Positions 1 through 49,288 of a stretch of DNA of 49,288 bases are shown here, piece after piece (the stretch's first letter is position 1; the number at the start of each line of letters is the position of its first letter). The stretch lies in assembly GCA_003223295.1 (NCBI GenBank), contig QHYM01000108.1, forward strand, positions 1 through 49,288, written 5' to 3'. A program made the translations under genes and the position numbers. Source of the stretch: Acidobacteriota bacterium. Lineage in GTDB: Bacteria > Acidobacteriota > Terriglobia > Acidiferrales > UBA7541. The notes beneath the pieces were generated by a model. It saw only the letters and a list, made by a program, of their open reading frames with translations, was not told where the DNA came from and ran no database searches.

Positions 1-901
1 CCTCGACGGCGTTTGATCCCGCACGCCGGAAAACCGCAACGACGACCGTAGCGGATGGAACCTCGTGTCCGCGGTACCAAAAGCGCATGCTGATGCGTTC
101 GTCCTGCAATCCATTTTTTACCGTGGCGATGTCTTTCAAGTAGACCGGAGCGCCGTTGCCTTGGCGAACGATTAAATTCTCGTACTGGCTGGCTTCGCTT
201 AACTGTCCTTCGGGCTGCAGCAGAAAGGTGTGATGTTCGCCGTCAAATTGGCCGGCGCCGGTATAGCTCGTTCCGTTCTTCAACGCAGCGGCCAAGTCAT
301 CGATGGTCAAATTCCGCGCGGCCATCGCGGAAGGGTCCGCCTTGATGCGAACGGCCGACTGAGCGCCATAGACGGCGACCTGGCTCACGCCAGGGAGAAT
401 GCTAATGCGCTCGCCGACTTGCGTATTGGCGTAGTCGAACAGCTGGCCCTGCGTGGCGCTGTCGCTAGTGATCCCCACGTACATGATGGGCTGGTCGTTC
501 GGATTGGTTTTGGTGAAGGTGGGCGGGCTCGGTAAATCCACGGGAAGCTGCGCCGTCGCGCGCGTAATGGCCGCCTGGACGTCGGTTGCCGCGGCATCCA
601 CACTCTTGGAGAGATCGAACTGCAGGACGAAACTCGAGTGCCCCTGTCCACTGTTGGAGGTCACCAACTCAAGGCCGGGAATCTGCATGAACTGACGCTC
701 GAGCGGGGTGGCCACGTTGTTCGCCATGGTCTCTGGCGTTGCGCCGGGATAGCCGACGTTTACCTGAATGACGGGATAGTCGACCGCGGGCAGATCGTTG
801 ACCGGCAAGGCAAAATAAGCGAGTACGCCAAAAACAATGGCCGACACCGTGAGCACTGCGGTCATCACCGGACGGCGAATAAATGGTTCAGAGAGATTCA
901 T
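1..901 (-). CDS. RND efflux transporter, inner-membrane subunit (3' part outside window)
   Basis: About 300 N-terminal codons are visible; the gene continues beyond base 1. It starts at the ATG at 901 with the N-terminus MNLSEPFIRRPVMTAVLTVS, typical of AcrB/MdtB/MdtC-type pumps. This is followed by a first membrane helix and the porter-domain motifs YPGATPETMANNV, SSFVLQFDLS and PGVSQV. Family knowledge: these proton-driven trimers export drugs, dyes, bile-salt-like compounds or metals together with a periplasmic adaptor and an outer-membrane channel. The sequence looks closer to the MdtB/MdtC branch than to metal pumps, but the substrate cannot be read from it. The adaptor gene lies 15 bp upstream on the same strand, so the two are almost certainly co-transcribed. 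Confidence 0.93.
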   Translation of the reverse strand, partial: MNLSEPFIRRPVMTAVLTVSAIVFGVLAYFALPVNDLPAVDYPVIQVNVGYPGATPETMANNVATPLERQFMQIPGLELVTSNSGQGHSSFVLQFDLSKSVDAAATDVQAAITRATAQLPVDLPSPPTFTKTNPNDQPIMYVGITSDSATQGQLFDYANTQVGERISILPGVSQVAVYGAQSAVRIKADPSAMAARNLTIDDLAAALKNGTSYTGAGQFDGEHHTFLLQPEGQLSEASQYENLIVRQGNGAPVYLKDIATVKNGLQDERISMRFWYRGHEVPSATVVVAVFRRAGSNAVE

Positions 902-916
902 CGATCTTCGTTCCCG

Positions 917-2083
917 TTACTTTGCCTTCGCTGGCGCACCTGGCTGCGTGCCCGCCGCAGGGGTAGCGCCGCCGGTATCCACACGCACTTTGCTGTTTGG
1001 AGCTACGGTAATCTGGCCGGCCACGATGACGTTCTCTCCCGCGGCGACACCTTGGGTAATCACTATGTTATCGCCTTGCCGCTGGCCCAAGGTCACCAGC
1101 CGCAGGTCTGCGGTGTTGTCGGGTTTCACCACGTAGACGAACGGACCTTTCTGGCTGATTTGCGTGGCTTGGTTGGGGATCAGCACCGCTCCCTTTTGCG
1201 TTGCCAGCACCAGCCTGACGTTGACAAATTGCCCGGGCCAGAAATGGTGATCGGGGTTGGAGATGGTCGCGCGCAAAAAGACCGTGCCGGTGCCGTTCTG
1301 GACGGTGTTATCGAGAAATGTGAGCTTACCGCCGCGGACGTGCTCTTCCGGATCGGAGGGCAGCCTTACGAAGGTCTTTAGCGTTCCGCGAGTCATCTCT
1401 TTTTGTACATTGGGGAGATCGCGCTCGGTTATCGTGAAGTCCGCATAAATCGGATCCAGGCGCTGGATTAGCAACAACCCGGTTGCGTTCGCCTGCACCA
1501 CGTTTCCGACGTCAACGAGCCGCGCACCGGCACGCCCCTGGATGGGCGAGTGAATATAGCAATATTCCAGGTTGAGCTGGGCGGTTTCGAGTGCCGCTTC
1601 CGCCGATTCCACCTGTGCATGATTCACCTCGACGGTGCTCTTCTTGGTGTCGTAATCCTGCTTTGCGATGACTTTCGAGTTGAATAGCTCCGAGCTGCGC
1701 GCGAACTCCACCTTGGCGAGTTCCAGCGCCGCTTTTGCCTGGTCCAGAGCGCCTTTTGCCGAATCGAGCTGGGCCTGATACGGACGCGGATCAATCACAA
1801 AGAGCAATTGCCCCTTGGTCAAATCCGCGCCATCCTGGAATTGCCTCTGGGTAATGCGTCCGCCAACTTGCGGGGTTGCGGTAACGGACTCGAAAGCGTA
1901 GCTCTTGCCGATCTCGTCGAGGTAAACGGGCACATCTTGGGTTTGCGCCTTGGCCACACTCACCAGGGGCGGAGGCGGCATTTGGGGACCAGCAGCCTGG
2001 GGATTCGCTCGGTTACAGCCCGACGCTGCCATTTGCAAGACAAACAGCGGCAGGACATTCAAGAATCGGAGCTGCAACTTCAT
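917..2083 (-). CDS. RND efflux periplasmic adaptor (membrane fusion lipoprotein)
   Basis: 388 aa, MdtA/AcrA-like. The chosen ATG (2083) is preceded by a strong purine Shine-Dalgarno (GGGAGGGCGAGG) and opens a lipoprotein signal peptide: KLQLR, a hydrophobic stretch, then the lipobox MAASGC. An in-frame start 34 codons upstream would destroy this signal. Barrel-sandwich halves flank an alpha-helical hairpin (about residues 95-170, rich in Ala/Lys/Gln heptads). The motif IHSPIQGRAGARLVDVGNVV marks the second lipoyl-like half, followed by the beta-barrel and membrane-proximal domains. The C-terminus is an Ala/Pro/Gly-rich tail. It would bridge the RND pump encoded 15 bp downstream to an outer-membrane channel not present here. 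Confidence 0.92.
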   Translation of the reverse strand: MKLQLRFLNVLPLFVLQMAASGCNRANPQAAGPQMPPPPLVSVAKAQTQDVPVYLDEIGKSYAFESVTATPQVGGRITQRQFQDGADLTKGQLLFVIDPRPYQAQLDSAKGALDQAKAALELAKVEFARSSELFNSKVIAKQDYDTKKSTVEVNHAQVESAEAALETAQLNLEYCYIHSPIQGRAGARLVDVGNVVQANATGLLLIQRLDPIYADFTITERDLPNVQKEMTRGTLKTFVRLPSDPEEHVRGGKLTFLDNTVQNGTGTVFLRATISNPDHHFWPGQFVNVRLVLATQKGAVLIPNQATQISQKGPFVYVVKPDNTADLRLVTLGQRQGDNIVITQGVAAGENVIVAGQITVAPNSKVRVDTGGATPAAGTQPGAPAKAK

Positions 2084-2375
2084 CCTCGCCCTCCCCCTCG
2101 CCTTTCTATACGCTACAGGCCAACTGTATATTGCGGGCGGAGCCCAACAGCCCATAGTCGACACCACACCGTGCACGCGTCTCAAAGTTCGTGAGGCGCG
2201 CTTCCACTCATAAAGCGAGGCACACCCAACACTAGATTAGACGCCAACGAGAGAAACGCGTTACTTTTCGCGAGTTCCATTGTGGGCCTGCGGCAATCTG
2301 CGCCTCAGAACCCGCAGTGTCAATTGTACGCCGCCGGCAGCTGGCTCGCCGGGCCCATTCTTCCGGGGTCGACAC

Positions 2376-3485
2376 TCAGTAGAAATCGCGGGAGTCGATG
2401 CGCTTGCTGGATAGACCCAGTTGCAGGACGTCCATCTGACCTGGCCGGTCGAAGATCTTTCCAGGGAAGAAGACTTTCAGGAGCACACGCACGCCCCCGA
2501 AAGCCGCTCCTACCGCTACGGCCAGCCCCATAAACAAGAGTGTCAGGATAATGATCCTTCCCACGATCACCAGCCACGGCGGGTCGGTAAGCTTGTGGGT
2601 TGGCTCATTCCACGTTACTTGCGTCTCGTAGCGAAGAGCGTTTCGTAGGGACTCACCGAAGGCCGCGGAGGAGGGGCTTAAGACGATGGAGACCAGCGAA
2701 CCCTTGCGTTCCGCCGTCGTTCCTGCCTGCTTCGTTGCGGGCGAAAATGTCTGCGCGAGGTGTCGTAGGCGTTGCTCAGCCAACTGGGGTGTCGGGTAAT
2801 CAATCAGCAAGAGCACTCCATTACCCTTTGCCGTTTGGTAGCGCGCGAGTATCGCTTCTGCGCCTAAATTGAATCCAACCTCATCCGCAAGCGTGGCGAA
2901 CTCGGAGCGGCCTAGGCCCCCTAAACCCGCGCGAAAAGCGGTTGGCCCCAGTGCATAGCGCTGTGTTCCGTCCGCGAATCCTCCCGGCAAATACGAGCGA
3001 ATCGGCGGAAGCGGCGTTGCATCGGCGGATTTTCGCACTAGGCTTGAAAGCTCTTTCAGTTCACCCGTGGAGGCGAGCTGCGGTTGATTCACGTTCACCA
3101 GGGCATTCCCGATGAGCATAATCAGCCGGCCGTGACCGATCGCCGTTAGCATCCCGACCGTTGAAGGCTCCATCTCCGTATCGAGGGCCGCAGTATAAGC
3201 CTCGTACGCGCCCGAGGGATCGTGAAATCGCTTCAGGCTCACATCCAGTGTTTGTGACCCGTTGGAATACGGACTGGTGAGCCATTCCTCCATGCCCGCT
3301 TCGGTCAGGAGCGCTGCTTCCTGGTCGGTGCACTTCACCTTAGTCGGGGAAGCGGTGGATACCCAGTTGCCAAAGCGATCAGGGAAATAGCTTTGGGCGT
3401 CGCTTTGCGCGAGGCCGTACGGCGCGCTCGGAAGAGCGAGGGCTAAGACAAGGAAAACAGGAAAATGACGGCGCATCCCTAACAC
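2376..3485 (-). CDS. Secreted/membrane-anchored DUF6599-like protein
   Basis: 369 aa, start GTG at 3485 or ATG at 3476; neither has a clear ribosome site, and the stop of the amidase gene is only 18 bp upstream, so coupled translation is likely. Residues 5-27 form a signal peptide ending near GLAQ. The body (YFPDRFGNW, DVSLKRFHDPSGAYEAYTA) resembles DUF6599 proteins common in Acidobacteriota, with the repeated pattern of Tyr/Asp-Ala-x-Gly-Ala. One membrane helix lies near the C-terminus (about 305-330, LVIVGRIIILTLLFMGLAVA), followed by a basic tail, so the domain probably sits outside the cytoplasmic membrane. Function unknown; location behind a peptidoglycan amidase suggests an envelope role (inference). 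Confidence 0.75.
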   Translation of the reverse strand: MLGMRRHFPVFLVLALALPSAPYGLAQSDAQSYFPDRFGNWVSTASPTKVKCTDQEAALLTEAGMEEWLTSPYSNGSQTLDVSLKRFHDPSGAYEAYTAALDTEMEPSTVGMLTAIGHGRLIMLIGNALVNVNQPQLASTGELKELSSLVRKSADATPLPPIRSYLPGGFADGTQRYALGPTAFRAGLGGLGRSEFATLADEVGFNLGAEAILARYQTAKGNGVLLLIDYPTPQLAEQRLRHLAQTFSPATKQAGTTAERKGSLVSIVLSPSSAAFGESLRNALRYETQVTWNEPTHKLTDPPWLVIVGRIIILTLLFMGLAVAVGAAFGGVRVLLKVFFPGKIFDRPGQMDVLQLGLSSKRIDSRDFY

Positions 3486-3503
3486 TTATTAGACACCAAC
3501 AGA

Positions 3504-5678
3504 CTACCGCTGGTTTCTGGATTGTTCAACCGTGGCCGTACTGGGCCCGTGCTGCCCTGAACTCCTCTTGGCGGGAAGGTTCACAGTCATGCTGTTCATG
3601 TTCTGCAGGTAGCTGGAAATGCCCTGAAAAAGGCCTTCGGCCACTTTTTGCCGCTGCTCCGGCTGCTTCAATAGCTTTTCATCGGCAGGATTGCTAAGGA
3701 AGGAAATCTCCGTAAGGATCGAAGGCATGTCCGCGCCAATCAGCACCAAGAACGGGGCTTTTCGGACGCCGCGGTTCTTGATGGTCTTGCCGGCCTTTTG
3801 GATCCGTTTCGCGAGCGAGTCCTGGATGTCCTCGGCAAATTCCTTGGACTCATCAATTTTTTCCGTTTGCGCGATTTTCTTGACCAGGTTCTCCAGGTCG
3901 TGCACGCCTTCCTGCGCCGTGGCGTTCTCGCGGGCGGCCACTTCCATGGCTTCAGCCGAGCCTTTCAGATTCAGGTAATAGGTCTCAATCCCGCGCGCGC
4001 CGGAATCGCGGCTTGAATTCGCGTGAATGGAAATGAACAGATCAGCCTTTGCCTGGTTGGCGATATTCGTGCGCTCTTCCAGCGGAACGAAGGTATCGTC
4101 GGAGCGCGTATAAATCACGTCCGCTCCCGGCAGCCGTTGCTCGATGATTTTTCCCAGCCGCAGCGCCACGTCCAGGCACAAATCCTTTTCCATCAAGCCG
4201 GTCGGCCCGATGGTGCCCGTGTCGTGGCCGCCGTGTCCGGGGTCGATCACAATCCTTCCGATTTTTAGGCCCAAGGTTCGCGTCAGTGTGGATTGCCCGT
4301 CGCGCGTGGGCTGCGGGGCGCTCGCCGCGCGGACCAAGTCCGGCTTAGAGTCCGCTGCCTTGAATGATTTTGATCTCGAGTTCTTCGCGCTGGGCAGAGT
4401 GCTGCGCGGGCTCGGCGTCGCATTTGTCCCCGTGCTTGTGCTGTCTAACGCCCCGGTGACCACGCTTTTCGAGTTGGCGGCGGGCGGTGGTTCAGACGGG
4501 CGAGCAACCTCTTCGTTCGGACTCTTTGCCGCAACCGTTTGTGCATCGCGCGCTCCGTTGTTCGCGGCTGTTTCGGTTGGCCTCGAATCTTCCGGCGGAG
4601 TTCTTTCTGCGCGCTTGGCGCTCGCTGTGCGCACCGGCTCTGCGCCAAAGGAGTTGCCGTACAGCTCAATGATCAATTGCGGCGGATTGTTCGACAGCGC
4701 CGCGGTGTAATCCTTGACTCCGTTCACATCCAGGGCCACGCGCACCACACCCGCCTGATTTTGCGCCACGCGCACTGCGGTCAACAGGCCACCGACCACG
4801 CGAATAGTGCTCCGCGCCAATTCGGGCGCGAGCCGCGCAGCGTGCAAGTCAAAAAAAATCCGTTCAGGATTGGCAATTCTTCCGGAAGTGAATTCCACGC
4901 TGCTTTCCAGGTCGATGGTTACGCGCGTGGTGTCGCCGGTCAACGACGCACGAATGCGCCGCACGTGCGGAGTTTCCGCGGAATTTGCCGCGGCCACCGA
5001 CTTTCCGCCGGAATGCACCGGAGCGCTTAGCCGCGCCTCTTCCCATGCCGCAGTTCTTGCCGGCGCTGCATCTTCACGCGCGTTGCTCTTCGCCAATGCC
5101 TGTTCGCTGTTTTGCAGCAGCGCCAATTCCGCCAGCGCTTCCTCCACTTCTCTCTTCCTTGGCGAACGCGGATAGCGCTTTAAGAATTCTTCGTAGGCTT
5201 TCTGTGCCTGCGCGGCTTCCGCAAGTTGATCGCGCTGCAGCTTGGCGATGCGCAGCAGCGCTTCCTGGCAATATTTGTGCTGAGGATATCCGCGCACCAG
5301 GAATTCGTAGGAATCCACCGCTGACTGATAATAACTGCGCCCGAAACGGTCGCCCATCTCGGTGTAAAGCTCCGCAACTGCCAGCAGGGAGTCGGGCACT
5401 TCCGGCGCGCGCGGCGTAATCAGCGCCACGCGACGGTAACTCATCACCGCTTGCTTGTATTCCGCAAGCGTTCGCCTCTCACTTGGTTTCGAATTGAGTG
5501 CGGCGCGCTGCTCTTCGGCTCTTGCAAATTGTGCGGAGGCGGACTGGCGTTTCACGGAGGCGGTGGGCTCCGCGGAATTCGCTCCTGCGTTTGCCGCCAA
5601 AGCGAACGCGGACGTCAGGACAAAACCTAGCGAAACGGGGGCGAAGATTCGAATCGCATTTTTATTCCACAGAAACAT
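3504..5678 (-). CDS. N-acetylmuramoyl-L-alanine amidase with TPR and AMIN domains
   Basis: 724 aa, AmiC-like but much longer than the usual 400-450 aa. Signal peptide at 1-35; TPR/BamD-like helical repeats at about 50-190; AMIN domain at about 238-342, which in AmiC targets the septum or outer envelope; a low-complexity Ala/Ser/Thr/Pro linker at about 350-465; Amidase_3 catalytic domain at about 473-690. Zinc and catalytic residues are visible: H482 in DPGHGG, E497 in LMEKDL, H552 in SIHANSS and the catalytic Glu E657 in ILTEISFLSN. It would cleave the amide between MurNAc and the stem peptide during daughter-cell separation. A GGAGG lies just before the ATG. The DUF6599 gene follows 18 bp downstream. 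Confidence 0.93.
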   Translation of the reverse strand: MFLWNKNAIRIFAPVSLGFVLTSAFALAANAGANSAEPTASVKRQSASAQFARAEEQRAALNSKPSERRTLAEYKQAVMSYRRVALITPRAPEVPDSLLAVAELYTEMGDRFGRSYYQSAVDSYEFLVRGYPQHKYCQEALLRIAKLQRDQLAEAAQAQKAYEEFLKRYPRSPRKREVEEALAELALLQNSEQALAKSNAREDAAPARTAAWEEARLSAPVHSGGKSVAAANSAETPHVRRIRASLTGDTTRVTIDLESSVEFTSGRIANPERIFFDLHAARLAPELARSTIRVVGGLLTAVRVAQNQAGVVRVALDVNGVKDYTAALSNNPPQLIIELYGNSFGAEPVRTASAKRAERTPPEDSRPTETAANNGARDAQTVAAKSPNEEVARPSEPPPAANSKSVVTGALDSTSTGTNATPSPRSTLPSAKNSRSKSFKAADSKPDLVRAASAPQPTRDGQSTLTRTLGLKIGRIVIDPGHGGHDTGTIGPTGLMEKDLCLDVALRLGKIIEQRLPGADVIYTRSDDTFVPLEERTNIANQAKADLFISIHANSSRDSGARGIETYYLNLKGSAEAMEVAARENATAQEGVHDLENLVKKIAQTEKIDESKEFAEDIQDSLAKRIQKAGKTIKNRGVRKAPFLVLIGADMPSILTEISFLSNPADEKLLKQPEQRQKVAEGLFQGISSYLQNMNSMTVNLPAKRSSGQHGPSTATVEQSRNQR

Positions 5679-5922
5679 CTTCCTCCATCCCCCAACATCC
5701 CCCGCCTTCGTTCAATGCATGTTCACTTTCACCGTTCCGGCCGTTCCCTCGGAATACTAATCCATTCCCAAACTCGCTACGTAGTGATTTTGCAAGACTT
5801 AATCCAAATACTAAACAAGGCGCTCCAGTACTCCAGAGAAAGAGGGAACCCAAAAAGAAAAGGCGAGCCAAAACATTTCTGGGTCCCCAAAGCCGCCGGG
5901 GGCCGAAGCTGAAAACCTAGGG

Positions 5923-5946
5923 CTGAAAACTGGTTACAGTTTTCAG
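5923..5946 (-). terminator. Hairpin at the end of the lytic transglycosylase gene
   Basis: A perfect 10-bp inverted repeat, CTGAAAACTG / CAGTTTTCAG with a 4-nt loop, overlaps the stop codon of the transglycosylase gene. In the minus-strand direction it is followed by CCCTAGGTTTTC, so the U-tract is weak. A third copy of the GCTGAAAAC half lies at 5909-5917. Terminator function is inferred. Confidence 0.5.
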
Positions 5947-6653
5947 TCGTTCGTAAATATGATGCGGCCTTCGGGTGAGACGTCCCTGTGGATGGCGTGC
6001 GTGTTGACGAACGCGTCAGGCATGCGGCCGGAGCCGGGCCGGAAGTACGCGTTCTGAACTTTCTGCACGTAATTGCGCGTTTCGCGATAGGAAGGAACTC
6101 CGTGGGCGCGGTCCACCGCTCCCTCTCCCGCGTTATACGCCGCCAGTGCCAGATCGAGGTTGCCATTGTAGCGTTCCAGCAATGTCCTCAGATATTTAAC
6201 CCCGGCGTCGATATTCTGTTGCGGGTCAAAAACGTCATAGGCGCCATAGCGTTGCGCGGTGGTGGGGATCAATTGCATTAATCCGCCGGCGCCCTTGTGG
6301 GAATAAGCCTTAGGATTCCAGTTAGATTCCGTTTCGATCACCGCGCGGACCAGGGCAGGATCCATGCGGTGGCGCTCGGCGGCTTCGTGAATCAGCTTCT
6401 CGACGCCGTCGCGGTCCACGTTCATGGCCGGGTGCGGGCGTCCCGTAAGCGAGCCTTCCGCGGGCAAATAAATGTTGGTATGCGGTTTTGTGGCCGCTGC
6501 TAACTTGGGGGAAAGTGGCGGGTTGGAGTTGATGAAAAAGCGGCGGCCGTCGTCGTTGACGACCTTGGCGATCTGCGCGCTTGCTGGCCGGGCACACAAC
6601 GCCAGCAAAGCTAGAGTCAGGCATGCCGTGAGTGTCGCGCTTTTGTTCATCAT
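5943..6653 (-). CDS. Periplasmic lytic transglycosylase (SLT family)
   Basis: 236 aa. Signal peptide at 1-26 ending SAQ. A short N-terminal region (VVNDDGRRFFINSNPP) resembles the sequence preceding SLT domains in deltaproteobacterial and acidobacterial proteins. The SLT (goose-lysozyme-like) domain occupies about 84-200, with catalytic Glu109 in IETESNWNP, the GAGGLMQLIP motif, NIDAGVKYLRTLL and the AAYNAGEGAV motif. It cleaves the MurNAc-GlcNAc bond of peptidoglycan, forming 1,6-anhydro ends. Together with the amidase 264 bp downstream it forms a small wall-remodelling group. Two Met codons start the frame; the first (6653) is used. A 12-bp perfect palindrome lies 27 bp upstream. Confidence 0.93.
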   Translation of the reverse strand: MMNKSATLTACLTLALLALCARPASAQIAKVVNDDGRRFFINSNPPLSPKLAAATKPHTNIYLPAEGSLTGRPHPAMNVDRDGVEKLIHEAAERHRMDPALVRAVIETESNWNPKAYSHKGAGGLMQLIPTTAQRYGAYDVFDPQQNIDAGVKYLRTLLERYNGNLDLALAAYNAGEGAVDRAHGVPSYRETRNYVQKVQNAYFRPGSGRMPDAFVNTHAIHRDVSPEGRIIFTND

Positions 6654-6679
6654 GGCTCGGGGAAAGCTGATGTCCTTAT

Positions 6680-6691
6680 GGGGTTAACCCC
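6680..6691. promoter_or_regulatory. Palindrome upstream of lytic transglycosylase gene
   Basis: GGGGTTAACCCC is a perfect 12-bp palindrome 27-38 bp before the start codon. A related half-site with the TTAAC-CCC core (TTTAACACCCC) follows at about 6698-6708. Position and symmetry fit an operator; no regulator gene is adjacent. Inference only. Confidence 0.3.
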
Positions 6692-6866
6692 TTTGGATTT
6701 AACACCCCTTACTGGGTCTTTAATATCGCGAAGGGCGGCTGGGCGTCAATATCCCTAAAGTACTATAGCCCTCACCCGGCAGTTCTAACGTACGTAGAGG
6801 CTCGCTTTTGCCCCTGAACCTAGGCTGCGTTCACACCCTGCGGACACAACTCCCGCGCCGGCAAGA

Positions 6867-9716
<2,850 letters not shown>

Positions 9717-9723
9717 TTTTCTA

Positions 9724-9742
9724 GGCGCCCTTGCCGGGCGCC
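9724..9742 (-). promoter_or_regulatory. GC hairpin immediately upstream of alaS start
   Basis: GGCGCCC / GGGCGCC form a perfect 7-bp stem with a 5-nt loop, ending 8 bp before the alaS ATG, where a ribosome site would be expected. It could hinder initiation or be a REP-type relic linked to the RAYT remnant nearby. Inference. Confidence 0.3.
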
Positions 9743-9892
9743 ATTCTCTTTCTTATATGCCCTCACCGGGCCCGTTCTTTCCGTTGTGTCAGTGTTTCCA
9801 TCACGCTGTCCTCATTGGGTGCTGCAATCAATTCTTGGATTATGGCAGACCATCTAACGTGCAGCAATTGTGGCGAGAACGTCCCTCTTGGG

Positions 9893-9917
9893 TAGGGGCG
9901 CAGCACTGTTGCGCCCT
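9893..9917. repeat. REP-like palindrome beginning with GTAG-type tetranucleotide
   Basis: GTAGGGGCGCA is followed by a 7-nt loop and TGCGCCC, giving a 7-bp stem (9896-9902 with 9910-9916). A conserved GTAG-like tetranucleotide next to a short GC palindrome is the hallmark of REP elements mobilised by RAYT transposases, and the stop codon of a RAYT remnant lies about 10 bp away. This is normal RAYT-REP architecture. Confidence 0.6.
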
Positions 9918-9925
9918 CTTCGATT

Positions 9926-10187
9926 TCAACGCATCCTGAATTCGGGATTCTCGTGAGCCCATTCCCACTTCCTCGGATTCTCCGCGATATATCTGGTCGC
10001 AGCGGAAAACTCCTTGCCATCTCGCAACACGCGCTCGAAATAATTTCTCTGCCAGACGGGTCCTTTCCAGCCCAGTTCTTCATGAGCTCTCCTTGCGACG
10101 ATGGATTTGAAGGGGCGCACAGACTTCGGAATTGGTCTTCCACAAAGCTGGGGGGATGTGTCCCTCTTCCCGAAATTGGAGCCGATC
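9926..10187 (-). pseudogene. REP-associated tyrosine transposase (RAYT, IS200-like) C-terminal remnant
   Basis: An open frame of about 87 codons is recognisable only as the C-terminal part of a RAYT: FKSIVARRAHEELGW, then GPVWQRNYFERVLRD and the closing ATRYIAENPRKWEW pattern. Complete RAYTs are about 150-250 aa. The N-terminal half with the HUH motif is missing and the frame runs straight into the 3' end of recX without a start. It cannot be an active transposase. The REP-like palindrome just after its stop supports the identification. The remnant separates recX from alaS. Confidence 0.75.
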
Positions 10188-10703
10188 CTATTCCCCTTCA
10201 GGTTCTACGTCCGGAACGTCTTCGCGAAGAGTGGATTTGAGTTCGCGGCGGATGACGTCGGCGGAGAAGCCGGCGCGAAGGAGGCTGCGGTAGAGGGAGG
10301 CCAGCTTGCGCTCGTCGATTTCGCCGCGATAAGAGCGCAGCTTACGCTCGATGCGCTGTCGGACGACGCCAGCCTCGTCGGTGTTCTGGGCGGCTTCTTC
10401 GAGGGCGGCTTCGATGTGGCGGTCGGGGACGCCGCGGGCGCGTAAGTCGCGGGCCACACGAAACTTGCCCTGCTTTCGTCCCTCGGTGCGCTGTCGGGCG
10501 AACTGCTTGGCGTAGCGCGCGTCGTCGATGTAGCCATTTTGTTTTAGACGAGCGATGACTTTTTGGATGAGGTCTTCATCGGCCGTGCGGCGGATGAGCG
10601 CCTTTTTCATTTCAGAGACGGAATGCGCGCGGCGCATGAGGATTTTGATGGCCGCTTCATACAGGGCGGATTCTGTTTCGATCTGGCGGGGCTTGGGGAA
10701 CAC
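10188..10703 (-). CDS. recX: Regulatory protein RecX
   Basis: 171 aa from the GTG at 10703; the frame stays open to 10868, but that extension is translated from a purine-rich repeat tract and reads as a Pro/Phe/Leu stretch unlike RecX. Three-helix RecX repeats are visible: YEAAIKILMRRAHSVSEMKKAL, VIARLKQNGYIDDARYAKQF (the best-conserved family motif), GKFRVARDLRARGVPDRHIEAAL, and the C-terminal SLLRAGFSADVIRREL. RecX caps and inhibits RecA filaments. No recA is adjacent, but alaS lies downstream as in the classical recA-recX-alaS order. No ribosome site is visible at the chosen start, so the exact N-terminus is uncertain. Confidence 0.88.
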   Translation of the reverse strand: MFPKPRQIETESALYEAAIKILMRRAHSVSEMKKALIRRTADEDLIQKVIARLKQNGYIDDARYAKQFARQRTEGRKQGKFRVARDLRARGVPDRHIEAALEEAAQNTDEAGVVRQRIERKLRSYRGEIDERKLASLYRSLLRAGFSADVIRRELKSTLREDVPDVEPEGE

Positions 10704-10724
10704 GAGAAAGAAGATGAGGTAAGG

Positions 10725-10795
10725 ACCTAAGGAAGTAAAGAAGAAAGGAGGTAAAGGAAAAAGAGGAGCTAAAGGATGTAAAGGAGTGAGAACGG
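10725..10795 (+). repeat. Polypurine tract of irregular TAAAGGA-containing units
   Basis: On the plus strand the units GGAAGTAAAG, GGAGGTAAAGG, GGAGCTAAAGG and GGATGTAAAGG follow one another with short purine spacers. Nearly all bases are A or G apart from the T of TAAAG. It lies in the 5' region of recX (minus strand) and is most likely non-coding. Confidence 0.5.
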
Positions 10796-10893
10796 CGCTC
10801 ATTTGGGCGACGCGCGCGGAAAGATGGCAGTGGCTAGCGGTGAGAACAGAAGAAAAAAGACTGAACACAGCGCGGAGACAAGAAGTTCAAGAG

Positions 10894-10923
10894 TCGAAGG
10901 CTCAAGAGTCGAAGGCTCAAGAG
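10894..10923 (+). repeat. 15-bp tandem repeat, two copies
   Basis: TCGAAGGCTCAAGAG occurs twice in direct succession (10894-10908 and 10909-10923), flanked by diverged TTCAAGA units on both sides. It lies in the gap between the DinB-like gene and recX, immediately after the polypurine tract. Confidence 0.8.
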
Positions 10924-10949
10924 TTCAAGAAAGAGAAGGCAGAACCGGA

Positions 10950-11612
10950 CTATTCACCGGCGGGTTTGGCGCCGGGGAGACGGCCCTTGAGGAGTTTGAT
11001 CTGGCCGTTGTGGTTGGACTCGTGTTCGGCGACATGAAACCATTTGCAGTAATTGTTGGTGGGTCCCCAGCCCCAGTCTTTGTCGACGGCCATGAGCCAC
11101 TTGTCGTCGCGCTTGCGAAATTCGGCGAGAGTTTTCTCGCGGGTTTCCCTTACCAAGTTCAGATAGTAATCGAGATTGTTGCCTTTGATGGCTTTGCGCG
11201 CGGGTTCGCCGAGGCCGCCGGGCACGTCCCACTTTTGTTTGATGCTGTCCGACCAACTGTCCCACTTGAGGCCATCGAAAGTGTTGAGTTGGAAAAACGT
11301 TTCGACGGCGGCCAGATGCAGGAGGAGGGCGCCAATGCGGTTGGCTTTGTCGTCGAGGAGGAAGTCGAGTTGCTCGGTGGAAAGACCTTTGGTGGACATC
11401 AGAACCTGCGCGCGCGTGAAGGCCATCATGGAGGTGAGCGTCCCGATTTCCGGGGAGAAGCCTTTCTTGGGGCCGACGATGGTGTCGGATTCGTCAGGTG
11501 GGGCCGTTGCGGAAGGCTGCGCGAAAAGGGTTACACCGGAGAATCCTGCCGCGAGCGTAGCGGTGGTCTTGAGGAAGCTACGGCGTGTGGGCCAGCAGTC
11601 GCAGGGCGTCAT
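10950..11612 (-). CDS. DinB-fold protein with Tat signal peptide
   Basis: 220 aa from the ATG at 11612, chosen because GGAG lies 5 bp before it and it opens a twin-arginine signal (TRRSFLKTTATLAAGFSGV). The mature part is a four-helix DinB/YfiT-type domain: HLAAVETFFQL carries the first His ligand and HVAEHESNHNGQI the last two, the usual metal triad. DinB-fold proteins include thiol-dependent transferases and many uncharacterised members; export through Tat suggests that metal or cofactor binds before secretion. The substrate is unknown. The DUF3592 gene begins upstream on the same strand and its 3' end lies 95 bp away. Confidence 0.8.
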   Translation of the reverse strand: MTPCDCWPTRRSFLKTTATLAAGFSGVTLFAQPSATAPPDESDTIVGPKKGFSPEIGTLTSMMAFTRAQVLMSTKGLSTEQLDFLLDDKANRIGALLLHLAAVETFFQLNTFDGLKWDSWSDSIKQKWDVPGGLGEPARKAIKGNNLDYYLNLVRETREKTLAEFRKRDDKWLMAVDKDWGWGPTNNYCKWFHVAEHESNHNGQIKLLKGRLPGAKPAGE

Positions 11613-11706
11613 AAGGGCTCCAGTGACGAGATGAGCTCGGCAATGCGCGAGGCAAGTAACGCGCGGATGATAACACTGCGGTTTGTGGCGCGGCAAGGCG
11701 GGACGG

Positions 11707-12222
11707 TCAGGAAGAAGAAGACAAGTCCCGTGTTCGAGCACGGCGGGCGAAGAAAGCGAGAAAGCCCCTGAGCGAAGCAAGGGCCACCGGAAGGCCAATC
11801 ACAAAGCAGGGCGCCCAAGGGAGCCAGTTCCAGGAACCGCGGTCGATCATGGCGAAAGAAGGGTCCGCCGGATCATAAATAACTGGCACGGACCAACCCG
11901 TGCCGTCCCTGGATTCCGAGCCCTTCCATTCCTGAAAGCGAACCACTCGATCGCCAGCGTTGAATTCAACAAGGGGTTCGTAAATCGTGGTGTACCAGTT
12001 CGAGCCGTGACTGGTCCGGTAAGAGAACTTCACAGGTTTGAGGTCCACGATGGTGCCGCGTGTTCGTGCGCCCTTGAAAAGCAGATGAGCATGCACGTGT
12101 CCCGTGGCGTAGGCCAAGCTCAGAAACAGTGCTGCAGCGAGGAATTGCGGGATGAACGAGTAGCGGGCAATCTTCTCGCGGTTTGCGAGCACCCAGGCAA
12201 CTTGGTCTTGAGGAAAGGGCAT
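11707..12222 (-). CDS. DUF3592 membrane protein
   Basis: 171 aa. Two membrane helices (about 24-42 and 134-155) enclose an extracytoplasmic beta domain of DUF3592 type: RGTIVDLKPV, the YEPLVEFNAGDRVVRF strand and VPVIYDPADPSFAMID, the signature end of the family. The C-terminus is basic with a Ser-rich tail. DUF3592 proteins have no established biochemical role. The ATG at 12222 has only a weak GGAAAA upstream. Confidence 0.8.
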   Translation of the reverse strand: MPFPQDQVAWVLANREKIARYSFIPQFLAAALFLSLAYATGHVHAHLLFKGARTRGTIVDLKPVKFSYRTSHGSNWYTTIYEPLVEFNAGDRVVRFQEWKGSESRDGTGWSVPVIYDPADPSFAMIDRGSWNWLPWAPCFVIGLPVALASLRGFLAFFARRARTRDLSSSS

Positions 12223-12267
12223 GGGGCATTTTCCAGAAAGAGTTAAGGTGGACGGCCCGTTACATTG

Positions 12268-12288
12268 AAAAAAGCGGCGTCGCGCCGC
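12268..12288 (-). terminator. Rho-independent terminator behind a copy of the pilT 3' end
   Basis: On the minus strand GCGGCG - CGA - CGCCGC is followed by TTTTTTC, a classical intrinsic terminator. It begins 8 bp after the stop codon contained in the 43-bp pilT tail copy, so it may be the original pilT terminator, now serving the TPR gene. Confidence 0.8.
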
Positions 12289-12296
12289 GCTTCAAA

Positions 12297-12339
12297 CTAC
12301 TTGCGGGCGAAGCGCTCGAAGTCGGCCATCTGGCGCTCC
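12297..12339 (-). repeat. Exact 43-bp copy of the pilT 3' end (distal copy)
   Basis: All 43 bases are identical to 14870-14912, the last codons of pilT including its stop codon (minus-strand reading MADFERFARK-stop). The two copies are direct repeats flanking the TPR gene. Identity stops sharply at both sides. Confidence 0.97.
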
Positions 12340-12386
12340 TACCTGTCTGGAACTGGGATTCTATCAGGCACGCAAAGCAAAAGGGG

Positions 12387-12416
12387 CAATCAGTTGGGGT
12401 TTGCCTGAGCTGATTG
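12387..12416 (-). terminator. Possible terminator at the end of the TPR gene
   Basis: CAATCAG / CTGATTG form a 7-bp stem with a 16-nt loop overlapping the TPR gene stop. On the minus strand it is followed by CCCCTTTTGC. Weak by itself; the strong hairpin at 12268-12288 is a better candidate. Confidence 0.3.
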
Positions 12417-14834
12417 AAGCGATTGCAAGCGTTTCTGAATCTCGTTGGCTTCGTCTGCACGCCCAAGTTTCCGAAGGGCCTCGGCTTCCGCGGTCAAGTC
12501 GCGAACGAGATACGGACTATCGGCGCCGAATTGTTTCTCCTCTATGGAAACGAGGCGAGCGTGGCAGGGCGCGGATTTGTCGGGCTTGCCCCATTGATCA
12601 TAGACATAGCAAAGATTGCCCAACGGAATGCCTATGGGCATGTCGTCGCTGTTGTAGGCGGTCTCATAGATGTGAATCACGCGCAGCAAAGTAGACTCAC
12701 TCTTGGCGAAGTTTTGTTCCTTCAGGTAGACGCTGGCCAAGCCGCTCAAGGTTTCGGCGACGGCGGTGCTGTCTTGGCCATAGGTGGCCGCATTCAAGTC
12801 AATCGCCTGAGAAAAGAAGGTTTCGGACCTGGCGAAATCTCTCTGAGCGGCCGCGACCATAGCGAGGCTCTCCAATGGGGGAGTGATCATGGGTGATTTC
12901 GGGCCGTAAAGCTTCTGGCACAAAGTAAGCTGGCGCTTGTAAGTTTCCTCGGCGTTCTTGAGGTCCATCCGCCACGCGTAAATGCTGCCCAGCCGGCCGA
13001 GCGCCTCCGGGAGGCGGCCGTCCTGGGGCTGTATTTTCTCGGCAATTTCGATGGCCTGCTTGGCGGAAGTTTCCGCGTCATCAAAGCGTTTTTCGGTGAG
13101 TGCCACTTGGCTGGCTTGCATGGCGTCATGAAATCTGTCGTCGACGTTAGTCGTTGAGGCTTTGGCACGCAGTGCGGACTCGAGCGCGGCGGCTTCCGAA
13201 GACTTGCCCGATGAGCGCAAGTCGGCGAGATGTTGTTGGAGGCGCCGCTGAGCGTTGGCGTATTTGCGCGAGGCGTCATAGTAAGCCGCGATCGTGCCCG
13301 GCTTGAGCGGTGGTTCGTCGAGGGCCGCCCGGTGGTAATTCTCCAGGGCGCTGAGCCAATCACCTTTCTTCTCCAGGGCGGAAGCCAGGTCGAGGCGCGC
13401 TTGAAGCTCCTTGGGGGCGATGGAAAGCGCTTCGCGGTACTCACCGATCGCAGCATCGCGGTTGCCGGTGTTCTCGAGAGCCTGCCCGAGGAGGTCGTGA
13501 TGACTCCAATTCGCCGGGTCGGCCTCCACGGCGCGCTTAAACTCGGCGATCGCGGCGGGAAGGTCCTTTCTTAGGACCAACATCCGGCCTACGTCGGCGG
13601 ACGCCGGACCATAGCTGTTATCAAGTTTCTCGGCCTGTCGGTATTCCCGCAGGGCGGCTTCGTAGTTCTTTTGGGATTCGTAGATGCGTCCCAGGCCGAG
13701 ATGGGGGCCCGGCGAGGCCGGGTCGAGCTGCGCTGCGGTGCGATATTCCTTCTCCGCATCCTGGATTCTTCCTGTTTGGAGAAGCGCTTCTCCCAGGCAG
13801 GCATGGCAGACCGGCCAATTGGGTGCGAGGGCAGCAAGCTCGCGAAATTCGACAATGGCGGCAGCGGGGTCCGTGTGCATCAAGGCGGCGCCAAGATTCT
13901 GACGAGCTTCGAGGTGTTTAGGGTCGAGGCGCTGCGCTTCACGGTATTCACGAATGGCGGAAACATAGTCGCCTTTGTTGCCAAAGCTGACGCCGAGGTT
14001 GTAATGAATGTTGGCATCGCCGGGGTTGAGCATGAGAGCTTTCTTGTACTGTTCGGCGGCGCCGTCAAAATCATGCAGCTCATCCAATAGTTGCCCCATG
14101 AAGTAATACGCCAGGGCGTAATCGGGCTTGCTACGAATGGAGGCCTGCAGTTCGGACTTGGCGGCATCGAAGTTGCGCATGTTGAGCAGAGCGGCGCCGG
14201 CGTTGAGATGCGCCACGGGATTGTTCGGATTCTCCGCTAGGGCGGCTTTGGCTTCGCGGAGCGCATTCTCCGGGTCGCCGATTTCAAAATATGTCGCGCT
14301 GAGCCTTGCGTGAACCTCCGGGAAGTCTGGATCCCGCTCAAGGATTTGCGAGTAGAGCTGGCCAGCCTCCTGAGAGCGTTGCTGATCGAGGAGAACTATG
14401 CCCATAACGAAACCGGCTTCCAGTCTTCCCGAGCCGCCGGTGATGGCAGCACTCAGCTCATTGGTCGCCTCGTCGAACCGGCTCGTGCGAATCATTCTTC
14501 CGGCAGTACTCAGATGTTGAAGCAGAGCAGAATTTTCGGCGCTATCGGCCGGCTCGCGCGAGGCAATTTTAGCAGCGGTCAGTGCGACAAGAACTTTGGG
14601 GTCGGCGCCGGCGGCCTTAAGGAGGGACTTGTAGTTCTCGTCCGGGGTGAAGCTCAATCCGCGCGATTGGATTTGAAACACGATGTTTTCAGGCTGAATT
14701 TTACCCGCAACAAGGGCAAGGACTTCACTCTTGCGCAGTGGGCGAGGAGACGAATTTGACGGAGTCGCGGAGACGAACGCAGAGAAAAGAATCGCGAGAA
14801 CGACCAGCGACAGACGTAGCGTTTGTTTTTGCAT
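12390..14834 (-). CDS. Large secreted TPR-repeat protein
   Basis: 814 aa. Signal peptide at 1-24 (LRLSLVVLAILFSAFVSA). Residues 35-90 form a short domain (LRKSEVLALVAGKIQPENIV) seen in front of TPR arrays in Acidobacteriota, followed by at least ten 34-residue TPR units with the usual W/L-G-Y-A-F-A-P pattern (for example NPVAHLNAGAALLNMRNFDA, GDANIHYNLGVSFGNKGDYV). The last 250 residues resemble the longer kinesin-light-chain-type TPRs (LGSIYAWRMDLKNAEETYKR). TPRs mediate protein contacts; no catalytic domain is seen. The gene is enclosed between two exact copies of the pilT 3' end, suggesting it was placed there by recombination. Confidence 0.88.
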   Translation of the reverse strand: MQKQTLRLSLVVLAILFSAFVSATPSNSSPRPLRKSEVLALVAGKIQPENIVFQIQSRGLSFTPDENYKSLLKAAGADPKVLVALTAAKIASREPADSAENSALLQHLSTAGRMIRTSRFDEATNELSAAITGGSGRLEAGFVMGIVLLDQQRSQEAGQLYSQILERDPDFPEVHARLSATYFEIGDPENALREAKAALAENPNNPVAHLNAGAALLNMRNFDAAKSELQASIRSKPDYALAYYFMGQLLDELHDFDGAAEQYKKALMLNPGDANIHYNLGVSFGNKGDYVSAIREYREAQRLDPKHLEARQNLGAALMHTDPAAAIVEFRELAALAPNWPVCHACLGEALLQTGRIQDAEKEYRTAAQLDPASPGPHLGLGRIYESQKNYEAALREYRQAEKLDNSYGPASADVGRMLVLRKDLPAAIAEFKRAVEADPANWSHHDLLGQALENTGNRDAAIGEYREALSIAPKELQARLDLASALEKKGDWLSALENYHRAALDEPPLKPGTIAAYYDASRKYANAQRRLQQHLADLRSSGKSSEAAALESALRAKASTTNVDDRFHDAMQASQVALTEKRFDDAETSAKQAIEIAEKIQPQDGRLPEALGRLGSIYAWRMDLKNAEETYKRQLTLCQKLYGPKSPMITPPLESLAMVAAAQRDFARSETFFSQAIDLNAATYGQDSTAVAETLSGLASVYLKEQNFAKSESTLLRVIHIYETAYNSDDMPIGIPLGNLCYVYDQWGKPDKSAPCHARLVSIEEKQFGADSPYLVRDLTAEAEALRKLGRADEANEIQKRLQSLQSAQANPN

Positions 14835-14869
14835 CGGGCCCCCTAGAGAGGAAATTTTCTTCTGACCAG

Positions 14870-14912
14870 CTACTTGCGGGCGAAGCGCTCGAAGTCGGCC
14901 ATCTGGCGCTCC
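14870..14912 (-). repeat. 43-bp pilT 3' end (proximal, in-gene copy)
   Basis: This is the last part of the intact pilT gene with its stop codon. It is repeated exactly at 12297-12339 in the same orientation, 2.57 kb away. Confidence 0.97.
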
Positions 14913-16015
14913 ATTTCCTCGCGGGCGGCGTCGGAAGCGGAGCGGATGCCTTGGATGCGCAGCTTGAATTCGTCGGCGTTGGAGGCGCGCGCCAGAGCTT
15001 CGTCGATGGTGATGAGCTGCTTAGAGTACAGATCGAAGAGCGACTGGTCGAAGGTCTGCATGCCGTACTGGCTGGTACCGGCGGCGATGGCGTCGTGAAT
15101 CAAGCGCGTCTTGTCGGGGTTGATGACGCAGTCACGGATGTACGCGGTGGCGATCATGATTTCAACGGCGGGAACGCGGCCCTTATCGTCGGCGCGGCGC
15201 ACCAGGCGCTGCGAAATGACGGCTTTGAGCGTGGCGGCAAGCTGCAAACGAATCTGTTTCTGCTCGGGCGGCGGGAAGACCGCGATAATACGCTGAATGG
15301 TTTCCGTGGCGTCGAGAGTGTGCAAGGTGGAGAGCACGAGGTGGCCGGTTTCGGCGGCCAGCAAAGCGGTGGAAATCGTTTCGAGGTCGCGCATTTCGCC
15401 GACGAGGATCACGTCGGGGTCTTGACGGAGAGCGGCGCGCAAGGCGGTGGAAAAGTTCGCGGTGTCGACTTCGACTTCGCGCTGGTTGATGAAACTCTTT
15501 TTGTCGCGGTGCAGAAACTCGATGGGGTCTTCGATGGTGATGAGGTGGTCGGCGCGGGAGGCGTTGATGCGATCGATGATGGCAGCAAGGGTGGTGGACT
15601 TACCGGAACCGGTGGTTCCGGTGACGAGCACCAGGCCGCGCTGCTCTTCGCAAATCTTGTTGATGACCGGGGGAAGATTTAGCTCTTCCGCGGTGCGAAT
15701 TTTCGTGGGGATGACGCGCAAAACCATGCCGACGTTGCCGCGCTGCTGGAAGACGTTTACACGGAAACGGCCGAGGCCGGCGACCCCGTAGGCCATGTCC
15801 AATTCCGCCGTTTCCTTAAACTTTTGCTTCTGGCGGTTGGTCATCATGCTGAAAGCCATGGAAAGCATTTCTTCGGGGGTGATGCGAGGCACGTCGGTGA
15901 GCGGGGTGAGCAAACCGTCTATGCGCAAATAGGGATGATTGCCGACTTTGAGGTGCAAGTCGGAGGCCTTATTTTCGACGGCTCGGCGGAGCAGATCGTC
16001 AACGCTGGTCGGCAT
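14870..16015 (-). CDS. pilT: Type IV pilus retraction ATPase PilT
   Basis: 381 aa from the ATG at 16015 (PTSVDDLLRRAVENKASDLH is the canonical PilT start; a TTG 6 codons upstream is possible). N-terminal PAS-like domain to about 105; RecA-like ATPase with Walker A GTTGSGKST (133-141), Asp box (ITIEDPIEFLH), Walker B region (DVILVGEMRDLET), and His box (GHLVLSTLHTLDA). The C-terminal region includes AIAAGTSQYGMQTFDQSL, close to the PilT AIRE-type segment needed for retraction. Hexameric motor that depolymerises type IV pili for twitching and DNA uptake. No other pil gene is adjacent. Its last 43 bp are duplicated beyond the TPR gene. Confidence 0.95.
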   Translation of the reverse strand: MPTSVDDLLRRAVENKASDLHLKVGNHPYLRIDGLLTPLTDVPRITPEEMLSMAFSMMTNRQKQKFKETAELDMAYGVAGLGRFRVNVFQQRGNVGMVLRVIPTKIRTAEELNLPPVINKICEEQRGLVLVTGTTGSGKSTTLAAIIDRINASRADHLITIEDPIEFLHRDKKSFINQREVEVDTANFSTALRAALRQDPDVILVGEMRDLETISTALLAAETGHLVLSTLHTLDATETIQRIIAVFPPPEQKQIRLQLAATLKAVISQRLVRRADDKGRVPAVEIMIATAYIRDCVINPDKTRLIHDAIAAGTSQYGMQTFDQSLFDLYSKQLITIDEALARASNADEFKLRIQGIRSASDAAREEMERQMADFERFARK

Positions 16016-16122
16016 AGTCAGGGAACCCCGCAAATGTTCAACTACTCAACGAAGCTAGCATTCGAGGGAGGGGCGGGCAAGCCAAGCGGACCGACTGGTT
16101 GCGCGCTAGTTACCTGTCCTGG

Positions 16123-16150
16123 TGACTAGTGACTCGTGACTGGTGACTCG
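16123..16150 (+). repeat. 14-bp tandem repeat between aquaporin and pilT
   Basis: TGACTAGTGACTCG and TGACTGGTGACTCG follow each other directly (13 of 14 bases identical) and are themselves built of TGACT-GTGAC half-units. Non-coding, between the pilT start and the end of the aquaporin gene. Confidence 0.75.
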
Positions 16151-16160
16151 TGTAGACCCA

Positions 16161-16847
16161 TCAGGCCTTTTTCAGGAAGACGGAGTCGTAGAGCAGGCCG
16201 GCCAGGAACCCTCCGGCAAGCGGGCCAATCCAGTAAATGCCATGATGAGCCCAGTACGTGGCGGCAAGCGCCGGACCAAAGGCGCGCGCCGGATTCAGGG
16301 CCGCGCCCGTAAGCGGGCCGGCCACCAGAATACCGAGGGTGATGGTCAGGCCAATGCCGAAGCCGGAGATGGCCTTGAACGCGCCCTTTTCATCGACGGC
16401 GGTGGCAAAAACGACGAGGACGAGGAAGAAGGTGGTCACGGCTTCGAGGGACATGCCCGCCCAAACCGGAAAATCCCGCGCCAGCTCGGGCGTACCTAAA
16501 TGGACGGCGCGCCAGGTGTCATCAGGAATGACCGTCTTTAGGACGAAAGCTGCAACGACGCCGCCCAGGAGCTGCGAGGCCCAGTACAGGAGAGCTTCGA
16601 TGGTGTTGATGCGCTTGGTGACCCAAATGCCGATGGTGACCGCGGGATTGTAATGGCCGCCGGAGATGTGGCCCATTGCCGAAACCATAATGCCGATCGC
16701 CAGGCCGTGCGCGAGCGCGATGCCGAGAAGGCCCAGGCCGCCGGAGCTGTGCAGGTACTGATCCGCGCAGATGGAGCCGGCGCCAAAGAAAATCAGGGCA
16801 AATGTGCCGATGAATTCCGCTACGAGTTTTTGCGAAATGCTGTACAT
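16161..16847 (-). CDS. aqpZ: MIP-family channel, AqpZ-like aquaporin
   Basis: 228 aa. The ATG at 16847 has a perfect GGGAGGAA ribosome site; an in-frame codon at 16883 would add 12 residues without one. Six membrane helices and the two half-helix NPA boxes are visible: HYNPAVT (67-69) and ALNPARAFGP (185-188), the second with the selectivity-filter Arg. Helix 1 reads AEFIGTFALIFFGAGS, typical of AqpZ. Family knowledge: fast water channel, sometimes also passing small solutes. The large residues around the pore (F, H-like positions) fit a water-selective type rather than a glycerol facilitator, but this is judged by eye. Confidence 0.9.
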   Translation of the reverse strand: MYSISQKLVAEFIGTFALIFFGAGSICADQYLHSSGGLGLLGIALAHGLAIGIMVSAMGHISGGHYNPAVTIGIWVTKRINTIEALLYWASQLLGGVVAAFVLKTVIPDDTWRAVHLGTPELARDFPVWAGMSLEAVTTFFLVLVVFATAVDEKGAFKAISGFGIGLTITLGILVAGPLTGAALNPARAFGPALAATYWAHHGIYWIGPLAGGFLAGLLYDSVFLKKA

Positions 16848-16988
16848 GGAGATTCCTCCCAAGATGGAAAGGAAAATGGGCACGCTTCGAACGGGTGCAT
16901 TCTAGCCGCAATGCGGCGCGGAAAGCCAGTCCCTGAGGAAGACCTGAGGAAGACGCGTTAACAGGTGGCAGTTGAGATCAGGGAAGTT

Positions 16989-17016
16989 GAAATTCGAAAA
17001 CGGAAATTCGAAATCG
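16989..17016 (+). repeat. 14-bp tandem repeat upstream of aquaporin gene
   Basis: GAAATTCGAAAACG and GAAATTCGAAATCG are directly repeated (13 of 14 identical). The surrounding 226-bp gap (16848-17073) shows no gene. Confidence 0.75.
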
Positions 17017-17073
17017 GAGAAACCCGGGGAAAGCAAGAACAGGAAGTGCTCAAGGTTCGCCGCCTTTTGCTAT

Positions 17074-18282
17074 TCAATGGGATGACGAGCGCGCGGCAGC
17101 GCTCAAGAGCTCGCGCAGGCGCTCGATCGGAATGGCTTCCGCGACATGGCCATCACGCCCGCGCACGGTTTGGGCTTTCAGGAGCGCGTTGTCGATAGCT
17201 TCTTCCGTTGCATCCGCGACAGCTTCAAACAAAGGCGAGAGTGCATCATCGCCGATCAGGGAGAGCGCGGGGCCGCGCGTGGCGGCAAAGGCAATTCGAT
17301 TTGTGGCGGAAAAGGCGATGGCAAAGTCGCCGCTTCCGTTGCTGCCGGTGGATCCAGCGCGCGCCATTCCGAGGAATGCGCGAGCGCCAAGCCGCCGCAA
17401 TTGGCGAGCGTCAAGCGGCGCGTCGGTGGCGACGATGATCATGCACGAGCCGTCTGCTTGATTTCGTGAGGACGAATCGAAGCTGCGGCTCAGAGACCCG
17501 CTGGGATGCAGCTCCTTCCAAACGGGAACGCCGGCAATCGTGAGACGGCCCCCGAAATTTGCCTGGACAAGGACTCCGACCATGAAGCCGCCTTCTTTTT
17601 CGGGAAGATGGCGCGAACTTGTTCCGATGCCGCCTTTCCAGCCGAACGCGATGGTTCCTTCGCCGGCGCCAACGGCTCCTTCTTCAACGGGGCCGCTTCG
17701 GGCTTCGCGCAAAGCGCGCGTGACGTCCTCGGATTTGACGTGGAACCCGCGGATGTCGTTAAGCCAGCCATCGTTGGTTTCACCGACGACAGGATTGACG
17801 CTGCGCACGTCATGGTTACCCGGCTGAGCCAAGGTCCAACTCGCCACGGCTGCCGCAGCGTCCCAGACGCTCAGAGTATTGCTAAGGACAATGGGCGTTT
17901 CAATCTGGCCAAGCTCTGTGACCTGCGTGGAACCGACGAGTTTGCCAAACGCGTTGTAGACGGAAACTGCGCCCGCCACTTTGTCCTGAAAAATATTTCC
18001 GGGATGCGGCAATACGGCCGTGACCCCCGTTCGAACGTTGTCGGCTTTGACGATGGTGACCTGGCCGACGTGGACGCCGGACACGTCCGTGATAGCGTTG
18101 TTGGGCCCAGGATCGTAGATGCCGGGATGGATCCCCAGTTCGCGCGCTCGCGGGCGGTGATCCTGCGTGGTAGCCTGCGGCGAGAGCATTGACGGCGTTG
18201 CAATAATAGCGGCAGCAATAGCGAACAGCGCGCGAGTGGTCACAAATCGGGCTCCCCTTGCCAATACGATTCGGCACATCAT
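17074..18282 (-). CDS. DmpA-family (P1/S58) aminopeptidase, secreted
   Basis: 402 aa. N-terminal signal peptide or anchor (about 10-38). The mature chain starts RARELGIHPGIYDPGPNNAITD, the conserved opening of L-aminopeptidase D-Ala-esterase/amidase (DmpA). The self-cleavage site is present: G278-S279 in ADGSCMIIVATDAPL, where the Ser becomes the N-terminal nucleophile after autoproteolysis. Other motifs are GVTAVLPHPGNIF, PVVGETNDGWLND and GAVGAGEGTIAFGWKGGIGTSSR. Such enzymes release N-terminal residues from short peptides, including D-amino acid or beta-amino acid peptides. Secretion suggests peptide scavenging outside the cytoplasm (inference). No operon partner: the next gene upstream, ilvE, has its own terminator. 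Confidence 0.92.
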   Translation of the reverse strand: MMCRIVLARGARFVTTRALFAIAAAIIATPSMLSPQATTQDHRPRARELGIHPGIYDPGPNNAITDVSGVHVGQVTIVKADNVRTGVTAVLPHPGNIFQDKVAGAVSVYNAFGKLVGSTQVTELGQIETPIVLSNTLSVWDAAAAVASWTLAQPGNHDVRSVNPVVGETNDGWLNDIRGFHVKSEDVTRALREARSGPVEEGAVGAGEGTIAFGWKGGIGTSSRHLPEKEGGFMVGVLVQANFGGRLTIAGVPVWKELHPSGSLSRSFDSSSRNQADGSCMIIVATDAPLDARQLRRLGARAFLGMARAGSTGSNGSGDFAIAFSATNRIAFAATRGPALSLIGDDALSPLFEAVADATEEAIDNALLKAQTVRGRDGHVAEAIPIERLRELLSAAARSSSH

Positions 18283-18313
18283 ATTACGGGGATAGGAGAA
18301 GAGCAGAATGTCA

Positions 18314-18346
18314 TCTAAAAAGAAGGGGCGCAGAACATGGCGCCCC
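18314..18346 (-). terminator. Rho-independent terminator of ilvE
   Basis: On the minus strand GGGGCGC - 8-nt loop - GCGCCCC (18346 to 18325) is followed by TTCTTTTTAG. It lies 22 bp after the ilvE stop codon. Confidence 0.85.
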
Positions 18347-18368
18347 CTGAACGAGAGAATCGAAATAA

Positions 18369-19316
18369 TTAGCGCGAGGCGGCGCTGACCGGAGCGCCGA
18401 CCGGCGTGAGCCAGTTGTGACGGTCGGGCTTGGTGCCGCTAGTAATGGCGAAGAACTCTTCCTGCAGCCTGCGCGTGATCGGTCCGGCCACGCCTTTGCC
18501 CACCTGAATGTGGTCGACCGAGCGGATGGGCGTAACTTCCACGGCGGTGCCCACGAAGAAAACTTCGTCGGAGATGTAGAGCATCTCGCGCGGAACCACA
18601 CTTTCCTTGCAGGGAATGCGAAGGTCTTCGGCAATCTTCATGATGGCGTCGCGCGTGATTCCGGGAAGAATGCTGGTCGCCAGCGGCGGCGTATAGAGCG
18701 TGCCGTCGTGCACCAGGAAAATGTTCATGCCGGAGCCTTCACTGACGTGTCCATCGGAATCCAGAGCGATTCCTTCGGTAAAACCGTTGAAGGACGCTTC
18801 CATGCGAATGAGCTGCGAATTCATGTAATTCGCAGCGGCTTTGGACATGGCGGGGAGTGTGTTTGGCGCGATGCGCGTCCAGGAACTGACGCCAACATCG
18901 ACGCCTTTCGAAAGCGCGTCGGGGCCGAGATAGGCGCCCCAGCTCCAGCATGCCATGTAGAGATCGATTGGCGAATTGAGAGGATTCACGCCCACATCGC
19001 CGTAGCCGCGGAGAACGATGGGCTTCACGTAACAGGAATTCATTTTGTTGACGCGCACGAGTTCGCAAGCGATGTTCGAGAATTCGTCGACGGAATGCGG
19101 AAGCTCCATGCGATAGATGCGGGCGGAGTTGATGAGCCGCTGCATGTGCTCACGAAGGCGGAAGATGGCCGGGCCCTGCTTGGTTTCGTAGCAGCGGATG
19201 CCCTCGAAAACCGCGGAGCCGTAGCTGACGACGTGGGAAAGAACGTGCAGCGTGGCGTCGTCCCAGTTGATCCATTTTCCGTTATGCCAGATTTTCTCAG
19301 TCGGCTGAATGGCCAT
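18369..19316 (-). CDS. ilvE: Branched-chain amino acid aminotransferase
   Basis: 315 aa, usual length for class IV PLP enzymes. The Schiff-base lysine is K159 in LPAMSKAAANYMNSQ. Other IlvE motifs are VSYGSAVFEGIRCYET, LKPIVLRGYGDVGVNP (phosphate side), EGSGMNIFLVHDGTLYTPP and SILPGITRDAIM. It catalyses the last step of Leu/Ile/Val synthesis and the first of their breakdown. A GGGGAG sits 6 bp before the ATG. Close to the archaeal/Aquifex-like IlvE type with the short N-terminus. Single-gene transcript ending in a strong hairpin. Confidence 0.96.
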   Translation of the reverse strand: MAIQPTEKIWHNGKWINWDDATLHVLSHVVSYGSAVFEGIRCYETKQGPAIFRLREHMQRLINSARIYRMELPHSVDEFSNIACELVRVNKMNSCYVKPIVLRGYGDVGVNPLNSPIDLYMACWSWGAYLGPDALSKGVDVGVSSWTRIAPNTLPAMSKAAANYMNSQLIRMEASFNGFTEGIALDSDGHVSEGSGMNIFLVHDGTLYTPPLATSILPGITRDAIMKIAEDLRIPCKESVVPREMLYISDEVFFVGTAVEVTPIRSVDHIQVGKGVAGPITRRLQEEFFAITSGTKPDRHNWLTPVGAPVSAASR

Positions 19317-19452
19317 GAATGCTCCCCTTGAATAAGGCCGCGTCTGCGGTGCGGCTGGAAGTTTCAGAATACGGTACCGGAAGAGCGAGCGTCAATGCAT
19401 TGGGAATGCGCGAACAAGGGGCGCGGAATCCAAATTGGCGCGCGTCGCGTGA

Positions 19453-20403
19453 TTAGTTTTGGTTTCCACTGGAAGGGTTCTTGACGCCAGCAGGCTTACC
19501 CGGCATGCCCAAAGAAGCAGGCCGTGCCGATGAAGGTGACGACGAATTGAACGTTTCTAAAGCAGTGCGGGCCTCCCGGAGAACACGGTCCGACATGTTC
19601 TCGGCAACGCCCAAAAGGAGAAAAGGGATGGCCGTTGCGGCAACCAGGAGCTTGGCCCTCCGTGGAACTTTGGCTTCCGGTTCCCAGCGAAAGAGCTGCG
19701 CGGATAGAAAGAACGTAAGGCACGCCCAGACGGAAAGCGAGAGGATCTCCACGTAGCGGCTCCAGGGAGTGGTGGAGTTTACTACGGTTTGCTGGAGCCC
19801 ATTGACAAGATACGTGGCGGGGAGAAACAGGCCAAAGCGCTGTACCGTCCGCGGCAGATACGCCAAGGGGAAGGTAGCGCCTGAAAGGAAAATCAATGGC
19901 AGCCACAAAAGCTGGTTCAGCACCTGCGTTTCTTGCATGGTGTTGGTCACGCTAGCGACGACCAAGCCCAGCGAGCCAAAAGAAACAATGCCTACGGAAA
20001 CGAGGATGAAGAGAGAAACAGGATTCCCGAGGCTCGGAACGTGAAAAATGACGCGCGCAAAGAACAATTCAAGAATGACGATAGGAAGAGTAAGCACATA
20101 GTTGGCAACAATACTCGAAGCCAGCAGGTCGCTGGCGCTCACCGGAGCGACGTGGAAGCGACGCAGAATCCCCTGTTCGCGAAACAAAACGAGTGTGGCG
20201 CTTAGCCCCCAGAAACTGCCCATCACATTGAAAGCCACGATAGGACCGAGGTAAAAAGCGCAGCGCTCTGGAATGCCTTTGGCAAGGACGCCAAGCCAGA
20301 GAAAGAAGAAAGCGAAAGGCATGACAATTACGAAAAAGAAGAACATCTTGTTGCGGAACGCAATTTGGATGCGCATGCGCGTCAGAGCGGCGAAGTTTTT
20401 CAA
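19453..20403 (-). CDS. ABC-2 type transporter permease
   Basis: 316 aa. Six membrane helices: about 20-42, 52-74, 97-121, 130-155 (VSLFILVSVGIVSFGSLGLVVASV), 163-185 (LLWLPLIFLSGATFPLAYLP) and 222-244. The NTMQETQVLNQLLWLPL segment followed by the PRTVQRFGLFLPATYLVNGL region is the ABC2_membrane signature of drug, lipid or polysaccharide exporters. Its start overlaps the ATPase gene stop by 4 bp (ATGA), so they are translationally coupled. A Ser/Pro-rich 60-residue tail follows the last helix. Substrate unknown. Confidence 0.9.
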   Translation of the reverse strand: MKNFAALTRMRIQIAFRNKMFFFFVIVMPFAFFFLWLGVLAKGIPERCAFYLGPIVAFNVMGSFWGLSATLVLFREQGILRRFHVAPVSASDLLASSIVANYVLTLPIVILELFFARVIFHVPSLGNPVSLFILVSVGIVSFGSLGLVVASVTNTMQETQVLNQLLWLPLIFLSGATFPLAYLPRTVQRFGLFLPATYLVNGLQQTVVNSTTPWSRYVEILSLSVWACLTFFLSAQLFRWEPEAKVPRRAKLLVAATAIPFLLLGVAENMSDRVLREARTALETFNSSSPSSARPASLGMPGKPAGVKNPSSGNQN

Positions 20404-21320
20404 TCGCGGAGCCTCCTCCCGGTGAATTCGATGAAGACGTCTTCGAGAGATGGAGTGGCGATTTCGAGGCTGACGAGTTCGTTGCCGCCAGCCTCCAGGT
20501 GTTTCACGAGAGAAACGATCGTCTGTGGCGGACGCTGGGAATGCAGAACATAGGCGCCGTCCACTTCGCGGGCATCCACCACCCCTTCTAGCGTCTTCAA
20601 AGTACCGTTGGACTCGGGCTTGGAAAGGCGCACTTCGATGCGCGTGGTGCCGCCCGAGCGGGCTTTCAATTCACGTGGGGTGCCCAACGCAATCACTCTT
20701 CCATGATCAATGATGGCCACACGGTCGCAGAGACGCTCGGCCTCCTCGATGTAATGCGTAGTCAGCAGTACGGTTTTCTTGTCACGCCGCAGCTCTTCAA
20801 TTACGTCGTAGATTTCGCGCCGCACTTGCGGATCGAGGCCGGCGGTGGGCTCGTCAAGGAAGCACACCTGCGGGTCGTTGACCAGGGCCATGGCGAGCGC
20901 GAGACGCTGTTTTTGTCCGCCGGAAAGCTGGCCATAAAAAGAATTCTTCTTCTCATCGAGGCCGAAACGCTTGAGCAATTCCTGAGGATCGCGTTGACGT
21001 TTGTAAAAACTCGCGAAGAGCCGGATCGCTTCGATGACCCGCATCTTGTCGGGCAGGGAAGTGGCCTGAAGCGCGGCGCCGATTTCCTGCTTTAGCGCTT
21101 CGGAATCGCGCTGCGGGTCAAGGCCGCACACGGAGACGCGGCCGGAGTCGAGCGTGCGCAAGCCCTCCAGGATTTCGACCGTTGAAGTCTTGCCCGCTCC
21201 GTTGGGACCGAGCAGGCCAAAGACTTCGCCCTCTTCAATGCCAAAGCTGACGCCGCGCACGGCCTCCACGTCGCCGTAGCGCTTGACCAGGTTCTCCACC
21301 TGCAAAATGGAATTGGCCAT
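20400..21320 (-). CDS. ABC transporter ATP-binding protein
   Basis: 306 aa from the ATG at 21320; a longer in-frame start exists but the extra 68 residues are not ABC-like. Walker A GPNGAGKT (38-45), Q-loop (ALQATSL), signature LSGGQKQR (132-139), Walker B with CFLDEP (156-158), H-loop (TTHYIEEAERLCDRV). The C-terminal 90 residues (DUF4162-like) end in PSLEDVFIEFTGR, typical of CcmA/NatA-type exporters of drugs or lipids. Works with the ABC-2 permease encoded 4 bp overlapping downstream. padR is transcribed divergently 264 bp away. Confidence 0.93.
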   Translation of the reverse strand: MANSILQVENLVKRYGDVEAVRGVSFGIEEGEVFGLLGPNGAGKTSTVEILEGLRTLDSGRVSVCGLDPQRDSEALKQEIGAALQATSLPDKMRVIEAIRLFASFYKRQRDPQELLKRFGLDEKKNSFYGQLSGGQKQRLALAMALVNDPQVCFLDEPTAGLDPQVRREIYDVIEELRRDKKTVLLTTHYIEEAERLCDRVAIIDHGRVIALGTPRELKARSGGTTRIEVRLSKPESNGTLKTLEGVVDAREVDGAYVLHSQRPPQTIVSLVKHLEAGGNELVSLEIATPSLEDVFIEFTGRRLRD

Positions 21321-21517
21321 ATTCGTCGATTCCGGCCGGGTCGGACCCGTACGGGAAAGAGAGCGTATAGCATAACGCAGATGCCCTGTTTCCTTGTAAA
21401 CGCGCAGGCTCCGGCCGAGGGGATTCGTCAGTTTGTACGCAAGCGATGGCGCAAATATTACTGGAAAAGATGTTGAACGACGGGAGTGCGAAGACACGGT
21501 CCAAGACAACTCTCTCC

Positions 21518-21547
21518 TTGACAATCTACCTATCGAAGGTTTATATA
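21518..21547 (+). promoter_or_regulatory. Sigma-70-type promoter of padR-ADOP operon
   Basis: A perfect -35 TTGACA (21518-21523) is followed after 17-18 bp by an A/T run TTATATAT that supplies a -10 (TATATA at 21542). The start codon of padR is 38 bp further on. The ATATATGT run overlapping the -10 could be the autoregulatory PadR operator (inference). Confidence 0.65.
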
Positions 21548-21584
21548 TGTCGAACGTCTAGGAGTGGCTGTGCCGAGGGTACCC

Positions 21585-21920
21585 ATGCCGATTGAGAAAT
21601 CCGAATTGTTGCAGGGCACCTTGGACATGCTGATCTTGAAGATCGTGGCGCTTGGCCCGGTGCACGGCTACGGTATCTCGCAGCGAATCCGCCAGATTTC
21701 CAAGGAAATTCTGCAGGTGCAGCAAGGTTCGTTGTATCCCGCGCTCCATCGCCTGGAGAAACGAGGCTGGCTCGAAGCCGAGTGGGGTGAATCGGAAAAA
21801 GGCCGGCAGGCCAAGTTCTATAAGCTGTCCGCGAAGGGCCGCAAGCAGCTGGCCAGCGAGGAGTTGAATTGGAATCGCCTGGCCGGCGCTGTATCGCAAA
21901 TCCTGCAAACTGCGGAATAG
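21585..21920 (+). CDS. PadR-family transcriptional regulator
   Basis: 111 aa. The ATG at 21585 follows GAGGG with good spacing; a GTG seven codons upstream (21564) is a less likely start. The sequence SELLQGTLDMLILKIVALGPVHGYGI is the canonical PadR opening, then the winged helix with QQGSLYPALHRLEKRGW and the wing KAKFYKLSAKGRK-type segment (GRQAKFYKLSAKGRKQL). Winged-helix repressor, usually autoregulated. In Acidobacteriota it is routinely paired with an ADOP permease gene, as here, 9 bp downstream. Ligand unknown. Confidence 0.95.
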   Translation: MPIEKSELLQGTLDMLILKIVALGPVHGYGISQRIRQISKEILQVQQGSLYPALHRLEKRGWLEAEWGESEKGRQAKFYKLSAKGRKQLASEELNWNRLAGAVSQILQTAE

Positions 21921-21929
21921 AGGTCTACC

Positions 21930-24524
21930 ATGTCCTGGTGGAAATCCCTTTTTCCCAAGCGCGCGTCAGGCGTACACCTTGACTCCGAACTGCGCTTTCA
22001 TATCGACGAACTTACGGAAGATAACATCGCTGCCGGGATGCCGCCGGACGAGGCGCGCCGCAGGGCCATGCTGGAATTCGGCGGACAGGAACAGGTCAAG
22101 GAAGAAGTGCGCGATGTGTACCGTATCCGAGTCATCGACAGCACGATAGCCAACGCAAAAGCCGCGATGCGGTTTGTCCGCAAGTCGCCGTCATTTTCAC
22201 TTACGGTGATTTTGACCCTGGCTCTGGGAATCGGCGCGAACAGCGCGGTGTTCTCCGCCATCGATACGGTTTTGCTGCGGCCCTTGCCTTTTCCCGATGG
22301 CGATCAACTGATGCGGCTGGAGCAAGTCAATCACAAGGTAAAAAACCCCGAAACCCACGTCGCCCCCCTGCGGCTGGAGGACTGGAACCGGCAGGGTTCC
22401 ACATTCCAGGCGATCACGGGATATTACACGGAGGATGTTTCCGAGAGTTCCGGCGCGCTGCCTGAAAAAGTAACGGCAGCCTTTGTGGCGCCGAGATTCT
22501 TGCAAGTCTGGGGGATCGTGCCCGCTCTCGGTCGCGACTTCAATGCCGAAGAAGAACACTTTGGGGGACCGCAAGCGATTCTTGTTAGCGATCGTTTTTG
22601 GCGTCGCCGACTTGGCGCCGATCCGAGCGCGCTTGGAAAGAAGGTGCGAATCCTCAGCATGTCCTTTTCGATTGTGGGAGTCATGCCTGCTTCCTTTCTG
22701 TTCCCCGACCGGGACGTTGATCTCTGGACCCCGGTACCACTCGATGCACCGTACTCACAGAGCAGGGAATCAACGTGGTACATCGCCATCGGGCGGTTGA
22801 AGCCAGGGGTGACGCTGGAGCAGGCGCGGGCAAATCTGGCCACCGTTCAGGCGCAACTGGGCAAGGCATTTCCAAAAACAGATGCGGACCTGGACGTCGG
22901 TATTCAGCCGCTGAAAGAGACGACGATTGCTGGCGTGCGCGGTTCGCTGTGGATGTTGTTTGGTTCGGTGTCGCTCCTTCTTCTGGTCGCTTGCACAAAC
23001 ATTGTTGCGTTGCTCCTGGCACGCGGAGTCCAGCGCCAGCATGAGATTTCCGTGCGGCTGTTGCTGGGGGCTTCGCGCGCCGCGGTCGTAACTCAATTGC
23101 TGAGCGAAGCTTTCGTTTTGGCGCTGGCGGGAGCGCTCTTCGGTTTGCTTGTCGCGCGCGGAGCTTCGAACGTGTTCCGGGCGCTTGCGGGAAATTTACC
23201 GCGAGTGCAGGAGATTCGCCTCGACTGGAGAATTGTGTTGTATTCGCTGGGCTGCTCGGTGCTAGTGACTGTTTTCTGCGGTTTATTCCCAGCCATCCGC
23301 GGCACGAGAAGTATCTCCAGTTCATTGGCGCAAGCCAGCCGCACGCAGGTGTCTGGACGTCACGCGCTGCAATGGCTGCTCGTGGGTGTGCAGGTGGCGC
23401 TTGCGGTGACGTTGCTGACGGGTGCGGGGTTGCTCGTGCGAAGTTTTCAGGAACTTGGCCGAGTGTCGCCTGGATTCGACCCGAGGAATGTTCTGACCTT
23501 TCATATCAGCGGATCGTATGGAGAAACGGCGGACTGGAAAGGCCTCCAGCAACGAATTGAGCGAACGCTGGATTCGCTGCGATCCTTGCCAGGTGTGGAA
23601 GAGACAGCGACCAGTGCGGAGTTGCCCGGTGCGGCTCGTCAATATGAGGCGGAACTGAAACTGACCGAGGGGCAAGTGGACCCGGAACGCAAGATCCTGG
23701 CGGAGAGCCGTTTCGTTTCTCCGGACTATTTCGCCACCATGAAGATTCCGCTTTTGGCAGGCGAAGTCTGCCGCGCAGACCCCAAGTCCGTCAATGTTTT
23801 GGTGAATCGCACCTTTGCGAACACGTATCTTGCCGGAGAGACTGCGATCGGGCGTCACTTGCAAGTGCCTGGCAAGACGCTGCTGACGGGCGGGGAGATT
23901 CGAGGGATTGTCGGGGATGCACGGGAGGAAGGCTTAAACCGCGAACCGGGCCCCACGGTGTATTGGTGCGTGAGCGCTCCTGACCCCGACCCCTATTATC
24001 TCGTGCGCACGCGAGGCGAGCCCATGGCCATGGCGGACACGCTTCGCCGGAAAGTTCATGAAATCGAACCGGCCCGGTCGATGTTCGACATCATGCCACT
24101 CGAGGATCATCTCGATGAGGCGTCGGCGGAAAACCGCCTTCGCACAGTTCTACTGGGATTCTTTGCGGTGACGGCTGTGTCTCTCGCTTGCGTTGGCCTG
24201 TACGGTACACTTAGCTACACGGTGAGCGTCAGGCAGAGAGAAGTAGGGTTGCGTCTCGCCCTGGGAGCTTTGCAGGCGCAAATCGTGAAGCAGTTTTTGC
24301 TTCAAGGCCTCCGCGTTACCTTGCTAGGTTGTGTCGCCGGCTGGGGGCTTGCCGTGGCTTTTGCACGCGTGCTGTCCGGAATGCTGTATGGCGTTTCAGT
24401 GACGGACGCGGCGACCTTGTCCGCGGTGGTGTTTCTCATGTTGGTTGTTGCGGCGATCGCTTCGCTGGTGCCGGCGATTCGCGCGGCGCGCGTGGAGCCG
24501 ATGCAGGTTCTGCGCGAGGAATAG
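21930..24524 (+). CDS. ADOP-type ABC permease (MacB/FtsX duplicated)
   Basis: 864 aa. Residues 1-75 are the permease prefix domain (DSELRFHIDELTEDNIAAGM, EARRRAMLEFGGQEQVKEE). Membrane helix 1 at about 88-110 (LTVILTLALGIGANSAVFSAI, the ADOP signature), a MacB-like periplasmic domain to about 325, FtsX helices at about 335-445, a second periplasmic domain, and a second FtsX module at about 745-860 ending in the PAIRAARVEPMQVLREE signature. These acidobacterial duplicated orphan permeases lack their own ATPase gene nearby. Role inferred as mechanotransmission or export with an unlinked ATPase; PadR probably controls its level. Confidence 0.95.
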   Translation: MSWWKSLFPKRASGVHLDSELRFHIDELTEDNIAAGMPPDEARRRAMLEFGGQEQVKEEVRDVYRIRVIDSTIANAKAAMRFVRKSPSFSLTVILTLALGIGANSAVFSAIDTVLLRPLPFPDGDQLMRLEQVNHKVKNPETHVAPLRLEDWNRQGSTFQAITGYYTEDVSESSGALPEKVTAAFVAPRFLQVWGIVPALGRDFNAEEEHFGGPQAILVSDRFWRRRLGADPSALGKKVRILSMSFSIVGVMPASFLFPDRDVDLWTPVPLDAPYSQSRESTWYIAIGRLKPGVTLEQARANLATVQAQLGKAFPKTDADLDVGIQPLKETTIAGVRGSLWMLFGSVSLLLLVACTNIVALLLARGVQRQHEISVRLLLGASRAAVVTQLLSEAFVLALAGALFGLLVARGASNVFRALAGNLPRVQEIRLDWRIVLYSLGCSVLVTVFCGLFPAIRGTRSISSSLAQASRTQVSGRHALQWLLVGVQVALAVTLLTGAGLLVRSFQELGRVSPGFDPRNVLTFHISGSYGETADWKGLQQRIERTLDSLRSLPGVEETATSAELPGAARQYEAELKLTEGQVDPERKILAESRFVSPDYFATMKIPLLAGEVCRADPKSVNVLVNRTFANTYLAGETAIGRHLQVPGKTLLTGGEIRGIVGDAREEGLNREPGPTVYWCVSAPDPDPYYLVRTRGEPMAMADTLRRKVHEIEPARSMFDIMPLEDHLDEASAENRLRTVLLGFFAVTAVSLACVGLYGTLSYTVSVRQREVGLRLALGALQAQIVKQFLLQGLRVTLLGCVAGWGLAVAFARVLSGMLYGVSVTDAATLSAVVFLMLVVAAIASLVPAIRAARVEPMQVLREE

Positions 24525-24591
24525 TTCGGTCCAGAGTGCGTTTGTAGTTCTCCCTCAGATCGAGGATGAACCCAAGCATTTGTGTGAGGTC

Positions 24592-24936
24592 TTAATTTCG
24601 ACCACGCTTTCGCGGCGCGGCCGATTTTGACTTGCCGGTCTTTTTCGGCTGCCAGAGATGACGCTTCAAATCCACGCGAAATTCAACGATAGCGACGCCT
24701 TCGCTTTCGAGAAGTTTTCTTTGGAGCAAAGCATGAGGTCCGCGAATGAGGATTTTCCCGCGGTCGCCGATTACGCGGTGCCACGGAATGCCTTTTCCCG
24801 AAGGAGTAGCCGCCATGGCGCGTCCGGCAGTGCGCGCGCCGCCAGGCAGGCGCAGAGCCTTAGCGAGGGCTCCATACGTTAGAACCTTTCCGCGAGGAAT
24901 TCGTTGCACGAAGCTGTAGACAGGGTTCCAAGACAT
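24592..24936 (-). CDS. Alkyltransferase-like (ATL) DNA-damage binding protein
   Basis: 114 aa from the ATG at 24936, preceded by GGAGAG; a start 11 codons upstream is less supported. The fold is that of the O6-alkylguanine-DNA alkyltransferase DNA-binding domain: FVQRIPRGKVLTYGALAKAL, the helix GARTAGRAMAATP with the flipping Arg, and IPWHRVIG at 50-57. The active-site Cys of MGMT (PCHR) is Trp52, the defining substitution of ATL proteins. These bind alkylated guanine and pass it to nucleotide excision repair. The basic C-terminal tail (KKTGKSKSAAPRKRGRN) may help DNA binding. Monocistronic. Confidence 0.92.
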   Translation of the reverse strand: MSWNPVYSFVQRIPRGKVLTYGALAKALRLPGGARTAGRAMAATPSGKGIPWHRVIGDRGKILIRGPHALLQRKLLESEGVAIVEFRVDLKRHLWQPKKTGKSKSAAPRKRGRN

Positions 24937-25203
24937 TTTTGCTAGCTCTCCGAGTCCAATGTATTTCAAGAAGCCGAATGGGACATGCTAGGCACCGGAA
25001 GTCGCCAGAACAAGAGAAAAGTGCCGGGTCCGGGTTTAATCCAGTAGCCGTTCTTGATCGTAACTTGATCTTGAAACGCGAAACGGCGCATATTTGCACG
25101 CATCGAATGCTAAGGAAGGTAAAGCAGGAGCAAAGTTCGAGAACAGCGAGGGTTTGAAAGTTAAGGACGCGAATAATCGATGGAAACGAGCAAGAAAATT
25201 GAT

Positions 25204-25240
25204 GAGGTATTGACTGCATGCGCGGGAGGTATTGACTGCA
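25204..25240 (+). repeat. Two 15-bp direct repeats, 22-bp period
   Basis: GAGGTATTGACTGCA occurs at 25204-25218 and 25226-25240, separated by TGCGCGG. A 22-bp spacing puts both on the same helix face (two turns), as for an activator site; each copy also contains TTGACT, a possible -35. Confidence 0.7.
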
Positions 25241-25310
25241 CGCAGATTCAGGTGAAGGCGTTACTAATACGATGCAACTTTTTACTAAATTCCGTGTCTA
25301 ATATTGCAGA

Positions 25311-25337
25311 GCGTAGTGGAAACTGTTTACACTACGC
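25311..25337. promoter_or_regulatory. 27-bp hyphenated palindrome, probable operator
   Basis: The arms GCGTAGTG and CACTACGC are perfect complements, and the inner part continues with AAAC / GTTT, leaving one mismatched pair and a single central base: 12 of 13 pairs match. It lies 30 bp before the ATG at 25368. There is no T-tract, so an operator is more likely than a terminator. Confidence 0.6.
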
Positions 25338-25367
25338 GCACTGAAAATGAGGTAGTGAGGCAAGGTC

Positions 25368-25802
25368 ATGGCTTTTGTCCGCCGCAAAGGGAATTCGTTC
25401 TACCTGGTGCACAACGTGCGCCGCGGCGAAAAAGTACAGCAACTCCATTTGGCGCGCCTGGGACAGCGCGCGCGCATTACCGAGGAGGTCGTCAAGGAAG
25501 TTTCGAAGAAACATCCGTTTGTTGAGCTCAACTGGAGAGCTCTGCGCGAGCAGTACAAGCACTCCGCGGACCTGGCGGATCCTCAGTCTCCGGCGGTCCA
25601 AAAGCTGGTATCCTCTCTTCGCACCCTCAATCTCGAATTGGCGGATGTCCTCCCGCCGCTCGTCCGATTTTCAGAGTCGCCCGTGATGGCAAGGGAGCTG
25701 CTGGTTCAATTGCGGCTCCTTCAGTCAACCATCCAGGTCAAATTGGAACAGTTTGACCGGGGACGCGGGCGATACGGCAGTCCGCAAGCGCGGGTTCGCT
25801 AG
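25368..25802 (+). CDS. Small protein of unknown function preceding Clp-like ATPase
   Basis: 144 aa. Not recognised with certainty. Residues 1-48 (FVRRKGNSFYLVHNVRRGEK, QQLHLARLGQRARITEE) form a compact basic beta-type region resembling the N-terminal segment found in IS1634-type transposases and in some stand-alone acidobacterial proteins. Residues 55-135 are helical and leucine-rich (KLVSSLRTLNLELADVLPPL, ELLVQLRLLQSTIQVKLEQF), suggesting a coiled coil or partner-binding surface. It ends 9 bp before the first AAA+ gene, which has a strong ribosome site, so the two are one operon. A role as adaptor or substrate-recognition partner of the ATPase is inference. Confidence 0.75.
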   Translation: MAFVRRKGNSFYLVHNVRRGEKVQQLHLARLGQRARITEEVVKEVSKKHPFVELNWRALREQYKHSADLADPQSPAVQKLVSSLRTLNLELADVLPPLVRFSESPVMARELLVQLRLLQSTIQVKLEQFDRGRGRYGSPQARVR

Positions 25803-25811
25803 GAGGCGGTC

Positions 25812-27032
25812 ATGGGGGACTACACTCTTTCTCTCGATCCAACCAAACGCAGCACGGATACGATTGATTTCCAAGCGTCGCTGCGCGAGAAGATCGTCGG
25901 CCAGGAAGAGGCCGTACAGGCGCTCGTCGACCTGTACCAAGTCTTTCGCGCCGGCTTGAATTCGCCGGGCCGCCCGGTGGGGAATCTGCTCTTTCTCGGA
26001 CCGACGGGTTCCGGAAAGACGCGCATCGTGGAAGCGGCCGCCGAGATCCTGTTTGGCGATGCCCGCGCGGTCATCAAAGTGGATTGCGCGGAGTTTCAGC
26101 ACTCTCACGAGATTGCCAAGCTAATTGGCTCGCCTCCAGGCTATCTGGGGCACCGGGAGACCCACCCACTTATCACTCAAGAGACTCTGGGAGCCTGCCA
26201 TACCGAAAAGCTGAAACTCAGCTTCCTGCTTTTCGACGAAATTGAGAAGGCCAGTGACGCCTTGTGGCAGTTGCTCCTGGGCATGCTGGATAAGGCCACG
26301 CTCACCCTCGGTGACAATCGCAAGGTGGACTTGTCCAAAACGGTCATTTTTCTCACCTCGAACTTGGGTGGTGGAGAAATCAGCGAGCTGATGGAAGGGG
26401 GCATGGGCTTTATCCAGCCAAAAGATAAGCCGGCAGCCGGCCTGAACGAAAAGGTCGAGCGCACGGCCGTGGAAGCGGCCCGGCGCAAGTTCTCGCCAGA
26501 ATTCATGAACCGCCTGGACAAAGTCGTGGTATTTCACCCCCTGCGGAAGGAGCAATTGCAGGAAGTGCTGGATATCGAGTTGGGCCAAGTGCAGCAGCGT
26601 GTGCTAGATACGGCCAAGGGGCAGTTCCTCTTCCGCGTGACTCCAGCAGGGCGTGATTTCCTGCTTCTGGAAGGCACCGACCAGCGCTACGGAGCGCGGC
26701 ACCTGAAGCGAGCCATCGAGCGCCATGTGGTGTATCCGCTGGCCAACCTGCTGGCCACCGATCAAGTAAATTTGGGCGATTTGGTATGCATTGATTGGGA
26801 TAAGACGAACAATCGGCTCACTTTCGTGCGAGAAGGCGAAGGGGCCCTGGTGGAACCGGCGGCGAAGCGTGCCGGAGCCGCAGCAGCAGGCGCGGAGGCG
26901 ACCGACGGCAAATCGGTGAACGCTCCCGAGGAAACAGTTGGGGAAGAGCGGAAATCGCGTGCGGCGCAGCCAGGTGGAGGGTCCTCCGCAGCGCCACAAA
27001 GCCGCAAGAAGCAAGATCGTTCCAATTCGTAG
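25812..27032 (+). CDS. Single-ring Clp-type AAA+ ATPase (copy 1)
   Basis: 406 aa. AGGAGG lies 6 bp before the ATG. One AAA+ module of the ClpA/ClpB second-domain class: Walker A GPTGSGKT (63-70), pore loop GYLG (110-113), Walker B FLLFDEIEK (D142, E143), sensor-1 N184 in LTSNLGGG, Arg finger R234 in FMNRLD, sensor-2 R296 in YGARHLKR, then the small helical domain. No ClpB/ClpA N-domain or D1 and no ClpX zinc domain. At the position of the ClpA IGL loop it has GGMGFIQPKDK (M198-G-F200), matching the [LIVMP]-G-[FL] ClpP-docking pattern. Residues 344-406 are an Ala/Glu/Ser-rich, probably disordered tail. Likely unfoldase; protease partner and substrates unknown. Confidence 0.9.
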   Translation: MGDYTLSLDPTKRSTDTIDFQASLREKIVGQEEAVQALVDLYQVFRAGLNSPGRPVGNLLFLGPTGSGKTRIVEAAAEILFGDARAVIKVDCAEFQHSHEIAKLIGSPPGYLGHRETHPLITQETLGACHTEKLKLSFLLFDEIEKASDALWQLLLGMLDKATLTLGDNRKVDLSKTVIFLTSNLGGGEISELMEGGMGFIQPKDKPAAGLNEKVERTAVEAARRKFSPEFMNRLDKVVVFHPLRKEQLQEVLDIELGQVQQRVLDTAKGQFLFRVTPAGRDFLLLEGTDQRYGARHLKRAIERHVVYPLANLLATDQVNLGDLVCIDWDKTNNRLTFVREGEGALVEPAAKRAGAAAAGAEATDGKSVNAPEETVGEERKSRAAQPGGGSSAAPQSRKKQDRSNS

Positions 27033-27071
27033 TGCAAAAACGTCTTAAAGTAAAACTTTAACTCCTTGAGT

Positions 27072-27099
27072 GGGGCGCATACAAAATGCGCCCCTTTTT
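27072..27099 (+). terminator. Rho-independent terminator of the first Clp-like operon
   Basis: GGGGCGCAT / ATGCGCCCC form a perfect 9-bp stem with loop ACAAA, followed by TTTTT. It lies 40 bp after the stop codon, so the second AAA+ gene needs its own promoter. Confidence 0.93.
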
Positions 27100-27102
27100 G
27101 TC

Positions 27103-27183
27103 GTAGGGCGCATGACACAAAGTGTTCGGCTCTCTCATTCTTGACTCAAATCGGACGCAATCTCAGCTTGTGAGACGCCCTAC
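27103..27183. repeat. 81-bp element bounded by 8-bp inverted repeats GTAGGGCG
   Basis: GTAGGGCG at 27103-27110 and its complement CGCCCTAC at 27176-27183 bound the element. Inside are small hairpins (GACAC-AAA-GTGTT and TCTCA-GCTTG-TGAGA). Both ends carry the GTAG tetranucleotide, as do the REP-like palindromes elsewhere in the window, so it may be an inverted REP pair (BIME-like) or a small non-autonomous element. No coding potential. Confidence 0.45.
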
Positions 27184-27250
27184 AGAATCTAGAATCTTGT
27201 ATGTAGCTGAAATTAGTGTGTTTCCTCTCTAGCAACAGCGTTCCACGGAT

Positions 27251-27266
27251 TGGCATGCTCCATGCA
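27251..27266 (+). promoter_or_regulatory. Candidate sigma-54 (-24/-12) promoter
   Basis: TGGCATGCTCCATGCA matches the RpoN consensus core: GG (27252-27253), exactly 10 bases, then GC (27264-27265), with TGGCA and TGCA around them. It is 76 bp before the ATG of the second AAA+ gene and behind a strong terminator, where a promoter is required. Confidence 0.45.
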
Positions 27267-27342
27267 CTATCTCAATGTTCGCGCGAGGAATGAGACGCGC
27301 GTCGCGTTTGGGGAGAACTAGACGCGGAGAGAGGTCGAACCG

Positions 27343-28506
27343 ATGAGAGCTGCCGTCCGTCACCAACTGGACCCAAGCATCCGCAGCAACGATACGCGGG
27401 ACTTTCACGCCTCCTTGCGCGCCAAGATCGTCGGCCAGGAGGAAGGCGTACAGTCCCTGGTGGATATGTACCAGGTTTTCTGTGCCGGTTTGAACTCGCC
27501 CGGCCGCCCGGTGGGGAATCTCCTTTTTCTGGGACCTACGGGGTCCGGAAAGACGCGCATCGTGGAGGCGGCTGCCGAAATCCTGTTTGGAGACGCACGC
27601 GTGGTGATTAAGGTGGATTGCGCGGAGTTTCAGCACTCGCACGAAATCGCCAAGCTGATTGGCTCGCCTCCGGGCTATCTCGGTCACCGGGAAACCCATC
27701 CCTTGATTACCCAGGAAGCCCTGGCCGCTTGCCACACCGACAAGCTGAAGCTGAGCTTCCTACTCTTTGACGAAATTGAGAAGGCCAGCGACGCGCTCTG
27801 GCAATTGTTGCTGGGGATGTTGGACAAAGCGACTCTGACGCTGGGCGACAACCGCCGAGTGGACCTTTCGCAGACCGTCATCTTCTTGACCTCCAATCTT
27901 GGCGGCGGAGAAATTACCGAACTGATGCAGGGCGGCATGGGCTTTATTCAACCAAAAGACAAGCCTGCGGCCGGGTTGGATCAAAAAGTGGAACGCACAG
28001 CCGTGGAAGCGGCGCGCCGCAAGTTTTCTCCGGAGTTTATGAACCGGTTGGACAAGGTGGTGGTTTTTCATCCACTGCGCCGCGAACAATTGGAGCAGGT
28101 TCTCGAGATTGAGTTGGGCCAGGTCCAAGAGCGTGTTCTGGAAACCGCCAAAGGGCAGTTTCTTTTCCGCGTGACCCAGCCTGGTCGGGATTTTCTTTTG
28201 CAGGATGGGACCGATCAACGGTACGGCGCGCGTCACCTGAAGAGGGCCATCGAACGCCATGTGGTTTATCCGCTGGCCAACCTGCTGGCCACCGAGCAAG
28301 TTCACCTTGGCGACCTCGTTTGCATCGATTGGAACAAGGAACAGGACCGTTTGACATTTGTTCGCGAAGGCGAAAACCTGGCTATCCCGGCGCGCAAGCC
28401 GGAACCGGCGCCCGCGGTGCGGGCTGTTCCGGCACGAAGCGGCAAGACAGCGGATGCTCCAAACGCGACGCCTTCTCCCGAAGTTTCGCCGCGTACTGCT
28501 CGCTAA
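27343..28506 (+). CDS. Single-ring Clp-type AAA+ ATPase (copy 2)
   Basis: 387 aa. Paralogue of the gene 310 bp upstream; by eye roughly nine of ten residues are identical over the 330-residue AAA+ core, while the first 20 residues and the C-terminal tail differ completely. All catalytic motifs are kept with numbering shifted by one: Walker A 64-71, pore GYLG, Walker B FLLFDEIEK, sensor-1 Asn, Arg finger, sensor-2, and the MGF loop at 199-201. Many synonymous differences between the copies point to an old duplication held by purifying selection. AGAGAGG precedes the ATG. The tail (346-387) is Pro/Ala-rich. Mixed hexamers of both copies are conceivable (inference). Confidence 0.9.
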   Translation: MRAAVRHQLDPSIRSNDTRDFHASLRAKIVGQEEGVQSLVDMYQVFCAGLNSPGRPVGNLLFLGPTGSGKTRIVEAAAEILFGDARVVIKVDCAEFQHSHEIAKLIGSPPGYLGHRETHPLITQEALAACHTDKLKLSFLLFDEIEKASDALWQLLLGMLDKATLTLGDNRRVDLSQTVIFLTSNLGGGEITELMQGGMGFIQPKDKPAAGLDQKVERTAVEAARRKFSPEFMNRLDKVVVFHPLRREQLEQVLEIELGQVQERVLETAKGQFLFRVTQPGRDFLLQDGTDQRYGARHLKRAIERHVVYPLANLLATEQVHLGDLVCIDWNKEQDRLTFVREGENLAIPARKPEPAPAVRAVPARSGKTADAPNATPSPEVSPRTAR

Positions 28507-28532
28507 AAAGCAGTTCCTTTTTCTCCCCCACA

Positions 28533-28567
28533 CCCGGGCGCCCCAGCCGCCCGGGTTTTTTCTTTTT
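28533..28567 (+). terminator. Rho-independent terminator of the second Clp-like gene
   Basis: CCCGGGCG / CGCCCGGG, loop of 7 nt, followed by TTTTTTCTTTTT. It begins 27 bp after the stop codon. Confidence 0.93.
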
Positions 28568-28652
28568 GGGTCCTCCCGGTGCTAAAGTAACTCTGAAACG
28601 AGAATCGCCATCATATTTTGAACTGTTTCAGAACGGGGGCTGGGAGGCTGCC

Positions 28653-30092
28653 GTGAACGCGTGGAGTAGGAAAGGGAATCCGTCCCGAAATGGTGCGCTT
28701 CCCATGGGGCGGCGAACGGGAGCACGCGCTGCGTCGGCGGGCGCGTGCCTTTTGTGTCTGCCCCTGTTGTTGACTCCGGTTGCGTTCGCGCAGCGCACAC
28801 AGCTCAAGCCAGGATGGAACATGTTCACTCCCCAGCAGGACATCGACCTCGGAAAGCGCGCGGCGGCCGATGCGGCGAAGCAATTGCCTCTCTGCAATGC
28901 GCCCAAAGTTGATGCCTATCTGACACAACTGGGGATGCGGCTGGCGGCAAAACTCTCGACCGGCGGCGTGCAGTATCCCTTCGAATTCCATTGCGTGAAT
29001 GAAAAGGCTATCAACGCGTTTGCCTTGCCTGGCGGATATGTTTTCATCAATCGCGGCGCCATCGAGGCGGCCGATAACGAAGCGCAGCTTGCGGGTGTGA
29101 TGGCGCATGAGCTTTCGCACGTGACGCTGCGCCACGGCACGAATCAGGCGACCAAAGCGCAAGCTGCGGAAGGTTTTCTGGGAATCGCGGGCGGGATCTT
29201 TGGTGGCTCGACGGGAGGAGCATTACTGACGCAGTTGGGTGCGTTTGCCGCTGGGGGCGTGCTGCTGCGTTATTCGCGAAGCGCGGAATCGCAAGCGGAC
29301 GTGATGGGCACACAAGTTCTTTACGATAGCGGCTACGACCCGCGCGCCATGGCGCAGTTTTTCGAGAAGCTCGAAGCCGAAACAAAGGGGAAGACTCCTC
29401 CGGAGTTTTTCTCCGACCATCCAAATCCCGAGCATCGGGTAGAGCGTGTGGATGAGGAGATCGAAAAGCTGGGCGGCGTGCCGCCAAATCCCAAGCGGGA
29501 TTCACCGGAGTTTGAAGCCATCAAGCGTGAAGTGCTGGCCTTGCCCGTGGCGAAAAAGCTCACGCCCGGAGCCGGCGGAGCGGCAAAAGCCCCTGCGCCG
29601 CCATCGGGAAGTTTTGCGACGTATCAGTCGAATGCGTACACGCTGAAATATCCGGACAATTGGAAGAAGTATCCCGACACCAACGGAAGTGGTGCCTCTT
29701 TTGCGCCCGAAGGCGGTGTGGTGGATGACGGCACCGGGCATGCCGCGCTAGCGTACGGACTTATCATCAGTGTGACGCAAGCTACTGGTGACCCCAACGA
29801 TTGGGATGCTTTGAACAGTGCCACACAGCAGTCGATTCAAGAGCTTCAGAAATCAAATCCAAATATGAAAATCACGCGGCAGCCGGAGCGCGTGCGCTTG
29901 AACGGCCAGCCCGGCCTGGCAACGTATCTCAGCAACGATTCTCCCGTGGGTGGTCAGGAAACCGATTGGGCGGTCACCACGCTTCGCCCCGAAGGGCTGG
30001 TCTCATTTATTTGCGTGGCTCCGCAATCCGCGTATGAAAAATACGACAAGACGTTCAACGCTATCCTCGACAGCGTGCGATTCCAGAAATAA
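28653..30092 (+). CDS. Periplasmic M48-family metalloprotease with C-terminal PsbP/DUF1795-like domain
   Basis: 479 aa from the GTG at 28653, chosen because GGGAGG precedes it by 5 bp; the ATG at 28704 (462 aa) is an alternative. Signal peptide ends at VAFAQ. Zinc site HELSH (152-156) with the third ligand E212 in SRSAESQADVMG, as in M48C/BepA-like proteases. Conserved FALPGGYVFINRGAI precedes it and SDHPNPEHRVERVDEEI follows it. Residues 325-479 form a separate domain (YTLKYPDNWKKYPDT ... FNAILDSVRF) resembling PsbP/DUF1795 lipoprotein domains. BepA-type enzymes degrade or chaperone misfolded outer-membrane proteins; the added domain is not part of BepA, which has TPRs instead. Confidence 0.9.
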   Translation: MNAWSRKGNPSRNGALPMGRRTGARAASAGACLLCLPLLLTPVAFAQRTQLKPGWNMFTPQQDIDLGKRAAADAAKQLPLCNAPKVDAYLTQLGMRLAAKLSTGGVQYPFEFHCVNEKAINAFALPGGYVFINRGAIEAADNEAQLAGVMAHELSHVTLRHGTNQATKAQAAEGFLGIAGGIFGGSTGGALLTQLGAFAAGGVLLRYSRSAESQADVMGTQVLYDSGYDPRAMAQFFEKLEAETKGKTPPEFFSDHPNPEHRVERVDEEIEKLGGVPPNPKRDSPEFEAIKREVLALPVAKKLTPGAGGAAKAPAPPSGSFATYQSNAYTLKYPDNWKKYPDTNGSGASFAPEGGVVDDGTGHAALAYGLIISVTQATGDPNDWDALNSATQQSIQELQKSNPNMKITRQPERVRLNGQPGLATYLSNDSPVGGQETDWAVTTLRPEGLVSFICVAPQSAYEKYDKTFNAILDSVRFQK

Positions 30093-30109
30093 CCCTCTAT
30101 TCTTTGGGA

Positions 30110-31816
30110 TCAAGGACGGCTGAGAGTCAGATCTTCCGCTGTTTTGCCCGCGTATTGCGAACGATAGAGTTCCGCGGCTCGCTCGATCGCCTCAGTAATG
30201 CTGGCGCAAATATTTTCCGCGCCCACGTGACGCTCAAACTCTGCCTGCTTCATCAGTTGCGAGGGTTGTTCCCTTGCTCCACAAAGCAACAGCGAGCGCC
30301 CGGACTCGTGCAACGTGTCCGCGAGATCGCGAATGGCGCCGAGGCCAGTGGCGTCAATGGCGGTCATGTTGCGCAAACGCAGAATAACGATGGGCGGCAG
30401 CTGGTCGAGAGAGTGCAGGATATCGGCAAACTTATCGGTTGCGCCGAAGAGGAACGGCCCGTGAATGCGGTAAACAATCGCGTAGTCTGGGATGTCCTTG
30501 CCCTGAAGCACGTGCACACGGCTGTCTTCCACGTAATCTTTGGTAACCGGGCTCACCGTCGTAGTCCGCGAGACTTTGCGAATGAATGTGAGCGCGGCAA
30601 GCACCATCCCGACTTCTACCGCAAAGGTCAGGTCGGTAACCACGGTCAGCGTCAGCGTTAGCAGCCAGACGGCAATGTCTGCCGCGCTCAACTTCAGGAT
30701 TTCCGGGATTTCCTCCCAGTCGCCCATGTTGTACGCGACAATCATCAGAATGGATGCCAGCGCCGCGAGCGGCACACTTTTCACCAGCGGGGCGGCAAAC
30801 AGCACAATCGCCAGCAGCGTAAGGGCATGAATCATTCCTGCGACAGGAGTCTTCGCGCCCGCGCGGACGTTCGTGGCGGTGCGCGCGATCGCGCCAGTGG
30901 CAGGCAAGCCGCCGAAGAGCGGCGAGATGATATTTGCCACGCCCTGGCCAATCAATTCCACGTTGGGATTGTGCTTGTCGTTGCTCATGCGGTCCGACAC
31001 AACAGCGGACATGAGCGATTCAATCGCTCCGAGCATCGCCACGGTAAATGCGGGAGAGAGCAACTGGCGGAAAACATCGTAATGAAACTGCGGCACGACA
31101 ATGGTGGGAAGGCCTTTCGGGATGCCTCCAAAGCGGCTGCCAATCGTTTCCAGGTTCAGATGCAAAAGCATGACCGCGGCGGTGGCGCCAAAAGTGACCA
31201 GGATAGCGCCTGGTATTTTCTTGGCGTACTTCAGGCAGAGAATCATTACGGCAATCGAGAGGATGGAAACCGCAGTAGCGGGCACAGAAAACGTGTTCGC
31301 AGCTGCGGCAAACGCCTCCATGCGATGAAAGAAGTCGCCGGGGACGTGGTCCATCTTCAAGCCGAACAAGTCCCGTATTTGTGTGCTAGCAATGAGAATC
31401 GCAATTCCGTTGGTGAAACCGACGACGACGGGCCGGGGGAAATACTTCACCATGGTGCCCATGCCGGTGATGCCTAGAAGCACGAGCAGCACGCCGGCCA
31501 TCATCGTGCACATGAACAGGCCGTCGATTCCATGCTTGGCGATGATGCCCGCCACGACTACCACGAAAGCCCCGGTGGGACCGCCGATTTGCGTTTTCGA
31601 GCCACCCAGCGCGGAGATCAAAAAGCCGGTCACAATCGCGCAGTACAAGCCTGCCTGGGGCGGCACGCCTGACGCGATCGCGAACGCCATCGCCAGAGGC
31701 AGCGCGACCAGGCCCACGGTGACGCCCGCGATTAAATCGCATACGAATTTGTGCCGATCGTAATTGCGAAGAAGAATTACGGATTTTGGGAGCCAATCTT
31801 CAATTTCGAAATTCAT
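30110..31816 (-). CDS. SulP-family anion transporter with STAS domain
   Basis: 568 aa. About 12-14 membrane helices: LIAGVTVGLVALPLAMAFAIASGVPPQAGLY is the SulP opening signature, with GPTGAFVVVVAGI in TM3 and FVGFTNG-type TM6, the anion-binding cradle. The STAS domain begins at about 440 and contains ILRLRNMTAIDATGLGAIRDL, with the Asp-Ala-Thr motif of the STAS nucleotide site. Such proteins take up sulfate, bicarbonate or dicarboxylates. Gene context does not discriminate; DauA/YchM-like C4-dicarboxylate or sulfate transport is possible. It converges with the M48 gene; only 17 bp separate their ends. Confidence 0.93.
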   Translation of the reverse strand: MNFEIEDWLPKSVILLRNYDRHKFVCDLIAGVTVGLVALPLAMAFAIASGVPPQAGLYCAIVTGFLISALGGSKTQIGGPTGAFVVVVAGIIAKHGIDGLFMCTMMAGVLLVLLGITGMGTMVKYFPRPVVVGFTNGIAILIASTQIRDLFGLKMDHVPGDFFHRMEAFAAAANTFSVPATAVSILSIAVMILCLKYAKKIPGAILVTFGATAAVMLLHLNLETIGSRFGGIPKGLPTIVVPQFHYDVFRQLLSPAFTVAMLGAIESLMSAVVSDRMSNDKHNPNVELIGQGVANIISPLFGGLPATGAIARTATNVRAGAKTPVAGMIHALTLLAIVLFAAPLVKSVPLAALASILMIVAYNMGDWEEIPEILKLSAADIAVWLLTLTLTVVTDLTFAVEVGMVLAALTFIRKVSRTTTVSPVTKDYVEDSRVHVLQGKDIPDYAIVYRIHGPFLFGATDKFADILHSLDQLPPIVILRLRNMTAIDATGLGAIRDLADTLHESGRSLLLCGAREQPSQLMKQAEFERHVGAENICASITEAIERAAELYRSQYAGKTAEDLTLSRP

Positions 31817-31969
31817 GTGTTCGTCGATCTTCGGCAGGAAGGCACTCGCTCAAGTTTAGCAGAACATGAAAACGCGCAAGTTGTGAAGCCCAGGGTCGTG
31901 TGTCTTCTCACAAACAGGTCGGATAGTTGGGAGCGTAGTTTTTCCGCAGCAGGCTAAGGGCAACTCTGC

Positions 31970-33481
31970 TTAGTCGGCGGCCGTGCTGCGCGGGGCGGCG
32001 GGCTTCCAGCGTAGGACCGGTTTGCGGGCCGCGCCAACTTCGTCTAGCCGCCTAACGCGCGTGGTGTGCGGTGCGGTTTTTACAATTTCCGGTTTCGTGG
32101 CGGCTTCTTCGGCGATGGATTTCATCGCATCGATGAACAAATCGCACTCTTCGTGGGACTCGGATTCTGTGGGCTCGATCATCAAAGCGCCCGGAACAAT
32201 TAGCGGAAACGCTGTGGTGTAGGGATGAAAACCGTAGTCAATCAGGCGCTTGGCGATGTCCATGGTGTTCACGCCGTTTTTCTTCTGCAAAGCGTCACTG
32301 AAAACCACTTCATGCATCGAGGGCAGGGAATAGGGCAGTTCGTAGACGCCTTCGAGGTGCTTGCGAATGTAATTTGCATTCAGTACCGCGTCCTCGGTCG
32401 CCTGTCGAACGCCAGGGCCGTACGCTAGAATGTAGGCCAGCGCGCGGACCAGCACACCGAAGTTGCTGCTGAACGCTTTTACTCTGCCGATGGAATCGGG
32501 ACGAATGGGCTCCAGCGCCAGCCGGCCATTTTCCTTTTCCACAAGGATTGGCACGGGGCGGAACGGTTCGAGAATTTTTTTCATTGCCACGGGGCCCGCA
32601 CCTGGCCCGCCGCCGCCATGCGGCGTCGAAAAGGTCTTGTGCAAGTTCAGGTGCATGACGTCGACGCCGAGATCGCCCGGGCGTGTTATGCCGGTGAGGG
32701 CGTTCATATTGGCGCCATCCATATACAGCAGCGCGCCTTTGGCGTGCAGAATCTGCGCGATTTCCGGAAGGCGCTGCTCGAAAACCCCGAGCGTCGAAGG
32801 ATTGGTAATCATCAGCGCCGCGACGTCTTCAGTGACCAATTTGCGCAAGCCTTCGACATCGACCTGTCCTTGCGCACCGGACTTGATGTTTTCGACTTCG
32901 TATCCGGCGATTACCGCTGTGGCCGGATTCGTGCCGTGTGCGGAATCGGGAATCAACACCTTCTTGCGGGGATCTCCCTGCTTTTGCAGGTATGCGCGGA
33001 TCAGCAACAGCCCGGTGAGCTCGCCCTGCGCCCCTGCGGCCGGTTGCAAGGTGATGGCATCCATGCCTGTGATTTCCAACAGACATTTTTCCAGCAGCCG
33101 CAGGATTTTCAGACAGCCTTGCGAAAGATCTTGCGGCTGATACGGATGCTCGGTCGCGATTCCTTCGAGGCGTGCCACAAATTCATTCACGCGGGGATTG
33201 TACTTCATGGTGCAGGATCCGAGCGGATACATGCCCAGGTCAATGGCGTGATTCCAGGTAGAGAGGCGCGTGAAGTGGCGAATCACTTCGATTTCGCTGA
33301 CTTCGGGAAAGCCTTTGATGCCTTCCTTGCGGTGGAGCGCGCCAAGCGCCTTTGCCGGTTCCGCAGCGGGAACGTCCAGCGGCGGCAATTCGAACGCACG
33401 CTTTCCCGGCGACGATTTCTCGAAGATCAGGCCTTCGTTCTGGTTGGTGTGCCGTGACGCTTTTTTGATTTTTTCGTTCAT
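31970..33481 (-). CDS. gcvPB: Glycine dehydrogenase (decarboxylating) subunit 2
   Basis: 503 aa. Carries the PLP lysine K282 in HLNLHKTFSTPHGGGGPG, the P-protein signature, and PLGSCTMKYNPRVNE near the N-terminus. Together with the gcvPA product it forms the split P-protein that decarboxylates glycine and loads the aminomethyl group on the lipoyl arm of GcvH. Last gene of the gcv operon; the gap from gcvPA is 66 bp, with GGAG two bases before the ATG. The C-terminal 30 residues are an Ala/Pro/Arg-rich extension beyond the family core. Confidence 0.96.
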   Translation of the reverse strand: MNEKIKKASRHTNQNEGLIFEKSSPGKRAFELPPLDVPAAEPAKALGALHRKEGIKGFPEVSEIEVIRHFTRLSTWNHAIDLGMYPLGSCTMKYNPRVNEFVARLEGIATEHPYQPQDLSQGCLKILRLLEKCLLEITGMDAITLQPAAGAQGELTGLLLIRAYLQKQGDPRKKVLIPDSAHGTNPATAVIAGYEVENIKSGAQGQVDVEGLRKLVTEDVAALMITNPSTLGVFEQRLPEIAQILHAKGALLYMDGANMNALTGITRPGDLGVDVMHLNLHKTFSTPHGGGGPGAGPVAMKKILEPFRPVPILVEKENGRLALEPIRPDSIGRVKAFSSNFGVLVRALAYILAYGPGVRQATEDAVLNANYIRKHLEGVYELPYSLPSMHEVVFSDALQKKNGVNTMDIAKRLIDYGFHPYTTAFPLIVPGALMIEPTESESHEECDLFIDAMKSIAEEAATKPEIVKTAPHTTRVRRLDEVGAARKPVLRWKPAAPRSTAAD

Positions 33482-33547
33482 TTCTCCAATTTACCTGCCT
33501 GGGGCGTTACATCGCGCTGGACGCGACAATTTCTGTATGCGCTTTGC

Positions 33548-34894
33548 CTAAACCGGTTGTTCGAGCGCCCGCTTCAAAGCGCCTGCAAATCGTTCAATCT
33601 CCGCGCGGGGCGTCGTTTCCGTGACGCACACCAGCGCGTGCTTGGTGAGCTCCGGATACGGCGTGCCAAGAGCCAAAGGTCCGACGATTTTTTCGCGCAC
33701 GAGGTGCGAATTTACAATTTTCACCGAGCGCGGCAGCTCGACGGTGAATTCATTGAAGAATGGCGCGTCAAACGTGCGCCGCACCCCGGGGATTTTCAGC
33801 AGCTCGGCGAGCGCGAATCGGGCCTTCGCGAGGTTCTGCTCGGCCATCTCGCGCAAGCCTTCTTTGCCAAGCAGCGTCAAGTGCACCGTGGCTGCCAGCG
33901 CGCAAAGCGCCTGATTCGTGCAAATGTTCGAAGTGGCTTTCTCGCGGCGGATGTGCTGCTCGCGCGTGGCAAGAGTAAGGACAAATCCGCGATGACCCTC
34001 GGAATCCGTGGTCTGCCCCGCCAGCCTTCCGGGCATCTGGCGGACGTATTTCTCGCGCGCCGCAATCACTCCGGCAAACGGCCCGCCGTAACTTGGCGGC
34101 AAGCCGAAGCTCTGCGCTTCCATCGCGACAATGTCCGCTTCCGCGGGTGGACGGAGCAGACCGAGCGAAATGCCTTCCGTAATTGCCACGACGAACATTG
34201 CGCCAACCGCATGCGCGGCTTCCGCCAGTGGGGCGTACGATTCGATGGCACCAAAAAAATTCGGCGATTGCACGACCACGGCGGCCAGGTCGTCTTTCAA
34301 CGCGGCTTGCAACGCCTTCGCGTCCACTGTCCCGCTGGCGGTAAAGGGAATCTCTTCGATACGCAAGCCCGAGTTCTTGGCGTAAGTCTTCAGTACGTCG
34401 CGGTATTCCGGATGCACCGAACGAGCGACCAGCACGCGCTGCCGCCCCGTTAGCCGTTGCGCCATCAATACCGCTTCCGTCGTGGCCGTGGACCCGTCGT
34501 ACATCGACGCGTTGGCGACATCCTGGCCGGTGAGCTGGCACATCAGCGTCTGAAACTCGAAAATCGCCTGCAACGTTCCCTGCGAAATTTCCGCCTGATA
34601 TGGAGTATATGAAGTGAGGAATTCTCCGCGTTGGATGATGGTATCGGTCACCACCGAACGAAGATGGTTGTAAACGCCGGCGCCCAAAAAGCTGGTATAT
34701 CCTGCGGCGTTTTCGGCCGCGCGCTCCTTGAAATACTGGATAACTTCCGCTTCCGAGTACGGCCCGGGAATCTTCAGCGCTTCGCGCAGGCGATACTTTT
34801 CCGGAATGCTCGAAAACAATTCATCAATGGATTTTGCGCCGATGGCGGCCAGCATTTCTTGCCGCTCGACAGGGCTCTTCGGGAGGTAGCGCAT
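33548..34894 (-). CDS. gcvPA: Glycine dehydrogenase (decarboxylating) subunit 1
   Basis: 448 aa, usual length. N-terminal [19 protein letters not shown], then [30 protein letters not shown] and [11 protein letters not shown], all diagnostic of the alpha subunit, which lacks the PLP lysine. Its ATG shares one base with the gcvH stop (TAATG), giving strict translational coupling. Forms the heterotetrameric P-protein with GcvPB. The split form is typical of Firmicutes, archaea, Thermus and Acidobacteriota, unlike the fused gcvP of enterobacteria. Confidence 0.96.
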
Positions 34895-35295
34895 TAGGCC
34901 GAGGTTTCCTTGCCCTTCTCCGCGATGTAGGCTTCGTAGGCGGCCGCGTCCATCAAGTCGCTGATCCCTTTAGCATTTGTTAAGCGCACTTTGATCAGCC
35001 ACGCGGCTCCGTGCGGATCGCTGTTAATGGTTTCCGGCTTGTTCTGAAGCTCGCCATTGGCTTCAATCACTTCGCCGTTGGCGGGAGCGTAGATTTCGCT
35101 GACGGCCTTCACCGATTCCACAGTCCCAAAGGATTTTCCCGCTTCAATCTTGGCGCCAAGCTTCGGCAGTTCGACGAAGACCACGTCACCAAGTTCATGC
35201 TGTGCGTGATCGGTGATCCCGATCGTGGCGAGGTCTCCCTTCAACTCGATCCACTCGTGCTCTTTGGTGTAGCGCCGGTCCTTGGGGTATCCCAT
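34894..35295 (-). CDS. gcvH: Glycine cleavage system H protein
   Basis: 133 aa. Lipoyl-attachment lysine K63 in [20 protein letters not shown], preceded by [20 protein letters not shown]. The lipoylated arm shuttles the aminomethyl intermediate between P, T and L proteins. A textbook AAAGGAG lies 7 bp before the ATG. No lipoate ligase or L-protein gene is found in the window. Confidence 0.97.
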
Positions 35296-35307
35296 TTCAA
35301 ATCTCCT

Positions 35308-35589
35308 TTAAAGCCCTTCAAGCAGGACCATGGACTTTCGCGTCCCCTGAATCTCAAACAGCTTTCGGATGGCCTCTTCTTTTTCCGCGTCCATCTTCGC
35401 AGCAGACTTAGGAGCCTGCTCCTGCGTCTTCGTCTGCGCCGAAGTTTCAGTCGGCACAGATTTTGCTGGCACCGAGGATTCCGTAGCTGTAGCCCCAGTC
35501 TTCGCTGATGTCGGCTGGGGCGCCGCTGTGTTCTGCCCAAGGGCCAAAGGGGCCAGCCAAAGAAAAACAAAAGGTGCAGCAGTTTTCAC
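35308..35589 (-). CDS. Small secreted protein inside gcv operon, truncated DUF2059-like
   Basis: 93 aa, start GTG at 35589 with AAGGAG upstream. Signal peptide 1-18 ending LALGQ; Thr/Ala/Ser/Lys-rich linker to about 65; the last 28 residues (EEAIRKLFEIQGTRKSMVLL) resemble the opening helix of DUF2059 domains (family pattern: IRKLLEL-TG), but the protein ends there, immediately before the gcvH ribosome site. It looks like a DUF2059 protein that lost its domain, or a minimal version of it. It sits 9 bp after gcvT and 12 bp before gcvH, so it is co-transcribed. Function unknown; not a known part of the glycine cleavage system. Confidence 0.7.
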   Translation of the reverse strand: MKTAAPFVFLWLAPLALGQNTAAPQPTSAKTGATATESSVPAKSVPTETSAQTKTQEQAPKSAAKMDAEKEEAIRKLFEIQGTRKSMVLLEGL

Positions 35590-35598
35590 GGAATCTCC

Positions 35599-36768
35599 TT
35601 ATGCGGTCGCATGTTTCTTGGGACGTTTGTAAAACGGAGTCGGAACTACCTGCGCTTTGTATTTCTGCCCGCGAATTTCGACTCTCAAAACTGTGCCAAG
35701 CGCCGAATACGCCGGGGGCACGTACGCCAGCGCAATGTTCTTGCCCGAGGTCGGCGAAGGGGAACCGCTGGTCACCACGCCAACGCGTTCGCCGGCGTCA
35801 TTGCAGCAACAGTATTCGTCGCGTGCAATGCCGCGATCGATCATTTCGATGCCGACCAGAGTGCGCGCCAACCCTGCGGCCTTGGCGCGTTCCAGCGCAG
35901 CGCGGCCGATGAATTCGCCCTTCTCCATCTTGCAGTAACGGTCCAGCCCGGCTTCCCAAACGTTAATCTGTTCGCTGATCTCATGCCCGTACAGCGCCAT
36001 TTTTGATTCCAGCCGCAACGTGTTGCGCGCGCCCAAGCCGCAAGGAATTATGCCGAATTCGCGCCCCGCTTCCATCACCTGATTCCAGACCCTTTCGCTG
36101 GTGGCTACGCCGGAGGGCACGTAAATCTCAAATCCATCTTCGCCGGTATAGCCGGTGCGCGCGATCAGCGTGTTCTTTAGCCCGCAGACGGTACCGTGCG
36201 TGAACCAATAATTCTTGATGGCGCCTAAATCCGCATCCGTCAGTTTCTGCAGAACCTCGGCCGCGCGCGGTCCCTGAATAGCCAACTGCGTGTACGCGTC
36301 GCTCAGGTCTTCGACGACGCCATCGAATCCCTTGGTGTTGTCACGGACCCAGTTGATGTCCTTTTCTCGTGTGCCCGCATTGATCACCAGCAGAAAATCA
36401 TCTTCTCCCAGCCGGTGCACGATGACGTCGTCCACAAATGTACCTTCGGGATAGAGCATCGCCGAGTAGTGCGCCTGGCCGATGGCCAGCCTGGATGCAT
36501 CGTTCATGGTGATGTGCTGAACCGCGGCCAGCGCTCCGCCGGGCTTCTTGCCGCTGTGAATTCGAATGTCCCCCATGTGGCTCACGTCAAATACGCCGAC
36601 GCTTCCACGCACAGCCTTGTGTTCCGCAATCAAGCCGCCGCTCGGCGGGTATTCGACGGGCATGTCCCAGCCGCCGAAATTAACCATTTTCGCGCCCAGG
36701 CGGCGGTGCAATGCGTTCAGCGGCGTCTTGCGAAGTGCGCTTATGGGAGAAGTTGTGGAGGAATCCAT
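35599..36768 (-). CDS. gcvT: Aminomethyltransferase (glycine cleavage T protein)
   Basis: 389 aa from the ATG at 36768; an ATG 11 codons upstream is possible. Motifs: LNALHRRLGAKMVNFGGWDMPVEYP, the folate-site region (FDVSHMGDIRIHSG), QHITMNDASRLAIGQAHYS, TGYTGEDGFEIYVP and LGARNTLRLESKMALYGHEI, ending in the C-terminal barrel with GVVTSGSPSPTSGKNIALAYV. Transfers the methylene group from GcvH-bound aminomethyl to tetrahydrofolate, releasing ammonia. First gene of the operon; no glycine riboswitch was recognised in the 166-bp divergent gap upstream. Confidence 0.96.
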   Translation of the reverse strand: MDSSTTSPISALRKTPLNALHRRLGAKMVNFGGWDMPVEYPPSGGLIAEHKAVRGSVGVFDVSHMGDIRIHSGKKPGGALAAVQHITMNDASRLAIGQAHYSAMLYPEGTFVDDVIVHRLGEDDFLLVINAGTREKDINWVRDNTKGFDGVVEDLSDAYTQLAIQGPRAAEVLQKLTDADLGAIKNYWFTHGTVCGLKNTLIARTGYTGEDGFEIYVPSGVATSERVWNQVMEAGREFGIIPCGLGARNTLRLESKMALYGHEISEQINVWEAGLDRYCKMEKGEFIGRAALERAKAAGLARTLVGIEMIDRGIARDEYCCCNDAGERVGVVTSGSPSPTSGKNIALAYVPPAYSALGTVLRVEIRGQKYKAQVVPTPFYKRPKKHATA

Positions 36769-36934
36769 TCGTATCGCTCGGGCAGAAATCGATACTAACA
36801 TGCACTTCCAAAGCGGTCAAAGAAGCGGAGGCATTCACGCTTCGACGAAAAGCATGCAAAAGATCTGCCCTCCCCCGGCCATGTTCATCTTGCCGCTAGA
36901 GCATGGCTCAGGTACAGTTTTCCTGAGGGCACCC

Positions 36935-37114
36935 ATGGAAGGTCCAACCGTCTGTGTGCAATGCGACATGCCGGAAGAGCGCTGCACCTGCGAGCGGTAC
37001 TGCACCATTTGCAAGGGGCAGCACAATATCCGCCTCTGTTCCGACGGCCTCTATTATTGCCCGGATTGCCGGGAAGCCTGCGACGTTGCGCTGGCTAGCA
37101 CCCGTGGCCACTGA
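36935..37114 (+). CDS. Small zinc-ribbon protein
   Basis: 59 aa. ATG preceded by GAGGG at 6 bp. Almost entirely a metal-binding array: CVQC, CTCERYCTIC and CSDGLYYCPDC, eleven cysteines in all, enough for two zinc sites. No close named family recognised; rubredoxin-like and double-zinc-ribbon folds are both possible. The next gene overlaps its 3' end, so the two are coupled. Confidence 0.75.
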   Translation: MEGPTVCVQCDMPEERCTCERYCTICKGQHNIRLCSDGLYYCPDCREACDVALASTRGH

Positions 37115-37532
37115 AACGCACAATTTGCAGATGTGGATCGATGCCGACGCCCGTTTGGCGGCGGCGGCAGGGGGCGTGGCGCGCTTTTTGGCCGATGCCG
37201 CCGGCCTCGACCGTGAAGCCGTCGCTCGACTGCAAGCAGCGGTCATCGAAGCTTGCATGGAAGCTTTCGGGCATCTTGCCGCAGAACACCCGCATTTGGA
37301 AGTTACTTTCGCGCGTTTCTCGGACCGCCTCGAAGTATCCCTCTCTCATGAAGAGGCTGCCGCCCCGGCGATTGGTGTGCGCACCATTACGGGTTTTGCG
37401 GTGAAAGAGGCGGCAAGCGCAGGAAACTCGGGAGCCTTGGCAGGCGTGGACCGCGTGCAGCACGAAACTCACGGCAAGGAGATTGTGACTCGTCTGACCA
37501 AATATCTCGGCGAAGTAGCCCCCAACCTTTAG
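37104..37532 (+). CDS. Degenerate RsbW/HATPase-like regulatory protein
   Basis: 142 aa if the GTG at 37104 is used, which overlaps the zinc-ribbon gene by 11 bp; the ATG at 37131 is an alternative and neither has a ribosome site. The segment REAVARLQAAVIEACMEAFGHL matches the N-box helix of RsbW-type anti-sigma kinases (family pattern E-A-x-x-N-A), but the key Asn is Glu here, and the G1/G2 glycine boxes are not recognisable. The C-terminal RVQHETHGKEIVTRLTKYL corresponds to the last helix. Likely a non-ATP-binding relative that keeps the protein-binding role (inference). Confidence 0.55.
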   Translation: MATETHNLQMWIDADARLAAAAGGVARFLADAAGLDREAVARLQAAVIEACMEAFGHLAAEHPHLEVTFARFSDRLEVSLSHEEAAAPAIGVRTITGFAVKEAASAGNSGALAGVDRVQHETHGKEIVTRLTKYLGEVAPNL

Positions 37533-37546
37533 CGCAGTTCGGAAGC

Positions 37547-37577
37547 AAAAGGGCCGGGCAGAATTGCTACCCGGCCC
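37547..37577 (-). terminator. Terminator at the end of the hut/ftcD operon
   Basis: GGGCCGGG / CCCGGCCC form a perfect 8-bp stem with an 11-nt loop. On the minus strand the hairpin is followed by TTTTGC, so it terminates the minus-strand operon; it may also act on the convergent plus-strand genes. Confidence 0.75.
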
Positions 37578-37604
37578 ATTCCATCTCTCAAAAGGATTTG
37601 CGCC

Positions 37605-38630
37605 TTACATCTTCAGCGCGAACGTGTTTTTCCGGATGAGCGAGGTCATCTGATCATCACTCAGCGACATGCGCAGCGTTACGCGGTCGCCCGCCGGCAC
37701 GATACGCGCCTGGTCCAGCAGATCTGCCAGCTCCGGATTTTCCTTCTGCGCTTGATAGCGTTTATAAAGAAATCCCGCTTGAAGCAATTGGCCCAGCGTG
37801 TTCGCATCTTCCGTGGACCCGCAAACGGCCTGGAACTTTCCATCAATGCCGCTGCTCGCATCTACGTTGATGATCAAGTTTTGCATGCGCGCAACGAGCT
37901 TCGCTGCTTCGGGGAACTGTTGGACTTCAGGCGCAAGCTGTTGCATGGCCAGCCGCGTGTACGCGGGATTCAGCACCGCCCAAACCACGCCGCTGCCATT
38001 CGCTTCGTTGATAAGCGGGAAGAGCCGGTCGTTGGTCAGCAATCCTTCTTCCGCTCCAAAGCGCACTTCGACCATTTTCTCCAGGATTGCCCGGTGGCCA
38101 AACGCCGCGGTATTCGAATCGATGAAGAAGAAAAAGAGGTCGCTCGCGCCCGAGCCGCTACCGAACGAGTACAGCGTGTACCCGCGGGCTTTGAAAGTGG
38201 GCAGCTTCTGCTGCTTGAAATACGCTTCCGTCGAGCCTGGGTTGTAGTTACCGAGCGCCACCCCAACGACTTCTTCTCCCGTCGGAACCGCCGAAGAACC
38301 TGTGCCTGCTGTCTTCGAGCTCAGCCCTTCCGCTACGAGCCCCCAAGCCAGTTCCTCGACCTGCGAATTCGGATCCACGCCTGCGGAAGCCAGGAATTTC
38401 TCGAATTGCCGGAAGCGCTCTGGAATCATTTGTTCCTGCAACTGCGGAAACCATTTCTGCGACCGCGCTTTTTTCAGATCGGCATAGGCGAATTCGCCGA
38501 TTTCCTTGGGGAACAGCGCGATGACGTCTGTGCCCAGCCGGCCTGCGCGCGCGGGCTTCGGCGCCGCCAGGAGAATAGCCGCGAGAATGGCCGCTGCTCC
38601 GGCCTTGCCGATTGCCCTGAATGCTTTCAT
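37605..38630 (-). CDS. Secreted protein of unknown function
   Basis: 341 aa from the ATG at 38630 (GGAG 6 bp upstream). Signal peptide 1-30 ending in ARA. The mature protein opens VIALFPKEIGEFAYADLKKA and has a globular alpha/beta pattern without recognisable catalytic residues; LFFFFIDSNTAAFGHRAILEKM resembles a self-association strand-helix unit. Similar uncharacterised proteins that measure residual or overlap terms (DUF3352-like) come to mind, but I cannot assign a family. It follows ftcD by 38 bp and is the last gene before the terminator. Confidence 0.75.
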   Translation of the reverse strand: MKAFRAIGKAGAAAILAAILLAAPKPARAGRLGTDVIALFPKEIGEFAYADLKKARSQKWFPQLQEQMIPERFRQFEKFLASAGVDPNSQVEELAWGLVAEGLSSKTAGTGSSAVPTGEEVVGVALGNYNPGSTEAYFKQQKLPTFKARGYTLYSFGSGSGASDLFFFFIDSNTAAFGHRAILEKMVEVRFGAEEGLLTNDRLFPLINEANGSGVVWAVLNPAYTRLAMQQLAPEVQQFPEAAKLVARMQNLIINVDASSGIDGKFQAVCGSTEDANTLGQLLQAGFLYKRYQAQKENPELADLLDQARIVPAGDRVTLRMSLSDDQMTSLIRKNTFALKM

Positions 38631-38668
38631 GTGATGCTCCTTTCGCAAGGGCCGAGGGAATCTCTATT

Positions 38669-40207
38669 TTACGCGCTTATTGCGCGGGGCGCATCGCCCA
38701 ATCGTTCACGCAGCGCCGCGGTTTTCGCCCGCATGGATTTCACGTAAGCCGCATCCGTCAATCCATCGAGGTTGCTCTCCACGTTGGCCAGGGCTCCGCG
38801 GGCTCCTGCGCTGGCCATCAACCGTGCTACCTGCAAGTCTGAACGCATGGATGCGGCGACGATACCGTCCAGTTGTCCCAGGCGTTCGAAAAGCGCAACC
38901 GTTCGCTCGGCCACTTGCAGGGGAACTTCCGCGGCTTCCTTGGTTGCTTTCTGAATTGCCTCTTCGCGTAGGCGTGCTTCTTCCGCATTCCCCTGCGGCA
39001 ATTTGAATGCAGCCATGACCGCGTTATACGACTCCGCGTCCCGGTCAATCTCTTCGGCTAGTTTCTCCGCGGTTCTCCTCATGTCATCCAGAGCCGCCGA
39101 GAGTTGATCGACGTGCGCGGCTTGGGATTTCTTTTTACGCGAGAGACCCGCGACCATATGCCCGAGCGAAGCCGCCAGCGCTCCCGCAAATGCGGACACG
39201 CTCCCGCCGCCCGGCGTCGCCGTCGGCGCCGCCACGGCCTCCAGAAATGGCCGCGCCAGTCCAACGAGCTTTCCGTCTTTCGCGGTCATCAGAGGCGCTC
39301 CGCTCAGCGCGTCGGCTAGCTTGTTTTCAAACACCTGCGCCGGAGAGAAATTCTCGAGTTGCAGGAAAAAGTCCGCCGCCATTTCGATGGCTTTTTTCGG
39401 CACCAACCCGACGATCTCGCTGCCCACCGGCTTCACCCCATAGCGTTCCGCTTCGCGCTTCACCATTTCATACACACGATGCATGGGCGTCTGCTCAAAA
39501 TCCGTCAGATTGATGGAAACCTGCGCCAGGTTGCGCGCCTTCAGCTCCACCCCCATCGACTTCACGTACCGCAGTCCACCGGAAGAGAAGCGAATCGCTT
39601 TGGCAATCTTGTTCGCAATCCCCACATCGGCCGTGTTCAAGTTCACGTTGTACGCAATTAAAAACTTGCGCGCGCCCACCACCGTCACTCCGGCGGTTGG
39701 GTGCAACTTCGGCTCCCCGACGTCCGGCTGTCGCTCGAGGTTCTTCTTCATCTCCTCGCGAAGCCCTTCGAACTGCCCGCGCCTCACGTTCTCCAGGTTC
39801 GTGCGATCCGGCCGTGTCGCTGCCGCTTCGTAAAAGAAAACGGGAATGCGGTAGCGTTCCCAGATTTCGTGGCCCACACGCCGCGCCAGTGCCACGCAAT
39901 CTTCAATCGTTACGCCTTCGATGGGGATAAACGGCACCACGTCCGTCGCCCCCACGCGCGGATGAGCGCCCGTGTGCTTCGTCAGGTCGATCAACTCCAT
40001 GGCTTTGCCAACGCCCCGCAGCGCCGACTCGGAGACCGCATCCGGCTCACCCGCCAGCGTAATCACTGAGCGATTGTGGTCCGCGTCCATTTCGCGGTCC
40101 AGCACATACACACCCGGAACACTGCTCATGGCGGCAACGATGGCATCCACCTTCGCCGCGTCTCGCCCTTCCGAAAAATTCGGCACGCATTCAATCAGTC
40201 GTTTCAT
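38669..40207 (-). CDS. ftcD: Bifunctional glutamate formiminotransferase / formimino-THF cyclodeaminase
   Basis: 512 aa fusion. Residues 1-300: formiminotransferase (RLIECVPNFSEGRD, the catalytic-region HTGAHPRVGATDVVPFIP, and GARKFLIAYNVNLNT). Residues about 325-510: cyclodeaminase with AVAAPTATPGGGSVSAFAGALAASLGHMV and YNAVMAAFKLP. It moves the formimino group from formiminoglutamate to THF, then forms methenyl-THF and ammonia, the last step of histidine degradation that saves the one-carbon unit. The fused form is the animal-type arrangement, also found in Acidobacteriota, Bacteroidetes and others. Its ATG overlaps the preceding gene by 4 bp. Confidence 0.95.
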   Translation of the reverse strand: MKRLIECVPNFSEGRDAAKVDAIVAAMSSVPGVYVLDREMDADHNRSVITLAGEPDAVSESALRGVGKAMELIDLTKHTGAHPRVGATDVVPFIPIEGVTIEDCVALARRVGHEIWERYRIPVFFYEAAATRPDRTNLENVRRGQFEGLREEMKKNLERQPDVGEPKLHPTAGVTVVGARKFLIAYNVNLNTADVGIANKIAKAIRFSSGGLRYVKSMGVELKARNLAQVSINLTDFEQTPMHRVYEMVKREAERYGVKPVGSEIVGLVPKKAIEMAADFFLQLENFSPAQVFENKLADALSGAPLMTAKDGKLVGLARPFLEAVAAPTATPGGGSVSAFAGALAASLGHMVAGLSRKKKSQAAHVDQLSAALDDMRRTAEKLAEEIDRDAESYNAVMAAFKLPQGNAEEARLREEAIQKATKEAAEVPLQVAERTVALFERLGQLDGIVAASMRSDLQVARLMASAGARGALANVESNLDGLTDAAYVKSMRAKTAALRERLGDAPRAISA

Positions 40208-40857
40208 CGTTTAGGTTTCTTGTTGTTGAGGCTCTTGTTGCTCGGCTTCTTGTTATGGGGGTCTCCCCAGTTGTTCGGAAACTTTGGCTTGCGGTCCGGC
40301 AGTGTCGGCCTCTCATAAACGAAGGTTCGCTTTTTCTCCTCAGAAGTTGTTGCTGCTTCCTGATTGGGCGGTGCCTGAAAGCCCGGGGTCTGAACGCTTG
40401 GGGCTTGAGCCGTTGGCGCCCGGGACGCCCTTGCCGGTTTGTGGTTCGGCAAGCTTGGCCACGCAGGCCGCGCTCCTGATTTCACCGGCCATTGCGGTCC
40501 AATCATCGGTTTCATCCCGGGAGGAAGAGACAAGGGCCCCTTGGGTGCCTGGGCTCGCGCTTCGACCGGCGGTGCAGGAATCTTCCCGTTTTCTGCTTTT
40601 GATTTCTCCGCAAGATAACCTTTCCATTGGCTCACAAACCAGAGGAAGGCCGTCGCCCATGCTCCTACCACCAGCGCATTAAAACTGCTGAAGCCTCCCG
40701 CTTTCCCCAGGATGGTCACGGCAAAGAATGCGACCGCTAAAAGGATATAAAAATATTCTTCGAAGAGGCTTTTGGTCTTCGTTGACCCGATTTTCGGAAG
40801 CCGCAGCCTCCGCACCGGTCTACCCGTATAGCTAGTTCCTGGAATCTTTGGTGGCAT
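40204..40857 (-). CDS. Membrane protein with Pro-rich tail, unknown
   Basis: 217 aa. Two helices at about 34-52 and 57-78 after a basic N-terminus, then about 130 residues rich in Pro, Ala and Lys ending in a strongly basic tail (KPSNKSLNNKKPKR). No family recognised. It overlaps hutI by 26 bp at its start and ftcD by 4 bp at its end, so it is translated within the hut operon. Orientation of the basic tail (cytoplasmic, by the positive-inside rule) is inference. Confidence 0.65.
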   Translation of the reverse strand: MPPKIPGTSYTGRPVRRLRLPKIGSTKTKSLFEEYFYILLAVAFFAVTILGKAGGFSSFNALVVGAWATAFLWFVSQWKGYLAEKSKAENGKIPAPPVEARAQAPKGPLSLPPGMKPMIGPQWPVKSGARPAWPSLPNHKPARASRAPTAQAPSVQTPGFQAPPNQEAATTSEEKKRTFVYERPTLPDRKPKFPNNWGDPHNKKPSNKSLNNKKPKR

Positions 40858-42109
40858 GGATCACGCGACCGCGCTTCACGGTCATCCAGCAGTGGTTCAC
40901 TCCAAAATAATAAGGAATTTCGCGGTAGTCGGCCACCTCGAATACGGCCAAGTCCGCTTGTTTGCCAACCTCCAGCGAACCAATCTGCTTCTCGCGCCGG
41001 AGCGCGTAGGCAGCGTTGATCGTTGCGGCAGCGATGGCCTCCGCGGGCGTCATGCGCAATTGCGAGCAGGCCAGCGACAAAATCATCGGCATGCTTACCG
41101 TCGGGCTTGTACCGGGGTTGTAATCCGTGGCCAGGGCGACAATCGCGCCCGCATCAATCAGCGTCCGCGCTGGCGCATATTTTTTCAAGCCCAAATGAAA
41201 ATCGCATCCCGGCAGCAGCGTCGCCAAGGTCTCGGATTTCCCGAGGGCCTGAATGTCGCCCCTGTTCACCTTCTCCAGATGGTCACAGCTCGCCGCGCGC
41301 AAGAGAATCGCCAGTCGCGTTGCCCCGGTTCTGGAAAGTTGCTCGGCGTGCATCCGCGGAGCAAGTCCCCACTGCCGGCCAGCCTGTAAGATGCGCTTCG
41401 ATTCTTGCACGCTAAACGCGCCGCGCTCGCAAAACACATCGCAAAATTCGGCCAGCTTGCGCGCCGCGATCTCCGGCAGAAGATTCTCTTCCAACAATTG
41501 GATGTACTGCTTCGATCCTTCTTTCTTCTTGTGAAACTCCTCGGGTACGACGTGCGCGCCAAGGAAAGTCGACACAATCTCCAATGGCTGCCCCGCCGCC
41601 AGCTCCTTGTGCAGCTTCAGGACCTTCAGTTCGCTCGCAACGTCCAGCCCATAACCGCTCTTCGCTTCCACGGTGGTAGTCCCGTGCGCCGCGAATTGTT
41701 TCAGTGCGGCATGCGCTCGTTTCTTCAGCTCGTCCGCCGTGGCCCCGCGGAGCTTCTTCACCGAATTGAGGATCCCGCCGCCTTTGCGCGCAATCTCTTC
41801 GTAACTCGCGCCCTGAATTCTCAGTTCATATTCTTCCGCGCGGCTCGCCGCATGCACCAGATGCGTGTGCGAATCCACAAATCCGGGCAGCGCCACGCGC
41901 CCGCCCACATCGAGTTTTTCCGCCGTGCGCGTCTCCGGCCGCGCTTCGACCTGTGCACGCGTCCCCACGGCCGCAATCACGCCCTCCCGCACCAGTAGCG
42001 CACCGTTCTCAACTAAGCCCAAATTGGAAAGGAAGTTGCCGCGTCGCGGACCACGTCCGCCAAGCGTCAGCAATTGCGATGCACCCGTAATGAGCAGGGA
42101 ATCGGCCAA
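40832..42109 (-). CDS. hutI: Imidazolonepropionase
   Basis: 425 aa from a TTG at 42109; the start is uncertain and GGGG is the only upstream ribosome-like signal. Metal ligands H81 and H83 in FVDSHTHLVHAA, further motifs ELRIQGASYEEIARKGGGI, KSGYGLD, and ALATDYNPGTSPTVSMPMI with the metal Asp. Amidohydrolase fold. Hydrolyses imidazolone-5-propionate to formiminoglutamate. Upstream in the operon is hutU, downstream ftcD, so substrate and product steps are adjacent. Confidence 0.95.
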   Translation of the reverse strand: MADSLLITGASQLLTLGGRGPRRGNFLSNLGLVENGALLVREGVIAAVGTRAQVEARPETRTAEKLDVGGRVALPGFVDSHTHLVHAASRAEEYELRIQGASYEEIARKGGGILNSVKKLRGATADELKKRAHAALKQFAAHGTTTVEAKSGYGLDVASELKVLKLHKELAAGQPLEIVSTFLGAHVVPEEFHKKKEGSKQYIQLLEENLLPEIAARKLAEFCDVFCERGAFSVQESKRILQAGRQWGLAPRMHAEQLSRTGATRLAILLRAASCDHLEKVNRGDIQALGKSETLATLLPGCDFHLGLKKYAPARTLIDAGAIVALATDYNPGTSPTVSMPMILSLACSQLRMTPAEAIAAATINAAYALRREKQIGSLEVGKQADLAVFEVADYREIPYYFGVNHCWMTVKRGRVIHATKDSRN

Positions 42110-42174
42110 GGCCCCGTATTATGCCGGAAAGCCTATTGCTAGCACAGGTGGAAGCAACCCACTCGCCTGGTGAT

Positions 42175-42199
42175 GTAGAGCCCGCCTTCTTAGGCGGGC
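42175..42199. repeat. REP-like GTAG hairpin between hutU and hutI
   Basis: GTAG (42175-42178) followed by GCCCGCC, a 6-nt loop and GGCGGGC. The perfect 7-bp stem 9 bp after the hutU stop has no T-tract. It shares the GTAG-plus-palindrome design with the element next to the RAYT remnant at 9893-9917. It could also act as a transcript-stabilising or partial-terminator hairpin inside the operon. Confidence 0.5.
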
Positions 42200-42207
42200 C
42201 GCTTCCG

Positions 42208-43855
42208 CTACTCCATCGGTACCTTCACACCGGTTTTCTTCGCAAACGCAATCGCTTCTGGATACCCCGCATCCACGTGCCGCGCCACACCCATCCCCGG
42301 ATCGTTCGTCAGCACCCGCTCGATGCGCTTCGCCATTTCCTTCGTTCCATCGGCCACGGTCACCTGCCCCGCATGCTGCGAATACCCGATCCCCACACCT
42401 CCTCCATTGTGAATCGACACCCATGACGCCCCACTCGCTGTGTTAATCAGTGCATTCAGCAGCGGCCAGTCCGCCACCGCATCCGAGCCATCACGCATCG
42501 ATTCCGTTTCACGGTACGGCGATGCCACCGACCCGCAGTCTAGGTGATCGCGCCCCATCACCACCGGCGCTTTGATTTCCCCTTTCGCCACTAGCTCATT
42601 CAGGGCCAATCCAAATCTGTCGCGCTCCCCATACCCCAGCCAGCAGATCCGCGACGGCAGGCCCTGAAACCTCACGCGCTTCTGTGCCAGCTTGATCCAG
42701 CGGTTCAAATGCTCGTCGTTCGGAAACATTTCCAGTACCAATTGATCCGTCCGCGCAATGTCCGAAGCTTCTCCCGAAAGCGCCGCCCACCGGAACGGTC
42801 CCTTCCCCTCGCAAAACAGCGGCCGGATGTATGCCGGCACAAATCCCGGAAAGTCGTACGCGTTCTTGACTCCCTGCTGAAATGCGAATGTTCGAATGTT
42901 GTTGCCGTAGTCGAACGTCACCGCGCCCAGCTTCTGCAAGTCCAGCATGCCTTGCACGTGCGCAGCAATCGCCGCCTGCGCGCACTTCTGGTACTCGTCA
43001 GGATTCTTCGCGCGCAGCTCCAGCGCCGCGTCCAGCGTCATCCCATTCGGCACGTACCCCCCGAGAGGATCGTGCGCGCTCGTCTGATCCGTCAGCAAAT
43101 CGGGCACCACGCCGCGCTTCGCGAGTTCCGGAATCACGTCCGCGCAGTTTCCCGCCAGTCCAACGGAAGTCGCTTCGCCCTTGCGCACTGCGTTCTTCAA
43201 AATCCGCAGCGCTTCGTCCAGCGAAGTCACCAGCACGTCGCAATAGCCCGCCTTCAGCCGCTTCTTGATGCGCTCTGGATCAACATCAATCCCCAAAAAT
43301 GCCGCGCCATTCATCGTGGCCGCCAGCGGCTGCGCTCCGCCCATGCCACCCATGCCGCCGCTCACCACCAGCTTGCCTTTCAAGTCGCCGCCAAAATGTT
43401 TTTTCGCCGCCGCCGCAAACGTTTCGTACGTCCCTTGCAAAATTCCCTGCGTCCCAATGTAAATCCAGCTTCCCGCGGTCATCTGCCCGTACATCATCAA
43501 GCCCGCGCGATCCAATTCGTGGAAGCGATCCCAGTTGTTCCAATGTCCCACCAGGTTCGAATTGCACAGCCTGCACCAGCAGCGTTTCGTCCGCCTCCAG
43601 CGCTTTCAGCGAACGCACAATCGCGTGAAAGCATTCCCAATTCCGCGCCGTCTTGCCCGTCCCGCCGTAAACCACCAAATCTTCGGGCTTCTCTGCCACT
43701 TCGGGATCCAGGTTATTCAGCAGCATGCGCAGCGCCGCCTCCTGGTGCCACCCTTTGCAGGAGATGTGCGTCCCCCGGGGCGCGCGATATGGCCCCTGCG
43801 ACAATCCCGCCTCCGCCACAGTTTCTGACGCGCCCCGCGACAGTGTCGAACTCAT
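42208..43855 (-). pseudogene. hutU: Urocanate hydratase, frameshifted by an internal deletion
   Basis: Two reading frames together make one HutU. Part 1 (43855 to about 43568): start ATG with GGAGAGGG upstream, then [38 protein letters not shown] and [14 protein letters not shown]. Part 2 (about 43561 to 42208), shifted frame: [50 protein letters not shown], and on to a normal C-terminus ending KVPME. In intact HutU the two are joined by about 20 residues (family pattern [24 protein letters not shown]); here only 7 bases remain, a net loss near 53 bp. The rest is well conserved, so the lesion is recent or an assembly artefact. An in-frame restart (447-aa part 2) would lack the NAD-domain start. 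Confidence 0.88.
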
Positions 43856-44040
43856 GAATTTCCCTCTCCGCCGCTCATACTAGCGCACACCCCCGTCAAT
43901 TGCACTTCTTGCCGAGACCGCACTTCAGCCCGGCATTCCTGGCTCACCCTAGCCCGTACTCGTTCAGGTGTTATCCCGAAGTGCAGCTTAGGGTTTTCAG
44001 GCATGAGGCCCTTGCGCCGTTTGCATTAGAATCTATAGGT

Positions 44041-45018
44041 ATGAAGCGCCGCAAAACCAAGCCCAAGCGAGAATCGAAGCAAGAGCCGCCGACGAACCAA
44101 GTCGCGATTCCTGATGAGCCCCAGAACCCCACGAGCTCCGTCGAGCCTCACGCGGAACCCGAGAGCTCTGCGACTTACGTCGAGTTGCAAAGTGAAATCG
44201 AGAATTTCACAAACAGCTTCGACGAGCAAAAGGAATCAGGGATTCCTCCGGCCCCCTTCAAGACTTCCGCTGTCAGCGAAGCGCCTGCCGACCGCAGCGG
44301 GCCCGTCGCCAGCAAACCACCCGCCTCAGCTACCCCGGCACTCGTCGGAGCCGACCGCCGCACGCATCCTCGCTACGCGTTCAACGCTACCGCGGAGGTC
44401 GCCGCCGAATCCGGCGCGCCTGTCAAAACACGTGTGCGCGACTTGAGCCAGCAGGGCTGCTATTTGGACACGGACAGTCCGCTCCCTTTGGGAACGAACG
44501 CCAAGGTGCGCATGATCAAGGGCGCCAAATCGCTCGAAGTCCAGGGCAGGGTCGTTTACAACCAGCCAGGCAAGGGCATGGGCCTCATGTTTACAGCAGT
44601 CAAGCCGGAACACGGCGGGACTCTGGATTCATGGATCAACGAGTCCCGCGAAACCTCCTGGCTCGCCGCCAATCGTCGCCGGAGCCAGCGCGTCCTGATG
44701 AAAGTCCCCGTGCGCGTTTCGGTTCAAGCCGGTGCAGCCTCGCTTTCCGCAGAAGAGACGCACACTCTCGCGGTCAGCGCTCACGGCGCGCTGATTGCCA
44801 TTTCCGCGCCGCTCTACCGCGGACAGCGCCTCACTCTGTCGAATCCGCAGACCAAAGATTCGCTCGAGTGCGTGGTCGCCCACATTGATCGGTTTCCGGA
44901 CGAGCAAATGAATGTCGGTGTGGAATTCCTGCTGCCCAATCCGACGTTCTGGCACGTTGCCTTCCCGCCCAAAGACTGGACCCCGCGTCATCCCGACGCC
45001 AAATCCCCTCAAAAGTGA
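44041..45018 (+). CDS. Protein with two PilZ domains (c-di-GMP receptor)
   Basis: 325 aa from the ATG at 44041. Residues 1-100 are a disordered charged region (KRRKTKPKRESKQEPPTNQ). First PilZ domain at about 104-195 has both c-di-GMP motifs: RRTHPR (106-111, RxxxR) and DLSQQG (134-139, D/NxSxxG). A second PilZ-like domain at about 210-310 keeps RRRSQR but has AVSAHGA instead of the D/NxSxxG motif, so it may not bind the nucleotide. No output enzyme domain. It faces a diguanylate cyclase gene whose end is 19 bp away, so producer and receptor of c-di-GMP are neighbours in convergent orientation. Confidence 0.88.
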   Translation: MKRRKTKPKRESKQEPPTNQVAIPDEPQNPTSSVEPHAEPESSATYVELQSEIENFTNSFDEQKESGIPPAPFKTSAVSEAPADRSGPVASKPPASATPALVGADRRTHPRYAFNATAEVAAESGAPVKTRVRDLSQQGCYLDTDSPLPLGTNAKVRMIKGAKSLEVQGRVVYNQPGKGMGLMFTAVKPEHGGTLDSWINESRETSWLAANRRRSQRVLMKVPVRVSVQAGAASLSAEETHTLAVSAHGALIAISAPLYRGQRLTLSNPQTKDSLECVVAHIDRFPDEQMNVGVEFLLPNPTFWHVAFPPKDWTPRHPDAKSPQK

Positions 45019-45036
45019 CGAGCCGAGGACGGATCG

Positions 45037-45876
45037 TCAGTAAGTCCTGCCAGGAATTTGAATTTCATTCTGCTGCGCCTTCTTGCTGGCCCGCTTTCTG
45101 TCATAGAGCACCTCATCGGCGCGCGCGATCATTTCCTCCGGCCGCTCTCCCATTTCGTATTGCTTCCATCCCGCCGAAAAGGTGACGGGAATCTTCTGGC
45201 CATGCCACTCCACTTCCAATGAACCAAGACGTCCCAGCACAAGGTCGAGCTGCTGCAACGTACACTCGGGAAGCACGACCAGGAACTCATCGCCTCCCAG
45301 CCGCACCGCAAGGTCGGAACCGCGGATGACCTCATTCAGGCGCGCCGCGAATTCTTGCAACACCAGGTCGCCCGCCGGGTGGCCGTGCGTGTCGTTGATT
45401 TCCTTGAAGCTGTTCAAGTCCAGTGTGAGTACCGTCAACGGATGCCCCCTGCGTTGAGAGCGCAAGACTTCTGCTGCCAGGCGTTCCTCGGCAAAACGAC
45501 GGTTATAGAGGCCCGTCAACGGATCGATCAGCGCCAGAGTACGCAACAACTCGGAATGTCCCTGTTTTTCGGCCAGTTGTCGGCGCAGCCGTTTGATGAG
45601 CGTCTGTTGGTAGATTACATAGAGGTTGAAAATGACGACCAGCGCCACCAGGCCAAAAATGGCGTCGCCCGCCTTAATTTTGAAGCCCTTGTCCACTCGT
45701 TCGCCTAGGTTCGGGAGGATGAAGGAAATGACCGCGAATGTAAGCAAGAGAATGACAAAAATGGAGTAGCCCCAGACCCACCAATCCCGCTTCTCAATCC
45801 TGAGTAGTTGCTTTGCAAACTCGCGATTACTTTCTTCAATCGAAGTGCCAGGGGGCTGGAGTGGGGGGGCACTCAT
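45037..45876 (-). CDS. Membrane diguanylate cyclase (GGDEF)
   Basis: 279 aa from the ATG at 45876; a TTG 22 codons upstream is possible and neither has a clear ribosome site. Two helices (about 35-55 and 73-92) anchor a cytoplasmic coiled linker (TLIKRLRRQLAEKQGHSELL). The GGDEF domain follows (ALIDPLTGLYNRRFAEERL, LDLNSFKEINDTHGH), with the active GGDEF motif at 194-198 and an RxxD inhibitory site (RGSD, 185-188) exactly five residues before it. Makes c-di-GMP from two GTP with product feedback. Adjacent to the double-PilZ protein in convergent orientation. Confidence 0.93.
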   Translation of the reverse strand: MSAPPLQPPGTSIEESNREFAKQLLRIEKRDWWVWGYSIFVILLLTFAVISFILPNLGERVDKGFKIKAGDAIFGLVALVVIFNLYVIYQQTLIKRLRRQLAEKQGHSELLRTLALIDPLTGLYNRRFAEERLAAEVLRSQRRGHPLTVLTLDLNSFKEINDTHGHPAGDLVLQEFAARLNEVIRGSDLAVRLGGDEFLVVLPECTLQQLDLVLGRLGSLEVEWHGQKIPVTFSAGWKQYEMGERPEEMIARADEVLYDRKRASKKAQQNEIQIPGRTY

Positions 45877-46091
45877 GGGTGAGAGGGAAGAGTAAATTGT
45901 CTCCGATTTGTCCAAGCTAGCCCGTGAGACCGTCGCGGTCAAGGCGAATTCATTTCCCTAATTCTAATTAAGTCACCCCCATCGGCAAGTGTGGGCGTGA
46001 CGAAGCTTGGCGTTTCAGGCAATCAACTAACATCATTATTATGAATGGCTTACGGTCTATTCGCGCGCCCTTGAAGTCCTGTTCCGCTGGT

Positions 46092-46114
46092 ACCCCTGGC
46101 CTATTGGCCGGGGT
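46092..46114 (+). promoter_or_regulatory. Hairpin in 5' region of small membrane protein gene
   Basis: ACCCC-T-GGCC and GGCC-G-GGGT with a TATT loop form a stem of ten pairs including one T-G wobble, 33 bp before the ATG at 46147. No T-tract. It may be a leader hairpin or operator; function unknown. Confidence 0.3.
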
Positions 46115-46146
46115 GATGGATTCTGTCAGATTTACGTCGAACTGAA

Positions 46147-46554
46147 ATGCTCCCGTTCTTCATCCTCGCGTTCTCTCTGTTGGCCCTCGTAAAGTTCGGG
46201 GTCGCACAATGGCGCGCTATTTGGATGTCCACCGCCAGTCAGCCCCTGTCGGGGTCCTTGCAGCACGCGGCGGGAATTGATGACGCAGCCATCGGGGCAC
46301 AGGATTTCGGCACGTTGCTGGATCTCTGCGACCGTTTGTCCCCCGGCTTGAAGAAAACCAGTCCCTGGCTCAAGGAAGTATCGCTCTACCACCGCCTGGT
46401 TGGGAAACTGGACCACGCCTTCGGGCGCAAGTTCCCCGCAATTTCCGCATGGGCAAACGGGGAAATGCAGACCTGCTGCCGCTATGCCGCCGTGGTTCTT
46501 GACCAGAATCTCTCGATGAACATGGACCGCCAGTTTGCCGCTCGCGCCAGCTAG
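46147..46554 (+). CDS. Small membrane-anchored protein, conserved hypothetical
   Basis: 135 aa. N-terminal helix (LPFFILAFSLLALVKFGVAQW) followed by a helical cytoplasmic domain (QDFGTLLDLCDRLSPGL, WLKEVSLYHRLVGKLDHAF) and a closing segment EMQTCCRYAAVVLDQNLSMNM with paired cysteines. I recall similar short proteins in Acidobacteriota with the RYVAV-LDQRL pattern, but no function is known. No ribosome site is evident; a hairpin lies 33 bp upstream. Confidence 0.6.
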   Translation: MLPFFILAFSLLALVKFGVAQWRAIWMSTASQPLSGSLQHAAGIDDAAIGAQDFGTLLDLCDRLSPGLKKTSPWLKEVSLYHRLVGKLDHAFGRKFPAISAWANGEMQTCCRYAAVVLDQNLSMNMDRQFAARAS

Positions 46555-46608
46555 GAAAACTCACATCTTCAATCCCGACACCGGAAGCTAACGGTCGCTC
46601 CTCCGGCC

Positions 46609-47100
46609 CTATTTGCTCTGTTTGACCCAAACAATGTCGTAAGCCCGGTCGAAGGTCACGAACATCAGACACTCTTCCTTCGCCGTGCAACTGAACCAAT
46701 GCACCTGCTTGCTGGCCATCATCGCGAATCCACCGGGACCGAGTAATGTGTCAGCCATTCCCTCCATACCGGTCGAGACTTCCCCACGAACAATAAAGAG
46801 TTGCTCTTCCGCAGTGTGGTAATGCGCGGGCACCACGCACTTGGGCGCGGCCTTCATAATCGCCGTCGAAGGACCGGTCTTCAAGTTCCCATTCTCCAGC
46901 GCAAACTGCAGGCAATCGGGCTTGTCATCCTGCGGAAATTTCACGTCAGCCAGCGGTCGGGTGAAACCCGTCTTTGGTGCTTGCGCGGAAACAGTCAGCC
47001 CCATGAACAGAATCAGAGGAATCACCATCCATCGCCACGGAATCCCGTTCTTACGGCCAACGCCGCTTTTGCGCCCAACTTCGCTGTGCAGATCGTTCAT
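46609..47100 (-). CDS. Secreted cupin-domain protein
   Basis: 163 aa, AAGGAG 6 bp before the ATG. After a basic N-terminus, a signal helix (about 23-40, MVIPLILFMGLTVSAQA). Single cupin barrel: motif 1 CVVPAHYHTAEEQLFIVRGEV supplies His-x-His and Glu, motif 2 GPGGFAMMASKQVHWFSC supplies the last His. A metal (Fe, Mn or Zn) is likely bound. Two added cysteines (CTAKEEC) may form a disulfide. Cupins have too many functions for a substrate call; RmlC-like small exported cupins are usually uncharacterised. Confidence 0.82.
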   Translation of the reverse strand: MNDLHSEVGRKSGVGRKNGIPWRWMVIPLILFMGLTVSAQAPKTGFTRPLADVKFPQDDKPDCLQFALENGNLKTGPSTAIMKAAPKCVVPAHYHTAEEQLFIVRGEVSTGMEGMADTLLGPGGFAMMASKQVHWFSCTAKEECLMFVTFDRAYDIVWVKQSK

Positions 47101-47279
47101 GAATGCTCCTTCGCCGTTCTCTTTTGTTTTCGCAAAGGCCTACCTCTTGCGTCGAGTGAAAACGAAGAACCAACTCGGCTCTTCTCAATTCCAGCGGAAG
47201 AGTTGCTGCGACATTCTACACGCTGAGGAGCGTGGTCGCGCCCTGTGGGGAGCAATCCTGCAGGCAACAGTGTCCGGCA

Positions 47280-48167
47280 TCACTGCAGTAAGGAGCGTGT
47301 CTGCAAAAGCCTGTTGTTGAGGTCTTGTTTTTGCTCTAGAACGCGCCTCGCATTCGGGATAAGGCTCGCGAGTTGCTGGGGTGCGCTCCGAATCGCTTCA
47401 TCCAAGACGGGAAGCTTGGACTGGTCGTCGAGAACAGCGAGATACGATGAAACAATCCGTGTTAAAGCCGCTGACGCCTGTGAGTCTCCCGCGTAATGCC
47501 CGCGAAGGGACTCCAAGTCCCGTCTTGCCGCCGTTCGCCAATCCAGTCCTTCTCCTAATCGCGCAACGGCCTCCTGCAGCTGCGCTCTCTGGGCAGCAGA
47601 AAGCGGCCCCCGGAGAGGATCGGCCTCCAAGTGGACTGCGGCTGCTACGGCCCTGAGGTGATTGACGAGAAGATCTTTTGCGACTAGGGTTGCAAAGAGC
47701 GATCCACCATTCGCGACATGTTGCGAAAACCTCAGTCCGGCCGCGAGGGTGCGAACTCCTCCGTCTTTGTTGCCGGCAATAAACAAGTGAAACGCATAAA
47801 GAACGTTGAGCCGCCCAAGCACCAACGCCTTTCGGGCATACTCGACAGGCACATCTTCCGCCCCGTAATCCAGGCCCCAGTCGCAGTTCGCAAGTGACGT
47901 CGCGCGGGCCATGATTTCCAGGGCCAATCTGTTTTTCTCCAGCAAGTCTTTGTACTTCAAATCTTCGTACGGAGCCGTACCGTCGAGGATCGCGTTTAAT
48001 TCTTTTGCCTGCTCATCCGTTATAACGGCGTCTTGCACCGCCGAGAATGCGGACCAGTAGCGCAAAGCCGCATTGTCCGCAAGAGACGCATTTCTCTGAG
48101 CCGATGCTGGAACAGCGGATACTAATAAAGCGAGGATGATCGAAGAAATTGCGGTGATGTGTTTCAT
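47280..48167 (-). CDS. Secreted protein of unknown function in ECF sigma operon
   Basis: 295 aa. Signal peptide 1-23 (ISSIILALLVSAVPASAQ). The rest is almost all helical (ALRYWSAFSAVQDAVITDEQ, LNVLYAFHLFIAGNKDGGVR, LVAKDLLVNHLRAVAAAVHL). No domain recognised. Its ATG overlaps the stop of the anti-sigma-like gene by 4 bp (ATGA), so it belongs to the sigma-factor operon and may be a target or sensor. Confidence 0.75.
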   Translation of the reverse strand: MKHITAISSIILALLVSAVPASAQRNASLADNAALRYWSAFSAVQDAVITDEQAKELNAILDGTAPYEDLKYKDLLEKNRLALEIMARATSLANCDWGLDYGAEDVPVEYARKALVLGRLNVLYAFHLFIAGNKDGGVRTLAAGLRFSQHVANGGSLFATLVAKDLLVNHLRAVAAAVHLEADPLRGPLSAAQRAQLQEAVARLGEGLDWRTAARRDLESLRGHYAGDSQASAALTRIVSSYLAVLDDQSKLPVLDEAIRSAPQQLASLIPNARRVLEQKQDLNNRLLQTRSLLQ

Positions 48168-48568
48168 AGCTTGATCTTCTCCTTGCCGAGCACGGCAACG
48201 ACGCTGTGTTTGCCCTTCGGAAGTGGAACAGTTTGTGAACGAAACGCCATGTCGTCGACCATCGCCTTAAAGGACGGCGCCTTCGCCATCAAAGCATTTG
48301 CGCTCCGCATGGTTAACGGCTGGCTCTCCTGAAAGTGTTCGGGGTTTCCAACGTTCCCAACGATTTCGGTGACACGGGCGCGGTTCGTGCGAATATGTAA
48401 GGTAAGGGCCACTAGAACAAGAGCGGCCACGGCGGCAGCAGCCCATGCCCCGAGGGCGAACGTGTGCCGAGCTCCGCGGCTAAGCTCTACCGCCGGGAGC
48501 GGCTCGGGAAGGAGCGGACGGAACTGCTTCAAATACGCCTCGAAGCGTTCATCATCAAGAGTTGGCAC
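48164..48568 (-). CDS. Putative anti-sigma factor, membrane-anchored
   Basis: 134 aa. The GTG at 48568 is chosen because AGGAG precedes it by 7 bp; it overlaps the sigma gene end by 14 bp. Short cytoplasmic part (VPTLDDERFEAYLKQFRPL), one membrane helix at about 36-58 (GAWAAAAVAALVLVALTLHI) and an 80-residue periplasmic domain. Lacks the HxxxCxxC zinc motif of ZAS anti-sigma factors. The role is inferred from topology and from its place directly after an ECF sigma gene. Confidence 0.65.
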   Translation of the reverse strand: MPTLDDERFEAYLKQFRPLLPEPLPAVELSRGARHTFALGAWAAAAVAALVLVALTLHIRTNRARVTEIVGNVGNPEHFQESQPLTMRSANALMAKAPSFKAMVDDMAFRSQTVPLPKGKHSVVAVLGKEKIKL

Positions 48569-49061
48569 AGGAATTCTCCTTCGCGAACATGGAGTCGCGT
48601 AGCTTGGCAAGTGCATAGCGGTATCGCGATGCCACCGTGTTCGAGCTGAGGTCCAGCAAGTCACTTATCTGCGAGAAGGTCAGTTCACCCCATATATGCA
48701 GAACCATGACCTGGCGTTGATCACTTGGAAGAGCCTCCAGCGCGCGTCTCAGGTTCTGTTCTCCCGCATAGTCTCGGTCGGGAGGGCTGAACCACGCCGA
48801 ATCTGGGTCAAGCGGCGCATTTCGGTCCCGAAGCTTGCTGTCGTTGAGCGCGGCGTTTCGCACGCACGCAAATAGATAAGCCTTCTTGTCCACCACTTGG
48901 CTCAGGCTCCCTTTCTCGAGCAATTTCAGAAACACTTGGTGGACCGCATCTTGAGCGCGACCTCGTTCACCCGTAACCGCCTGGGCGAAGAGCAGGAGCG
49001 CCGGCCCGTGCTGGCGATACAGGAGTTCAATCTCCGCGGTATTTCCGTCAGCTCGGTGCAC
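48555..49061 (-). CDS. ECF-type RNA polymerase sigma factor
   Basis: 168 aa, start GTG at 49061 without strong ribosome site. Region 2 at about 8-75: LYRQHGPALLLFAQAVTG, AQDAVHQVFLKLLEKG and KAYLFACVRNAALND. Region 4 at about 107-158: ALEALPSDQRQVMVLHIWGE then the helix-turn-helix FSQISDLLDLSSNTVASRYR. Directs polymerase to a specific promoter set. First gene of a three-gene operon with the putative anti-sigma and a secreted protein; typically released by a cell-surface signal (family knowledge). Confidence 0.93.
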   Translation of the reverse strand: MHRADGNTAEIELLYRQHGPALLLFAQAVTGERGRAQDAVHQVFLKLLEKGSLSQVVDKKAYLFACVRNAALNDSKLRDRNAPLDPDSAWFSPPDRDYAGEQNLRRALEALPSDQRQVMVLHIWGELTFSQISDLLDLSSNTVASRYRYALAKLRDSMFAKENSCANS

Positions 49062-49288
49062 GTTGCGGTCTCAATTGTAAGACAACGGAGCACAGAGAAT
49101 TTGTCTACGCGACTCCACAAACCGCCTCGCGCCACCGTTGTGCCAAATCCCGGGCGTTGCCGTAACGCATGCAAGAATCAATGGCGGCATTGAGTCGACA
49201 AGTAACGGAAAAGGATTTCAGAGGTCCCCACTCGGTGGTCATGAAGCCGTTGCGGGAAGAGATCGCGGGAAAAACACAAATGGCGCTG

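Follow-up and report, generated by a model that had tools for sequence, protein, structure and literature searches.

A displaced pilT 3′ end in an acidobacterial genome probably records the gain of a single gene from a relative, and two further sites carry the same kind of scar

Gene content and layout of the pilT locus

The window, by which we mean the whole 49,288-nucleotide stretch of DNA that was analysed, carries on its minus strand, in order of transcription, an aquaporin-like gene, pilT, a TPR gene, a second pilT tail, a hairpin, a DUF3592 gene, an MST/DinB-like gene, recX and alaS. The aquaporin-like gene (16161–16883) is followed by the anchor gene pilT (14870–16033), which encodes the type IV pilus retraction ATPase, belongs to the PilT/PilU family and matches NCBIfam TIGR01420 above the cut-off (E = 2e-145). 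A 35-nt spacer (14835–14869) leads from the pilT stop to the start of the inserted TPR gene (12390–14834), whose 814-aa product carries many TPR repeats and a conserved N-terminal segment; the N-terminus is hydrophobic and looks signal-like by eye. All scores of the protein against the TPR equivalog models are below the cut-off. A second spacer of 50 nt (12340–12389), with no above-chance match elsewhere in the genome, separates the TPR stop from a point at 12339/12340, and there the end of pilT begins again (12297–12339). The DUF3592 gene (11707–12222), the MST/DinB-like gene (10950–11612), the recX ORF (10188–10868) and alaS (6867–9716) follow, with recX as the downstream boundary of a variable pilT–recX slot.

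The two pilT ends form an exact direct repeat of 43 nt (12297–12339 and 14870–14912; 100% identity, same orientation, spacing 2573). The proximal copy (14870–14912, minus strand) is the working 3′ end of the pilT ORF, including its TAG stop, and the distal copy likewise terminates in TAG. A repeat search thus recovered the exact recurrence given in a preliminary description of this DNA, and the TPR gene is indeed enclosed as stated there, being the sole ORF between the copies. Chance can be ruled out for an exact 43-bp repeat within 49 kb, and a third copy of the tail is absent from the 6.0-Mb draft genome with up to three mismatches allowed.

Eight bp past the distal stop lies a terminator-like hairpin (12274–12288, minus strand), a stem with six G-C pairs running into TTTTTT, which is now the first terminator downstream of the TPR gene. 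It had been called a strong terminator; its position and clean stem speak for a terminator, but the site count does not, as a terminator scan gave seven sites against a shuffle mean of 5.9, about equal. We therefore call it a terminator by position and stem rather than by count. Across the joint (12297–12389) the sequence also creates GGTAGGAG seven bases 5′ of an ATG in the distal tail. A possible ORF of ten codons (MADFERFARK), in the reading frame of pilT, lies there; both are probably fortuitous.

The extent of the repeat bears on one origin that had been proposed for it, a tandem pilT duplication whose second copy was deleted down to its last 43 bp when the TPR gene arrived. The distal copy does stand in the order that a tandem copy would leave. 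However, pilT homology upstream of it does not reach past 43 nt (43 of 1,164 bp matched), the relatives examined have no neighbouring second pilT, and the TPR gene would still need an insertion of its own. We consider a tandem relic highly improbable.

The slot between pilT and recX in relatives

In all 29 relatives that have both genes on one stretch, recX lies 14 bp to ~4.6 kb downstream of pilT (G013 and G029 are uninformative here, pilT being cut by a contig end). The content of this slot differs from species to species, and may be nothing (for example in G001, G015, G017 and G024), DUF3592, an MST-like gene or other ORFs. DUF3592 is immediately 3′ of pilT in G012 (70% identical) and G033 (50%), and the MST-like gene holds that place in G025. 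In the outgroup genus (G036) recX begins 39 bp after pilT. A TPR remnant occupies the slot in one of the 29 (G032). Judged by G012 and G033, the junction of pilT tail, terminator and DUF3592 at the distal copy is where an insert-free chromosome would have it. These empty sites agree with the earlier proposal of an insertion behind pilT that regenerated the 3′ end of the gene, and neither of the patterns that would have spoken against it was seen: the pilT–TPR order is not common to the relatives, and the distal copy carries no additional pilT sequence. It had also been expected that pilT would be followed directly by the terminator in TPR-free relatives. This is so, by eye, in G028 alone among the pilT ends printed, where a hairpin similar to the distal one comes directly after the pilT stop; the other printed ends did not obviously show it.

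A second pilT tail was found in none of 21 relatives checked (best 17–26 of 43), and the tail itself is identical at 33–42 of 43 positions within the genus. Its third-position identity is high (11 of 367 windows as high), but after amino-acid correction it is unremarkable (49 of 367), and nucleotide-level constraint on the tail, which would have been a sign of an attachment site, was dropped for this reason. These observations bear on the idea that a small element or a decayed island was integrated site-specifically, in which case the 43-bp copies would be attL and attR at the pilT 3′ end. Islands that sit in the 3′ ends of genes show this geometry, with a restored gene end and the old end beyond the insert, and the genome has 23 Phage_integrase matches. 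Against this, contig C261 has no match in a search confined to the Phage_integrase family (PF00589), the insert is one gene with margins of 35 and 50 nt, and the conservation of the tail is ordinary. Reuse of an attachment site was not seen either, since the genome has two copies only and none of the 21 relatives has a tail copy, G026 included as far as its contig end, and the two other scars described below sit in unrelated genes with unrelated sequence. Integration of this kind seems very unlikely.

Distribution and phylogeny of the TPR gene

Orthologs of the TPR protein (E ≤ 1e-90) occur in 16 of 89 family genomes. The gene is missing from the five nearest relatives (G018, G031, G012, G019 and G025), with nothing at pilT and no ortholog at E ≤ 1e-90 genome-wide. 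The two genes have conflicting histories. In the pilT tree (28 rows) the genome under study (G000) and these five form a clade of six (100/99) and G026, a distant member of the genus, falls elsewhere; in the TPR tree (16 rows) G000 and G026 group together (100/100). G026 has the TPR gene directly behind pilT, seen only up to where its contig ends inside the gene (the genome is 85% complete with 5% contamination), and its spacer at this place is 36 nt long against 35 nt in G000, the two being only weakly similar (an equal or higher score in 21 of 500 shuffles). In 14 of the 15 relatives with an ortholog, pilT lies outside the fetched stretch. G032 retains a decayed 111-aa TPR remnant with one in-frame stop, squeezed between pilT and recX (11769–12164). 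No donor with both the pilT–TPR order and an identical tail was found among the relatives. The G+C content of the insert (0.585) is close to that of the window (0.583).

Several of the TPR orthologs (e.g., L063, ~8000–8060) have, by eye, a palindrome-like element (about CTGGCCATCTGGTCAGGTA) 60–130 bp before the start; the CTGGCCATCTGGTCAGGTA-like element is absent in this form before the inserted gene of G000. A motif that by eye seemed conserved between the regions 5′ of other TPR orthologs and the surroundings of the distal joint was rejected, with one window match at up to three mismatches.

The same distribution could be read with the polarity reversed: the lineage would have inherited pilT–TPR, and the tail, terminator and DUF3592 would have come from a TPR-free relative and been joined behind the TPR gene. 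The pilT–TPR order in G026 and the decayed remnant in G032 suggest that the linkage may be old, and the gene orders in the slot fit an old array with many losses. Such losses would indeed be needed in number, because the five nearest relatives have no TPR ortholog anywhere at E ≤ 1e-90 and pilT and recX are adjacent in the outgroup. On balance we think this reading unlikely.

Age of the insertion

Although the distal copy no longer encodes part of pilT, none of its 43 sites has changed, which gives a 95% bound of 0.07 per site if it is neutral and unconverted. Distances at fourfold sites between G000 and its five nearest relatives are 0.31–0.36, and the probability of 43 unchanged sites if the event were as old as those splits is ~0.0005–0.0013. 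Hence, granted neutrality and the absence of gene conversion, the sequence comparison supports a recent insertion, in line with what had been suggested at the outset.

Two further loci of the same build

In 897,442 bases of the genome, window included, with 680 mechanically called ORFs, we surveyed the tails, heads and middles of genes for further copies. The contigs surveyed are a non-random set, namely the first-numbered ones, those named by earlier matches, and the window. Two further loci, C380 and C11, have an anchor gene, one inserted gene and a displaced tail of the anchor gene.

At C380 (L155) the anchor is a biotin-carrier gene (6834–7334) and the insert an FAD-dependent oxidoreductase (DAO) ORF (7387–8568) in the orientation opposite to the carrier gene. 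The displaced carrier tail starts at 8641, in a locus that extends to 8722; it is exact for 39 nt, then diverged with a 12-bp deletion, and in frame to the stop. In 20 of 21 relatives a SurA/PPIase-like ORF comes next after the carrier gene (1.5-kb flank); none of the 21 has the oxidoreductase at the site, and none has a second carrier tail (best 17–21 of 39). Among the 89 family genomes the oxidoreductase is found in G000 alone. The 3′ flank of the distal stop matches the post-carrier sequence of G019 and G011 (0 of 200 shuffles each), weakly that of G012 (12 of 200), and not clearly that of four others (two clear matches in seven); the flank of the proximal stop has at best a weak match (G019, 6 of 200 shuffles). 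The proximal tail encodes an end in AWVN and the distal tail one in CIVG; the near relatives G018, G019 and G012 end in CVVA, and 8 of 21 relatives end in AW-x-x. At the DNA level the proximal tail is nearest to G022 and then to G019, which is not clear-cut, and the allele assignment is ambiguous. Both copies share an identical 39-nt core, which no relative matches at more than 35 of 39 positions. This suggests that both cores come from the genome's own lineage, an outcome expected if the crossover lay downstream of the joint or if a circle was integrated.

At C11 (L137 and L226) the anchor is a 410-aa gene (18425–19657), the insert an 821-aa permease-like ORF (19716–22181), and the displaced tail (22190–22240) is 82% identical over 44 nt and in frame to the stop. 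The distal tail matches G008 and G012 for 18 and 37 nt past the stop, and the proximal tail has a match past the stop (11 nt) with G018 only, where a 15-codon permease-like start can be made out by eye, without a BLASTP match. This case appears weaker, because the coding part of the proximal tail matches G012 and G008 as well, and because the ORFs that follow the displaced tail were not found in the flanks of nine relatives.

A stop-anchored protein survey placed C11 (score 68) and pilT (66) at the top of the short downstream matches, followed by a permease pair (57) and the rest at 49 or less. Its controls gave short upstream matches of 41 or less and, on the opposite strand and in one shuffled-tail set, none among short matches. 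This survey misses C380 because of the 12-bp deletion there. In all, the 680 ORFs yielded three tail-scar loci, with scars of 43 to ~90 bp, and no clean head scar. The 400 kb surveyed in G032 (292 ORFs) yielded no tail scar, which is not a significant difference (3/680 versus 0/292; p = 0.56). All three scars lie close to the gene end, with a product of 0.0003 that is post hoc and assumes uniform joints.

Several survey matches were set aside: C35 is by eye a dispersed repeat, L234 a case of permease paralogs, and the matches at L143, in the remainder of C380, at window positions 25812–28506 and in G032b were judged to be paralogs from their coordinates and their matching heads or middles. Low-scoring matches (e.g., L128, C4, C358 and L241) were judged by coordinates alone. 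The window positions just named hold two adjacent paralogous ORFs that share exact repeats of 26 and 29 bp.

The diverged copies at C380 and C11 also speak to an assembly artefact that fused the alleles of two strains at pilT. The draft has 481 contigs and 4.49% contamination, and the pilT repeat is exact. A join of the TPR gene to a pilT tail would nevertheless need real reads across the junction, and the copies at the two other loci, being diverged, cannot arise by such a join. We rate an artefact as the least probable of all the readings considered.

Proposed course of events

The duplicated gene end, the empty sites, the conflict between the TPR and pilT trees and the two more loci of the same build are most likely explained by a recombination scar: DNA carrying a pilT end and the TPR gene would have recombined at pilT and displaced the resident tail and terminator. 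DNA of a relative in which the two genes were presumably linked would have entered the cell, and its homologous end would have paired and recombined with the resident pilT, presumably through RecA. The far end, just past the TPR gene, would then have joined the resident chromosome, without long homology, 43 bp before the pilT stop. As a result pilT would retain a full 3′ end, either the donor's or a hybrid, with the TPR gene behind it, and the resident last 43 bp, the terminator and DUF3592 would have moved to the far side of the TPR gene. The same product may have come from a circular rather than a linear form, that is, a circle with a short pilT tail and the TPR gene, integrated by one crossover. 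At all three loci the incoming DNA would have found its anchor within the 3′ portion of a resident gene, with the far end joined shortly before the stop of that gene, and selection would retain joints that are harmless to both neighbours.

Homology at one end is consistent with an intact pilT behind which the insert starts directly, and with the pilT-linked TPR gene of G026. At the joint, the copies share no homology past the repeat, and microhomology can be judged only against the sequence of a donor joint. Identity to relatives in 95-nt bins shows no visible recombination breakpoint in pilT, and neither tail is marked as the donor's, the two being identical. On the distal side at C380 and C11, similarity to insert-free relatives extends beyond the stop, and the assignment of the proximal side is ambiguous.

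As to the route of entry, the DprA and ComEC families were not detected in G000 (the ComEC search covered this genome only). DprA was found in 28 of 37 genomes searched, including the close relative G012, and was not detected in G018, G019 and G017 either; these three and G000 are at least 95% complete. This speaks against textbook natural transformation as the route.

A bolder reading, which strikes us as quite unlikely, is that displaced tails bear witness to a standing route by which this lineage acquires single genes, with a bias to resident 3′ ends. If it were true, genes would be moved either by a circular intermediate that carries one gene and a short stretch of the gene upstream of it, or by machinery that favours gene ends, and scars could tell the donor, anchor side and age of each transfer.

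Relation to known systems

Single genes in bacteria are usually gained or lost between conserved neighbours without a mobile element or any trace of the mechanism. A displaced 3′ tail, by comparison, shows which gene served as the anchor and where exactly the joint lies, and its decay tells how old the event is. Because two other sites of the same genome bear the same kind of scar, the pilT scar probably records how this bacterium gains single genes from relatives. Three loci in ~0.9 Mb of one draft genome suggest that such scars can be counted per genome, and counts would make it possible to measure how much of gene gain is due to one-sided recombination.

The kind of event is already known. 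In homology-facilitated illegitimate recombination (HFIR) incoming DNA is anchored by homology at one end and joined without it at the other, and non-mobile genes are inserted (PMC3240628, PMC2884548); it has been described as a source of small variable segments (PMC2884548). In a test in E. coli most of the unexpected products were gene-end duplications, of 109–950 bp in 14 sequenced clones, and were explained by a single crossover with a circle that had been shortened (PMC3240628). The laboratory HFIR product as described in these sources has a deletion, whereas the pilT locus has a 43-bp duplication and no evident deletion, and the present genome is without detectable DprA and ComEC. Unequal recombination in pneumococcal transformation provides another published parallel (PMC3784515).

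In the displacement of Rhs C-termini, too, a new segment is placed behind a conserved anchor, and the former 3′ end comes to lie downstream together with a little of the anchor sequence; the authors proposed circular intermediates (PMC2935791). The displaced part described there is the toxin-tip coding end, in arrays at one locus, whereas pilT, C380 and C11 have unrelated whole genes behind unrelated housekeeping-type genes. The anchors (pilT, a biotin carrier and a 410-aa protein) and inserts (TPR, DAO and a permease-like ORF) are not those of a polymorphic toxin system. Vibrio T6SS loci have been modelled with an anchor and an illegitimate joint, but involve effector–immunity modules under strong selection rather than a single gene as behind pilT (PMC5361080). 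Like integrase-free hotspots, pilT–recX is a variable slot between conserved genes with no visible integrase; the model for those hotspots is double homologous recombination in both flanks, and this leaves no displaced tail (PMC5635113). A limited search of the open-access literature found neither a description of the pattern nor 'homology-facilitated illegitimate recombination' together with 'Acidobacteria'. With three scars in less than 1 Mb of one genome, the pattern is more than a curiosity.

These loci also advise caution, as short exact repeats flanking a gene need not imply an integrase or transposon. Repeats also occur on C28 (L139), a contig with no Phage_integrase match: the 3′ end of a tRNA-Asn gene (1470–1544) recurs twice downstream, at 7168 and 10057, exact over 47–50 bp, and these repeats resemble traces of tRNA-targeted integrative elements.
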